Shown here piece by piece: positions 1 through 64,000 of a DNA stretch of 64,000 nucleotides; positions within the stretch are counted from its first letter, which is position 1, and each line of letters starts with the position of its first letter. The stretch comes from Nannobrachium achirus (taxonomy: Eukaryota; Chordata; Actinopteri; Myctophiformes; Myctophidae). A model generated the notes under the pieces. The model ran no database searches, had not been told where the DNA came from, and saw only the letters and a program-made list of their open reading frames with translations. The position numbers and the translations under genes were made by a program. The DNA is taken from the NCBI GenBank assembly GCA_963921795.1, contig OY997652.1, forward strand, positions 61,007,756-61,071,755. The letters run 5' to 3'.

Positions 1-361
1 CAGGTATTCCTCCATAAACACTTTGCTAAAGGGAGAAAGAATGTTTATAGCACAGTTTAGCAGTTGTGTATAAACCAGGATTTCCCAAAGTGGGTGCCGA
101 GATGCCAGTCCAGGGGTGCAGCAGAATAATTTGATAACATTTGGAATTCATCACTATCACTTCACTATGCTGTAAAACAGACCTGATCTGCACTGCACTT
201 GATTTATTTTTCCATCTACAGCAAACTCTCTTCACCAAAACAATAGCAGATCTGCAAAGCTCATAACGTGTCTCGTTGAGACGTGTTGTGAGCTTGTAGA
301 TCAGCTACTTTTGGTGAACCTTCCCTGCAGAATAGGGATGGAGCTGTTCAAGTGGTTAAAC
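1..361. repeat. Duplicated block, copy 1 (paralogue at about 58.4-58.75 kb)
   Basis: Nearly base-for-base the same as 58,407-58,755, and related to 30,640-30,780. It contains no gene. The block is part of the downstream flank of the tandemly duplicated zinc-finger locus, because the same series (this block, antisense LINE tail, short zinc-finger-gene exon) recurs at 58.4-59.7 kb. Confidence 0.8.
231..318. repeat. Long imperfect hairpin module with AGATCTNCAAGCTCA arms
   Basis: TTCACCAAAA at the left pairs with TTTTGGTGAA at the right. The arms continue inward through TAGCAGATCT and GTAGATCAGCTA, then GTGTCTC and GAGACGTG around a tiny loop. About 25 nt beyond the right arm is GTTCAAGTGGTTAAA. 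The same hairpin is at 58,626-58,713, related ones are at 9,922-10,000, and diverged ones recur in the arms of the 44-58 kb element. Confidence 0.8.
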
Positions 362-930
362 GATTGATTGAAGAATGCATTAGAAGTTTTTTTATAGAAA
401 AGGTACAGTTTCATGACAAATCACTGGTACAAGGTCAACTTAAAGGAGATCCTAGTAAGATTTTCAGCTTATTTATACAGGAATCACTCATGCATCTCAT
501 ATAACATTGAAAGACAGACGGATAGAAGACAGTAGGTAAATTATCAGTAACAACATGGAAAAGGGGAGGTATAGGTATGGGCTTATAGTCTATTGCAAGG
601 TTTGAGAAGCAGCCTTCTGTAGGTGACCTTTCAGACCTATTTTGAAAGAGTCTTGGGATTTGCTCTCATTTAAGGCACGCGGTGGGGCGTTCTACATGTT
701 GGTGGTATAGCAGACTGCTGCAGGAGAACGAATTAGAGCCTTTTTTTTTAGTTAAATCTGGGCTGAACATGATTTGTGGAGCGGCCTCTGGTCTGGTGTT
801 GTGAAAAGAAAGATGTGCATATTTGCGTCATGTAACGACGTGAGCTAAAAAATAAAATAAAACAATTTACAGAATACTTCAGCCCTAACTCTGGATGAAA
901 AAGTTATTTACAGGGGTGCCCTGAGTAAAA
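362..930 (-). mobile_element. Antisense 3' fragment of the LINE family found at 1610-7478
   Basis: The reverse complement matches the C-terminal coding end and 3' UTR of the LINE at 6,980-7,470, including the region around GTTGACCTTGTACCAGTGA and the AATCAATC tail, which is at 362 here. It is non-coding and 5' truncated. Equivalent antisense fragments lie at 31,310-31,680 and 58,845-59,610, so the insertion predates the local duplication. Confidence 0.8.
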
Positions 931-947
931 AAAAAAAAAAAACTTAC

Positions 948-1481
948 TGAGCTCTGGCTGGTGTTCAGGTAGCCTCGCAAGCCATCCCGAGCTACGTCAT
1001 CACCAATGTGCTTCCTTTCTCGGTCTGGTGTCCCTCCCATTGAGCCTCTTTATTAGCAATTTTTTTCTAATTTCCAATCAAAAGGCTGCATTTCAAGCGA
1101 AACCCCTCACACCGCTCCTGATTGGTCGAGCGGCTGCTACAGCTCTCGCATTTTGACAACAAACATGGCGGACCCCATGTCCGATGCAAGTTCACAAAAC
1201 GCAAATAAAAGCTGCATTAAGCGAAGTTTTATCTGAAATCAACGGCATCTCATAACTTAAAAACGAACAACAGTTTGCACCTTTGGAATTTCTGTCTGGA
1301 AAAGACGTATTTGATGTTCTCCCGACGATGTTTTGATGCGCTGATGACTACTGACTGGACCTGTCAGTCAAAGTGAGTAACTACGTCATTGCGTAATGCA
1401 TTGTCTACGGAGGACTGGGAGAGTCTGGCTGTTGCGAGGCTAGTGTTCAGGTTCCTCTTGTTTCACTTGACTCCACAGACT
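948..1481 (-). pseudogene. Relic N-terminal exon of the zinc-finger gene family, split by a hAT element
   Basis: On the minus strand an acceptor-like TTCCAG is followed by coding sequence resembling the VESRLQVK.EEPE exon of the zinc-finger genes, ending at a GTAAGT donor. The intact sister exon is 59,622-59,683. Here it has lost about 8 bases and is interrupted by the 473-bp insertion at 970-1442, so it cannot be used as such. Confidence 0.6.
970..1442. mobile_element. hAT-like non-autonomous element
   Basis: The termini TAGCCTCGCAA and TTGCGAGGCTA are inverted repeats and GTGTTCAGG is duplicated on both sides (961-969 and 1443-1451). The paralogous site at 59,638-59,648 is uninterrupted, so this is a clean insertion. 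The interior has no ORF of note. An 8-9-bp duplication and TAG...CTA ends fit hAT. Confidence 0.8.
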
Positions 1482-1642
1482 CTGGAATGAAACTAATAGA
1501 ATAGAATACCAGAGTTTATCATCAGGATGTGTGAAGAAAAATAACACTTAAACTCAACTTCAACAATAACAGTATATTTGTCTTCTTATTATAGTCTTTA
1601 ATATCAATATACGCCGATGCGAACACTTCCATAGACCTCGCA

Positions 1643-3094
1643 ATGGACTTTGCCAGCCGCTTTGTGAAAAGAGGTATTCATATTATGCACTTAAACATTA
1701 ACAGTTTGTTTGCTAAATATGAACAAATCAAGCATATGGTTCACGAAGGTAAGGTCCATTTTCTAACCTTCTCAGAGACCAAACTTGATGACTCTATCAC
1801 TGACTCTCAGATCGAAATTGACAACTACTCGGTCATCCGAAATGATAGAAACAGATTTGGTGGTGGTGTATGCATGTATGTTCATAACTGTAGTAAGTAT
1901 ATCCCCCGCCCTGACCTACAACACAGCTCTTTAGAAACTGTATGGGTGGAAGTGATTCTTAAGAAAGCTAAAAACATACTAATCGGTGCCATCTATAGAC
2001 CGCCCGACCAAAATGATTTCTGTGAGTTACTGGAGGAGAGCCTTGCACCGGTGGACAATGTTGAAAAATACATTATTGGCGATTGGAACATAGACATGCT
2101 TCGTAAAGAAGCTCCTCTATTCAAAAAGTTCAATAAGCTATGTAATCAACAGGGTTTCACTCAGCTCATCACCAAGCCAACTAGGGTTACAGATAACTCT
2201 CAAACCACCATAGATCTCATTGTAACCACAGACAAATCTAAAGTCTCCGTGAGTGGGACTATTGAATGTGGTGGTCTAAGCGACCATGATATCATTTACT
2301 GCACCCGCAAAATACATAAGTCCAAAGCTGACGGCCACAAAACAGTTGAAGCTAGAAACCTCAAAACCTACTCTAGCGAAGCCTTTAACCACAAACTGGA
2401 GAAATCTGACTGGTCCCCAGTACTAGCTAGCACTCAGGTCGATGAAGCCTGGCTAGGCTTTAAATCCATTTTCAACACTACCCTAGACGAAGTGGCTCCT
2501 TTGCGTAGGGTCAGGGTTAAAGCCCGCTCACAGCCATGGTGGAATTCGGAAATCTGTGAATCAATGAAACTCAGAGACAAAAAATACTCTGAGAAACGCA
2601 AATATAATCACAAACTCAAAAAAGGCCCCAATAAACACCTTGAAGCCAAATTAGAAATAGTCAGTTTAGAGGCTAATAAACTGAGAAATCGGACAACCTC
2701 CTTAATCCTTTCTGCCAAAAAAAAATACTTGGATGAGAAAGTTGAGGAAAACATCCACAAACCACGAGACCTATGGAAGCTATTTAAAACCCAGCTAGGC
2801 TGTGGTGCTAAACTCAGATCCATAGCCAGCAACATATCCATCCAAACTCCCATTACCCTCCTCACTGATAGTCTTGATGTAGCCAAAAATCTCAACATCT
2901 ACTTCACCTCCATGGCCAAAAATCTGGTCAATAAACTGCCCGCTCCATCTGGGCTGTTTGGTGTTAGGCACATCTTGAAATTCTACAGGAACCTTGGGGT
3001 ATGCAAAGACATCTTTAAACTTGCCACGGTGACAACTGATGAAGTGTTTAAAAAAACTGCGCACCCTACCTCAATTCAAGGCCGCTGGCCATGA
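1643..3094 (+). pseudogene. LINE ORF, endonuclease and linker part
   Basis: This is an exonuclease-endonuclease-phosphatase type endonuclease that nicks target DNA for target-primed reverse transcription. Visible motifs are HLNINSLFAKYEQIK near the N-terminus, the catalytic SETKLDD at about residue 45, GGGVCMYV, IYRPPDQ, the active-site GDWNID at about 145, and LSDHDIIY at about 215. A basic linker follows. The frame ends at 3094 only because of a one-base length change in a run of A near 3,050; the RT continues in the next frame. The first Met falls 33 bases inside the element, so any upstream ORF1 is missing. Confidence 0.85.
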
Positions 3095-3711
3095 TAAAAT
3101 TGCCCCCAAATTTCTCATAGACTCAGCTGCCACCATTGCCCCAATCATTACCCATATTATTAATCTATCTATCAAGCAGGGTTATGTCCCCCAGGACTTC
3201 AAATTAGCCAAGGTAACCCCCCTGCACAAAAAAGGCAGTAAACTTGACCCTGGCAACTACAGGCCAATCTCAATCCTTAGTTCCATCTCTAAGGTAATGG
3301 AAAAAATTGTCTATGAACAGGTGGCTAAATATCTTGAAGAGAATAAACTGATCTACGAGTTCCAGTCTGGCTTCAGAGAGTCCCATTCCACAGATACATG
3401 CCTCATCTATTTGAATGATTACATCAAACGTGAAATTCACGATGGCAAATATTGCGGCATGGTCATGCTGGACCTCCAGAAGGCATTTGACACCGTCGAT
3501 CATTCTATTCTGATTGAAAAGCTCAAAGCTATTGGTCTTGATAGCACAGCAGTGAGATGGATGCACTCTTACTTGGTGGGGAGGGAACAGATGGTGGAAG
3601 TCAACGGAACCCTGTCCCCCCCCCTCCCAGTAAACTGTGGAGTACCTCAAGGGAGTATACTAGGACCACTGTTGTTCTTAATATACGTAAACGACATGTC
3701 ATCTGCTTGTG
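3039..3711 (+). pseudogene. LINE reverse transcriptase, fingers and palm part
   Basis: The frame holds RT blocks: AAGHDKIAP, PLHKKGSK with NYRPIS (fingers), QSGFRESHSTDT, VMLDLQKAFDTVDH (first palm aspartate) and GVPQGSILGPLLFLIYVND. The chain is cut at VNDMSSAC by the Penelope insertion; the catalytic ADD box resumes at about 6,335. It belongs with 1643-3094 (frame shifted) and 6306-7188 (same protein after the insertion). Not functional as it stands. Confidence 0.88.
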
Positions 3712-3712
3712 C

Positions 3713-4672
3713 AGGATTGTCGAGCAAGATATTATGAAAATACATGAGCAGCCTAACCGTATTTTACATAATTTATCCAAAGCAGAAAAGCAAGAACTTG
3801 ATATTTTGACAACTGAAAAAGAGATTGTAATTAAACCTGCAGACAAAGGAGGGGCTATAGTCATTCAAGACACTGCTAAATATAAAACTGAGATTTTGTC
3901 CCAATTGTCCAACACACTGTTTTACCGCAAACTTAAGGGTGACCCTACTGTTGATTTCCAAAAAGAAATTGTCACTTTTTTGGAAACTGCTAAAGAGAGG
4001 GGATGGATAACTAAATCTGAATTTGATTTTCTGCATTGCCAACACCCCATTAGACCTGTTTTTTACACACTCCCCAAAATACACAAATCCTTAATAAATC
4101 CTCCTGGACGCCCTATCGTGGCACAGACGGATTCATTATTATCTCCTCTATCGGCTTATGTTGATTTTTTCATCAAGCCTTTTGTTCATGCCTTGCCGGC
4201 ATATATTAAGGATTCCACTGACTTTATTAATAAACTTTCTTCTGTAACTGATCTTCCCAGTGATACTTTTTTGCTTACTTTGGACATCACTAGCCTGTAT
4301 ACAAACATACCACATGCAGAAGGCTTAGAAGCCCTGAATCAGTTTCTAAACAACCGGGACCAGACTGTTAATCCTCCTAACAAATTTATTGCTGATTTAG
4401 CCACCTTTGTTATGGAGTACAATTATTTTTGTTTTGATGGTGATTTTTATTTACAGACCTCTGGGGTCAGTATGGGCACTATTTGTGCGCCTAATTATGC
4501 AAACTTATTTATGGGTTCATTTGAGAATAACTATGTCTTCAACTCAGAGAAGAATGTGTTCCTCCCACGAATTCTAAAATATTACAGATATATTGATGAC
4601 ATTTTCTGCATTTTCCAGGGTACCATAGAGGAGTTACACAGCTTTATAGATTTACTAAATAGCTTTAAGTGA
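3713..4672 (+). pseudogene. Penelope-like reverse transcriptase, 5' truncated, in-frame stop
   Basis: Penelope RTs are related to telomerase and prime on nicked DNA. Seen here in order are VIKPADKGGAIVI, YTLPKIHK, GRPIVAQTDS, LLTLDITSLYTNIPH (first catalytic aspartate), GVSMGTICAPNYANLFMG and YYRYIDDIF (catalytic DD). All RT blocks are present. The frame is closed by a TGA at 4670-4672, after which the same frame continues directly as the endonuclease part. That single stop, plus loss of the N-terminus at the LINE junction, makes this copy defective. Confidence 0.87.
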
Positions 4673-4675
4673 CAT

Positions 4676-5707
4676 TTGGTTTTCACTTGTGACTTCAGCC
4701 ATGAAAAGGTACATTTTTTGGATATGTGGGTTAACATTGACAATGGCGGCCTATCTACCACTCTTTATAGAAAGGAGACAGATAGGAACACTTTATTGCT
4801 GGCCAACAGCGCACACCCAACTACTTTAAAGAGAGGTTTGCCCAAAAGCCAATTCTATAGACTCCGGAGAATATGTCACACCACAGATGACTACTTGAGC
4901 AAATCTGTCGAAATGAAGCACAGATTTGCTCAAAGGGGCTACCCCTCAGAATGGGTTGAACAGGGGTTCACTGCAGCTCTAGACAAACCCCGGACTGAAT
5001 TACTTAAAAAGAGTAAGAAACAGGATAAGAACTTTTCAGTCACCTGTATTACTACTCATTCCCCACACTCCCATCACATCCGATCAGTTTTTAAGAAACA
5101 CTGGCATCTGTTACAGTCTGATCCTGAATTAACACACACATTTAAATTTCCCCCCCTTTTTGTTAACAAACGTGGGAGAAATATTAGAGATTCTCTCATA
5201 AAAGCACACTTTTCTAGTGGCAGACCAGCGCAACTGACACAGACCCTACTCAGCCCCATTCCGAACGGCAATTATCCTTGTGGTCATTGTGCACAATGTA
5301 ACAATACCAACAAAGCATCAGTCTTTTATCATCCTTTAACCGGCAAATCATTCCCTATTAAAAGTATAATCACTTGTGCTTCCACACACGTGATTTATAT
5401 GTTACAATGCCCCTGTGGTCTGGCCTATATTGGCAAGACCACCAGAAAACTCAAAACACGCATCAGCGAGCACAAAAGCTCCATCCGTAGGAATGACAGG
5501 GATTATCCCGTGGCCGTTCATTTTAATGACATGAAACATGACATTTCCGCTTTACGCTTTGTTGGGATGGAGGTGGTTTCTTTGCCACCTAGAGGGGGAA
5601 ACCATGACCTACTTTTAAAGAGAAGGGAGGCCTTCTGGATTTTCACCTGCAATACCTTAGCTCCTAAAGGTCTAAACGATGAACTGCTATTAAATGTGAT
5701 GTTGTGA
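4676..5707 (+). pseudogene. Penelope-like element C-terminal half: GIY-YIG endonuclease
   Basis: Same frame as the RT upstream, separated only by the TGA at 4670-4672. It contains the linker typical of vertebrate Neptune-type Penelope proteins, then a cysteine cluster CGHCAQCNN at about residue 205, HVIYMLQC as the GIY strand at about 238, YIGKTTRKLKTRISEH as the YIG helix at about 251, and a conserved RREAFWIF near the end. The GIY-YIG nuclease is the hallmark that separates these elements from LINEs. The whole domain is intact. Confidence 0.87.
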
Positions 5708-6159
5708 TTTTCTAACATTTCTCTTTTTTCTATATAGGTGTTGAGAATGTTTTTAATACCTTTTGTGTGATGTCCATAATGGCACTTGCGATTCTGACCC
5801 TTACTCCTGTAATTTTATTTGGTCTGATCCCAAGCACATATTGGATAATGTTCACTGATATTGATTAATTCTTTTGTTATATCCTGCTTCCCTTGTAGAC
5901 TGTAAAAGGTTTTACTCTTGATTTTTTATTCTTGATTGTATTACCTTCTTGATTGACTAATTTAATGTATTTTTTATGAATTATTTGTGGCTATGATATT
6001 GTCCTTTCAGAATAGCACTTTTTACTGTGGGCAAAACTACCTTGTGCACCCACCTGTAAAGGCCGCCTCTCAGCCTAGGTATCAGAGTGGTGTGGGGCTC
6101 TGATTGGCCCCCACCATCCTTGTTGGACTATATATGTTGGCTCAGTGCCATCTTGCTTC

Positions 6160-6200
6160 TTTATGCCTGATGAAGGTCTGAACGACCGAAACGTTGTATC
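6160..6200 (+). ncRNA. Hammerhead ribozyme-like motif in the Penelope 3' region
   Basis: CTGATGA (6167-6173) is followed by a 4-bp stem GGTC/GACC with a 5-nt loop, then GAAA and a very short possible third stem AC/GT ending at a GTA cleavage-type triplet. This is the catalytic core order of a minimal type I hammerhead. Such ribozymes are established components of Penelope-like elements. Stem I pairing is weak here, so activity is uncertain. Confidence 0.6.
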
Positions 6201-6305
6201 TATTGTGAGTGAAGACAGTGTGCGGGACTCTTTCTTCTCCATTCGTCATTGTCACTGTTCCAACGCACCTGTCCCTGTAGGTGTGCATAAGGCCTTCTCC
6301 TCTAA

Positions 6306-7188
6306 ATCTGCTTGTGACTGCAATCTGTTTCTGTTCGCGGATGACTCGGCTCTCCTAGTCTCAGGCAGAGACATTTTGCAGGTTGAAAAGGCCCTTAACT
6401 GTGAACTTAACAAGATCTGCACCTGGCTCAATGACAACAGACTCTCAATTCACCTAGGCAAAACTGAATGTATCCTCTTTGGATCTAGTCAGAAACTTAG
6501 CCTAGTTGAGAACTTCACAATTAAAGTAGGTGACACTGTGATAGAAAGAAAAAACCACATCTGCTACCTGGGTTGCATCCTGGAGGCTAACCTATCCAGT
6601 GAAAAAATGACCACCAAGGTAATCAATAAAGTAAATCAACGAATTCGCTTCTTGCAAAGAGTTGCCCCACTGATCAATATTAAATCCCGAAAGACACTAG
6701 GAGGTGCTCTTATTGGGCCCCTCATTGATTACGGAGTCCTTGTCTGGTATCGCGACGCCCCAGCTGCCTTAAAGCTAAAGCTCCAAACAGCCCAAAACAA
6801 ACTAATTAGGGTTGTGCTTGGTCTCCCTCCTCTGACCCACCTTACCGAGCATCACCACGAAAGCGTGGGGTGGCTCAAAGTAGCTGACAGAGTACAGCAT
6901 CTTGCAATGGGCCTGGTGTACAAGATACACTACACCTCCAAGATTCCCATGTACCTGACAAACTACTTCTTAAAGGTCAAGGATGTTCACGATCATAACA
7001 CCAGAGGCAGCTCCACTAATCATCATCAGCGTAGATTTAACACTAAACAAGGCGCTAACTCGTTCTCCTGCTATACCATCAACATGTGGAACGCCCTTCC
7101 ACAAGCCCTAAAGGAGAGCAAATCCCTAGCCTCCTTCAAAATTGGTATGAAAAGTCACCTTCAGACAGCAGCTACCCGTGACTTGTAA
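6306..7188 (+). pseudogene. LINE reverse transcriptase, ADD box to C-terminus
   Basis: This continues the LINE protein after the Penelope insertion. LFLFADDSALL carries the two catalytic aspartates, followed by WLNDNRLSIHLGKTE and YLGCILEANLS of the thumb and the usual LINE C-terminal domain ending in MWNALPQALKESKSLASF and the stop at 7186-7188. The upstream Met at 6145 belongs to the inserted element and is not a real start. The 3' UTR runs from here to 7478. Confidence 0.85.
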
Positions 7189-7479
7189 ATAGACAAAGCC
7201 CCCATGCTCCCCCCCCCCCTTTTCTTTGTATTCTGCCCTTTGTATTTGATGTTATGCTTTTGAAACTGATATTATCCTAGATAAAGTACTATGTTCTATC
7301 CGTCTGTCTTTCAATGTTATATGAGATACTTAAAGTGTGGTTCCTGTGGAAATAAGCCTCGGCTTTCTAGGATCTCCTTTTAGTTGACCTTGTACCAGTG
7401 ATTTGTACTGTCATGAAACTGTACTTTTTTCTATTGCAAACTTCTAATAAATTCTTCAATCAATCAATCAATTAATTTA

Positions 7480-7825
7480 AAATCGTCCTGAAAAACCACT
7501 TGTAACTGGTAAAAAATAAACCTAGCCCAGTTTTACCTTCCCACTGACCCTTCTTTGTAATTATCTACTGTATAGCTATATTTTTTGCACTGTTGTTTTC
7601 TTTTCTCTTTTTCTGACTATATCTAATGCATAGCACTGTGCATATCATTCAATGTTATATGAGATAGCCTACTTAGGATATGGTTTTCCTGTGCAAATAG
7701 GCATATGTAAAGTGCTTTCAAGGATCTCCTTTTAGTTGACCTTGTACCAGTGAACTGTACCGTCATGAAGCTGTACCTTTTTTCCTATGCAAACTTCTAA
7801 TAAAGTCTTAAATCAACAAATTAAG
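7480..7825 (+). mobile_element. LINE 3'-end fragment, duplicated at 59,812-60,160
   Basis: It begins with a C-terminal FKIVLKNHL-stop and a 3' UTR that shares the GTTGACCTTGTACCAGTGA block and a TCTAATAAAGTCTTAAATCAA tail with the LINE above. It is an older, severely truncated family member into whose 5' edge the full LINE inserted. Confidence 0.7.
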
Positions 7826-8925
7826 GGGCAAATATAGGTCTATATAAGTATAGGTTCCTTAGCTTAGCATTAGCCCGCACAAACAAACTTAAATTTCCAT
7901 GGATTTCTCCCGTTTTCACAACGAGACAGCCTGTCACTCTTTACTGTCCGACACCAATTACACAAAGGCTTGTGCACCGCAAACGTATAACACTGACCTT
8001 TACTGTATCTTCATGTTTTGATACACGCTGTTTGTTCACCCTGCTGTTTTCGGCCTATGTGAAGTGAGCTGCATTAGCGTTAGCTGCAATAAGACTTCCG
8101 GTGCCGATCTCTTCAGAATAAGAGTACCCCTGAGGCAATTGAAAACTTTTGAAAAACGAGTAATTGTCCCATGATATGCACATTCGCATTTAAACGAACA
8201 CATCAATGCTAATTATGTTTCTGGGTAAAAAAAAGTTTTAATAACATAAGAAAAAAATTATAAATGGATAAATGCAGTTCACTGGAGAGCATCTAGCCTA
8301 CAAATTGGGCGCTGGACAGGAGGCGGCTCTGCGTCGGCACTTTGAACACACGCAGGCGTTCGAGGAAACCTCCTATCACACCAAGCAACTTAGAAAGTGT
8401 CTCGGGTGCTACCAAAAGCCTAACCTCGCCCACCAGGCTTTCTGAGAAAAAGCCTGGTGTTCGTTCACAACAGCCCGTTTGGTTTCCGCCTAGAGCGCGG
8501 AAACCACTAGAAGAAGAGGCGTCGTCGCTTTGATTTGGTTCCCTCCGTTTGTTTCCCCAATCCCTATTAAAATGCTGGAGTAGCCTAGTGTAGTCTTGCC
8601 AGTCGCTACGAGTTGGACTCAAAGATGCACATACCAAACGATTTTTTCAAAAGCAAAACTACTCCGCATCAAGGAGTTTGTTAGGTAGGCCCTAAACGTG
8701 TGTCCTTGGGCGCAGGGGAATATTTTGGGTTAAAACTGAATCCGGTTTGATCTTTCCAGCAAATTGTAGTCCTTTGAGTACTAGGCCTACAACATGACGT
8801 TTTGTGGTTTCCGCTCCAGACCGGTTACAAACCCGAAAAGTGATAAGTGATCCCAGACTACCAAAAGCCTGAAAATGACCAAAGGTTATTTCATGTATGT
8901 ATTTATTATAGGAATATCCCTTTAA
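7826..8925. other. Duplicated non-coding block, no gene seen
   Basis: 7,826-8,150 is paralogous to 60,165-60,470. 8,262-8,400 resembles 61,230-61,340, where it is the left half of a repeat with GAGACCTCCTCTACCACAC arms. ORFs here are short and unsupported. Confidence 0.6.
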
Positions 8926-9241
8926 AGGAGTAGTTCACCCCCAAAATGACTTTTTTTTTCTATTGATTAGTCATGCCATGGAGAGTAGAGTTCAATAATA
9001 TTTTTAGTTTTTTGTCGCATTCCTAAGACAAAAAATTGATTCAAGTAAATTTACCCCCATTGATTCCGGAAGGGGACCCGTTTCGAAACGGGTCCCCATC
9101 CGGAACGAATGGGGGTAAATGTATTGTTATCACATTTTTGTCTTAGGAATGCGACAAAAAACTAAAAATGTTATTGAACTCTACTCTCCATGGCATGACT
9201 AATCAATAGAAAAAAAGTCATTTTGGGTGTGAACTACTCCT
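8926..9241. mobile_element. Palindromic TTAA-flanked MITE, copy 1
   Basis: AGGAGTAGTTCACCC at the left and its inverse at the right are bordered by TTAA (8922-8925 and 9242-9245). The two arms of roughly 150 bp are nearly perfect inverted repeats that meet at GGGGACCCGTTTCGAAACG. TTAA duplication with a 5'-AGG end fits Kolobok better than piggyBac. No coding capacity. Confidence 0.88.
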
Positions 9242-9518
9242 TTAAGTAAAAACTCTGGACAATGCATTGTTCTATTGCTATTGGAGTAGAAATCTAGGTT
9301 CTCCAATATCACACTAGCAGTGCTATTATTTATTGTGCAATAATGCCATCTAGTGGTGAAAATGATAATCACTGTCATCAACATGTGGATATTTACATCT
9401 TGTCTCTCAGTTTATGATCATAAACTGGAATATTACGAATCGTTTTTAGAAGGGGTCACGGGGGTTGTGAACTAGTGTTACAAGACAGTGCTGCCGCTTG
9501 TTGCATCATGTTTGAATC

Positions 9519-9742
9519 CAGTGGTGTAACTAAGTAGCCTACATTTAGAAAATGTACATGCATAAGCACTTTCTACTTTTGATACTTTAAGTAGGCCTAC
9601 ATTTTAAAACTACAAATACTTTTGTACTTTTACTCAAGTCAAATCAGAATTCCAGAGAGTTTTACTTGTATCAGAGTATTTCTACATTGCAGTATTGAAT
9701 TGATACTTTTAATTATTATAGCGCCTACTCTTTCCACCACTG
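9519..9742. mobile_element. hAT-type MITE
   Basis: CAGTGGTG and CACCACTG termini with an exact 8-bp duplication TTTGAATC (9511-9518 and 9743-9750). The interior is the TACTTTTACTCAAGT-rich sequence common in fish non-autonomous hAT elements. Confidence 0.85.
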
Positions 9743-9779
9743 TTTGAATCAGACTCTATCTTTGCACTCTCAAATCCGT

Positions 9780-10055
9780 AGTTCTTCTCAAACCTTTTCA
9801 TGTCAAGGACCCCCAAATTGATATGTATTTGGCCCCCATCTGAATGCGGCAGGGACCCGCAGAAAAGATTTGTGTTAAGAAGTTAAAATTATTCAAAGTT
9901 TCCCGACATTTTTCCAAATATTTCAAAAATAGCAGGTGTACAAGCTCGCAGCGCAGCACTAAGTGACATGCTGTGAACTTGTAGATCTGCTATTTTTGAA
10001 TAGCCAACATTTAATGCACTTCCCCAAACTGCAGCTTCAGAACCACTGCTCTAAT
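9780..10055. mobile_element. Old hAT-like fragment containing a hairpin module
   Basis: TTCTCAAACCTTTTCATGTC and GACCCCCAAA, the hallmark of a widespread vertebrate non-autonomous hAT, recur at 41,125-41,210. The right end CAGAACCACTG is near 10,037. The hairpin at 9922-10000 sits inside it. Confidence 0.5.
9922..10000. repeat. Hairpin module with AGATCTGCTATTTTTGAA arm
   Basis: TTCAAAAATAGCAGGTGTAC pairs with GTAGATCTGCTATTTTTGAA, and CAAGCTCGCAGC pairs with GCTGTGAACTTG. Same family as 231-318 but with a different loop. An unpaired half copy (AGTAGCAGATCTACAAGCTC) is at 10,288-10,307. Confidence 0.75.
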
Positions 10056-10784
10056 CTAACAAAAACATGTTCATCAGGCATGCTTTAAAATTTGTGAATT
10101 AAATGCCAAATCGTTGAGTAAACATTATTCAGGTTTCACATGAAGTAATGCAGCAAATACAGCCTACAGTAAATAGGCTACAACGAACAAAAATAATACC
10201 TGGAAAAAAACAATCGTCTCTTTTGGGTGGAAACCTCATAGGTCCAATACTGTTGCTTTTCAGGATTCAAATTCAAAAGCAGCAAAAGTAGCAGATCTAC
10301 AAGCTCAAAACGCACTGTTCTATTTCATTCCTACTGACTGCCAGTGGCAGTGCTTAACACTGGATGATATCCGTCTCACGCATGTGCAGGTCGAGTAATT
10401 AATATCAACAAAGTCACAGCGCTGTGACATGATGACGGTGGGCGTGGGACGCAATAGCCAGCGTACATAAGCCCAAGCCGTCATTAATGACCCTTTAAAT
10501 CTTCTCGCAAGCTACGTGTAGCAAGGTCGAGGTCATAAGGAGAAATAAAACTGTATTTTTCGCAGGGAGCCCTGCAACCTTGTTATCTAGGTTGGAGCTT
10601 TGTGTGCGTGCAGTCCTCCAAGGGCTGCGAATTAGAATATTATAATCTTGTGTCTTCTGAAGACTGCATAGTGTCCACTTCAGTAAACCACCGTTTGCGC
10701 CGACCACGCTGCAGAGACGCCACAGGTTGGTACAAGAGTCTGATTTCGGTCTCTCTTTGTCTCTCTAGCTCAGTTATTGAATGC
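10056..10784. other. No gene seen
   Basis: Non-coding. A half hairpin module is at 10,284-10,310. GC content rises around 10,390-10,730 but no supported ORF or RNA gene is present. Confidence 0.5.
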
Positions 10785-10788
10785 TTAA

Positions 10789-11018
10789 AGGAGTAGTTCA
10801 CCCCCAAAATGACTTTTTTTCTATTGATTAGTCATGCCATGGAGAGTAGAGTTCAATAATACTTTTTGGTTTTTGTCACATTCCTAAGACAACAATTTGA
10901 TTCGAGTAAATTTACCCCCATTGATTCCGGATGGTGACCCGTAAAAAAATATTGAACTCTAGTCTCCATGGCATGACTAATCAATAGAAAAAAGTCATTT
11001 TGGGGGTGAACTACTCCT
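10789..11018. mobile_element. Palindromic TTAA-flanked MITE, copy 2
   Basis: Same family as 8926-9241. AGGAGTAGTTCACCC termini, TTAA on both sides (10785-10788, 11019-11022), shorter right arm, and an internal deletion that removes the central palindrome. Confidence 0.88.
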
Positions 11019-11299
11019 TTAAGTTGAGATATACTTTTTCTGTTTAATTATCTGCCTGTTGAGTGTTTTTTCGCTCATTACAGAGCTGTTCATCTCTGCA
11101 GCACCAGAGGTCTTGGAGCGTCTCCAGGCTTGTGAGTCACGGCTTGTGAGTCACGGCGGCATTATGCCAGCCTTCTGGGGTGCCACCCGGTAGGGAGGCA
11201 ACGGTCCCAAGGTTACGACACCAGCTGCCCTCGGCCAACTACGCGGCAGGGCCACTACCCAAGGGCCCAGAATGTCGGGCAGCCGGAACACCGCTGAGA

Positions 11300-11655
11300 T
11301 CCTCCACCCCTTTTGGGAGAAGTACTCTACGGGTATTCAACTCTCATCTTTGAATCTTTACAAGAACAAACTTAAGGATGTTCTGTTTAACCAGTAACCT
11401 TATGGATGTTCAGGTATGTTCTTTTCTATCAGGTTTTTTTAATTTTTTGGACTGCAAAGAGAAAAAATACATTTGTATTATGTATTAATGTATGATTGTT
11501 ATTTCATTTGTTTTTTCGTACATAGGTAGAGGCCTCGTATAAGCCCGTTGGGCTTCTTGCCTCTTCCTGGCACTTTAATTGTTTTTTATTTTTGTGTATT
11601 ATTGTATTGTATTGTTTTAAAGAAATGTGCTAAATAAAATAAAATAAAATCAAAA
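11300..11655 (+). mobile_element. LINE 3' fragment
   Basis: A short coding remnant resembling a LINE C-terminus (SLNLYKNKLKDVLFNQ) is followed by a 3' UTR with AAATGTGCTAAATAAAATAA, the terminal structure of L2-like fish LINEs. Heavily truncated. Confidence 0.6.
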
Positions 11656-11697
11656 TCAAACCCCGTCCGGCGCCTCAGGCGCAGAGGGGTCAGACCC

Positions 11698-12860
11698 TTG
11701 GGTGGTGGCCACGCTCTCCCAAGGGTACAACATCCAGTTCCGCCACCGGCCCCCCATTTTCAGTGGGATCAAGATGACCATCATGAAAGATCCCAAAAAA
11801 TCCCAGGCACTCAGGAGGTGGCCACCCTCCTGGAGAAGAATGCCATCGAAGAGCTAGATCTACAGACACAGCGAGGTTCTCGTCCTATACTGGACTTACG
11901 AGGGCTCAACACCTATCTGAAGGTGTTACCCTTCCATATGTTGCGGACAGCGGATGTGCTCCAGACGATAAGGACTCACAGTTGGTTCACTTTAATCGAC
12001 CTGAAGGACGCTTATTTCCATGTCCCTATAGCTCTACGCCACAGGCAGTACCTGCGCTTCGCACTCGAAGGCAAGGCCTACCAGTTAAGGGTGCTCCCAT
12101 TCGGGATTTCCCTGGCCCCTCGGATCCTTACAAGGTGCATGCGGGCGGCACTCGCCCCGATGCAGGCCCGTGGCATGCAAATCCTACCATACCTGGACGA
12201 CTGGTTGGTCTGGAGCAGGACACAGCGGCCCTTATACGTCATGTGACGCGGCTAGGCCTTACGGTCAACTACAAGAAGAGCTGCCTTGTTCCCAGCCAGA
12301 GAGTAGTTTTTTATCGGCTTGGTGCTGGACTCCCACCGAATGTTTGCCTCTCCCACTCCTCGACGAGTGGAAGTCATTCTACAGCTTCTTCTCTGTTTTC
12401 AGAGGAACAAGAAGCTGAGGTTCAGCCTTTTCCTCAGGCTTTTAGCGATGCTGACATCAGTGACAGCAGTAGTCCCACTGGGTCTCCTACGCTTGCAGCC
12501 ATTCCAGGTTTGGGACAATGGCCTACATCTAGACCCAAAATCCGACAGGGCCAGGAAAGTCAGGGTGTCCAGCGGCTGCCTCCTCACACTACAGCCTTGG
12601 AGAGACAGAGCTTTTCTGTCCAGAGGGGTCTCTTTGGGTTCAATCCCCTCGCGCCGCGAGGCGGTGGTGACCGATGCCTCACCCTCCGGGTGGGGCGCAG
12701 TGTGGCAACACAGAGCGGTGAGGGGGCTCTGGACAAGGCAGGAAACGATGCAGCACATAAATGTGCTCGAGCTTCGTGCTATATTTCTGGCTCTTCAACA
12801 CTTTCTACCGCGGTTGAAGGGCATGTACTGGTGCGGTCCGACAACAAGTCGCCTGTCTAC
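11698..12860 (+). pseudogene. DIRS-type retrotransposon reverse transcriptase/RNase H relic
   Basis: RT blocks ILDLRGLNTYLKVLPFHML, FTLIDLKDAYFHVPI, LRVLPFGISLAPRI and the catalytic PYLDDWL are in the first frame (to 12,246). After stops at 12,244 and beyond, the same frame resumes with VVPLGLLRLQPFQ and the RNase H-like TDASPSGWGAVW plus HINVLELRAIFLALQHFLP. HVLVRSDNKS follows only after another frameshift near 12,826. These blocks are diagnostic of DIRS elements, which integrate with a tyrosine recombinase; no recombinase or split repeats remain. The relic ends abruptly at the inverted-repeat end at 12,864. Confidence 0.85.
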
Positions 12861-13000
12861 CACCAGTGTTGGGCAATATTACTTGGGAGAGTAATCGTTA
12901 CTTATTACTTATTACACCTTGGAAAAAGTAATAATATTATATTACTTATTACTTGGAATCAAGAGTAATATCTAATATATTAAGTTATATTACTTTTTTT

Positions 13001-13576
13001 CTTTTACCCCGCAAAATAAAATGTAGATGTAGGCCTACAACAGAATCTGTTTAGCCAGGGTAGCTTTTGAACTGAATCAAATGTATTGGAACAATTTAGA
13101 GTCTCTGGGGTGCAATTAAAAAAAATATATAATTAATGACAGGCTTTGTAATTAATCGCAAATAATCACATTTTAATCACACATCAATATTTGACCTGGG
13201 AACAGTGATAACCCTTTTTAATGGATTTTGGTATACAAGCGAATCAATTAATAATTAATATATATATATATAAGCTAAGCAACAACACATTGCTTATTTT
13301 TATTACATTTAAAACACCCCAGTACTTTAGTATTTTGATCCTAGGCTCTGTACTTGGACTGCTCTTTCCCCTCTACACTCTACTCCTCAGAATAAATAAA
13401 TATTAGGGTTTAGTTAGTGGTGATGTAAATAAAAGAAAAGGGTCCTATCAGCTATTAGACAAGGATATATGGAGACCTCCTGAGGACCCTAGGGGTCCCG
13501 GACGACATGTTGAAGACCCCTGCCTATATTATCCTTATAATAAATATTTTCTTTTCTGGCTTAAAAGTGTATTTTA
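13001..13576. other. No gene seen
   Basis: AT-rich DNA with a short (AT)n at 13,258-13,271. ORFs are short and without recognisable content. GACCCCTAGG-type text at 13,480-13,530 looks like degraded repeat. Confidence 0.5.
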
Positions 13577-13769
13577 GAAGTGATGTGGATTTGATTTGAT
13601 TTGAGTTTATTAATTCATGCTTGCAGTGGAGCCAGGGCCCCACTGAAAAACTTTACAAAATACAACATTGAAAATATGTAATAAACAAGCAATTCATGAA
13701 GTTTAAAAATATTCCATGGCAGCAGAAGTAAGAAACATGTTATCAGTTCATGGTGACCATATTGTGTTT

Positions 13770-14186
13770 CTATAAAGTGTCATTATACAGCCTAACTGTG
13801 GCGTACAGGGTAGAGTTTTTAACTCTGTTTGTTTTGGCCGTGGGCCCTGGTTCGTCCAGCTCATGTTGGTTTCTGAGTGTCCTGGCAGTGGAGGTTCCTC
13901 TTGTTTGTGGTAGCAGGTCATGTAGAGGATGTTGCTTCTCATGCATGTCCTTGACCAGCTTCACTGCAGCCTCCTCCCTCCTGGTCTGGAGTGATGGTAG
14001 GGGCTGTGAGATGTTACCAGCTCTCCTTCTAATAATTTTACAGGCACGTTTCTGGACTCGCTCTAGCTCTGCTTGTTGTTTTTTAGAGCAGCCCACCAGG
14101 AGCACTGAGCTGTATTCCAGACACGGCCTGATGAGAGTGGTGTAGATAGTGATGAGGTCATCTGCAGGTAGTCCGTGTCTAGCCAT
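13770..14186 (-). pseudogene. LINE-2 C-terminal domain
   Basis: The minus-strand frame contains the conserved LINE thumb/C-terminal segment: YTTLIRPCLEYSSVLLVG, ELERVQKRACKIIRR and the terminal RNSTLYATV-like region. It continues the RT frame of 14,179-14,556 after a frameshift near 14,186. Part of the 13,577-16,971 element. Confidence 0.75.
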
Positions 14187-15473
14187 AACCGTGAGATAGT
14201 GCAGCCGGGCTGGAGGCAGTTTTTACTGTCTTCTCAATATGCACATCTCCAGTCAGGTTGTTGTCAAGGTGGTATCCTAGATACTTTGTTGTTGTCACAA
14301 CGGGTACCTCCTGTCCCCCCAGCATCAGCGGGGGAGGTTGTGGTGGGTCCCGTGCAAAACATATCCGGAGTTCCACTGACTTTTTCCCATTGAGCATCAT
14401 TTTATTCTTTGCTGCCCATTCGTCCAGCCTTTTTGCCTCCAGGCACATTGATGTGTCTGACATGATGTTGGCTATTGGGATCGCTCTCGACAGCCCGATA
14501 ACATCTGCATATCCAACATCAAGGGTGTCCTCAAACACAGCATCCCGGGTGGCCATGTAGAGGAGGAAGATATAAGGGGAAACTACACCTCCTTAATCCA
14601 GGGGCTATGGGCTCCATTTGCCACCACTCTTTGTCTCCTCCCTGTGATGTAACTGTGTAGCCAGGCTATCAGAGATGGGCACAGTTCTAAACCTAATATA
14701 TTTTGCATCAGGGTCCCATAATCAATCCGGTCAAAAGCTTTAGACATATCTGCCAACAGTACTCTCACCATTGTTGGTTTGGAGTTGGTTTCAGTGAGCC
14801 AGGTGTGTATTGCTCTAACTAAAGCCGGTGTGGTACTGTGCTTGGGAAGATATGCATATTGGTTTTTACACACGTTGAGCACCGTGGGCATAAGCTTTTT
14901 CAAAACATAACGTTCTATTGTTTTCCCTACACAAGAGGTTAGAGAGATGGGACGCCAATCTGAGATTGAGCCAGGGTCTTTGGGTATGGGACAGACATTT
15001 GACTCTTTCCATATTTCGGGAACACACCCCTGTTGGTAAGAGCAGTTGGCCAGATGTGTAATGACCGGAGCCAGGTCCTCTGCCTGTTCCTTAAGCAGTC
15101 AGGTTGGAATACCGTCCGGCCCACTTGCTTTCCGGGGGTCCAGCCGAGTAAGGGCTATCTTCATCTCACCTATGCTACAGATGTCACTTTGTGTAGGAGG
15201 TCTTGGTAGGGGAAAAACACAATAGGGTGTTGTTTTGGTCCATGATTTGGCAAAGAAGTTGTTCAGAGCTTCTGCAGCTTTGTTTTCTTCTACTCCCTGT
15301 ATTGTGATTTTAGCATCAGGTGATTTGGTTCGTCCTAGGCCTTTATTTATAAAGTCCCACCACTCCTTGGGGTTCTTTTTCTTTAGATTTTGCATTTCAT
15401 TTTTATAGTATCTTGTTTTTGCCTGGTGTTTTAGTCTTTGGACAATGTTTCTATTTTTCCTCCATTTTTCCAC
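14179..15473 (-). pseudogene. LINE-2 reverse transcriptase
   Basis: Pieces in order on the minus strand: the linker with KKNPKEWWDFIN and LDPRKASGPDGIP (15,473-15,099), fingers at 15,124-14,939, the palm QYAYLPKHSTTPALVRAIH and LLADMSKAFDRIDYGTL (14,903-14,583), then FLLYMATRDAVF and GYADVIGLS (14,556-14,179). The second palm aspartate is replaced (YADV instead of YADD) and at least three frameshifts or stops break the chain, so this copy is dead. Confidence 0.8.
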
Positions 15474-15869
15474 ATTTCCCCATTTGTTATGGGCTTTTTG
15501 TCTTTTCTATATAGCCACCTTTATTTTCTCCGTCATCCATGGTTTGTCCGCAGTTATTTTTTTCTGTCTCACAGGAATGCATATGTGTCCCAATCTCACT
15601 GAGAGCCAGTCATCTCGGAAAGTACAGCTTTAGACAGGGACTGAAAATACATTTTTTTTTTTTAATAAAATGTGATAAAGCCACTAAAGCATTTCATAAA
15701 TTTCAGGCTACATTTCACTTAAACGCCAGAGCTTAACTCTGCATGTAAATAAGACTTTTTTTAATTAATGTGAGAGATCGTCAGGTCATTTGCAGGTTAA
15801 ACATTTATTTAGAACTTGAATATCTCAAAAGTAGTATTTCAGCATGGCATCATTCTATAAGCCATATCT

Positions 15870-16971
15870 TCAAAACTGTTGGGTCACCTGTTGTTTCTGC
15901 CCTGTTGTGTTTATTGGGCTCAGCACCAGACACTTGTGGTCGCAAGTGTCTGTCAGGGGGGCGAGGGTAGTTGGGGGGCTATAGAGTTTAGCCATATTTG
16001 TAAAAATCAAGTCCAGGGTTGCCTGCCCTCGAGTCTTACTTTTAACTATTTGTCGAATATCAGGGTGGGAGGAGGTTAACATTTTTGTGGGTAAATTATA
16101 AAAATCTCCACATAGATATAGTCCCATTTGGGGGGAAGATGCTTTGATTGCATCTATAGTATTTATTAAATACTCCAGAGTTCTGTCCTGGTACAATTCT
16201 TTATTTGCCCAGGGAGGGTGATATAAGTTCCCCACTATAATAGTTGAGACACTGCTGGGGGTCCGACGTGGTTGTAGACAGTTGAACCCACACACACTCA
16301 ATGTCATCACACTCCAGATCCTGTCTCCTCTTTGACGGCAGTCTCTCATGACAGTACACGGCCACGCCCCCTGCACTTTTTTCATTTCTGTCCAACCTTC
16401 TGTCTCTCCTGAAGAGTTTGTAGTCCTTGACCGACAGCGATTCATCTGGAATATTTTCGTGAGCCCACGTTTCAGTAACGCATCCGATGTCTGCATCTAA
16501 CGTTTTCAACCTGAGTTCATATTCATCCGTCTTTTTATTGATTGACCTCGCGTTGCACAGAGTTAACTTTGGCATCCGCGGTTTCTCTCGTTCAGGTTTT
16601 ACATAGCGTATCTCAGACAGGACGCTCTCCCGTTTCCTCATGTGTTTAGGATTCGGTCTGTGTCCTTCTACGATGGTTATTTTCTGCCGTCTGTTCTTAC
16701 CGGCTTTTGATCCTCTTGCCCGGCTTCTTTTGCAGATTATCCCAATACTTTCCAGTGTTTGTTTTATTGCGACCGAAGGTCCCATTACTCTGAAGAACCG
16801 TGTCGCTTGAGTGTCCGAAGCCTCGTGACCGTCCTTCCGAAGCCTCTGTGATGTCAGTGTGATGTCAGCGAGTTGTGACATCACTTCCTGTACAGGGCGG
16901 CTACACGAAATGTGGATAACACTATATATGGAGATAGTCCAGTCCATCATGTCATATGGGACTACCGTCAT
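15870..16971 (-). pseudogene. LINE-2 endonuclease
   Basis: Two overlapping minus-strand frames together cover an APE endonuclease. KLTLCNARSINKKTDEYEL, CVTETWAHENIPDE and SAGGVAVYCHERLPSKRR lie in 16,971-16,201; NLYHPPWANKE, GLYLCGDFYNLP and the distal DTCDHKCLVL in 16,496-15,870. A frameshift near 16,230 separates them. Upstream of the endonuclease is a short basic segment. The first residues repeat the monomer sequence at 17,576-17,797, so the start lies in the tandem 5' region. Confidence 0.78.
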
Positions 16972-18483
16972 AGAAAGTAGCCATTGTTAGGCCGGAGTCA
17001 TTGGCTGTCTAAACATGGAGATGTGGATAACACTATATATGGAGATAGTCTAGTCCAATATGTCATATGGGACTACCGTCATAGACAGTAGCCATTGTTA
17101 ATCCGGATTCAATGGCTGACTGTCTGTACAGGAAGTGATGTCACATGACATACTTTTTATGCCCATATATGAGTCCTAACATGGAGATATGGATAACACT
17201 TTATATGGAGATAGTCTAGTCCAATATGTCATATGGAACTACCGTCATAGACACAGCCATTGACTCCGGCCTAACAATGGCTACTGTCTATGACGGTAGT
17301 CCCATTATGACATGATGGACTGGACTATCTCCATATAGTGTTCTCCACATTTCCATGTTTAGGCCCCATCGCTCACACCCTAGGTGGGGTTGGCGATAGG
17401 GCCTTTCTGTGTGGAGTTTGCATGTTCTCCCTGTGTCTCCTAGGGTTGATACCCTCACAAAAACATGAACAAACTCCCCCCAGAATGATAACAACTAGAA
17501 TCGTCAGAGAAACACTGTGGTTGGCCAGATAGTCAAGAATTGGCGCGACGTCGCATGTCACCCTGAGGTGTCTTACTAGTTGCGACCGAAGGTCGCATAT
17601 ACTCTGAAGAACCGTGTCGCTTGAGTGTCCTTCCTTCCTTCCGTATCCTTGTGACCGTCCTTCCGTATCCTCTGTGATGTCAGTGTGATGTCAGCGAGTT
17701 GTGACATCACTTCCTGTACAGGGCGGCTACACGAAATGTGGATAACACTATATATGGAGATAGTCCAGTCCATCATGTCATATGGGACTACCGTCATAGA
17801 AAGTAGCCATTGTTAGGCCGGAGTCATTGGCTGTCTAAACATGGAGATGTGGATAACACTATATATGGAGATAGTCTAGTCCAATATGTCATATGGGACT
17901 ACCGTCACAGACAGTAGCCATTGTTAATCCGGAGTCAATGGCTGACTGTCTGTACAGGAAGTGATGTCACATGACATACTTTTTATGCCCATATATGAGT
18001 CCTAACATGGAGATGTGGATAACACTATATATGGAGATAGTCTAGTCCAATATGTCATATGGAACTACCGTCATAGACAGTAGCTATTGTTAGGTCGGAG
18101 TCAATGGCTGTCTGTCTGACTGTCTGTAGGATGTCCATGAAAGAATGTCCATCCACCTGGAGAAAAGAAAATGTAACAAGGAGGTGGCAACGGGGCGGCC
18201 AGATAAAGTTATTAGGCCTGGATCCAACTTTAAGTCGACGCACATGATTCCAGAAGTGTAGTGCTTATTCGCTCTTGTATCAAACCGGTACTCGAAACGT
18301 ACTTAGAATTTAACATATTTTCTAAAGTAAATATGGGGGCTGCTGTGTTAAGAACGTTTCGTTGTCAAGCTCAACGTTGGGCATTTGGACCTATACATGG
18401 AGAAATGGAGCGAATCTGTTTGGCCTAAACATGGAGATGTGGATAACACTATATATGGAGATAGTCTAGTACATCATGTCATA
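16840..18483 (-). repeat. Tandem monomers upstream of LINE-2 (5' UTR/promoter-like array)
   Basis: Units share GGAGATGTGGATAACACTAT, TATGGAGATAGTCTAGTCCA, CATATGGGACTACCGTCATA and CCATTGTTAGGCCGGAGTCA. They recur near 16,910, 17,020, 17,170, 17,715, 17,840 and 18,005, and partly inverted at 17,265-17,345. A larger direct duplication covers 16,790-17,260 and 17,600-18,090. The array continues after the insert at 21,355. Confidence 0.75.
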
Positions 18484-21354
18484 CACTCTAAAAACAAAAA
18501 CTAGGCTCTACTCAATTTTATTGGTGAAACATTTTTACACTCAAAAATATTGAGTAAATATTACTGTTATGAAATCAGGTAGATGATACTCAATTAATTT
18601 GAGTAAAAGTAACCAAAACTTTTACGTACTTATTAACAACTAAAATTGAGTACAATGACCTAAAGAAATTGAGTAGATGTAATTAAATTATTCAGTCAAT
18701 GCCACAAAAGACTACAAGTAAATACATTGAAATATTAAGTAGATCTAATTGAATATTAGAGTATGATTTAACAAAACAAATATGTCACATTTACTTTATT
18801 CATTTACTTTTATTGATTTAATTCATATAGTACCATTTACCCCTTTCATTTACTTTACCTTTTACTCCAGGAGTACATGATGTCAAATGAATACACATGA
18901 AATAATTATGCAGATAATTATGTTTTTAATCAACTAATTTTGACCAGTGTAACACCACATCAAGTATGAACATTCAACATACTTTAGTATGTAAATGACA
19001 TGCAACAATGCCTGCAAAAACAATATGTTTAAAGATAATGATCAGGAAAGGGGTATCCCTGACACTTTTAAAATTCTGTTTACTAAAGAGCAGTGTGTGT
19101 TCACAATACTGTATATAAGTACCTCTAATTGAACTGTGCATACTGTAAGTAAGCAGTCTGTCAAACATTATGCACCATAAGAACAATGAGCCCATCAAAT
19201 GAACAGTAAGTCATAACCACAAAATACATTAAAGACAGTCAGAGGCCATTTGACATGAAAGAAAATCACAACTTGGAATATGAAATAATAAATAAGCATT
19301 TACAGTAGCTCAACATTTAAACATATTGACTATGCACACGTGTAATGTCTATATGCTAAACTGACCTGTTTGCATTATGACTCGAATGCACCAGAAACAA
19401 ACACTTTACATTAACTAATTACTATCAGCAACAAATACCATTGCAAAAATGCTGTTTTGACAATAAATCCACTTTCAGTAGGTTATACCCACTTTCTGAG
19501 AGCATCTTGCTGAACAGTAGTCGGCAAGTAGACATTTTTTCAGTCTCTGAACTTTGGCTGAAAGGTGTCCAGGATCCAACTCAACTAGTACTTTTTGGAA
19601 CATCTCAAGACCATATCTGAGGTTCTTGGGGTATCTCAGATTAAAGGCATAGAACAGTCCCAACAGATAGCAGCAGACCCCCAAGATTGTTGAGGGCAGT
19701 GATGCCCTTAATCACAATACCTACATCAGTAGGTTCATTCATTGAGTCATCTTGGTTCTGCAGCAGGTAGATCTTCATCTTCATCATCACCTCTGCCTTC
19801 CTGCACACATTGTGAAGATAATTGTTTAGAGCTCACTTTCAGGCTAAATGTTACAAGACACACAGACACACATTGAGCAATCCTAGCTGTCTCCACACAT
19901 GCAGCCCTGGGCATAATCTTGAATCAGTTGGACCAGACATGCAACGGATGCAACAGCCATTCAGCCAATGTCACAACCTCATTCTCTGGACATCACTATG
20001 CTGTTCCTTTGCATGTGATGGTCTCATCCACGATGACATTAAAACGTCAAAACATTTATTTTACTAACTTGAAAGTCCTTGATCTTGACACTATCTTCTT
20101 CCAGATGGTCGATGAGACATCGGATGATGACCTCTCGTGTTCGTTGATTGGGGATTCCTCTCTGCAGAATAGAAAAATAATTATTTGAACAATAAAGAAA
20201 AAGTATGACTGCACTTTCATAACTAACATAAACTTTGGCAATACAATTGTTTCCACAACCCAGTTTTAGCAACGGAAGCTGGGAGACTGTCCTTAGTAGC
20301 TATTAAGACATACATTTAGAAATGAATAATCAGGAGAGAGAGAGTTGCAGGGGATAAAGATGAGTTTAGCATAAATTAATATAGTAATTATTGTCATTAG
20401 CCAGGTGAAATATAATTAAAGCAGTTAGAGTAAATGAAAGTTTCATACCTGAAGTACAATACTCATTTGTGCCCAAACTGCCCTTCTTGGACTGGAACAT
20501 GGACAGTAGTTTGGGGGTATAGAAGTCCAACATTGCCATACATTTTGGCTCAAGATTCAGTGTGGTGATCATCCTGAACTTTGCACTAACCTGGAAGACA
20601 GAGATGAGGGGAAGAGAGTAAAAAAGAAGACATGTAGATAATAATGTAGGCCTATACCTGTGCATTTTATCTTCATTGTACACACCATTGTATGCAGCTG
20701 TGCATAGCTTGTAATAAATGCAAAAAGTCACAATGACTAGAGGGCTTGCACATTCCTCTCACTGTAACCTTAACTAGCTGCAAACCTTTGTAAAGAACAC
20801 AAGTTATACCCAATACATTTGTGTAGCCTATATGCACAAAGATACAGTAAATATACTTACCAATATTTGCAAACACTCTCCAGGTTTCTTGTTGAAGAAG
20901 ATGTGTGCTGCTGCTGTTTGTTGACAGAATGTTCCAGTAGAACTTTCCCATGAACCCTTGTGTACAATTTTGAATCTTAGTCATATCTACTCAATTGTTT
21001 AAGTTGTTGTGAGAGATGAAAGATTATTAAGTTGGAATGAATAATAATTAAGGGTCTTTTTAAATTGATCCATATAAGTACTCCATACTCAAATATTATG
21101 AAGGAAAATTACCAAAACAAATTGAGTATAATTCATGAATAAAATCAGTTGGTCAAATACTAATTTATTCTCATGAAATTAACTCAAATAATATATGTAC
21201 ATCTAACTCAAAAAGAACAGTTGGATTTTTACTCATTTTGTTTGGTGTGACCTACTCAAACAATCACATACATGATATTCAGTGATTTTATTGAGTAAAT
21301 ATAACTTTTTCTAATAGTGCTATTTACTCGGTCACAGAATTCTTTCTTAGAGTG
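18484..21354. mobile_element. TA-flanked element with CACTCTAAAAA ends carrying SAMD3-like exons
   Basis: CACTCTAAAAAC at the left and TTTCTTAGAGTG at the right are inverted ends; TA is duplicated at 18,482-18,483 and 21,355-21,356. The interrupted monomer reads straight across when compared with 16,945-16,965. Both subterminal 250-bp zones are packed with TTGAGTA/ACTCAA motifs in both orientations, as seen in CACTA elements, though the class is tentative. No transposase was recognised. Confidence 0.75.
19475..20984 (-). pseudogene. SAMD3-like gene fragment inside the TA-flanked element
   Basis: Minus-strand exon-like blocks with splice signals: about 20,984-20,862 ending GTAAGT; 20,595-20,448 (FRMITTLNLEPKCMAML and FYTPKLLSMFQSKKG) between TCTTCCAG and GTATGA; about 20,163-20,070 (RTREVIIRCLIDHLEED) after TTCTGCAG; and 19,800-19,475 with [19 protein letters not shown] and [12 protein letters not shown]. 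The last resembles the C-terminal block of the large teleost family annotated as sterile-alpha-motif domain 3-like. A frameshift near 19,690 breaks the final exon. Identification is from memory of that family and moderate. Confidence 0.5.
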
Positions 21355-21790
21355 TATGGGACTACCGTCATAGACAGTAGCCATTGTTAGGTCGGAGTCA
21401 ATGGCTGTCTGTCTGACTGTCTGTACAGGAAGTGATGTCACATGACATACTTTTTATGCCCATATATGAGTCCTTCTGTACCACATCTCCATGTTTAGGC
21501 AAACTCCACACAGAAAGGCCCTATCGCCAACCGAACCTAGGGTGTGAGCGATAGGGCCTTTCTGTGTGGAGTTTGCGTGTTCTCCCCGTGTCTCCTAGGG
21601 TTGATACCCTCACAAAAACATGAACAAACTCCCCCCAGAATGACAACAACTAGAATCGTCAGAGAAACGCTGTGGTTGGCCAGATTGTCAAGAATTGGTG
21701 CGACCTCGCCCTTTAGGGCGAGGTTGCATGTCACCCTGAGGTCGCATTCCACCCTCGGGTGTCTTACTAGTATCTCCATTCAGCTGGGCT
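21355..21790 (-). repeat. LINE-2 5' monomers and leader, continued
   Basis: Monomer text resumes at the TA junction (GGGACTACCGTCATAGACAG). It is followed by the segment GCCTTTCTGTGTGGAGTTTG shared with 17,390-17,580, and an inverted copy of that segment at 21,495-21,535. Confidence 0.7.
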
Positions 21791-22259
21791 GCGCATTTCC
21801 TTAGACTCATGAGGAAGTGCGGCGGGTATTTGCGATTATTTACTCCTTCCATCTCCATTCAGTTTTACTGATGGCCACGCATGATGCAAAAACAGTTCAC
21901 TGCAAGCTGCCTTGAAATAAAAACTCTAAAAAACTGCTAAAAGCAATATAAAATACATAAAATGACGAAGGCACACGCCGACGAAAAACACATGCGGCTG
22001 CCTTACAGAGCCACCACTAGTTCAATATGTGGAGGGCTCTGGGGGGTTCCCACTAAGGAAAGTAGGCTTTCAACTCCCTAAAACCGTCTATTTCGGTGAG
22101 TAGTGAAACTATGTATTTTTCTTATGTTTACATTTTACAACAGGCGAGAGGCTAGCATTGCCTCATATGAAAGCTTAGATTCTGTACTTGGATAATCTGT
22201 ACAAAAAAGAAACATGACCAATGCAGACATAAGGAACAAAGTACCAGACCTAGTCACAT
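21791..22259. other. No gene seen
   Basis: Non-coding. TTCAGCTGGGCTGCGC and GCGGCTGCCTTACAGAG text has no recognisable family. It is bounded on the right by the subterminal region of the 22,361 inverted end. Confidence 0.45.
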
Positions 22260-22361
22260 ATTACCAGTTTTGACAGAGTAATACCTTATATTACTCGTTA
22301 CTGGATAAAGTAATAATATTACAGTAATATATTATTAGTAATTTGTTACTGCCCAACACTG

Positions 22362-23253
22362 TTGGTGAAGACATTTCTTGGTAACGATTTACTTTGCAGA
22401 TTGGTCAAATATCTTATAAAATCCCCTTACTATTAACATTAATCTAATAGACCCCCAGCTGTGGTTATAATGTGCAAATATGTCTTCCCAGTGTATTTTT
22501 GCTTATTTCCTGAAAGCTGAAACTTCCTGAAAGAGAGTCAAGGCCCGATCAAAAATCACTGTTTTAATGACATCATATACTCATCCCCTCCCCTTTTACC
22601 ATACACCCCGACAAGCTGGGTCACCACCCACCTGACAATCAGGCATACTTAATGAACGGGTGGGTGTGGCCACATATATAAACATAATTTATATCAATCT
22701 GGCTAACCATCGTCAAATGAAAGGGAACGCCCACTCTTTTTGTTCCTCTTCCTCAGAGTCTGTCTTGAGAGATTAATTAATCATATATTAGATCCAATCT
22801 TGTTCAATCTCATGTTATGTGCTTTTGTCCACGCTTCCATCCGATTCAATTGTAAATTAAATCCATGGGGACAAGCAACACATACATGCATACACATGTA
22901 TGTGCTGCTCACTGGGAGAAGTTGGTTATTGTGGTCTGACCAGCCAGCCAGTATAAAAGGCTGGCTGGCTGACTGTACGTTGGTTGGTCATGCTGTGCTA
23001 TTATCGGTAGGATGAAACTCGTCCAGTGAAAAAGTTTCAGTGTTTCTTTTTTTTGTCTTTTTTTTTTACATTTTGATCGATTTTGATCTCATAAACGATT
23101 ATTCGACTATCCTCAGACCGTATGTGTAGATAAGAACGCTAGATTAACATGTTACTATACAGTCCTTATTATTACTGATACTGTTTGATCTGAATAAAAT
23201 GTAAATAAAAAGAATAGCACTTGATAGTTCTCAGACATAAAAGCTTTCCCCAC
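22362..23253. other. Non-coding, with one promoter-like site
   Basis: No supported ORF. The only notable signal is the TATA-in-hairpin at 22,941-22,971. Confidence 0.5.
22941..22971 (+). promoter_or_regulatory. TATA box in the loop of a perfect 11-bp hairpin
   Basis: CAGCCAGCCAG (22,941-22,951) and CTGGCTGGCTG (22,961-22,971) are perfect inverses. The 9-nt loop is TATAAAAGG, a strong TATA match. About 30-60 bases downstream, near 23,008, GGTAGG could be a splice donor. No attached gene was recognised, so promoter function is an inference from the motif. Confidence 0.35.
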
Positions 23254-23340
23254 CTTATGCAGTGTGCCAAACACCCCAGTGCCCAGGACTTGGATCTTTG
23301 TCAGCTCTGGGGCCCTCAGGATGCGGGTGTGAACCGTAGC
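23254..23340 (-). pseudogene. Orphan ERBB3-like kinase exon
   Basis: The minus-strand reading frame gives a 29-residue peptide containing ELTKIQVLGTGVFGTLHK. This matches the juxtamembrane end and glycine-rich loop of ErbB receptors, and GVFGT.HK is the ERBB3 form. It ends at a GT exactly where the ErbB exon (EGFR exon 18 equivalent) ends, after the lysine of the loop. Upstream a bare AG is present but the pyrimidine tract is replaced by ATAATG-type repeats. No neighbouring kinase exon was found, so this is a captured or left-over fragment. Confidence 0.7.
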
Positions 23341-23425
23341 CTTGTAGCAACTCATAATGTAATAATGGCTCATAATGTAAAACAAACTCATAATGTAATA
23401 AAATCACAGGGCTCCTCATAATATG
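23341..23425. repeat. Short CTCATAATGTAA tandem repeat
   Basis: CTCATAATGTAA-like units occur about five times directly upstream of the ERBB3-like exon, replacing the expected intron acceptor context. Confidence 0.6.
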
Positions 23426-24680
23426 GGTATAATACAATTATTTCATTACACTGTATTGATTCTTGTCCCTTGTGGACACGGTTGGGGAAGAGTCCCGAGT
23501 CCCTTTGACCAAGTCCAAGTCAAGACTGAATAGTCATGGGTGAGACAGAGTCAATGACAATTCGGACTCGAGACCTGACTCAAGTGTAGCATATGCTTTG
23601 TGAATGAAAAGTATAAATGCTGATGGACCAGTTGTCGCAGAAGTAGGTGTGGGTTGGAGGAATTAAATTGATAGAAAACATTAAATTAAACCAGAGAGAC
23701 AGAACTGCATTGTAAGGGATTGTATTGAAAAACAAAAAACATAAATGCATTCAGTTGCTATTCCTTCAGTTGATGTAAAACCCAAACATCAGTTTAGTCA
23801 AAAGTTCATGGTTATCGAGTCAGTCAGTGTCCAAAGGTCAATGTTCAGGGGGAAGTGGAGTTTGGCACTGTGAGCTGGGGGGAATGTTTGTGTTTGAGCT
23901 GCTGAGTTTTCCTACCCATGACCATACTGTAGGTTAAACAGGACTGGGGATCACACAGGGATCGAACAGGGCTGGGATCAGTCTTTCTGTAGGCTCACCA
24001 TCATTCAGTTTCAGTTTTAGGCATTAAAACCTGGCCTGGGTCAAAGGAAAAGGCCAAATGAATACAAAATAATAAATTCAAATAATCTGCTGCACTACAG
24101 GCTTAAAACAGAATAATCTACTTATCTGCCCAACTAGGCATTGGCATTAAACTCAAAATACATCCATTCTATAATCAACTTAATAGCTTACATACAAGCA
24201 TTACATCCCAAAAGAAAAGGGTTTACATTTAGATCCCAAATAATAAAAACATCATAACAAACATTTCAGCATGTGGTCACTCACCAAGTCACATTGTTCC
24301 TTTATCACACACAGCCAGTGTTCCGAGTGGATCAGGTAGGTATGTTCAGGTAAGGGTTATCTAAAAGCCAAATTGTTGTATGGGTAAGTATAATGAATTA
24401 AAGCTGTTAGAAATAGGAATAGTTGTTGAATAATGAAAAGTGTACAGACCTGCAGCAGCTCCAGTGATGTGCACCTCACTGAGCAAACTGCAGACTGACT
24501 AGTTTTATACTGGGTGTGGTGATGATTGCTAATTGCTGGGAAGCTGTGACTGATTGTGACTTGGGGACCGGGACCAAACCATTGCATGTGGAAATGAAGA
24601 AAACATTCCATTTGAAAAACAAAATAAAAATATACAATCTGAACCCTGGGTTACACAAGACAAGTCATTGACCCGAGTAC
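23426..24680. other. Region downstream of zinc-finger gene A, no gene seen
   Basis: It presumably includes the 3' UTR of gene A near 24,680. GAGTCCAAGTCAAGACTG text at 23,500-23,590 is a known type of fish transposon end. No supported ORF. Confidence 0.5.
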
Positions 24681-25552
24681 TTAAATACTAGCGTGGATAC
24701 GCTGGTGTTTCTTCAGGTTACCAGACTCACTGAAACTCTTGTTACATTTTTTACAGTGGAAAGGTTTTTCTCCAGTGTGGATACGCTGGTGTTTCTTCAG
24801 GTTACCAGACTCACTGAAACTCTTGTTACATTTTTTACAGTGGAAAGGTTTTTCTCCAATGTGGACATACTGGTGGTTCTTCAGGGAACGTGACTGTCTG
24901 AAACTCTTATTACAATGTTTACAATTGAAAGGTTTTTTCCCAGTGTGGACACGCTGGTGTCTCTTCAGGGAACCAGACTCGCTGAAACTCCTGCCGCAAT
25001 GTTCACAGTGGAAAGGTTTTTCTCCAGTGTGGACATACTGGTGTGTCTTCAGGGAACCTGACTGAGTGAAACTCTTGTCACAATGTTTACACTGGAAAGG
25101 TTTTTCTCCAGTGTGGACATACTGGTGTGTCTTCAGGTGACCCGACTCTCTGAAACTCTTGTCGCAATGTTCACAATGGAAAGGTTTTTCTCCAGTGTGG
25201 ACACGCTGGTGTATCTTCAGGTCATATGGCCAACGGAATTTCTTGTCACAGTGTTCACAGTGTAAATGATTCTCTCCATTTGGTTGATGATTCAGGAAGT
25301 CTATGTAAGTCTTGAGTTCTTCAGGTTGCTTACATCGATGATGACCAGAGGATCTCGGTCCATCAGTGTCTCCTCGTTTCTGGCTGGTTGTTGAGCTGGT
25401 GGTTTTCTCACAGGCTGCTGGGTTGATGTGTCCACTCCTCTGCATTTGGCCATGGAGGTCGTTGTGTTTATGGAGGAAGTCCTGAGATGTGAGGGTGTAT
25501 GGACTCTCAGAACAGGAGAAGACCTTGGTCTGAGAAGGCTGGGATGTCACTC
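24681..25552 (-). CDS. C2H2 zinc-finger gene A, last exon with seven fingers
   Basis: A putative DNA-binding nuclear protein. The exon starts after a CTCTCTCTCAG acceptor at 25,552 and ends at the TAA at 24,681-24,683. About 110 residues of linker (TSQPSQTK, NPAACEKTTSSTTSQKRG) precede seven C2H2 fingers of the form CxxCxxxFxxxxxLxxHxxxH joined by HTGEKPF linkers. The predicted contact stretches read RWPYDLKIH, RESGHLKTH, TQSGSLKTH, SESGSLKRH, RQSRSLKNH and twice SESGNLKKH; the last two fingers are near-identical and recently duplicated. Phase-1 joining to 26,161-26,373 keeps the frame. Intact in this window. Confidence 0.88.
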
Positions 25553-25994
25553 CTGAGAGAGAGAGAAAGAGAGGGAGAGGAGGGGGGAGGTTAAAATGGT
25601 GTGTACAGATAGATTGAAAATATTCCATCATAAAAAGTCCCTTATTTAGGAGCCATACAGCTTCCCTGTTGATATTTATCTTCTCTCTCTCTCTCTCTCT
25701 TTTGCTCCCTCTCTCTCTCTTGTTTAAAGGGGAGAAACACCCATTTTCAATAATGACCTATGTTATTAAGACCCCTCAAATCCCACTTAAAGCATTTTTT
25801 TTGGGAGTAATTTTCCTTTATAGTATAGCGAATAGTAAGTGAACGAGACTGAAAAATACCCTAGCTGTCAAACATTTTCCCGGCCATTTAAAAAAAAAGA
25901 CACCCCGGCCAAATGTGTTTAATAACCCTCCTAGATGACAAATCCATTGAGAAACGGACCTTTGCTCTCGTGGTCACGGAACTGACATTTTTTA

Positions 25995-26095
25995 CTCTAC
26001 TATTTGCCGGATGTCACTCCCCATCTTTCCCCCCATTTCCTGTCAGTCCTATCAAATAAAGGCATAAAAGCCCCCAAAGAATCTTTAGAAAATGG
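25995..26095. mobile_element. SINE 3' part
   Basis: TGTCACTCCCCAT, CCATTTCCTGTCAGTC and AAATAAAGGCATAAAAGCCC are the tail of the SINE seen complete at 34,070-34,232. Its position is equivalent in the two zinc-finger copies, so it predates the duplication. Confidence 0.6.
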
Positions 26096-26160
26096 GTGGT
26101 TCTCCCCTTTAAGGCCAATTTTCTCCACACAAGTAGGTCATGTGTTTAACACTGACTAAC

Positions 26161-26373
26161 CTCCACAGGTATCCTCGCAATGATCACAGTCATCAGAGAA
26201 TTCAGTGTCAGATTCAAGTTTAACTTCAACTTCGGCACAGTGTGAAGAGATGTCTTTGACATCAACTTCACTATTCACTGCTAGTAATGTCAACATTGAC
26301 CCATCAGGCTCTTCTGGTTCTTGAAGTAGCGCCTCCTGTTCTTCTTTGATGTGTGGATGCACAATCAGGACAT
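26161..26373 (-). CDS. Zinc-finger gene A, internal acidic exon
   Basis: Bounded by an acceptor (TATGCTCCTAG) at 26,373 and a donor (GTTAGT) at 26,159-26,160. It encodes an acidic stretch with HIKEEQEALLQEPEEPDG and SEVDVKDISSHCAEVEVKL, the type of KEEQE N-terminal module found in fish zinc-finger proteins. It joins in frame to both neighbouring exons. Its duplicate in gene B is 34,302-34,514. Confidence 0.75.
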
Positions 26374-26427
26374 CTAGGAGCATAAAAATAACATGACAGT
26401 CAACTCTGGATTCCTGAGTGTAAATAC

Positions 26428-27258
26428 TAGGGATGTTAATTGACGCATTATTTGTGAATCGACGCGCCGAGGCCGAAAATCGAAGCCTCAATCGACTTTT
26501 TTCACTTTTTTTCCGCTAAGCAGCAGCTGAGAGGAGAGCACAACGGCACATTACTTTAAGCAACACAACTTATGCAGCTGCACCCATCAGAACTTGCATC
26601 AAAGCCCCAATAATAATTATAATAAATAATTGCTCTTCCTTGCGTTAGCATAGAGTCTGTATTCTAGAGATTAGAAGCGGAGTGACAAAGTCCATGGAAC
26701 GTAGTGGGAGCGCTCTGGCTGGCACCCCAGGCTAGTGTATCAAATGTGGAGCTTTGGTCTGCCTCACTCTCCCTCCCTGACCGCATCCACGGGTGTGTCG
26801 CATTAACGACGAGTAGTGTATTTTGTGTTGTGTTTTATTGTCAATCTTGACAAAATCTCCGCACACGAGGCGACGCTGCCATTAACAAGCAAGCTTTTGT
26901 GTCAAGCATGCATGCAAAGGCAGGATCGAGGTTAACAAAACACATCCAGTCAGCACGCACTGCTATGACGCGTGCATCAGACCAGTCCAGCAGTGTTTCT
27001 CAAACAGTAGTCCGCGGCCCTGACTAGCGCTGCATGCATGCGAATCTGCGATGCATATGCATGCACAACACAGACATGCACTCGTCTCCGACACAGACAC
27101 ACACTGGTCCTCTCACATTTGGAAAACATTAAGGCTTATAACATTTTTGAACAAGCGATTAAAATATTTTTTGGGGAATAAATAATAATAAAAAAAATCA
27201 TACTTTTTGTGTCTCTGTGAGCATGAGTCGATTTTCAAGTCGATTTTTCACATCCCTA
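26428..27258. mobile_element. hAT-like element in the gene A intron
   Basis: TAGGGATGTTAATTGACGC at the left and TCACATCCCTA at the right. Flanks GTAAATAC (26,420-26,427) and ATAAATAG (27,259-27,266) are an eroded 8-bp duplication. The gene B intron at about 34,560-34,572 shows the empty site GTAAATACCATTTTCC. Interior without useful ORF. Confidence 0.85.
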
Positions 27259-27617
27259 ATAAATAGCATTTTCCATCCTCCATGTTCCGTAATCCGTCCA
27301 CAAAATGAGATATCATCTACTTATCTACTTCTAGCACTTGAATCATGTCATATTGGTCGCTGGGTATTGTTATGGCAAAAAAAAGTCTTCATTTGCATGA
27401 TCATCTAATTACCTCTCCATGCTGTCTGTCAATTACTACACATACTATGCATGAAAACAGTAAATTATTCTGATAAAGATTTAATAATTAATACAGCAGT
27501 CTGAAAATAAGAAAGCTTCAGCAATACTAAAATAACCTAAAAAAGAAAGGAAACTTGAGTTTGGTCAATTATATCTCCCCTATAATAATACCAAATTGTA
27601 TTGTGTTTTATGTAATT

Positions 27618-28016
27618 CGTATCGTTGATTCGTCACCTTTACAACAATGTACAGCTTGTAAGCATTGGGCATTCGAGACATGAGCTACACAGCAAAACGT
27701 GTGGGTAGCGCCGACCAAAGTTAAATGGCTAGCAATACTGTTCTGCTGGCATTTACTCTCGTTTTGGGCTTCCCTGACACTGAGCTTATCATTAACAAAG
27801 TGTAAAAATGGCCAATATGTGTTGCATATACGCATGCCAGATCCTTACAAGTTGTACCTCGTGACAAATCAACCATTTGGAATAATTAAACGGGGGAGGG
27901 ACCGAATGTTGGCAAATTTTGGGTTGGCGGTACCCACACGTTTGGCTGTGGTGCTCAGTCCACGAATGACCGATGCTTACAAACTGTACCTCCTTGTAAA
28001 GGTGACGAATCAACGA
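27618..28016. repeat. Foldback element with ATCGTTGATTCGTCACC ends
   Basis: Arms of about 100 bp (27,618-27,720 and 27,920-28,016) are inverted repeats that include ACACGTTT..GTGTGGGTA sequences. Homologous arms occur at 35,778-35,880 and 36,650-36,758 in the gene B intron. Confidence 0.7.
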
Positions 28017-28354
28017 TAAAACTTATATAAAACACAATACAAATTGGTATTAGTAAAGGGGAGATATAATGGACCTAGTCAAGTTTCCTTTCTTTTTGTG
28101 CCGAGTTTATATAGATACTTTCTTACACAACAACTTTAATGTGCAAAGGCTGAAGTGATGGAGAAGCCAATATTGCCTCAGTTGGCATTTTTCAGTTAGA
28201 GTGAAGAGTACCGAAGCGACAAAACGCTTCCTTCACCTCATTTGTACCACTTGATGCAACGCCACGCCAAGTCGCGTCTTTGCATTGACAGAACAACTAT
28301 CTTATTTTCTGTGGGAACGCACCTTTAGAATCCGCTCTCTATTTTATTATATAT

Positions 28355-29373
28355 TAGGGGTTTCACTTCTAGTATTTTTTTACAGATCGACTAGTTGAAG
28401 CAACTGCTAGTCGACTAGTCGTTAACATAATATGTCATAATAAAGAGTGCTGTGGCACGGCTTTTCACAGCAGTCAAGTTACCATGACAACATATTGTCA
28501 CACAAAACCACGTGCGCACCGTTACCGCAACATAACAAGACCAGCATTTAGCTGCTACAGTAATGCCTCATTCACACTACAGATATATAGTTGAACGTTT
28601 TGCTTGGTAATTCAATGTAATCTCAATGGAAACCAGCTTTAAAGATACAGGAGACGCTCAAGACAAAGCTTTGAAAGCTTTAAAGCTGGTTTCCATTGAG
28701 ATTACATTGAATTACCAAGCTAAACGTTCAACTATATATCTGTAGTGTGAATGAGGCATAAGGAATGGAAAAGGACTGACCATACTGTTGCTGCTGTGTC
28801 TCTCGTTAAACAATAATCCATTTCCATGGTCGGCGGTGGCTATGCTAGGCTTAGTAGGCTAGCTCGCTACACAACGTAAACACTCTACCGTCTTATAATG
28901 ACTTCTAATAAAACGAACGTTGTGAACTGGCAAGAAATGGGCTGTCCTCACTTGCTGCTTTGATCGCGCTACGATTTTATACTGTTAAACAACTATATTC
29001 TGTAGAACTATTCCCCTTGTAGTGGACAACGGCTCACTCCTGTGTGCAGACGGACTTTCACTTTGGGTGAACTCTGGGTGAACTCATCAACTGTCTTTGG
29101 GATTATTAACCCTCGGTAGGGAGATGCTGCTTGCTATGTGTGTGTGACTGGATAATAATATTCCGTTCATAATGGTTGTTAAAAATGAAACAATAACTAT
29201 AATCGAATTGAAATGAGTTCATTAGGACTTAAGAAAAAAAAGAAAAACAAAGAAAAGAAAAACGAAAATGTTTTTTTTTTTTCTTTTCATTTTTTTTTCC
29301 TTATCGACTTTTCGACTAGTACCTACAAGATCGACTAGCGGTTGTACTAGTCGAATAGTCGGTGAAAGCCCTA
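28355..29373. mobile_element. hAT-like element with TAGGGGTTTCAC ends
   Basis: TAGGGGTTTCAC and GTGAAAGCCCTA are inverted ends; subterminal CGACTAGT motifs recur at both ends (28,387-28,425; 29,305-29,360). TATA-rich flanks are compatible with an 8-bp duplication. The paralogous gene B intron lacks it. A second MITE is nested at 28,562-28,760. Confidence 0.78.
28562..28760. mobile_element. Palindromic MITE nested in the hAT element
   Basis: TGCCTCATTCACACTACAGA and its inverse form arms of about 90 bp around a short loop. TAA occurs on both sides, consistent with the 3-bp TWA duplication of Harbinger elements. Confidence 0.75.

Positions 29374-29442
<69 letters not shown>
29374..29442. repeat. 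(TA)n microsatellite
   Basis: An almost pure TA dinucleotide run of about 60 bases. Confidence 0.95.
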
Positions 29443-29445
<3 letters not shown>

Positions 29446-29472
29446 TCTATGGGTTCAAGTGGTTAAACTTAC

Positions 29473-29574
29473 TGAAGTGTTGGTGGTCTTCAGGTTCTTC
29501 CTGTTTAATAGACATGTCCCTGGCTGAGTCTGGAGAGTTCATCTTCACCTGCAGTCTGGACTCCACACACTGGT
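29473..29574 (-). CDS. Zinc-finger gene A, N-terminal exon
   Basis: Between a TTTCAG acceptor at 29,574 and a GTAAGT donor at 29,471-29,472. It codes for ESRLQVKMNSPDSARD followed by MSIKQEEPEDHQHFS, ending in phase 1. The Met within it is a plausible start if no upstream exon exists, but the open frame continues to the acceptor, so an earlier exon outside the recognised region is likely. The gene B copy (37,298-37,397) is two bases shorter. Confidence 0.7.
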
Positions 29575-30079
29575 CTGAAATGAACAGAAAGAATTGAAAT
29601 CGGACTTGTAATAACTTCACACAAGTGGTGTTAAGAATAAGCAAATAATGATCTAAACTAAAATGAATGAGATGAAAGTAGCCCATCTGCTTTTAATGTT
29701 TCTGCAGCCATACCTTCTTATACGTCCATCCCACCCCACCAAAATATACCCCCCTACCCTTCTACCAAGTGTATATTACAATAAGGCTGTATAGACTTAG
29801 TAGAAGACCAACTTCTGGATTACGGAAGTTGGTAGTTTGACGTGTCATTCCTTTTAGAAATTATGTAAAACAGAGGAAGCATTGCAAGTAAGCATTACAT
29901 TGCAAGTAAGTGTAGTTCAAACACCAGGATGTGATCCAAAACATATCCTCAAACTGACAAGTGTAGATAAAATAATGTAATCGATCTCATACTGTAGCCA
30001 GCCTTTTTTGATCTGGCTGAAAACAAAATATATTATATATATATGCGTGTGTATTTTTCTTTTGCACTATTATTATTAT

Positions 30080-30175
30080 GCCTGAAGGTCTATGACGGAA
30101 AGCTTGCATTCTGCCTAAACAGAAAATAAAAACTTGATTGTGCACAGTTTCGAGTGTGCAGAGAGAGACTCCTTT
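30080..30175 (+). mobile_element. Degraded Penelope-like tail
   Basis: TGCCTGAAGGTCTATGACGG followed by AAACTTGATTGTGCA and GTGTGCAGAGAGAGACTCC parallels the hammerhead-containing 3' region at 6,164-6,235 with core bases lost, so no ribozyme is expected. Confidence 0.4.
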
Positions 30176-30585
30176 TATTTTTCATTTTGCACTTTCTTAC
30201 GAGAATCCTAAAAAAAAAACTAAAACTCAATCTCAGCTTTGAGATATTTAGTTCTGAAGACAAAAGTTAAAACCAATGCATCTGTTTGTCAACACTTTTG
30301 ATTTCAAGAGTAAATAATCATATAAACCAAAAGTAGTTCAGATCATTTATGCCATAATCGAGCAGCCCCAAACTTTTGTGAAACGTCATTATTTTTTATC
30401 TGATGGTGGCGCTAGATGGTAGGTAGGAACAGGTTAGGGTTAATCTTCCAGGAAGCATTAAAGTCTTGATCAAGTTTCATGATGATCTGAATCTCCCCAT
30501 TACATTTTTGAGACACCCTGTGTGCAAGTGGAGTTTGGCCAAAAGATGGCGCCAGAGGAAAGGCCATTTGGACATCAGATCAGTA

Positions 30586-30604
30586 GTAAGTGTTAAATAG
30601 CTCC
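30586..30604. other. Near-match to the empty TTAA target site of the giant element
   Basis: TAAGTGTTAAATAGCTCC corresponds to the left flank TAAGTG-TTAA (to 44,127) joined to the right flank TTAA-ATAGC (from 57,870). About 400 bp to the left also align with 43,720-44,123. It shows the site before insertion in the duplicated paralogue. Confidence 0.8.
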
Positions 30605-30783
30605 CTATATTAATTGCCTTCATGCCCTCTTGTCTCAGGTATTGCTTCCTAAACACATTGCTACAGGAACAAAGCATGTTTATAGCACCGTTTAGCAGCT
30701 AATGTATAAACCAGGATTTCCCAAAGAGGGTGCAGAGATGCCAGACCAGGGGTGCAGCAGAATAATTTGATAACATTTGGAAT

Positions 30784-31300
30784 CAGGGCTCCAGACTAAC
30801 TTTTTCACAGGTAGCACCGGTGCCACCTACCTTTTTATTAGGTAGCGCCACCAGAAATTAGGTAGCACCATCTTTTTCTTTGTATAGCGTGGTATTAATA
30901 CATAGCCTTATCATGCTGATGATAGTTGTTCATTTCCATACGACCATACCATAGGTTTGCCTTGATGTAATGATTGACAATGACCCAAACATGATATTTT
31001 ACTAAATATTTTTGTCTGAACTTTAGGTTTCTCCGCATGAGCAGCAGTAGTTGACAAAATAGTTGAGCACTAAGGCTGTGTGATATTATTAGGAAAGCCT
31101 TTGATATTTGATAACATTGTTGAATGCCTCGATAACGATATGTCTCATCTCATAAGTTAAAAAATATGTAGTTTTAATGTATTTCTGCTTCAAGTTAATA
31201 TTTGCAAACTTAAGACATTAATTCAAGAAAAATGGACAAGATCTAGTCTAACAACGGCAATATAATACCTATAACTTCAACTTGCACAACGTAGACGAAT
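30784..31300. mobile_element. hAT-like terminal fragment
   Basis: CAGGGCTCCAGACTAACTTT with GGTAGCACCGGTGCCACC is a familiar hAT end. The partner end was not found; the remainder is AT-rich and non-coding. Confidence 0.45.
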
Positions 31301-31309
31301 AAGGGAACA

Positions 31310-31680
31310 AGGGAAGAATAAACAATAGAGAAATAGGAGATATTTACAATGGAAAAGGAGGGTATAGGTATGGGCTTAGTCTATTACGAGTTTCGAGAAG
31401 CAGCCGTCAGTAGGTGACCTTTCAGACCTATTTTGAAAGAGTCTAGGAATTTGCTCTCATTTAGGGTGTTCCACATAGCAGACTGCAGGAGAACGATTTA
31501 GAGCCTTTTTTAGAGTTAAATCTGGACTGAACATGATTTGTGGAGCTGCCTCTGGTCTGGTGTTGCGAAAAGATAGATGTGCATATTTGCATCATGTAAC
31601 GATGTGAACAAAAAAAAAGCCCTAACTCTGGATGAAAAAGTTATTTACAGGGGTGCCCTGAGTAAAAAAAAATGAAAATC
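31310..31680 (-). mobile_element. Antisense LINE 3' fragment
   Basis: The reverse complement encodes a LINE C-terminus with NESKFLDSFKIGLKGHL, as in the LINE at 7,110-7,188. It corresponds to 541-930 and 59,275-59,610. It directly abuts the end of zinc-finger gene B. Confidence 0.75.
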
Positions 31681-31732
31681 TCTGGTATAAACACCTTTGG
31701 AAATAAAGGGAAGGAGGAGAGACAGTGAAACT

Positions 31733-32905
31733 TACTGAGTTGGTGTCTCTCCAGGTTTGTTGACCCAGTGAAACTCTTGTTACAATGTTTACACTTGAAA
31801 GATTTTTCTCCAGTGTGAACATACTGGTGTGTCTTCAGGGAACCTGACTGAGTGAAACTCTTGTCACAATGTTTACACTGGAAAGGTTTTTCTCCAGTGT
31901 GTTCTCCAGTGTGGACACGCTGGTGTCTCTTCATGTGAGTTGACTGAGTGAAACTCTTGTTACAATGTTTACACTTGAAAGGTTTTTCTCCAGTGTGAAC
32001 ATACTGGTGTGTCTTCAGGGAACCTGACTGAGTGAAACTCTTGTCACAATGTTTACACTGGAAAGGTTTTTCTCCAGTGTGTTCTCCAGTGTGGACACGC
32101 TGGTGTCTGTTCATGTGAGTTGACTGAGTGAAACTCTTGTTACAATGTTTACACTTGAAAGGTTTTTCTCCAGTGTGGACACGGTGGTGTCTCTTCAGGT
32201 CTGTTGACCCAGTGAAAATCTTGTTACAATGTTTACACTTGAAAGGTTTTTCTCCAGTGTGGACAAGTTGGTGTCTCTCCAGGTTTGCTGACCCAGTGAA
32301 ACTCTTGTTACAATGTTTACACTTGAAAGGTTTTTCTCCAGTGTGAATATACTGGTGTGTCTTCAGGGAACCTGACTGAGTGAAACTCTTGTCACAATGT
32401 TTACACTGGAAAGGTTTTTCTCCAGTGTGGACAAGTTGGTGTCTCTCCAGGTTTGCTGACCCAGTGAAACTCTTGTTACAATGTTTACACTTGAAAGGTT
32501 TTTCTCCAGTGTGGACAAGCTGGTGTTTCTTCATGTGAGTTGACTGAGTGAAACTCTTGTCACAATGTTTACACTTGAATGGCTTTTCTCCAGTGTGGGT
32601 ATGCTGGTGTCTATTCAGGTTACCTAACCCTCTGAAATTCTTGTTGCAATGTTCACAGTGGAAAGATTTGTCTGCAATATGGACAAGCTTATGTTGCTTC
32701 AGTTCATATGATGAAATGACACTCTTGTTGCAATGTTTACATTGAAAAGGTTTTTCTCTAGTGTGGACAAACTGGTGTGTCTTCAGGGAACCAGGCTCAC
32801 TGAAAATCTCGTTACAATGTTTACACTTGAAAGGTTTTTCTCCAGTGTGGACACGCTGGTGTCTTGGTCCTTGGACCTTGGTCTGAGAAGGCTGGGACGT
32901 CACTC
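31733..32905 (-). CDS. C2H2 zinc-finger gene B, finger exon
   Basis: The exon begins after CTCTCTCTCTCAG at 32,905 with the same TSQPSQTK segment as gene A. About 100 residues of linker and the first finger have been deleted, so it runs at once into a half finger RHQRVHTGEKPF. Twelve complete C2H2 fingers follow, with alternating TGSANLERH, TQSTHMKRH and TQSGSLKTH contact stretches. Two linkers carry a four-residue repeat (TGEHTGEKP). The thirteenth finger is cut after its first histidine, at CAACTCAGTAAGT, a donor-like site; the open frame otherwise runs on to 31,641 through unrelated repeat sequence. Likely a decaying or alternatively spliced paralogue of gene A. Confidence 0.8.
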
Positions 32906-33113
32906 CTGAGAGAGAGAGAGACAGAGAGGGAGGGAGGGGAGGGGTAGGTTAAAAGGGTGTGTACAGATAGAGATTGAAAAGATTCCATTATCAAAGAAGT
33001 CCCTTATTTAGGAGCCATACAGCTTCCCTCTCTCTCTCTCATTTAAAGAGGAGAACCACCCATTTTCAATATTTAACTATCTTATTAATATACCCCCCCC
33101 CCACACACACACA

Positions 33114-33595
33114 CAGTAAGGTTAAGGACTCTTAATCAAGTCATATGACACCACCCACGCGTCTGTACGACAAACGGGTGATGAGATATAGGGTCACTTC
33201 CTGTTTGGTGAGGGGCACTTCCTGTTTGGCCAAATAGGCCCCAATTAAGGTTAAGGACTCTTAATCAAGTCATTTGACGCCACCCACGAGTCTCTACGAC
33301 AAACGGTTGAAGAGATAAAGGGTCACTTCCTGTTTGGTGAGGGGCACTTCCTGTTTGGCAAAATAGGCCCCAATTAAGGTTAATGACTCTTAATCAAGTC
33401 ATTTGACGCCACCAACAAGTCTGTACGACAAACGGTTCATGAGATATAGGGTCACTTCCTGTTTGGTGAGGGGCACTTCCTGTTTGGCGAAATAGGCCCC
33501 AATTAAGGTTAAGGACTCTTAATCAAGTCTTTTGACGCCACCTACAAGTCTGTACAACAAACGGTTCACGAGATAAAGGGTCACTTCCTGTTACA
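33114..33595. repeat. 129-bp tandem repeat, about 3.8 units
   Basis: CCAATTAAGGTTAAGGACTC begins units at about 33,113, 33,242, 33,371 and 33,500. Each unit contains CACTTCCTGTTTGG twice and GTCTGTACGACAAACGG once. A single inverted unit is at 42,900-42,975 and another at 43,505-43,600. Confidence 0.88.
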
Positions 33596-34012
33596 GAGGC
33601 TTAATGAATTACAGCTCATCCCTATTGGCCGGAAAAAGACCAAAGTTGTGTGTGCATTTTAAAGTTTAAATCACGTTGCTAGGCAAAAGTATGGCAGAGT
33701 TATGTGGCGCCAAATTTTCTGTATTTTTTTCGGAGTCCACCATTCAAAGTCAAAGGGGGTTTTTGCGCTTAGTTTTTTTTATGAATTACGTTGCCATGGT
33801 AACGCGGATCGGAAAGAAAAGTAATAGCACACCATTCCCGGCCGAGCCGCACATTTTGATGTATATATTGCGGGGTTGGCATAAATCGTGCGGCAGTTAT
33901 TACGTGCCGAAATTTGTGGCGAAACACTTAATTAATTACGTACTTACTTAAGTATGGTGGATTACAATAAGTGTTTTGCCATTGCGTTGCATGGCAGGCA
34001 CACTTAACAAAT
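33596..34012. mobile_element. Repeat paralogous (inverted) to 42,510-42,890
   Basis: GGCAAAAGTATGGCAGAGTTATGTGGCGCCAAA and CATTCCCGGCCGAGCCGCAC are shared in inverted orientation. It ends with GCCATTGCGTTGCATGGCAG at both places. Probably one transposon family with the tandem array as its internal or terminal part. No protein recognised. Confidence 0.55.
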
Positions 34013-34069
34013 AATGCGACCTTCGGTCGCAATAATGACATAGTTCAATATTGAAAAAGAGTGATCCTC

Positions 34070-34232
34070 GGAGGCGCCCGTTGGCCTAATGGTCTAGGCG
34101 CATACCACATAGGCATTGATGCCTGTGCGATCCCGACGACCTTTGCCGCATGTCACTCCCCCCATTTCCTGTCAGTCTACTCTCCTATCAAATGAAGGCA
34201 TAAAAGCCCTAAAAAAAACTAATCTTTAGAAA
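34070..34232 (+). mobile_element. tRNA-derived SINE
   Basis: The head GTTGGCCTAATGGTCTAGG resembles a pol III A box in a D arm and GTGCGATCCCGAC a B box. The tail CTATCAAATGAAGGCATAAA with an A-rich end matches the SINE 3' part at 25,995-26,095. Confidence 0.65.
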
Positions 34233-34301
34233 ATGGGTGGTTCTCCCCTTTAAGGCCAATTTTCCCCACACAAGTAGGTCATGTGTTTAACACTGACTAA
34301 C

Positions 34302-34514
34302 CTCCACAGGTCTCCTCGCAATGATCACTGTCATCAGTGAATTCAGTGTCAGATTCAAGTTTAACTTCAACTTCGGCACAGTGTGAAGAGATGTCTTCAA
34401 CATCGACTTCACTTTTCACTGCTAGAAATGTCAACATTGACCCATCAGGCTCCTCTGTTTTTTCAAGTAGCTCCTCCTGTTCTTCTTTCATGTGTGGAGG
34501 CACAATCAGGATAT
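34302..34514 (-). CDS. Zinc-finger gene B, internal acidic exon
   Basis: Homologous to 26,161-26,373 with the same acceptor and GTTAGT donor. Encodes HMKEEQEELLEKTEEPDG and SEVDVEDISSHCAEVEVKL; the open frame is kept and only substitutions separate the copies. Whether it is still used is uncertain because the exon upstream is frameshifted. Confidence 0.65.
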
Positions 34515-34705
34515 CTAGGAGCATAAAAACAACATGACAGTCAACTCTGGATTCCTGAGTGTAAATACCATTTTCCATCCTCCATGCTCCGTAATTCGTG
34601 AAAAAAAATGAGGTATCATCTACTCGTTCAGGGACGAGTTAAGGCCACTAGGTGTCACCCTGCCAAAAGGAGTTATCTCGTTGAGAGACGAGACAACATA
34701 GGGTT

Positions 34706-35093
34706 AACCACAGATATAAAGAGCTAGATGCCTCGTTCGCCTCTGCAGTTAATTGGAGCGATGTGCAAAAGTTCTTGTCCGGACTTCCTGAAAAAACTAA
34801 GGGAACGCTGTCAGTCAAAGTGACTACTGGCCAATCACAGCGCGACTTTTCCAGGACTTATCCAAGGACCACAATTCAATGCAACAGAGACAGTTCCGAT
34901 GTTGCGCGGCTCAGCTGTTCTCACAGGCTGCGTGCGTAAAGACACGCCCCACCTGCCTCTGATTGGCCTGTGAACTTCCCTATGTGTGACGCACGCGGAA
35001 GCAATGAAGACGGAAGTGATGAGGATTCCCTTAGTTGCTAAATGCATACGCCCCCTAGCCGAAGGAGGCATCTAGCTTTTTATATCTGTGGGG
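34706..35093. mobile_element. TTAA-flanked MITE with CCACAGATATAAA ends
   Basis: CCACAGATATAAAGAGCTAG at the left and CTAGCTTTTTATATCTGTGG at the right are inverted; TTAA occurs on both sides. CC termini and TTAA fit piggyBac better than the AGG-type family. Interior about 340 bp, GC-rich, non-coding. Confidence 0.65.
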
Positions 35094-35770
35094 TTAACTG
35101 TACTTGCTGCAGCCTGCCCTCTGAATGACCCGAGTCCATTACATCACCCCGCAGCAGGAGAAAATGGCGGAGGCAGCCTACATTACTTTCCATTCAACTC
35201 TGAAACATAAGAAGGGCTTTATCTCTGAATGAGATGAAAAGAACGCCAGGGAAGCAGAGATCTGATTGTTTTCACGGCGACACTTTACCGTAATGGTCGG
35301 CCCCGGTTTGGATTATAGTTTCGCGAGCTTTTGTAAACAAAGGGATTATCTTCCTCAATCATCAGTGGACACCCACGTGCACACGCACAAAGCTTCCGAG
35401 ACTCTTCAAAATAAAGCGTGAGTGAAAGGCGGCAGCAGCAACAGCTAGAAATGTCATAATCCTGAGCAGCCCATGTGTTAAGGTGCACTGCTACCAAAAT
35501 ATAAAATATCTTTCTAGCGCTTGAATCGTGTCATATTGGTCGCTGGGTGTTGTGATGGCAAAAAAAAAAACGTCTTAATCTGCTGTCAATTACTACACAT
35601 ACTTTATGCATGAAAACAGCAAAGTATTCTAATAAAGTTTTAATACAGCATTTGTATGCCTGAAAATAAAAAAAGCTTCAGCAAGACTAACAAACTCAAA
35701 AAGAAAGGAAACTTGAGTTTGGTCAATTATATCTCCCCTAAAATAATACCAAATTGTATTGTGTTTTATG
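35094..35770. other. Gene B intron, no gene seen
   Basis: Partly aligned to the gene A intron (27,330-27,600). 35,100-35,500 is GC-richer and unique, with no coding evidence. Confidence 0.5.
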
Positions 35771-35777
35771 TAATTTG

Positions 35778-36758
35778 TATCGTTGATTCGTCACCTTTAC
35801 AACAAGGTACAGCTTGTAAGCATTGGGCATTCGAGACATGAGCTACACAGCAGAACGTGTGGGTAGCGCCGACCAAAGTTTTGCCAAAATAGCTAGCAAT
35901 ACTGTTCTGCTGGCATTTACTCTCGTTTTGGGCTTCCCTGACACTGAGCGTGTAAAAATGGCCAATATGTGTTTTTTCCCCTTTAATACTGTGAGAGAGT
36001 GCAATCAATCAATGAATCAAGTAACAAAGGTGAACACCAAAAGAACAGTATAGAATAGTGAAGTGTGACGTAATTTACACATCCTACCTGGTTTGCGGTT
36101 TTCTTCCCCCATTCTGAATTCCCATAGACCTTTTTCATATGGCGTCAAATAAGAACTGTGTTCCAATTATAAACAAATTATCTCAGCGGTTTGACTCATA
36201 TGGATATGAAGAATCAACTGATGGTGAAAAAACGCTAATGTTACTGTCGCCGAATTAGTTACATTTTCGCTAGAAACAGGCTTTATCACTTATGAGTGAC
36301 TGACTATCATAAACCATACAGAGCCACCTCGCCGATAATTTCGCAATGGCCGTTTGTTTACTTTTGGACCACAATGCTTATATGAGACGATTTAAGATGA
36401 CCCAATGTTATTCTCCATAGATAATTACTTCCGTGGAACCACGGGATGAGCGAGTCACGTCATGACTTCGCTATTCTATTGCAGGCCTGCCAGGCCATTT
36501 TGACCATTTTTGGAGGGGCGCTACCCACACGTTTGGCTGTGTTGCTCATTCCACAAATTCCAGATCCTTACAAGCTGTACCACGTTGTAAAGGTGACAAA
36601 TCAACCATTTGGAATAATTAAACGGCGGATATAATGGACCGAATATTGGCCAATTTTGGGTTGGCGCTACCCACACGTTTGGCTGTGGTGCTCATTCCAC
36701 GAATGACCGATGCTTACAATCTGCACCTCGTTGTAAAGGTGACGAATCAACGATAAAA
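35778..36758. repeat. Foldback element, gene B intron copy
   Basis: Arms as at 27,618-28,016, with an extra internal right-arm copy around 36,500-36,620 and about 480 bp of additional sequence between. Confidence 0.6.
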
Positions 36759-37297
36759 ATGTTATAAAACACAATAGAAATTGGTATTATTAAAGGGGAG
36801 ATATAATGGACCGAAGTCAAGTTTCCTTTCTTTTTGTGCTTTTTGTGAGTTTATATAGATCATTTCTTACACAACAACTTTAATGTGCAAAGGCTGAAGT
36901 GATGGAGAAGCGAACATTGCCTCTGTTGCCATTTTTCAGTTAGAGTGAAGAGTACCAAAGAGACGAAACGCTTCCTTCACCTCATTTGTACCACTTGATG
37001 CAACGCCACGCCGAGTTGCGTCTTTGCATTGACAGAACGACTATTTTATTTTCCTTTAGAATGACTAAACAAGTAAAGTTACTAGTTACAGGTTATTACG
37101 GGTGTTTGAAACTGAAGTTATGACACATCTGGCTTTAACGTTTTAGGATGATTTTTAACGAAATACATATACTGTCAACACATTAAGAATTCAAAATTAT
37201 AAAACAACATTAAAACATAATTTTGTACACGTTGTGAGCTTGTGACACGACGTTCCCCCCTGCATAGGGATGCTAGGGTTCAAGTGGTTAAACTTAC

Positions 37298-37397
37298 TGA
37301 AGTGTTGGTGGTCTTCAGGTTCTTCCTGAAAAAGAAATGTCCCTGACTGAGTCTGGAGAGTTCATCTTCACCTGCAGTCTGGACTCCACACACTGGT
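37298..37397 (-). pseudogene. Zinc-finger gene B, N-terminal exon with 2-bp deletion
   Basis: Same acceptor and GTAAGT donor as 29,473-29,574, but 100 instead of 102 bases. The loss falls in the MSIKQEEPED codons and puts the frame into an early stop. The change also creates TTTCTTTTTCAG just before GAAGAACCTG, which looks like a splice acceptor and could in principle restore a frame by skipping the damaged part. Confidence 0.6.
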
Positions 37398-38115
37398 CTG
37401 AAATGAAGAGAAGGAATTGAAATTGGACTTTTAATAACTTCACACAAGTGGTGTTAAGAATAAGCAAATAATGATCTAAACTAAAGTGAATGACATGAAA
37501 ATAGCCCATCTGCTTTTAATGTTTCTGCAGCCATACTTTCGTATACGTCCATCCCACCCCACCAAAATATATACCCCCTACCCTTCTACCAAGTATATAT
37601 TACTATAAGGCTGTATAGACTTAGTAAAAGACCAACTTCTGGATTACGGAAGTTGGTCGTTTGAACATTTTGCAAGTAAACATTATGTTGCAAGTAAATG
37701 TAGTTCAAACACCAGGCTATGAGCCAAAACATATCCTCAAACTAACACGTGTGGATAAAATATCGTAATCGATCTCATACAGCCAGCCTTTTTTGACCTG
37801 GCTGAAAATATATATATTTTTTGCACTTTCACTTACTAAAATCTACTCCCTACCCTTCTACCAAGTATATATTACTCTAAGAATCCTCACCAACACTAAC
37901 TGCAGAGCACACATAACCCCTGTGTTAGCCTCACTTCACTGGCTACCTATTAAAAGCTAGAATAGATTTTAAAATACTTTGATTACATATAAAGCGTTGC
38001 ATGGGCTGGCCCCTCTTTACATTATTGACCTATTGCCTCCTAAACCTTCTCTTAGAGGATCGTTACTTAGATCCTCTAACAAGTGCCTTCTGGAAGTCCC
38101 TGTGTCCAATCTTAA

Positions 38116-39439
38116 AGGAAAATTCCAGAATAAAACATATTAATCCTTAATCAGCCTTTTATCACGTATGTACATACCTGGTATGATGGATTTCTGTCAT
38201 AGTGGTCGATTTTCCTTGCAACACAGGACTCCTCTAGATCTCTCCCCACAGCCAAAACGGTGGTCAATTGCTGTCCTCCAAAAGCGATAATTTTCACCGC
38301 TGCAAAGTTACTTTTTTCTTCATAAATCTTCTATTTATAGTTCCAAGAGAGCCAGTAATCTACTGTTTTATCGCGGCTTCTCTCGTCGGAGGGAAATGGC
38401 CGTTGTTTACATTCCCAATACTAGCACTCAGAGAAGAAGAATGAAGTCTTGCGTGATTACCGTCCATTTTAGCTTTTTTCTTTAGCGCAAATGAAAGCTT
38501 TCTCCTGGAGTTATTACAGCCAGTATTTACACAACAAGGCATCGTGGTATATATATATAAAAAATAAGAAAGCAGAAGAATATAATCTAGTTAGTCTGTT
38601 GATCGCTAGAATCTAGTAATATGACTGAGAAGGATTCACAACAAAGCATAATAACGGACTTCCTGTGGTCATAAGGTAATTCTATTACCTTATTTATTTT
38701 CATTTTCCTCAATACATTTCTTCGATTTTATTTATTATTTATTCATGGAATTACTTACAAAATAACTTTGACATGTATTATTATTTGTAAACAATGTAGA
38801 ATACAATATAAACTCAAAATAATCGTATTTTCCTCAAGACATTCTGCAATGCCTCACCAAATACACTTTAGGTAAAAATGACCTCATGACCACAGAAACG
38901 TGTCTTTTTATTTTTCTTCTCATTCTTTTTACTAGATTCTACCAATCAACATACTAACTAGATTATATTCTTCTACTTTATATATTTTTTTTAAATGTAT
39001 ACCACAATGCCTTGTTGTGTATATAGGCTTACTGGCTGTATTATAATAATAAAAAAATATATATTCATGTAAATAAGTTAAACTAAAAGTCTAGGACCCG
39101 GCAATCTCGCGAGACTAAAGGAGACTTCCTTCCTGTTCTCTGGATGTAAACAAGCCATTTCAGGATGTGGAATGCTGTTAGGGGATTAGCTGCGGGCTAC
39201 AACGTCTTTTGGAACTATAAATAGATGATTGATGAAGAAAAAAGTAACTTTGCAGCGGTGAAAATTAGCGCTTTTGGAGGACAGCAATTGACCACCGTTT
39301 TGGCTGTGGGGAGAGATCTAGAGGAGTCCTGTGTTGTAAGGAAAATCGACCACTATGACAGAAATCCATCATACCAGGTATGTACATACCTATAAATATA
39401 AAAGGCTGATTAAGGATTAATATGTTTTATTCTGGAATT
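38116..39439. mobile_element. Palindromic TTAA element with THAP-like starts (Kolobok-like)
   Basis: TTAA at 38,112-38,115 and 39,440-39,443. AGGAAAATTCCAGAATAAAA at the left pairs with TTTTATTCTGGAATT at the right; the last bases of the right end are lost. Arms of about 500 bp are imperfect inverted repeats. The left arm encodes, on the minus strand from 38,542, MPCCVNTGCNNS, the opening of a THAP zinc finger; the right arm has a degraded counterpart at about 39,008. TTAA targets, 5'-AGG ends and THAP transposases are established for Kolobok. Confidence 0.65.
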
Positions 39440-39709
39440 TTAAGGGAGATAGGGCCTTTGCAGTGGTGGCTCCTACTTTGTGGAACGCCTTACCTTTGCC
39501 ATTAAAAACTACTGTCAGTCGACAGTTTTAAACATAACCTGAAAACACATCTGTTTCAAATCAATGTTACGTCATGATGTTTTTACTGGCCTCATTGTTC
39601 AGGTCATTGCACTTCTTCCTGGGTTTCTTTTTTGTATTGTATTTTTGTACTTTTATTCTTGATCACATTTTTACCCTGTTACTTGTTAATGTTTATATTG
39701 TGTATACTG

Positions 39710-41902
<2,193 letters not shown>

Positions 41903-42139
41903 GTATATTGTAAAGCACTCTGTAACTTTGTTTCGAAAGGTGCTATATAAATAAAGTTTACTTACTACTACTTACTAAAAGGCTGTATAGACTTAGTAAA
42001 AGACCAACTTCTGGATTACGGAAGTTGGTCGTTTGACGTGTCATTCGTTTTAGAAATTATGTGAAACAGAGGAAGCATTGCAAGTAAGCATTACATTGCA
42101 AGTAAAGCCCCTTTTCAACTGCAGCTTTAGCAACACACT

Positions 42140-42202
42140 ACACAACACTACACCGCACCACACCGCACCGCACCACACCACACCACACCACACCACACCA
42201 CT
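42140..42202. repeat. CACAC/CCGCA simple repeat
   Basis: CACCACACC and CACCGCACC pentamer-like units over about 60 bases. Confidence 0.85.
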
Positions 42203-42494
42203 TAACATTATCTACATTTTACATTACACAAAAGTACCCCTATCGGTAAGAAACAAATTGACCATTTTAACTATGATTATAGTACAATATACATTTGTAT
42301 TAAAACTATCCTAATTATAATACACTAAAATGGATTATAACTGTAATTATAATACACTATATAAGTATTAATGTATTACTATAGTAACTAGAATACACTA
42401 TAATAGATTATAATAGTGTAATATCGAATTGTATCATAATAGATCTCATACTGTAGCCAGCCTTTTTTTACCTGGCTGAAAAATATATGTATTT

Positions 42495-43680
42495 ATTTAT
42501 TATTAAGTGTGCCTGCCATGCAACGCAATGGCAAACACTTATTGTAATCCGCCATACTTAATGATAATCACGCCACAAATTTGGAGCCGTAATAACTGCC
42601 GCACAATTTACGCCACCGCCGCAATATATACATCAAAACGTGCGGCTCGGCCGGGAATGGTGTGCTATTACTTTTCTTTCCGATCCGCGTTACCATTGCG
42701 ACGTAATTCGCAAAAAACGACGCCCAAAAACCCCATTGACTTAGAATGGGGGACTCCGAAAAAAAACCAGAAACTTTGGCGCCACATAACTCTGCCATAC
42801 TTTTGCCTAGCAACGTGATTTAAACTTTAAAATGCACACACAACTTGGTCCTTTTCCGACCAATAGGGATGAGCTGTAATTGATTAAGCCCCGCCCCCTC
42901 TATAACAGGAAGTGCCCTTCACCAAACAGGAAGTGCCTCTATAACTCATGAACCGTTTGTCGTACAGACTCGCGGCTGGTGTCATACCTTTTCTTTTTTT
43001 CTCAAAATCTTTTTTTTTTCCTCAAATTTTTTTTTTCTCAAATTTTTTTTTCTCAAATTTTTTTTTCTCAAATTTTTTTTTCTCAAAATTTTTTTTTTCT
43101 CAAAATTTTTTTTTCTCAAAAAATGTTTTTCTCAATTTTTTTTCTCAAAATTTTTTTTTCTCAAAAATTTTTTTTCTCAAAATTGTTTTTTCTCAAAAAA
43201 AAATTTTCTCAATTTTTTTTTCTCAAATTTTTTTTTCTCAAATTTTTTTTTCTTAAAAAATTTTTTTCTCAAAATTTCTTTTTCTCAATTTTTTTTTCTC
43301 AATTTTTTTTCTCAAAATTTTTTTTTTCTCAAAATTTTTTTTTCTCAATTTTTTTTTCTCAAATTTTTTTTTCTCAAAAAATTTTTTTTCTCAAATTTTT
43401 TTTTTCTCAATTTTTTTTTCTCAAAAATTTTTTTTTCTCTATTTTTTTTTCTCAATTTTTTTTTCTCAAATTTTTTTTTCTCAAAATGTTTTTTTCTTAA
43501 TTGGGGCCTATTTCGCCAAACAGGAAGTGCCCCTCACCAAACAGGAAGTGACCCTTGATCTCGTGAACCGTTTGTCATACAGACACGCGGGTTGCGTCAA
43601 ATGAAATAACGCTAATGCTAACACCAACCGCTACACAAGGTTGCACAGACTTAGCGAGCTGCAGGCACACTTAAAATTTC
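42495..43680. mobile_element. Repeat paralogous to 33.1-34.0 kb with a minisatellite insert
   Basis: Inverted counterpart of 33,100-34,012. It starts with CTGCCATGCAACGCAATGGC and keeps single units of the 129-bp repeat at each side of the minisatellite 42,990-43,500, which takes the place of the internal units. No gene. Confidence 0.6.
42990..43500. repeat. TTTTTTTTCTCAAA minisatellite
   Basis: More than 30 units of 13-17 bases (CTCAA plus variable A and T runs). The long F/S-rich ORFs through it are products of the repeat. Confidence 0.95.
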
Positions 43681-44123
43681 TTAGAAATTTTCTCTTCTAG
43701 TTATTATTTTGCACTTTCACTTACTAAAATCCTAAAAACTAAAACGCAATCTCAGCTGTGAGATATTTAGTTCTGAAGAAAAAAAGGAAAACCAAAGCAT
43801 CTGTTTGTCAACACTTTGGTTTCAAGGAGTAAATAATCATATAAAACAAAAGTAGTTTAGATAATTTATGCCATAATCTAGCAGCCCCAACCTTGTGTGA
43901 AACATCATTATTTTTTATCTGATGGTGGTGCTAGAATAGATGGTAGGTCATTGGAACAGGTTAAGGTTAATCTTCCAGGAAGCATTAAAGCGCCTGATCA
44001 AGTTTCATTATGATCTGAATCTGCCCATTACATTTTTTGAGACACCCTGTATGCAAGTGGAGAGTTTGGCCAAAAGATGGCGCCAGAGGAAAGGCCATTT
44101 GGGCATCAGATCAGTAGTAAGTG

Positions 44124-44127
44124 TTAA
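44124..44127. other. TTAA target duplication, left
   Basis: Matches TTAA at 57,870-57,873; the related empty locus at about 30,592 has a single TTAA. Confidence 0.88.
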
Positions 44128-44266
44128 AGGAGTCATCCAGACCAAAACACATATAGGGTTAAATCTGTCTTTTATCATACCCCTTTATACCTGCTTTAGT
44201 CGATTTTTTTCATAGCTGCCCCTTTTGCTAGATTTCGGCTGCCCCTGTTGCTAGATTTTGCGGGCC

Positions 44267-44635
44267 CTCTCATAACTAACAGAGTGTATAGCCTTTATAC
44301 TAGTGCGGTTATTTCTTCAGCTTCAAAGTTAGTATTTTTTTATTGGATTGTGTTTACACAACGTCCTGAGACCAACCAAACCGCTGTTTTGACCTCACAG
44401 GCACCCTTACTTGTCAAACGGCTTCTGCTCTGCACCAGAGCAGGGAGAGGAGAGGCTAGAAAGGGAGGGGAGGGAGGGGTCGGTTTGACAAGTAAGGGTG
44501 CCTGTGAGGTCAAAACAGCGGTGTGGTTGGTCTCAGGACGTTGTGTAAACACAATCCAATAAAAAAATACTAACTTTGAAGCTGAAGAAATAACCGCACT
44601 AGTATAAAGGCTATACACTCTGTTAGTTATGAGAG
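44267..44635. mobile_element. Foldback MITE present only in the left arm
   Basis: CTCTCATAACTAACAGAGTG and its inverse bound arms of about 150 bp. The homologous place in the right arm (about 57,722-57,735) lacks it. It inserted after the arms were formed. Confidence 0.85.
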
Positions 44636-44647
44636 GAGTAGTTATAT

Positions 44648-44822
44648 AGGCATAGTTTTTTTCTATTAATAGCCCTTCTAAAAATAGCCCTTCTAAAAAT
44701 AGCCCATAGGCATAGTTTTGTTCTAAAAATAGCCCTTCTAAAAATATCCCATAGGCATAGATTGTGTTCTATAAATAGCCCTTCTATTAATATAGGATTA
44801 TTAATAGTATTTCTAAAAATAA
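44648..44822. repeat. Subterminal iterons, left arm
   Basis: ATAGCCCTTCTA-type units occur at least six times, interspersed with CATAGGCATAG. Such repeats next to transposon ends are usual binding sites for a transposase or replication protein; here that role is inferred. Mirror array at 57,546-57,722. Confidence 0.75.
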
Positions 44823-44915
44823 TATTTGACATCTGTTAGGGTGTGTGTGGGGGTTAGAGGGGGAGGGGATGTTGTGATTGACAGGTGACATCTGGGGTTA
44901 GAGAGGGGGGGTTGT

Positions 44916-44950
44916 GTGTGTGTGCGTGCGTGCGTGCGTGCGTGCGTGCC
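44916..44950. repeat. GTGC/TGCG simple repeat
   Basis: GT repeat passing into TGCG units; the mirror at 57,421-57,450 is shorter. Confidence 0.85.
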
Positions 44951-44959
44951 ATCATGGGG

Positions 44960-45170
44960 CATACAATCAGCTCAATCGTTAGTGTATTTTGGATTCATGT
45001 CAATTTGTGTTTTTGATATATTTAATCACTTGAGCCATCAAGTCTTAATAAACTACTTAATTTGCTATTTTGTCTCCCCTACATCATACCTCTTTGCCGA
45101 AAATAACCAATTTACAAGCTCACATACATTATGTGCATGTAGATCTGCTATTTTTGATATAGAATATTGG
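44960..45170. repeat. Internal unit 1 with hairpin module, left arm
   Basis: Starts with CAATCGTTAGTGTATTTTGG, then AATCACTTGAGCC, and ends in a hairpin (45,100-45,155) whose right arm is GTAGATCTGCTATTTTT. Related units at 45,340-45,590 and 46,730-46,970. Confidence 0.7.
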
Positions 45171-45223
45171 TCATCTGCTAGAGGGTCAGAGTTAGGGGCT
45201 GACAGATGAAGGGTGGATGTGGG

Positions 45224-45225
45224 GG

Positions 45226-45279
<54 letters not shown>
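45224..45279. repeat. (GT)n microsatellite, left arm
   Basis: Pure GT; the mirror (CA)n is 57,089-57,143. Confidence 0.95.
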
Positions 45280-45339
45280 TGTCTGTGAGAGGTGTCAATT
45301 CTCACGGTTAAAGGTGTTACCAGGGACCCCTTCAAACTT

Positions 45340-45590
45340 TTTCAGAGATTTCCTTATATTCCTTATTTTCATTATTTGACAGCCCAATCATCAGTGTATT
45401 TTGGATTCATGTCAATGTGTGTTTTTCAGATACTTGATGGAGACCACCATCAAGTCTTAATAAATTACTTAGGCTGCTATTTTGTATCCCCTACACCATA
45501 CCTTTTTGCCAAAAATAACCAATTTACATGCTCACAACGTCTTGTTGTGCGCAATATTATGTGCGTGTAGATCTGCTAATTCTGTAGGTT
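45340..45590. repeat. Internal unit 2 with hairpin module, left arm
   Basis: Same order as unit 1: CAATCATCAGTGTATTTTGG, a degenerate CACTTGA element, then the hairpin at 45,511-45,580 with GTAGATCTGCTAA. Confidence 0.7.
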
Positions 45591-46467
45591 TTCAGGTGTT
45601 TTACTAACTCTTGCATTGCATTGCATTGTGGATTTGCCTACTTTTAAAGCGGTGAAGGGAACTGAACTTAAGAATACAGATACACAGAAAACGGATTCTG
45701 TGATTTTGCTTTATACATATATGTGTTTATATTTAAATCTTTAGGGGCATACCATGTGATATACCTGCACAGTTTTTGATGCAGGTCTTTTACTACCCTT
45801 TTACCCTAATCTGGTAGTTATAGGTGGTACTGTATACTGTACATATTATAGGCAAAACATCATAAAGGGTAGAACCGGTAGTGTACGTAAACAAACTCAT
45901 TAAATTAATGGTTAATCCCTAACATTATACAGTGATTATTACTAACAACACTCATTAGTTGAGTTATCACACTCTTACATACATTTTTTTCCCCCTAATT
46001 ATATATTTCAATAGATGATATGGTACATCATGAAATGGTACCTAAGTTATACAAAATGTCAAATTTCACACAGTAAGTATTGCCAATGCAGTTGTCAGAG
46101 AAGGATTTTCACCCTAACCATACCATGTATAGGGGTGTATATAGTAATTAGACAACTTATTGTTTTATTTCTTGGGTGTTCTGTAGGTTAAGTACGTTTC
46201 TAATGAACATGCTATTACTCACACCATGTACGTTATATTTGCAGTAAAACATGTATGCAAAGCTGACTATTTGGTGTTTTATCTATGACATTATTCTATT
46301 TCACTGGTCTAATAGCAGGGAGGTATGGAGGCTCAGCTATACAATGCTACGAAATAAACCAGTGCTACTGTACCTTTCTATTTTCCTCTCACTACATATT
46401 TGTTTTACACACTACAATTAAAAAAGCTCACCCAGTCACCCTCATACACATCTACAAAACCCAGTAC
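45591..46467. other. Arm interior without recognised gene
   Basis: AT-rich. A 104-codon open frame starting at 46,285 has biased, repeat-like composition and overlaps the direct repeat; not called as a gene. Confidence 0.5.
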
Positions 46468-47112
46468 ATCAACAAAACATCAACACCCCTACACATTACA
46501 GCACAACAAAAGCTAAAACACATGACAAAATGCATAACATTAAACCATAAAGTCACAATATTACTAACAATGTTAATAACAATATGTTCAATAGACTAGT
46601 GTCAATAACAACCAGTAATCCTAAAGCATCCATTAGCTAGTGTGTGTGTATAATGAACAGGTGTTAGGTGACAGTGCAGGGAAGGGTTTATGTGGTGTGA
46701 GAGATGACAGCTGTACCAATAGTTATGGTGTTACCACAACCTTTTCAGAGATTTTCTTATAGTTTCATTTTTTGACAGCACAATCATTAGTGGATTTTGG
46801 ATGTCAATTTGTGTTTTTTTCATATATTTAACCACTAGAGCCATTACCTAAGATAATTGCATTATACCCTACACCAAACCTCTTTGTAAACCAATTTACA
46901 AGCTCACAATGTCTCGTAGCATGCAATATTATGTGCTTGTAGATCTGCTATTTTCACTAGTTTGACTTACATCAACAAAACATCAATACTCCAACATATT
47001 ACAGCACAACAAAAGCTAAAACACATGCAAAATGCAAAACATGAAACCAAAAAGTCACAATATTACTAACAATGTTACTAACAATGTGTTCAATAGACTA
47101 GTGTCAATAAAC
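46468..47112. repeat. Direct repeat pair and internal unit 3, left arm
   Basis: 46,468-46,606 and 46,972-47,112 are about 140-bp direct repeats (ACAGCACAACAAAAGCTAAA, CACAATATTACTAACAATGT). Between them is unit 3 with the hairpin 46,887-46,955 (GCTTGTAGATCTGCTATTTT). Confidence 0.75.
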
Positions 47113-48740
47113 TAATAGTTTCAACCCTTAATCCTAAAACATCCAATAAGACAGCAGGTATATGGCTATGTTATATTCAGTTTGAATAGTAGTTTGACTG
47201 ATTGAATGAAAACATTTTGCATAGGAAAGAGTACACTGGTAACAAGGCCATAACAATTATAGATTTGCAAACTGTGAAAGGTCTATGACATTAAGAGGAA
47301 GATATCCATATTTTAGGATTGCATGCATCATATTGTATTGAAAATGTGTAGATGTATTTATTTTTTTGAGTACCGGCTTATAGATGGGCTCTTTTGAGTC
47401 CCAAGGCAACCAGCTTGTAGATGTGTTATTTTGATGGTAATAGCTTACAGATCTACTATCTTTACTGGGGTGGTGATGTAAGAGTATTATTTCCATAAGG
47501 GGATGCATAATCTACTGGTAATATCGTATGTTTTATCATTTGGTTCGGTATGGCTATGTATGTTGAATTCAAGGCATTAGTTGCGTTGTCAGTAGTGGTA
47601 TTCCATCTGTAAGATAATACATGTAATTCTCATTAACATTACAAAATGAGAGAGGAACCCAAGTTATAGATCTGCTATTTTCACTAGTTTGACTAGCTCA
47701 ACTACTTATAGTTTTATTGCTGAGGTATAATCTGTGTTTTCAAGATTAAATGATTCAAAAGATCTATCTAACCACATCTTGATTACAAAGTGTAACTTAG
47801 TAATACAGTAAAACTTAGTTGGGTTTGTCTGCCAAACCATTTGGTCCCCAGTCATGTTGGATCATTCATTAGGTGTTTTCACTGTATGTAGTGATATTGG
47901 ACAGAATACACATGAAATTGTACGAATATTACAAAAATGATACAGTGTCAGCTTGTAGATCTAATATGTTGACTGTGATATATTCTCAGCATAAATATGA
48001 TTGTATGATTGGTATAATCCCTAATCAAATTATAACATAAGCACTAAAGCCATCATAATGTTAAAATTGGTAAATGTTCATTCAGTTACTGTTTTATTCA
48101 ACCAGTCAGATCATTTTGTTACATGTCAATACCCTATAGGTCTATTAATTCTTACCAGGCTACTGACTATCTCCACAGAGTATTGGTAAACGAGGGTTTT
48201 TTTCTATTATTTTTATCTGATATTAACCCCAACTATGGTCTCTGCTACAACTATATCGACCCATCCCATAAACATGTTACAATTATATCAACAAAGCGAT
48301 GACCGATAAAAAATAACCTCATATTAGTGTTTTAACCACTTGAACCATATTGGCAAAAATGACCGATCTACAAAGCTTATAGCTATAATGCGACAGACCT
48401 GTTACAGGGTGGGGTCTGTGAGAAAATTAGTTTACTCTTTTTGCGTGAACAAATCTCAAAACAGCCTAAATATGGGGGTCTCACTGTGTATAACCTTATG
48501 ATATGCATGGAACTAACCATGGTCAGTCAATTTACATTGTTTTCACTAAAACATCCCATTACATGAACATGTTAACATTTTTAAAGTTTGTGACATTAGT
48601 CCAATACACAGAAAACATTTATTTGTTTATTCGTATATTATCTATAGATGGATTAAAAGACTAGCTATTCCTTAAATTATACTAAATATTGCGTGAAATC
48701 TAAAGATTTAACTTGAATGACAGGCGGATAAAAGATTAGT
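47113..48740. other. Arm interior, further hairpin half-modules, no gene
   Basis: GTAGATC motifs at about 47,415-47,465, 47,664-47,685, 47,950-47,962 and a TTTTAACCACTTGAACC plus GATCTACAAAGCTTATAGCT pair at 48,331-48,395. ORFs are short and unsupported. Confidence 0.55.
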
Positions 48741-48814
48741 TCCCATACCAAGAGTTGAACCGGGGGGCTGCCGGGGTGAAAACCAGGAAATACTAATCGT
48801 TAGACCGTATGGGA
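48741..48814 (-). tRNA. tRNA-Glu(UUC)-like sequence, left arm, probably degenerate
   Basis: The minus strand reads TCCCATACGGTCTAACGATT, then CCTGGTTTTCACCCCGG and GGTTCAACTCTTGG, closing with TATGGGA. The 7-bp acceptor stem is perfect and the anticodon loop TTTTCAC gives UUC. The anticodon and T stems each have a mismatch, there are one or two extra bases, and the A and B boxes deviate. It therefore looks like a nuclear tRNA-Glu derivative rather than a proven gene. No CCA is encoded. Confidence 0.55.
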
Positions 48815-49081
48815 TGCAAATCGTACAAACTGTATAAGTGTACAGGCCAGACTACACAACACAACTATACAACATCAACATGCCTGTATAATATCAAATC
48901 AACTACTGTATATTCAGTACAAATATACATCACCAACAGAAATCAACACCATACTTACTACACATTACTAGTAGATCCACACAAAAACATAAAAAACACA
49001 ACTTGTCCATTAACGTAAAGACAAAATACACAATATGTTCTAATAATAAAGTGTTCAATAGAATAAATTGCGCAATGCACT

Positions 49082-49948
49082 ATGGGACGTTGGAAAGCCG
49101 TGGATATAAAAAAGGAGAATGAGAAGTCTACTTCAGTCTCTTTTTCAAAAATGGATAATACCCATCAATTGGGGCTAGAAAAACAGGATTATGGCGAAGT
49201 AGCGACCAATGTATTGTATACCTTCGCTAAAGATGTAGAAGAATCCTTAGGCTTTAACGAGAAAGATGGAAAGCCCACAATCTTTCCCGGAATCATTTTT
49301 AAAGATGGAGAATATGTACCCACAGGCATAGATCCCTATTTTGATGGATTTATGCAAGGTCGAATGAAATGGATGAATGATACTAATGGAGGGAAAAATA
49401 CCCCACCAGATGATCATTCAATGTACGCATCTGAAGCAGCTCTATGCGGCCTTCCACCACAACACGTGTCCAGCAGCAATTCAAACAATGATAGTGCTTT
49501 CAATTTTAAATCATCGCAGTTTGCGTGGTTAGGGGAACCGGCTAACATGGAGCACACAGGGGTAGCGGATAATCACCGCTGCGGAGCCTGCCACCTTCTG
49601 CTTTCAAAGTTTCTGCCAGGCGATAAACTTTTAAATCAGCATGCATTCTACAGCAGAGGAGAATGTCCGTATCTCAAAGCAAACTATACACCCGACCGGC
49701 TAAAGATTGCAATTGGTCAGGAGAGATTCCGTAGAGGATTTATTGCGCATCCAAACATAATCACAGCCCCCGATGCATGGAAACTACCCGAAATGAAATT
49801 AACAAACAGGATATATGTGACACTGGCTACACAGGAATGGTGTTACTTGTGCGGACGTTCAGCTGGTAATCATGTGCAAAACTGTTACCAAAAAATGACA
49901 GAACTCATACATAGCCTTAACAACGGGCTTCTCGAATTCAAATTATAG
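49082..49948 (+). CDS. BIR-domain (IAP-like) protein, left-arm copy
   Basis: Intron-less, 288 aa. Residues 158-200 form a BIR motif: HTGVADNHRC, C167-x2-C170, then KFLPGD, H187 and C195 followed by PYLK, i.e. C-x2-C-x16-H-x7-C, which binds one zinc. BIR domains occur in inhibitors of apoptosis of animals and of several DNA-virus groups. A second cysteine/histidine cluster, C254-x2-C257-x6-H264-x3-C268, lies near the C-terminus; there is no RING. The N-terminal 150 residues match nothing I know. Start: ACTATGG has A at -3 and G at +4; Met24 in AAAATGG is an alternative. AATAAA near 50,320 may serve as poly(A) signal. The identical copy in the other arm points to recent duplication or gene conversion. 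Confidence 0.85.
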   Translation: MGRWKAVDIKKENEKSTSVSFSKMDNTHQLGLEKQDYGEVATNVLYTFAKDVEESLGFNEKDGKPTIFPGIIFKDGEYVPTGIDPYFDGFMQGRMKWMNDTNGGKNTPPDDHSMYASEAALCGLPPQHVSSSNSNNDSAFNFKSSQFAWLGEPANMEHTGVADNHRCGACHLLLSKFLPGDKLLNQHAFYSRGECPYLKANYTPDRLKIAIGQERFRRGFIAHPNIITAPDAWKLPEMKLTNRIYVTLATQEWCYLCGRSAGNHVQNCYQKMTELIHSLNNGLLEFKL

Positions 49949-50592
49949 TTAAAGTTCTTACAACCGTGATTATACGGTGACATTGTGAATATGTATACAT
50001 TGGAACCCTTGTGTATTTTAGCTTTTCTGTGTGAGCACTTGCTATGCAAGTGCAAGTGATGGTCCTCATACCTTTAATCATAATGAAAATAATGTTTTAT
50101 TTGCTGAAAGCTATGTGTAATTAGTTGATGATTGAGTATAATCCTGACTAATAATGTAGAATTGGTTTGAATAGTATGAAAAGAGATCTTACAGCACATG
50201 GATGGTTCTACAGCCATGTGTACAGACTGCGTTCATAGCTACACAACCATGTCTTGATTGTACTTATTGTACTATTGTGTAAAGCTAATATTAGTATTAG
50301 TTCACCTATGAAAAGAAGAAAAATAAATAAATAAAACACTATATCAATATTATGAGTTTTCTTTCTTCCAAATGTACTTATGATCAGCTTAAAATGGGTA
50401 TATTGCATATGCATATATGCATATTTGTTAAAATATTTACCACTAAACATTACTAGACATCACTGTGTAGTACAGTGGTAAACACAATTATACACAGGTG
50501 AACATGAACACCATAGCTATTGAAAATGGTTCAAAATGCATGTATATCATTTTGGGTTACATGTCAACAGGTCAAAGCTAATACAGTAAAAC
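49949..50592. other. 3' flank of the BIR gene up to the inner arm edge
   Basis: Non-coding except for an 80-codon minus-strand frame at 50,208-50,450. It has one hydrophobic stretch (FYLFIFLLFIGELILILAL) that could span a membrane. The frame is duplicated in the right arm, but AT-rich DNA often produces such runs, so it is not called as a gene. Confidence 0.45.
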
Positions 50593-50773
50593 CAACAACC
50601 AACAAGTATATTCGTATATTTTATTAGTAAACAGGAACACGTATTTACAAGGATACAATGATATACAATACAACTGACTGAATTCACACACAAAACATCA
50701 CTATGGAGTACAGTGGTAAACATAATTATTCAGTTCCAGCCTACGTCACTGGGGGTGTGGTCCTACAGAATGT

Positions 50774-50810
50774 ATAAATGGTGACAACCATGACTGAGTA
50801 TGTATAAAGC
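50774..50810 (+). promoter_or_regulatory. TATA-like elements of the core gene
   Basis: TATAAATG at 50,775 and TATAAAGC at 50,803 precede the favoured ATG at 50,872 by about 95 and 70 bases, a normal spacing for a TATA promoter with a short leader. Confidence 0.45.
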
Positions 50811-50871
50811 TCTCCAATTCTCTGACCCCTTTTCTTTTAAATTTCAAAGAAAACTAATTCTTACAAGTAAA

Positions 50872-51627
50872 ATGGACACTCATCGTTTGATTTACCAGGA
50901 TAAGGATGATCTGATATGGGATTTGTCTAATGAACGTAAAATGCGATGCCATTTTTCGCCACCCACCCTTTTTCCATTTGTTGATCTGTATACATTGGAA
51001 GATGGGGAAACATTATGTTCAGATTTGCATCATGTGAGGGTTTATGCAACTGAATTTAAGAGGTTTGAGACTGCTATCAAGGATTTCACCGATTATTTGC
51101 ACTGGGGGAGATGGGCCAAAGATGACTACATCAAGCCCTCGGATATGGTGAAAGTAGATGAATCGATGCCTTCTCGTTTATCGGACGGAGAAGCCTTCCT
51201 TATCGATTGTTCACGATCATATTTATGGTTGTTGGTGAGATTCAAGTCAATGGGATCAACTTTTGAAAGACCAAAGACTGTAATGGACAAAGAAATGTAT
51301 TTTCCAATCCGTTTAGCCTTTCATGCTGGTGATTTGTGGCTTCTGCAGGACGTGCTGAAATTAATCAATGGGTTTTTCAGAAAAGCAAAAGAGACTCGCA
51401 AGATGATGTTACTGGATGATCGCCTGAACGGTGTAAATCGTGTAGTATCAGGATTGTCTACAAACTACCTCTCTACAAAGAAACCCAAGCGTATATCCCT
51501 GAATAAACCACAACACTTACCGGAATATGACCATAAGCTCGGATGGATTGATTCCATAAAATCATCTGAAAATTCCATAAAATCACCTGTGTTGGCTCAA
51601 GAACTAGAAACCGATGGACCAAAGTAA
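50872..51627 (+). CDS. Core gene, unknown protein (251 aa; 275 aa from the upstream ATG)
   Basis: Single-copy, intron-less gene between the arms. The ATG at 50,872 in AAAATGG is preferred because the upstream ATG at 50,800 overlaps a TATA-like box; it would add 24 residues. The protein starts MDTHRLIYQDKDDLIW and has a conserved-looking middle (LHWGRWAKDDYIKP, AFLIDCSRSYLWLLVRF, YFPIRLAFHAGDLWLLQDV) and a basic, serine-rich tail. No signal peptide, membrane span or zinc motif is evident. I do not recognise a family. Normal amino-acid composition and length argue for a real gene. AATAAAAATATC near 51,740 is a likely poly(A) signal. The BIR gene has a similar internal SKMDNTH start, perhaps a shared leader. 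Confidence 0.72.
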   Translation: MDTHRLIYQDKDDLIWDLSNERKMRCHFSPPTLFPFVDLYTLEDGETLCSDLHHVRVYATEFKRFETAIKDFTDYLHWGRWAKDDYIKPSDMVKVDESMPSRLSDGEAFLIDCSRSYLWLLVRFKSMGSTFERPKTVMDKEMYFPIRLAFHAGDLWLLQDVLKLINGFFRKAKETRKMMLLDDRLNGVNRVVSGLSTNYLSTKKPKRISLNKPQHLPEYDHKLGWIDSIKSSENSIKSPVLAQELETDGPK

Positions 51628-52424
51628 TATGTCACACCAATATGTTGTGTTGATGTCATAATTATGTGATAATTATATTATCACATAATACGTGTTTATG
51701 TGTAACGAGTGTAAAGATGTATCATGTTTTCTTGTCAAAAATAAAAATATCAAAATATAAATATCTGTTTACTAATAAAAGTTTTACTGTATTAGCTTTG
51801 ACCTGTTGACATGTAACCCAAAATGATATACATGCATTTTGAACCATTTTCAATAGCTATGGTGTTCATGTTCACCTGTGTATAATTGTGTTTACCACTG
51901 TACTACACAGTGATGTCTAGTAATGTTTAGTGGTAAATATTTTAACAAATATGCATATATGCATATGCAATATACCCATTTTAAGCTGATCATAAGTACA
52001 TTTGGAAGAAAGAAAACTCATAATATTGATATAGTGTTTTATTTATTTATTTTTCTTCTTTTCATAGGTGAACTAATACTAATATTAGCTTTACACAATA
52101 GTACAATAAGTACAATCAAGACATGGTTGTGTAGCTATGAACGCAGTCTGTACACATGGCTGTAGAACCATCCATGTGCTGTAAGATCTCTTTTCATACT
52201 ATTCAAACCAATTCTACATTATTAGTCAGGATTATACTCAATCATCAACTAATTACACATAGCTTTCAGCAAATAAAACATTATTTTCATTATGATTAAA
52301 GGTATGAGGACCATCACTTGCACTTGCATAGCAAGTGCTCACACAGAAAAGCTAAAATACACAAGGGTTCCAATGTATACATATTCACAATGTCACCGTA
52401 TAATCACGGTTGTAAGAACTTTAA

Positions 52425-53291
52425 CTATAATTTGAATTCGAGAAGCCCGTTGTTAAGGCTATGTATGAGTTCTGTCATTTTTTGGTAACAGTTTTGCACA
52501 TGATTACCAGCTGAACGTCCGCACAAGTAACACCATTCCTGTGTAGCCAGTGTCACATATATCCTGTTTGTTAATTTCATTTCGGGTAGTTTCCATGCAT
52601 CGGGGGCTGTGATTATGTTTGGATGCGCAATAAATCCTCTACGGAATCTCTCCTGACCAATTGCAATCTTTAGCCGGTCGGGTGTATAGTTTGCTTTGAG
52701 ATACGGACATTCTCCTCTGCTGTAGAATGCATGCTGATTTAAAAGTTTATCGCCTGGCAGAAACTTTGAAAGCAGAAGGTGGCAGGCTCCGCAGCGGTGA
52801 TTATCCGCTACCCCTGTGTGCTCCATGTTAGCCGGTTCCCCTAACCACGCAAACTGCGATGATTTAAAATTGAAAGCACTATCATTGTTTGAATTGCTGC
52901 TGGACACGTGTTGTGGTGGAAGGCCGCATAGAGCTGCTTCAGATGCGTACATTGAATGATCATCTGGTGGGGTATTTTTCCCTCCATTAGTATCATTCAT
53001 CCATTTCATTCGACCTTGCATAAATCCATCAAAATAGGGATCTATGCCTGTGGGTACATATTCTCCATCTTTAAAAATGATTCCGGGAAAGATTGTGGGC
53101 TTTCCATCTTTCTCGTTAAAGCCTAAGGATTCTTCTACATCTTTAGCGAAGGTATACAATACATTGGTCGCTACTTCGCCATAATCCTGTTTTTCTAGCC
53201 CCAATTGATGGGTATTATCCATTTTTGAAAAAGAGACTGAAGTAGACTTCTCATTCTCCTTTTTTATATCCACGGCTTTCCAACGTCCCAT
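52425..53291 (-). CDS. BIR-domain (IAP-like) protein, right-arm copy
   Basis: Identical in amino-acid sequence to the 49,082-49,948 product, reading towards the core from the other side. The BIR cysteines and histidine (C167, C170, H187, C195) and the C-terminal CCHC cluster are all kept. Same start context ACTATGG. With both copies intact the element would carry a double dose; identical sequence means neither has yet decayed. Confidence 0.85.
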   Translation of the reverse strand: MGRWKAVDIKKENEKSTSVSFSKMDNTHQLGLEKQDYGEVATNVLYTFAKDVEESLGFNEKDGKPTIFPGIIFKDGEYVPTGIDPYFDGFMQGRMKWMNDTNGGKNTPPDDHSMYASEAALCGLPPQHVSSSNSNNDSAFNFKSSQFAWLGEPANMEHTGVADNHRCGACHLLLSKFLPGDKLLNQHAFYSRGECPYLKANYTPDRLKIAIGQERFRRGFIAHPNIITAPDAWKLPEMKLTNRIYVTLATQEWCYLCGRSAGNHVQNCYQKMTELIHSLNNGLLEFKL

Positions 53292-53558
53292 AGTGCATTG
53301 CGCAATTTATTCTATTGAACACTTTATTATTAGAACATATTGTGTATTTTGTCTTTACGTTAATGGACAAGTTGTGTTTTTTATGTTTTTGTGTGGATCT
53401 ACTAGTAATGTGTAGTAAGTATGGTGTTGATTTCTGTTGGTGATGTATATTTGTACTGAATATACAGTAGTTGATTTGATATTATACAGGCATGTTGATG
53501 TTGTATAGTTGTGTTGTGTAGTCTGGCCTGTACACTTATACAGTTTGTACGATTTGCA

Positions 53559-53632
53559 TCCCATACGGTCTAACGATTAGTATTTCCTGGTTTTCACCCC
53601 GGCAGCCCCCCGGTTCAACTCTTGGTATGGGA
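53559..53632 (+). tRNA. tRNA-Glu(UUC)-like sequence, right arm, probably degenerate
   Basis: Mirror of 48,741-48,814, same bases, on the plus strand. It lies 268 bp upstream of the BIR gene start and is divergent from it. Same stem mismatches as the left copy. Confidence 0.55.
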
Positions 53633-55417
53633 ACTAATCTTTTATCCGCCTGTCATTCAAGTTAAATCTTTAGATTTCACGCAATATTTAGTATAATTTA
53701 AGGAATAGCTAGTCTTTTAATCCATCTATAGATAATATACGAATAAACAAATAAATGTTTTCTGTGTATTGGACTAATGTCACAAACTTTAAAAATGTTA
53801 ACATGTTCATGTAATGGGATGTTTTAGTGAAAACAATGTAAATTGACTGACCATGGTTAGTTCCATGCATATCATAAGGTTATACACAGTGAGACCCCCA
53901 TATTTAGGCTGTTTTGAGATTTGTTCACGCAAAAAGAGTAAACTAATTTTCTCACAGACCCCACCCTGTAACAGGTCTGTCGCATTATAGCTATAAGCTT
54001 TGTAGATCGGTCATTTTTGCCAATATGGTTCAAGTGGTTAAAACACTAATATGAGGTTATTTTTTATCGGTCATCGCTTTGTTGATATAATTGTAACATG
54101 TTTATGGGATGGGTCGATATAGTTGTAGCAGAGACCATAGTTGGGGTTAATATCAGATAAAAATAATAGAAAAAAACCCTCGTTTACCAATACTCTGTGG
54201 AGATAGTCAGTAGCCTGGTAAGAATTAATAGACCTATAGGGTATTGACATGTAACAAAATGATCTGACTGGTTGAATAAAACAGTAACTGAATGAACATT
54301 TACCAATTTTAACATTATGATGGCTTTAGTGCTTATGTTATAATTTGATTAGGGATTATACCAATCATACAATCATATTTATGCTGAGAATATATCACAG
54401 TCAACATATTAGATCTACAAGCTGACACTGTATCATTTTTGTAATATTCGTACAATTTCATGTGTATTCTGTCCAATATCACTACATACAGTGAAAACAC
54501 CTAATGAATGATCCAACATGACTGGGGACCAAATGGTTTGGCAGACAAACCCAACTAAGTTTTACTGTATTACTAAGTTACACTTTGTAATCAAGATGTG
54601 GTTAGATAGATCTTTTGAATCATTTAATCTTGAAAACACAGATTATACCTCAGCAATAAAACTATAAGTAGTTGAGCTAGTCAAACTAGTGAAAATAGCA
54701 GATCTATAACTTGGGTTCCTCTCTCATTTTGTAATGTTAATGAGAATTACATGTATTATCTTACAGATGGAATACCACTACTGACAACGCAACTAATGCC
54801 TTGAATTCAACATACATAGCCATACCGAACCAAATGATAAAACATACGATATTACCAGTAGATTATGCATCCCCTTATGGAAATAATACTCTTACATCAC
54901 CACCCCAGTAAAGATAGTAGATCTGTAAGCTATTACCATCAAAATAACACATCTACAAGCTGGTTGCCTTGGGACTCAAAAGAGCCCATCTATAAGCCGG
55001 TACTCAAAAAAATAAATACATCTACACATTTTCAATACAATATGATGCATGCAATCCTAAAATATGGATATCTTCCTCTTAATGTCATAGACCTTTCACA
55101 GTTTGCAAATCTATAATTGTTATGGCCTTGTTACCAGTGTACTCTTTCCTATGCAAAATGTTTTCATTCAATCAGTCAAACTACTATTCAAACTGAATAT
55201 AACATAGCCATATACCTGCTGTCTTATTGGATGTTTTAGGATTAAGGGTTGAAACTATTAGTTTATTGACACTAGTCTATTGAACACATTGTTAGTAACA
55301 TTGTTAGTAATATTGTGACTTTTTGGTTTCATGTTTTGCATTTTGCATGTGTTTTAGCTTTTGTTGTGCTGTAATATGTTGGAGTATTGATGTTTTGTTG
55401 ATGTAAGTCAAACTAGT
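53633..55417. other. Right-arm mirror of the gene-free interior
   Basis: Mirror of 46,956-48,740, including the hairpin half-modules (for example GATCTACAAGCTGACACTG near 54,413) and one of each direct repeat. Confidence 0.6.
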
Positions 55418-57086
55418 GAAAATAGCAGATCTACAAGCACATAATATTGCATGCTACGAGACATTGTGAGCTTGTAAATTGGTTTACAAAGAGGTTTGGT
55501 GTAGGGTATAATGCAATTATCTTAGGTAATGGCTCTAGTGGTTAAATATATGAAAAAAACTCAAATTGACATCCAAAATCCACTAATGATTGTGCTGTCA
55601 AAAAATGAAACTATAAGAAAATCTCTGAAAAGGTTGTGGTAACACCATAACTATTGGTACAGCTGTCATCTCTCACACCACATAAACCCTTCCCTGCACT
55701 GTCACCTAACACCTGTTCATTATACACACACACTAGCTAATGGATGCTTTAGGATTACTGGTTGTTATTGACACTAGTCTATTGAACATATTGTTATTAA
55801 CATTGTTAGTAATATTGTGACTTTATGGTTTAATGTTATGCATTTTGTCATGTGTTTTAGCTTTTGTTGTGCTGTAATGTGTAGGGGTGTTGATGTTTTG
55901 TTGATGTACTGGGTTTTGTAGATGTGTATGAGGGTGACTGGGTGAGCTTTTTTAATTGTAGTGTGTAAAACAAATATGTAGTGAGAGGAAAATAGAAAGG
56001 TACAGTAGCACTGGTTTATTTCGTAGCATTGTATAGCTGAGCCTCCATACCTCCCTGCTATTAGACCAGTGAAATAGAATAATGTCATAGATAAAACACC
56101 AAATAGTCAGCTTTGCATACATGTTTTACTGCAAATATAACGTACATGGTGTGAGTAATAGCATGTTCATTAGAAACGTACTTAACCTACAGAACACCCA
56201 AGAAATAAAACAATAAGTTGTCTAATTACTATATACACCCCTATACATGGTATGGTTAGGGTGAAAATCCTTCTCTGACAACTGCATTGGCAATACTTAC
56301 TGTGTGAAATTTGACATTTTGTGTAACTTAGGTACCATTTCATGATGTACCATATCATCTATTGAAATATATAATTAGGGGGAAAAAAATGTATGTAAGA
56401 GTGTGATAACTCAACTAATGAGTGTTGTTAGTAATAATCACTGTATAATGTTAGGGATTAACCATTAATTTAATGAGTTTGTTTACGTACACTACCGGTT
56501 CTACCCTTTATGATGTTTTGCCTATAATATGTACAGTATACAGTACCACCTATAACTACCAGATTAGGGTAAAAGGGTAGTAAAAGACCTGCATCAAAAA
56601 CTGTGCAGGTATATCACATGGTATGCCCCTAAAGATTTAAATATAAACACATATATGTATAAAGCAAAATCACAGAATCCGTTTTCTGTGTATCTGTATT
56701 CTTAAGTTCAGTTCCCTTCACCGCTTTAAAAGTAGGCAAATCCACAATGCAATGCAAGAGTTAGTAAAACACCTGAAAACCTACAGAATTAGCAGATCTA
56801 CACGCACATAATATTGCGCACAACAAGACGTTGTGAGCATGTAAATTGGTTATTTTTGGCAAAAAGGTATGGTGTAGGGGATACAAAATAGCAGCCTAAG
56901 TAATTTATTAAGACTTGATGGTGGTCTCCATCAAGTATCTGAAAAACACACATTGACATGAATCCAAAATACACTGATGATTGGGCTGTCAAATAATGAA
57001 AATAAGGAATATAAGGAAATCTCTGAAAAAGTTTGAAGGGGTCCCTGGTAACACCTTTAACCGTGAGAATTGACACCTCTCACAGA

Positions 57087-57144
<58 letters not shown>

Positions 57145-57290
57145 CCCCCACATCCACCCTTCATCTGTCAGCCCCTAACTCTGACCCTCTAGCAGATGAC
57201 CAATATTCTATATCAAAAATAGCAGATCTACATGCACATAATGTATGTGAGCTTGTAAATTGGTTATTTTCGGCAAAGAGGTATGATGTA
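55418..57290. repeat. Right-arm mirror of internal units 1-3 and direct repeats
   Basis: Hairpins at about 55,418-55,486, 56,790-56,862 and 57,215-57,271 correspond to units 3, 2 and 1. (CA)n is at 57,089-57,143. Confidence 0.7.
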
Positions 57291-57545
57291 GGGGAGACAA
57301 AATAGCAAATTAAGTAGTTTATTAAGACTTGATGGCTCAAGTGATTAAATATATCAAAAACACAAATTGACATGAATCCAAAATACACTAACGATTGAGC
57401 TGATTGTATGCCCCATGATGGCACGCACGCACGCACGCACACACACACAACCCCCCCTCTCTAACCCCAGATGTCACCTGTCAATCACAACATCCCCTCC
57501 CCCTCTAACCCCCACACACACCCTAACAGATGTCAAATATTATTT

Positions 57546-57722
57546 TTAGAAATACTATTAATAATCCTATATTAATAGAAGGGCTATTTATAGAACACAA
57601 TCTATGCCTATGGGATATTTTTAGAAGGGCTATTTTTAGAACAAAACTATGCCTATGGGCTATTTTTAGAAGGGCTATTTTTAGAAGGGCTATTAATAGA
57701 AAAAAACTATGCCTATATAACT
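57546..57722. repeat. Subterminal iterons, right arm
   Basis: TAGAAGGGCTAT units, the inverse of those at 44,648-44,822. Just outside, GCTGCCCCTGTTGCTAGAT is present twice in tandem, as in the left end. Confidence 0.75.
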
Positions 57723-57869
57723 ACTGAGAGGGCCTGCGAAATCTAGCAACAGGGGCAGCCGTAATCTAGCAACAGGGGCAGCTATGAAAAAAATGGAATA
57801 AAGCAGGTATAAAGGGGTATGATAAAAGACAGATTTAACCCTATATGTGTTTTGGTCTGGATGACTCCT

Positions 57870-57873
57870 TTAA
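57870..57873. other. TTAA target duplication, right
   Basis: Follows the terminal GGATGACTCCT. Confidence 0.88.
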
Positions 57874-58366
57874 ATAGCACTCAGGGGAACAGGCCACTAG
57901 TTGCACTGTTCTGGTACCAGAAGCAACTTGTTCTCCATTGGTTCCAATCTATTCCCCCCAAACTTTTACATTCGATTTACTTTCCTTAATAAACATTTTC
58001 ATAGGTACTTCATGGTTCCTGTCACTAGTTTAAAGCCTCATTTCAATCACCATGATATGCGTTTTGTGAAAATATGGTCCAATTTATGTTATATTTGATG
58101 TTAAAGCAGGGTATGCTGTATGAGGGGCTTGTGATCATAGGCTTGTGATGGTTCTTCTTCGTGTGCTTTATTTGGGAAGCTCAACACCACATTCTCCCAA
58201 GTATCCCTGCGGTTGCACGTGACCGTTGGCAGCCAATAGCATTCGAGATGGTACCATTTCTACCAGTGAACGTTGATTTCTACAATGACCCGTACAAGGG
58301 ACAAAAAAGTGGAATTTTCGCAGCATGGAAACCAATGGCTTAACACTGTCCATATTTGTTTACAGT
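57874..58366. other. Non-coding flank absent from the 30.6-kb paralogue
   Basis: The 30.6-kb locus passes from TTAAATAGC directly into ATTGCCTTCATGCCCT, which here appears only at 58,374. The roughly 490 bp between are either an extra insertion or deleted in the other copy. GGTACCATTTCTACCAG and TTTGTTTACAGTCTATGG text resembles a fish transposon end; no gene. Confidence 0.5.
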
Positions 58367-58406
58367 CTATGGATTGCCTTCATGCCCTCGTGTCTCAGGT
58401 ATTCCT

Positions 58407-58760
58407 CCATGAACACATTGCTACAGGGACAAAGAATGTTTATAGCACAGTTTAGCAGTTGTGTATAAACCAGGATTTCCCAAAGTGGGTGCCGAGATGC
58501 CCGTCCAGGGGTGCAGCAGAATAATTTGATAACATTTGGAATTCATCACTATCACTTCACTATGCTGTAAAACAGACCTGATCTGCATTGCACTTGATTT
58601 ATTTTTCCATCTACAGCAAACTCTCTTCACCAAAACAATAGCAGATCTACAAAGCTCATAACGTGTCTCGTTGAGACGTGTTGTGAGCTTGTAGATCAGT
58701 TACTTTTGGTGAACCTTCCCTGCAGAATAGGGATGCAGGGGTTCAAGTGGTTAAACGTCA
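58407..58760. repeat. Duplicated block, copy 2
   Basis: Paralogue of 1-361. Confidence 0.85.
58626..58713. repeat. Hairpin module, copy at 58.6 kb
   Basis: As 231-318, with AGATCTACAAAGCTCATAAC in the left arm and GTTCAAGTGGTTAAAC 25 nt beyond the right arm. Confidence 0.8.
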
Positions 58761-58844
58761 AATATAAAGATATTTTCAGTCAGTTCTGATGGAAACAGAC
58801 ATTTCTCCGTGACATAACCTACCGTATCTCAGGAGGATTGATTG

Positions 58845-59610
58845 CTTGAAGAATGCATTAGAAGCTTTTTATAGAAAAAGTACAGTTTCATGACAAATCA
58901 CTGGTACAAGGTCAACTTAAAGGAGATCCTAGTAAGATTGTCAGCTTATTTAACCACTTATGCATCTCATATAACATTGAAAGACAGATGGATAGAAGAC
59001 AGTAGGTAAATTATCAGTAACAACATGGAAAAGGGGAGGTATAGGTATGGGCTCAAGGTGGTTGCACACTGCTGCGTTTTTCGGGCCGAATATCGGGGTG
59101 AATTTCGGAGCACGCAAATAAAAAAATCAACCTCACTTTATGTCAGTCACGTTTGCACACTGCCGCCCGTTTCGCGCACCACTCGGTCCCTTGCTCTCTC
59201 TATCTCTCTCTCTCTCCTTGCCCTGAAAAACGCATTTCGCAACGAAAAACGCAGCAGTGTGCAACCACCTTTAGTCTATTACAAGGTTCGAGAAGCAGCC
59301 TTCTGTAGGTGACCTTTCAGACCTATGTTGAAAGAGTCTAGGAGGGATTTGCTCTCATTTAAGGCATGCGGTAGGGCGTTCCACATGTTGGTGGTATAGC
59401 AGACTGCAGGAGAACGAATTAGAGTTAAATCTGGACTGAACATGATTTGTGGAGCTGCCTCTAGTCTGGTGTTGTGAAAAGAAAGATGTGCATATTTGCG
59501 TCATGTAACGATGTGAGCTAAAAAATTAAATAAAACAATTTACAGAATACTTCAGCCCTAACTCTGGATGAAAAAGTTATTTACAGGGGTGCCCTGAGTA
59601 AAAAATAAAA
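58845..59610 (-). mobile_element. Antisense LINE 3' fragment, interrupted by a MITE
   Basis: Equivalent of 362-930. Interrupted at 59,053-59,270. Confidence 0.75.
59053..59270. mobile_element. MITE with GGTGGTTGCACACTGC ends
   Basis: GGTGGTTGCACACTGCTGCG and CGCAGCAGTGTGCAACCACC are perfect inverses. The paralogues at about 578 and 31,375 lack it. The target duplication is too short to be sure, compatible with Harbinger or a similar class. Confidence 0.75.
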
Positions 59611-59621
59611 AAAAAACTTAC

Positions 59622-59683
59622 TGAGCTATATGGCTGGTGTTCAGGTTCCTCTTGTTTCACTTGCAGTCTGGACTCCACAGACT
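59622..59683 (-). pseudogene. Short N-terminal exon remnant of a zinc-finger paralogue
   Basis: ATTCCAG acceptor, then codons for SVESRLQVKQEEPEHQ, then GTAAGT donor. It keeps splice signals and frame but no finger exon of its own is in the window; it could belong to a neighbouring gene beyond the window. Confidence 0.5.
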
Positions 59684-59811
59684 CTGGAATGAAACTAATA
59701 GAATAGAATACCAGAGTTTATCATCAGGATTTGTGAAGAAAAATAACACTTAAACTCAACTTCAACAATAACAGTATATTTGTCTTCTTATTATAGTCTT
59801 TAATATCAATT

Positions 59812-60160
59812 CATTTAAAATCGTCCTGAAAAACCACTTGTAACTGGTAAAAAAAATAAACCTAGTCCAGTTTTACCTTCCCACTGACCCTTCTTTGTAA
59901 TTATCTACTGTACAGCTATATGTTTTGCACTGTTGTTTTCTCTTTTCTTTTTTTTCTGACTATATCTAATGCATAGCGCTGTGCATACGTCATTCAATGT
60001 TATATGAGATAGCCTACTTAGGATATGGTTTTCCTGTGCAAATATGTCAAGTGCTTTCTAGGATCTCCTTTTAGTTGACCTTGTACCAGTGAACTGTACC
60101 GTCATGAAGCTGTATCCTTTCCTATGCAAACTTCTAATAATTTCTTAAATCAATCAATTA
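59812..60160 (+). mobile_element. LINE 3'-end fragment (paralogue of 7480-7825)
   Basis: Same sequence including GTTGACCTTGTACCAGTGA. At about 59,805-59,815 it shows the uninterrupted form of the place where the full LINE entered in copy 1. Confidence 0.75.
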
Positions 60161-60885
60161 AGGGGCAAATATAAATAATTATAGGTTCCTTAGCTTAGCA
60201 TTAGCCCGCACAAACAAACTTTAAATTTTCATGGATTTCTCCCGTTTTCACAACGAGACAGCCTGTCACTCTTTACTGTCCGACAACAGTTACACAAAGG
60301 CTTGTGCACCGCAAACGTATAACACTGACCTTTACTGTATCTTCATGTTTTGATACACGCTGTTCGTTCACCCTGCTGTTTTCGGGCTATGTTCTGTGAG
60401 CAAATTTAGTGCCAGCAAATGTAAGATTTCCGGTATCGATCTCTTCAGAATAAGAGTAGACTACCCCTAGCGCCATTGAAAAACGATTAATTTGTAGACC
60501 TATATGATATATCAATATCATATAGGCCTACACGTTAAACATATAGATATACATACAACGAAAATGATGTGCATGTGTAAAAAAAATCAAACCTCGGTTC
60601 GAATTGAAGCGGTGGACAGATAAAACTTCTATTCTGAATGTATTTGGAGAGCTGGTATGACAGTTGGTATAATAGGTTTAAAAAATAAACTAGATTAAAA
60701 CACATACATTAAAATAAGAATTTGTAATTAAATAAATACATAAATAAATATAAAGTGTTTAAATAAGACAGATAAACCCTGAAGGCCAAATTATCATGTG
60801 AAGCTTGACCAATCCTCAAAGTATCCATTCATCTGACCGGGAGGGACACCGCACACATATTCTAGATGTACAGGACATATAAAGC
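60161..60885. other. No gene seen
   Basis: 60,165-60,470 is duplicated at 7,830-8,140. 60,500-60,880 is AT-rich unique DNA without supported ORF. Confidence 0.55.
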
Positions 60886-60889
60886 CTAT

Positions 60890-61170
60890 TCATTCTGAAC
60901 TGAAATGACCATATATGGACATGGGACACACATTTTGCTTTTTGAAAAAGCCCATTCATTCTGGACTGATATTTTACACGTACGGGACAGGAAAAACCTG
61001 TTCATTCTGGCCTGGAGTGACCATATATGGACATAAGGTAACGGACATTCTGTTTTTGAAAAACCCTGTTCATTCTGGACTGAGATCACCATATATGGTA
61101 ATTAAACGGACATTCTGTTTTTGAAAAAGCCTGTTCATTCTGGACTGAAATGACCATATATGGGCGTGAT
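60890..61170. repeat. Imperfect tandem repeat containing CArG-like boxes
   Basis: Units of about 60-70 bp share CATTCTGGACTGA and CCATATATGG. The latter, matching the SRF-binding consensus CC(A/T)6GG, occurs at about 60,909, 61,020, 61,089 and 61,153. Whether it is bound is unknown. Confidence 0.7.
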
Positions 61171-61228
61171 ACACACAAAGCCATTCATTGGAAGCGGTTT
61201 CCACCGCTTCAATAAAGAAATACATCTA

Positions 61229-61352
61229 AATAGATAAATGAATGCTCTTCAATGGAGTGCATAGCCTCCAAATTGGACACTGGAAAACAGACAGCTCTTC
61301 GTGTAGGCACTTCAAGCGTTCACAGAGACCTCCTCTACCACACCACCGCTAA
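61229..61352. repeat. Left part of a repeat split by the Harbinger-like element
   Basis: GAGACCTCCTCTACCACACC continues after the insertion at 63,335 as GCGGGAGAGGTGGCATTGC. An inverted complete version is at 63,690-63,760. Confidence 0.65.
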
Positions 61353-62910
61353 AGCTGGCCATACACTAGCCGATAATCTGGCCCGACTGAATCGGGTAGA
61401 ATTAAACACTACAGGATCATTTTTTCAGATTCTCTGGCCAGATAATCTAAACGGGCTCACACTAGCCGTTTTGAACAGTCGGGCGCTCCGCACGCTACAG
61501 GATTCTATTCAGATTGAGTCGGGCCTGAACAAAGCAATAATACATAATATAAAATACAAAATGTCACGGGGCTGTTCTTCGCCTTGCAACACACACACAC
61601 GCACACGCACACGCACACAACAACACATAAACGTTATCCACACAACACACCATCGCTTCGCGCAATGGAGGAAAAAAAAACGCTTCAATTGTGTCCCATT
61701 TTGATGATCATATGAGTTCACTTTGACACGTTTCATGTCAATCCATGCCTCTGTTCAACTCTCTGACTTTTACCCTCTCTGTCTCTATCACTGCTGTGTC
61801 TCTATCACTGCTGCGTGCTGTCTGCTTCTCATGGTGCCTGATTTATGATTAGTCGTATGACTGTGTGGCGCACAGAACATTAGATTTCCAAGATCAAACT
61901 GCGTCCCTCCGCGCCACATTGTAGGGTTTGTAGATCAGGCAGTGGGCGTGTACTTGCACTCGTGTGCTGTTCCCACTCCAGTCTGAGTCTGTGACTGACT
62001 GGTAGTGACTATTTCTGCTGATATATTTATGTGTATTGCTTTTTTGGGGGGGGAACTAGTTTTCAGTCCCAAATATATACTGTAATGCTTTAAAAAAGGA
62101 CAGGCCTATTAGGCCTATATCCATTATGTTTCTTTCATGTCCGCTCCAATTTTATCATTGTCAGTTTTGATAAAGTCATTTTATTTTATAATAGTTAAGG
62201 TAACATGCGCGCATATTTTCTAAACCTGCTGTGAAAATACTTGTGCGCGCGAAACGCCTGGCTATGCGGGGCGCGCTGTGCCCGGAGTAGCCAGGAGTTG
62301 TTAACCCAGCTGGTAGATCAAACAACGAGTTGATGATGGCCCATTAATTAAGCTACACGCTACCTATGGCCAATTGGAACTTGAAAGGAGTAGAGATTAC
62401 ATAACTGCACCGTGCACGGACCATCAGAGAAAGTGACTGACGTGGGGTGAGCTGCTGTTGTAGGCTGCTTCCACCACGGACGGTTCAAGTTCAAGACAGG
62501 TTCAAGTTCAAGACAGGCAAGTGTCTGCTTTTACTTTAGTGGCCATGGCCTAGGCTTTCAATCATGATTTCCCCTGTCTTTTAACAAATTATCGCGGTGT
62601 GGGCGGATGGATCAATCAAATATAGGCTAATCATTAAAAAAAGATCCGAGGGCACGGAGATCCAAATCCAATGTCCCAGAGAGAGAGAGAGAGAAAGAGA
62701 GGACGGTTCTGTCTGGTCCATTTGAAGAACTGTAATCCAGCATTTTGAGGTGGAAACATGGAGAATGCACAGGTTTATCATACATTTGAGAGTGAGAACC
62801 ATAAGTTTAATGAATTGGAGGAGGAGAGCAGAGCTGGAAAGTTATTAGCGAGTCCAGACTTGCACTAATTGGTTTGGCCTAGTTTTACGTCTTTGTTGAT
62901 TGATTGATTG

Positions 62911-62991
<81 letters not shown>

Positions 62992-63331
62992 AGAGAGAGA
63001 AAAAGAGATAGCTCGTCACTCAGATACATGTATGCTCAGAGACTTGCGTCTATCAGCGGCTGCTGTAGGCCTACCTATTTTCAATCAGTCCCCTGCTGCT
63101 ATTCCAGTCTTCCAGACCAGTACTGATCCAGGAAAATATCAAACATGTTTGAAAAGAGTCGGGCAACCCCCGATCGTCCTCCGAGCCACTCGGCTGGGCT
63201 CCGAGTGGATCTGTGAGACCTCACGCTAGACGACGTTCATGCCCGATAGTCGGGCACGTTTCAGTCGGAGGAAGCCCGATTGTCGGGGGGGTAATTAAAT
63301 AGCCCGATTATCGGCTAGTATGCGGCCAGCT
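61353..63331. mobile_element. Harbinger-like non-autonomous element
   Basis: AGCTGGCCATACACTAGCCG and CGGCTAGTATGCGGCCAGCT are inverted ends. TAA is duplicated (61,350-61,352; 63,332-63,334), and the inverted copy near 63,712 shows the single-TAA form. Subterminal CCCGA/TCGGG motifs occur at both ends. No transposase ORF. Confidence 0.82.
62914..62990. repeat. (GT)n microsatellite
   Basis: Pure GT run followed by GA-rich sequence. Confidence 0.96.
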
Positions 63332-63840
63332 TAAGCGGGAGAGGTGGCATTGCAAAATGTGCTGTCCGTCCAGTGTGGCCAGGCACTACCAAAAAGCCGA
63401 CACGAAGAGCCAGCTGCTGTCCAGCGCCCACTAGAGTCGGAAAACGGCGCCTTTTGAAGTCTTTTTGTGCTCCTGGCTGCACTGGACGGCCAGCAGCTAG
63501 CACTTGCAATGCCGCCTCTCGCGCTTAGCGGAGAGTATAATGTGGTAGAGGAGGTCTCTGTGAGCGAGTGCGTGTGTCAAAAGTGCCGACACAAAGAGCC
63601 GCCTGATCTCCAGCGCCCACTAGAGTCGAAAAACAGCGCCATTTGAGTCCTTTTTTAGCACCTGGCCGCACTGGTAGGCTAGCAAATTTTGCAATGCCGC
63701 CTCTCCCGCTTAGCGGACAGTGTGGTGTGGTAGAGGAGGTCTCCCCGAACGTGTGCATGTGTCAAAAGTTCTGACACGAAGAGCTGTCTGTTCTCCAGTG
63801 TCCAATTTGTAAAGGCTATGCACTCCAGTGAACAGCATTT
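63332..63840. repeat. Inverted and direct copies of a GC-rich repeat
   Basis: CCAGCGCCCACTAGAGTCG occurs at about 63,421 and 63,610; GAGGAGGTCTC at about 63,549 and 63,734. It is a local duplication of the repeat at 61,229-61,352 and 8,290-8,400. ORFs through it are not supported. Confidence 0.65.
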
Positions 63841-64000
63841 AGACTGGTCTAAAAATACAGGGAAAGCTAGCATGTATTCCCACTGCAGATCATACAGTTT
63901 CTCACACAATATTCAAGAATTATGCAGTTGATGAGGATATTCTTACATTTGCAGTTAAAGCCAGATTACAGGTTCTTCCAACCAGACTCAATCTCTCTCT

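Follow-up and report, generated by a model that had tools for sequence, protein, structure and literature searches.

What kind of element in a fish genome is largely its own mirror image over 13 kb and carries genes in both arms and in its core, but no recognised transposase? The window, a 64,000-nt stretch of the forward strand of Nannobrachium achirus (GCA_963921795.1, OY997652.1:61,007,756-61,071,755; coordinates below are window-based), contains such a structure. A first-pass annotation described it as a giant palindrome built around a ~1.2-kb single-copy core that holds one ORF, with a BIR ORF in either arm, a layout confirmed here. The unit itself, then placed at 44128..57869, is corrected to 44637..57725 (AGTAGT...ACTACT, 13,089 bp, unstranded) by copy comparison and end reading, the sequence common to the copies starting at AGTAGT. 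The left arm (44637..50592, plus strand, 5,956 bp) and the right arm (51781..57725, minus strand, 5,945 bp), each defined by alignment against the other, are 99.7% identical, with 2 mismatches and 4 gap openings in 5,958 alignment columns, and enclose an unstranded single-copy loop of 1,188 bp (50593..51780) delimited by the same alignment. Arms of ~6.1-6.5 kb had been proposed; they are indeed long, and the extra ~364 bp on the left is MITE sequence. End scanning and copy reading place the left terminus AGTAGTTATATAGGCA, after which come short TTCTAAAAATAGCCC-type repeats, at 44637..44652 (plus strand) and the same motif, inverted, at 57710..57725 (minus strand). Junction reading revealed a GAGAGG target-site duplication on either side (44631..44636 and 57726..57731, unstranded).

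Flank joining and comparison assign 44128..44636, which carries the AGGAGTCATCC end, and 57732..57869 to the left and right parts of a host TTAA MITE lying outside the giant element (both unstranded). When the flanks are joined and the 6-bp duplication is counted once, they form a MITE palindrome of ~655 bp that is 91.6% self-complementary. A paralogous empty site, located by its match to the left flank, lies near 30184..30601 (plus strand), where 428 bp match (89%), reaching only about 5-9 bp past the junction. The giant element is inserted inside an older ~655-bp palindromic TTAA MITE, the source of the TTAA and AGGAGTCATCC ends; the MITE explains the TTAA flanks around the composite, since it is restored once the insert is left out. 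TTAA, AGGAGTCATCC ends and paralogous empty site had been read as proof of insertion: the insertion stands, and all these features belong to the host MITE. The joined MITE palindrome has no match in the sequence tiles of nine other element copies. TTAA as the boundary of the element was considered and ruled out, with 8 of 9 other close copies sharing sequence only from AGTAGT (the ends of the ninth, C8, are unreadable).

The palindrome is one of a family of virus-like elements in this genome, 13-20 kb long and each largely its own mirror image. Searching the assembly for further copies, as the first-pass annotation had advised, recovered the BIR ORF at 33 or more loci (57 matches, merged manually; all genome searches give lower bounds), 20 of the 33 being convergent inverted pairs distributed over many contigs. 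This pairing argues against the caveat that other copies might be one arm only and the palindrome an artefact. Eleven of the 33 loci were read in sequence, with both ends readable in ten; in the remaining copy (C8:35.3M), one side runs into N and the other end was not located. Copies bordered by TTAA had been anticipated; instead, all ten readable copies possess AGTAGT...ACTACT ends and a target duplication of exactly 6 bp, in ten different sequences, and none has a TTAA duplication of the element proper. A terminus scan revealed 15 convergent end pairs 12.9-20.2 kb apart, along with a further pair separated by 93 kb and 7 matches without a partner; a reversed control pattern matched 40 times, so that an isolated match carries little weight and the informative feature is convergent pairing.

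The ten copies measure 13.1-16.4 kb in length, with arms of 5.1-7.3 kb and loops of 0.2-6.0 kb whose gene content varies, indicating that the turn-round point differs among copies. The two arms of a copy differ by 0-0.18% in seven of the ten, versus a between-copy mean of 1.2% (2.2 kb compared). In the other three, the arms are discordant (0.8-1.6%) and the arm tree assigns them to separate groups; arm homogenisation is therefore not universal.

Each arm of the window element encodes a BIR-domain protein of 288 aa, identified on the left (49082..49948, plus strand) by Pfam, alignment and predicted structure and on the right (52425..53291, minus strand) as an identical protein in the ORF list. 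The loop encodes core275 (50800..51627, plus strand), a 275-aa protein with no known domain according to the ORF list and Pfam; this name and HPSQ, used below, were coined in the present analysis. The BIR protein matches PF00653 with an E value of 5.8e-4, below the curated cut-off, and a BIR match at E<=0.1 occurs in all 16 alignment members, the window protein included. Its predicted structure (pLDDT 57.8) has IAP BIR domains as best PDB matches in Foldseek (best E 3.9e-3), with no match at 1e-3 or better and a best viral match at 1.8e-3. The core275 model (pLDDT 38.5) shows a low-confidence strand/helix pattern, for which no fold is claimed, and has no relative of known function.

Gene content differs among copies. 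HPSQ, present at 77 or more loci in the genome (hand-collapsed from the matches listed), lies within 15 kb of 27 of the 33 BIR loci, and some copies carry a multi-CARD protein; the window locus is not among the 27, and its element has neither HPSQ nor CARD. Copy C4b is a complete insertion even though it lacks any core275 match and retains just a 148-aa piece of HPSQ. The position of the BIR gene is not constant: in copy C508 it comes after HPSQ, with both on one strand, rather than ahead of core275. Besides BIR, core275, HPSQ and CARD, the copies read contain no ORF >150 aa wholly inside the element, and no transposase was recognised, in agreement with the first-pass annotation. The ORFs are open in most of the matches listed, and five pairwise counts give a cargo dN/dS of 0.33-0.54, values that carry no significance test. 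Viral contigs scanned with the BIR, core275 and HPSQ alignments yielded no relatives. Some of the cargo genes resemble cell-death inhibitors, and the cargo as a whole (BIR, CARDs, core275 and HPSQ) probably acts to hold back cell death or innate signalling during element replication.

The termini point to the Maverick/Polinton group. Vertebrate Mavericks, as described in PMC8097293, have 5'-(AGT)2//(ACT)2-3' termini, a 6-bp target duplication, sizes of 12.7-24.6 kb and TIRs of 46-1,447 bp. The palindromes share with them the AGTAGT//ACTACT ends, the exact 6-bp duplication, the overall size and uninterrupted ORFs. In this genome, at least 25 polB loci (hand-collapsed from the matches listed) were detected, termed Mavericks by their polymerase alone, with no element ends located. 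Of these 25 loci, 12 have HPSQ within 15 kb, versus 0.03 expected, and at 7 of the 12 it adjoins core275 in the strand and order of the palindromes; core275 homologues (37-43%) occur near polymerase genes at 7 loci. Cargo is thus common to palindromes and polymerase-bearing loci, with its order kept. The two differ in that no polB lies within 30 kb of BIR (0 of 25 polB loci versus 33 BIR loci, both lower bounds) and that no other ORF of core-gene size occurs in the palindromes read, which carry BIR and CARD cargo and arms far longer than Maverick TIRs. No integrase, ATPase, protease or capsid appears in the ORF lists of the copies, of which Pfam covered 11 ORFs only. Stretches of 6 kb upstream of five polB genes have little in common with the arms beyond simple repeats and no clear unique match, among the matches listed and with element ends not located. 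Counted on the other side were this failure to find a shared terminal repeat, the arm length, far above published TIRs, the inconstant place of BIR and the discordant arms of three copies, as well as the BIR gene near 0 of 25 polB loci, which speaks against a Maverick source shown for that gene. Affiliation of the palindromic elements with the Maverick/Polinton group is well supported. Of two ideas offered by the first-pass annotation, a reduced DNA-virus-derived element survives and a Kolobok/piggyBac-mobilised cargo element does not; by ends and 6-bp duplication, the closest relatives are Mavericks/Polintons rather than Teratorn, its suggested comparison.

We consider it likely that the elements are non-autonomous, satellite-like members of the Maverick/Polinton group, made symmetric by fold-back and moved by resident Mavericks. 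We infer a fold-back origin, helper dependence and a function of the cargo. The starting point would be a linear Maverick-type genome from which the core genes were lost and in which a single accessory-gene end was duplicated in inverted orientation, generating a palindrome both ends of which are the same Maverick terminus; the most likely cause would be a polymerase or displaced strand folding back during protein-primed strand-displacement replication. With the (AGT)2 origin kept at each end, the polymerase of resident Mavericks could copy the palindrome in trans, and their integrase could insert it, creating 6-bp duplications. Copying of one arm from the other as the element replicates would account for the near-identical arms of most copies. 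The helper and fold-back ideas combine the account in PMC8097293 with general adenovirus biology.

An autonomous new virus or transposon, in which core275, HPSQ, BIR or an unseen spliced gene is a diverged replication or integration protein acting without a helper, would fit the open ORFs, the dN/dS below 1 and a core275 whose model and relatives give no known function. We regard it as unlikely: the ends and duplication are of Maverick type, and near polymerase genes the HPSQ and core275 homologues are additional genes. C4b and the window element, moreover, are complete insertions lacking full sets of these genes, which seem dispensable in cis. Defective Mavericks could instead have turned palindromic after insertion through a host inverted duplication, with gene conversion in place keeping the arms identical, as it homogenises long palindromes in other settings. 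This origin is quite unlikely, as in each of ten copies a separate 6-bp duplication lies outside the palindrome as a whole, which was thus inserted in palindromic form. In the window, identity ends at the element edge, with 2 mismatches in ~5,940 aligned bases versus 6 in 145 for the adjacent MITE arms (p 4e-9), where earlier MITE-arm divergence is possible; the three discordant copies, with arms in different tree groups, also argue against it.

The TTAA flanks of the window composite would suit a piggyBac- or Kolobok-mobilised cargo transposon, as the first-pass annotation supposed, or a Teratorn-like herpesvirus fusion. These flanks are the host MITE's, however; the ten readable copies have AGTAGT ends and 6-bp duplications that differ in all ten, and Pfam comparison of 11 ORFs revealed no herpesvirus or piggyBac gene, making either origin very improbable. 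We give equally little credence to an assembly artefact. Long inverted repeats pose problems for assembly and one copy runs into N, but 20 of 33 loci are convergent pairs on many contigs, and flanks, loops and duplications differ at each of the ten copies readable at both ends.

The preferred satellite reading has partial parallels elsewhere. Palindromic defective adenovirus genomes are linear protein-primed genomes made symmetric, with one end on both sides, and depend on a helper; they arise in culture and are not known to form integrated families. Both systems would be symmetric, helper-dependent products of a linear genome, whereas dozens of genomic copies with conserved genes exist here. 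Virophages and Polinton-like viruses encode capsid and replication genes, neither of which was seen in the palindromes. They too are smaller linear DNA elements, often integrated in eukaryotic genomes and thought dependent on a larger virus, but theirs are giant viruses of protists, where a Maverick is the presumed helper here. Foldback elements and MITEs are non-autonomous, have long inverted repeats and are moved in trans, as we propose for the palindromes, which differ in being much longer, in having Maverick-type ends and in carrying conserved protein genes both in the arms and in the loop. A literature search on palindromic defective adenovirus genomes returned no paper among the titles listed, and the listed titles and abstract openings mention neither palindromic Maverick satellites nor BIR/CARD cargo in Mavericks. 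The terms 'palindrom', 'panhandle', 'gene conversion', 'apoptosis' and 'nonautonomous' are absent from the available main text of PMC8097293, as are BIR, CARD, apoptosis and Maverick as whole words from the accessible portion of PMC11071296.

If vertebrate Mavericks have satellites, Maverick polymerase and integrase must have worked in trans inside living animals, a point relevant to whether Mavericks are still virus-like in behaviour. The palindromes would be a genomic record of a replication by-product known to us only from cultured linear DNA viruses, and the BIR and CARD genes hint at host defences that such elements must defeat. Surveys of genomes for Mavericks by core genes would overlook the palindromic elements. 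We see roughly even chances for a broader vertebrate class of virus satellites, in which palindromes would exploit endogenous Mavericks as parasites in order to replicate, integrate and perhaps be packaged, accessory ends would fold back recurrently, arms would exchange while elements co-replicate, and BIR and multi-CARD proteins would keep the infected cell alive. The packaging idea is based on element size, which lies inside the Maverick range.

Comparison of the window with itself reveals a giant palindrome with inner arms of ~5.95 kb that are 99.7% identical, and with outer 145-bp pieces that are 95.9% identical, accompanied by an additional self-palindromic piece on the left side only. 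The first-pass annotation had treated 44128..57869 as a single TTAA-bounded unit of 13.7 kb; the near-perfect giant palindrome stands, but its edges shift. Of nine other copies in the same genome, eight share a sequence that begins with AGTAGT; C8, the remaining copy, runs into N at one end, and its other end was not located. The tiles fetched for these nine copies contain nothing that matches the outer pieces. The element therefore spans 44637-57725 (13,089 bp), with GAGAGG adjoining each side. Removing it along with one GAGAGG leaves a ~655-bp MITE, an older, likewise palindromic (91.6%) TTAA element with AGGAGTCATCC and TTAA at its bounds. The giant element is thus nested in a MITE, and the two together make up the TTAA unit of the first-pass annotation. 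A little to the left of the element, at 42884-43558, overlapping frames are open as Phe/Leu/Ser/Lys repeats.

The giant palindromes form a real, multi-copy family, apparently young as judged from low divergence. The ORF encoding the cargo protein BIR has at least 57 matches, the majority stop-free, at no fewer than 33 loci in the 1.66-Gb genome, comprising 20 convergent inverted pairs and 13 single loci. A genome search with the terminal motif revealed 15 convergent pairs spaced 12.9-20.2 kb apart, 14 of which enclose a BIR match; because a reversed control pattern gave as many matches as the motif itself, only convergent pairing counts. The 11 copies read in sequence are the window together with nine close relatives, and C508, a copy of the single type. 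In all ten whose two ends were readable, a direct repeat of exactly 6 bp adjoins the ends, and its sequence differs in each of the ten. Elsewhere in the genome, convergent window-type termini lie 14.5 kb apart at C10:37305947-37320430, with BIR and the cargo proteins core275 and HPSQ absent between them among the matches listed. Two convergent family termini at C14:15777689-15870910 are 93 kb apart, reflecting either nested insertions, mere chance or a mis-join.

Loop length, measured in ten copies, ranges from 0.2 to 6.0 kb. The window loop holds core275 alone, C24a carries core275 in each arm and HPSQ in the loop, and C4b is palindromic right to its centre, its 214-bp middle being 89% self-complementary. 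In C13, C12, C15a and C22, core275 occurs together with a CARD protein and HPSQ; the core275 of C12 and of C22 is interrupted. Copies thus turn round at different points, as expected if fold-back at different sites forms symmetric molecules. A self-palindromic insertion of ~1.05 kb (L012:3299-4347) is confined to the right arm of copy C4a. C508 is composed of 5.3-kb arms devoid of any ORF >120 aa and a 4.5-kb loop containing BIR, HPSQ and core275; its sequence past AGTAGT is unlike that of other termini, and its own two ends are the only places in the genome that have its first 18 bases.

BIR matches Pfam PF00653 at E 5.8e-4, slightly below the curated cut-off, and 16 of 16 alignment members match at E≤0.1. 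The top PDB matches of its predicted model (pLDDT 57.8) are IAP BIR domains, with a best E of 3.9e-3. Pfam recognises four CARD stretches in the CARD ORF of C12 (E 7e-12, above cut-off), and a family search for core275 and HPSQ found none. A large protein collection holds 15 homologues of BIR, three of core275 and one of HPSQ, mostly on contigs <4 kb. Pairwise dN/dS against the C508 copy, from simple counts, is 0.33 for BIR, 0.45 for core275 and 0.51 for HPSQ; two further HPSQ pairs give 0.44 and 0.54 by simple counts.

PMC8097293 describes vertebrate Mavericks as 12.7-24.6 kb in size, ending in (AGT)2//(ACT)2 and flanked by 6-bp duplications, their end repeats serving protein-primed replication. 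The palindrome family has Maverick ends and Maverick-related cargo, but it falls short of full membership, its arms being far too long and no core genes being seen (those other than the DNA polymerase B gene, polB, were judged from ORF lists and Pfam only). Polymerase family PF03175 occurs in this genome at no fewer than 25 loci, named Mavericks by this gene alone; at 21 the frame is open over 1,268-2,682 aa. Among the loci listed, none of the 25 has BIR within 30 kb. At least 12 of the 25 polymerase loci have an HPSQ homologue (39-55%) no more than 15 kb away, against 0.03 expected, in convergent orientation in 12 of 12. At seven of these 12, HPSQ has a same-strand neighbour homologous to core275 (37-43%), and the two genes keep the order seen in the palindromes. 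Read inward from the end opposite the polymerase, these loci run core275 to HPSQ, and window-type palindromes, read inward, run BIR, core275, CARD where present, then HPSQ. Given this common order, the palindromes resemble one accessory end present twice in inverted orientation, with the core genes missing. BIR, which in C508 follows HPSQ on the same strand, does not fit this order so neatly. No ends were located for the polymerase-bearing elements; among the matches listed, five 6-kb stretches upstream of polB share little with the arms except simple repeats.

Such a doubled end could arise if either the displaced or the nascent strand folded back in the course of protein-primed strand displacement and was then copied, yielding a molecule with an identical origin at either side that the Maverick polymerase would copy and the Maverick integrase would insert. 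Two observations over 2.2 kb fit this proposal. Arms within a copy differ by 0-0.18% in seven of ten copies, against an average of 1.2% (range 0.09-2.0%) between copies. In the other three, at least one arm is closer to another copy than to its own partner, the arms falling in different tree groups; in C13 they differ by 1.56%, and the right arm is only 0.09% from the window. This discordance suggests exchange among different elements replicating together and speaks against steady conversion in place. Within the window, identity stops at the element edge, with 2 mismatches in ~5,940 bases versus 6 in 145 of the MITE arms (p 4e-9), although the divergence of the MITE arms may be older. The palindromic element most likely works like a Maverick satellite, putatively helper-dependent.

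Convergent inverted core275 pairs at C2:11593206/11598558, C3:69358922/69364112, C5:67058237/67063469 and C5:56968117/56974390, and an HPSQ pair at C24:23090731/23096826, lack BIR among the matches listed, which suggests that other families have also given rise to palindromes. At 14 loci (C4:66.36M, C4:66.50M, C6:43.96M, C8:45.91M, C19:0.478M, C10:15.06M, C10:37.49M, C10:54.20M, C10:57.21M, C11:48.58M, C6:52.30M, C12:3.41M, C22:45.48M and C21:19.55M), core275 is followed by at least two HPSQ paralogues, with no PF03175 nearby among the matches listed; these probably form another polymerase-less family. Elsewhere in the window, inspection by eye revealed long retroelement-type ORFs, endonuclease and reverse transcriptase-like, at 1595-7188 and 11638-16986, and minus-strand C2H2 zinc finger arrays at 24681-25757 and 31641-32948.
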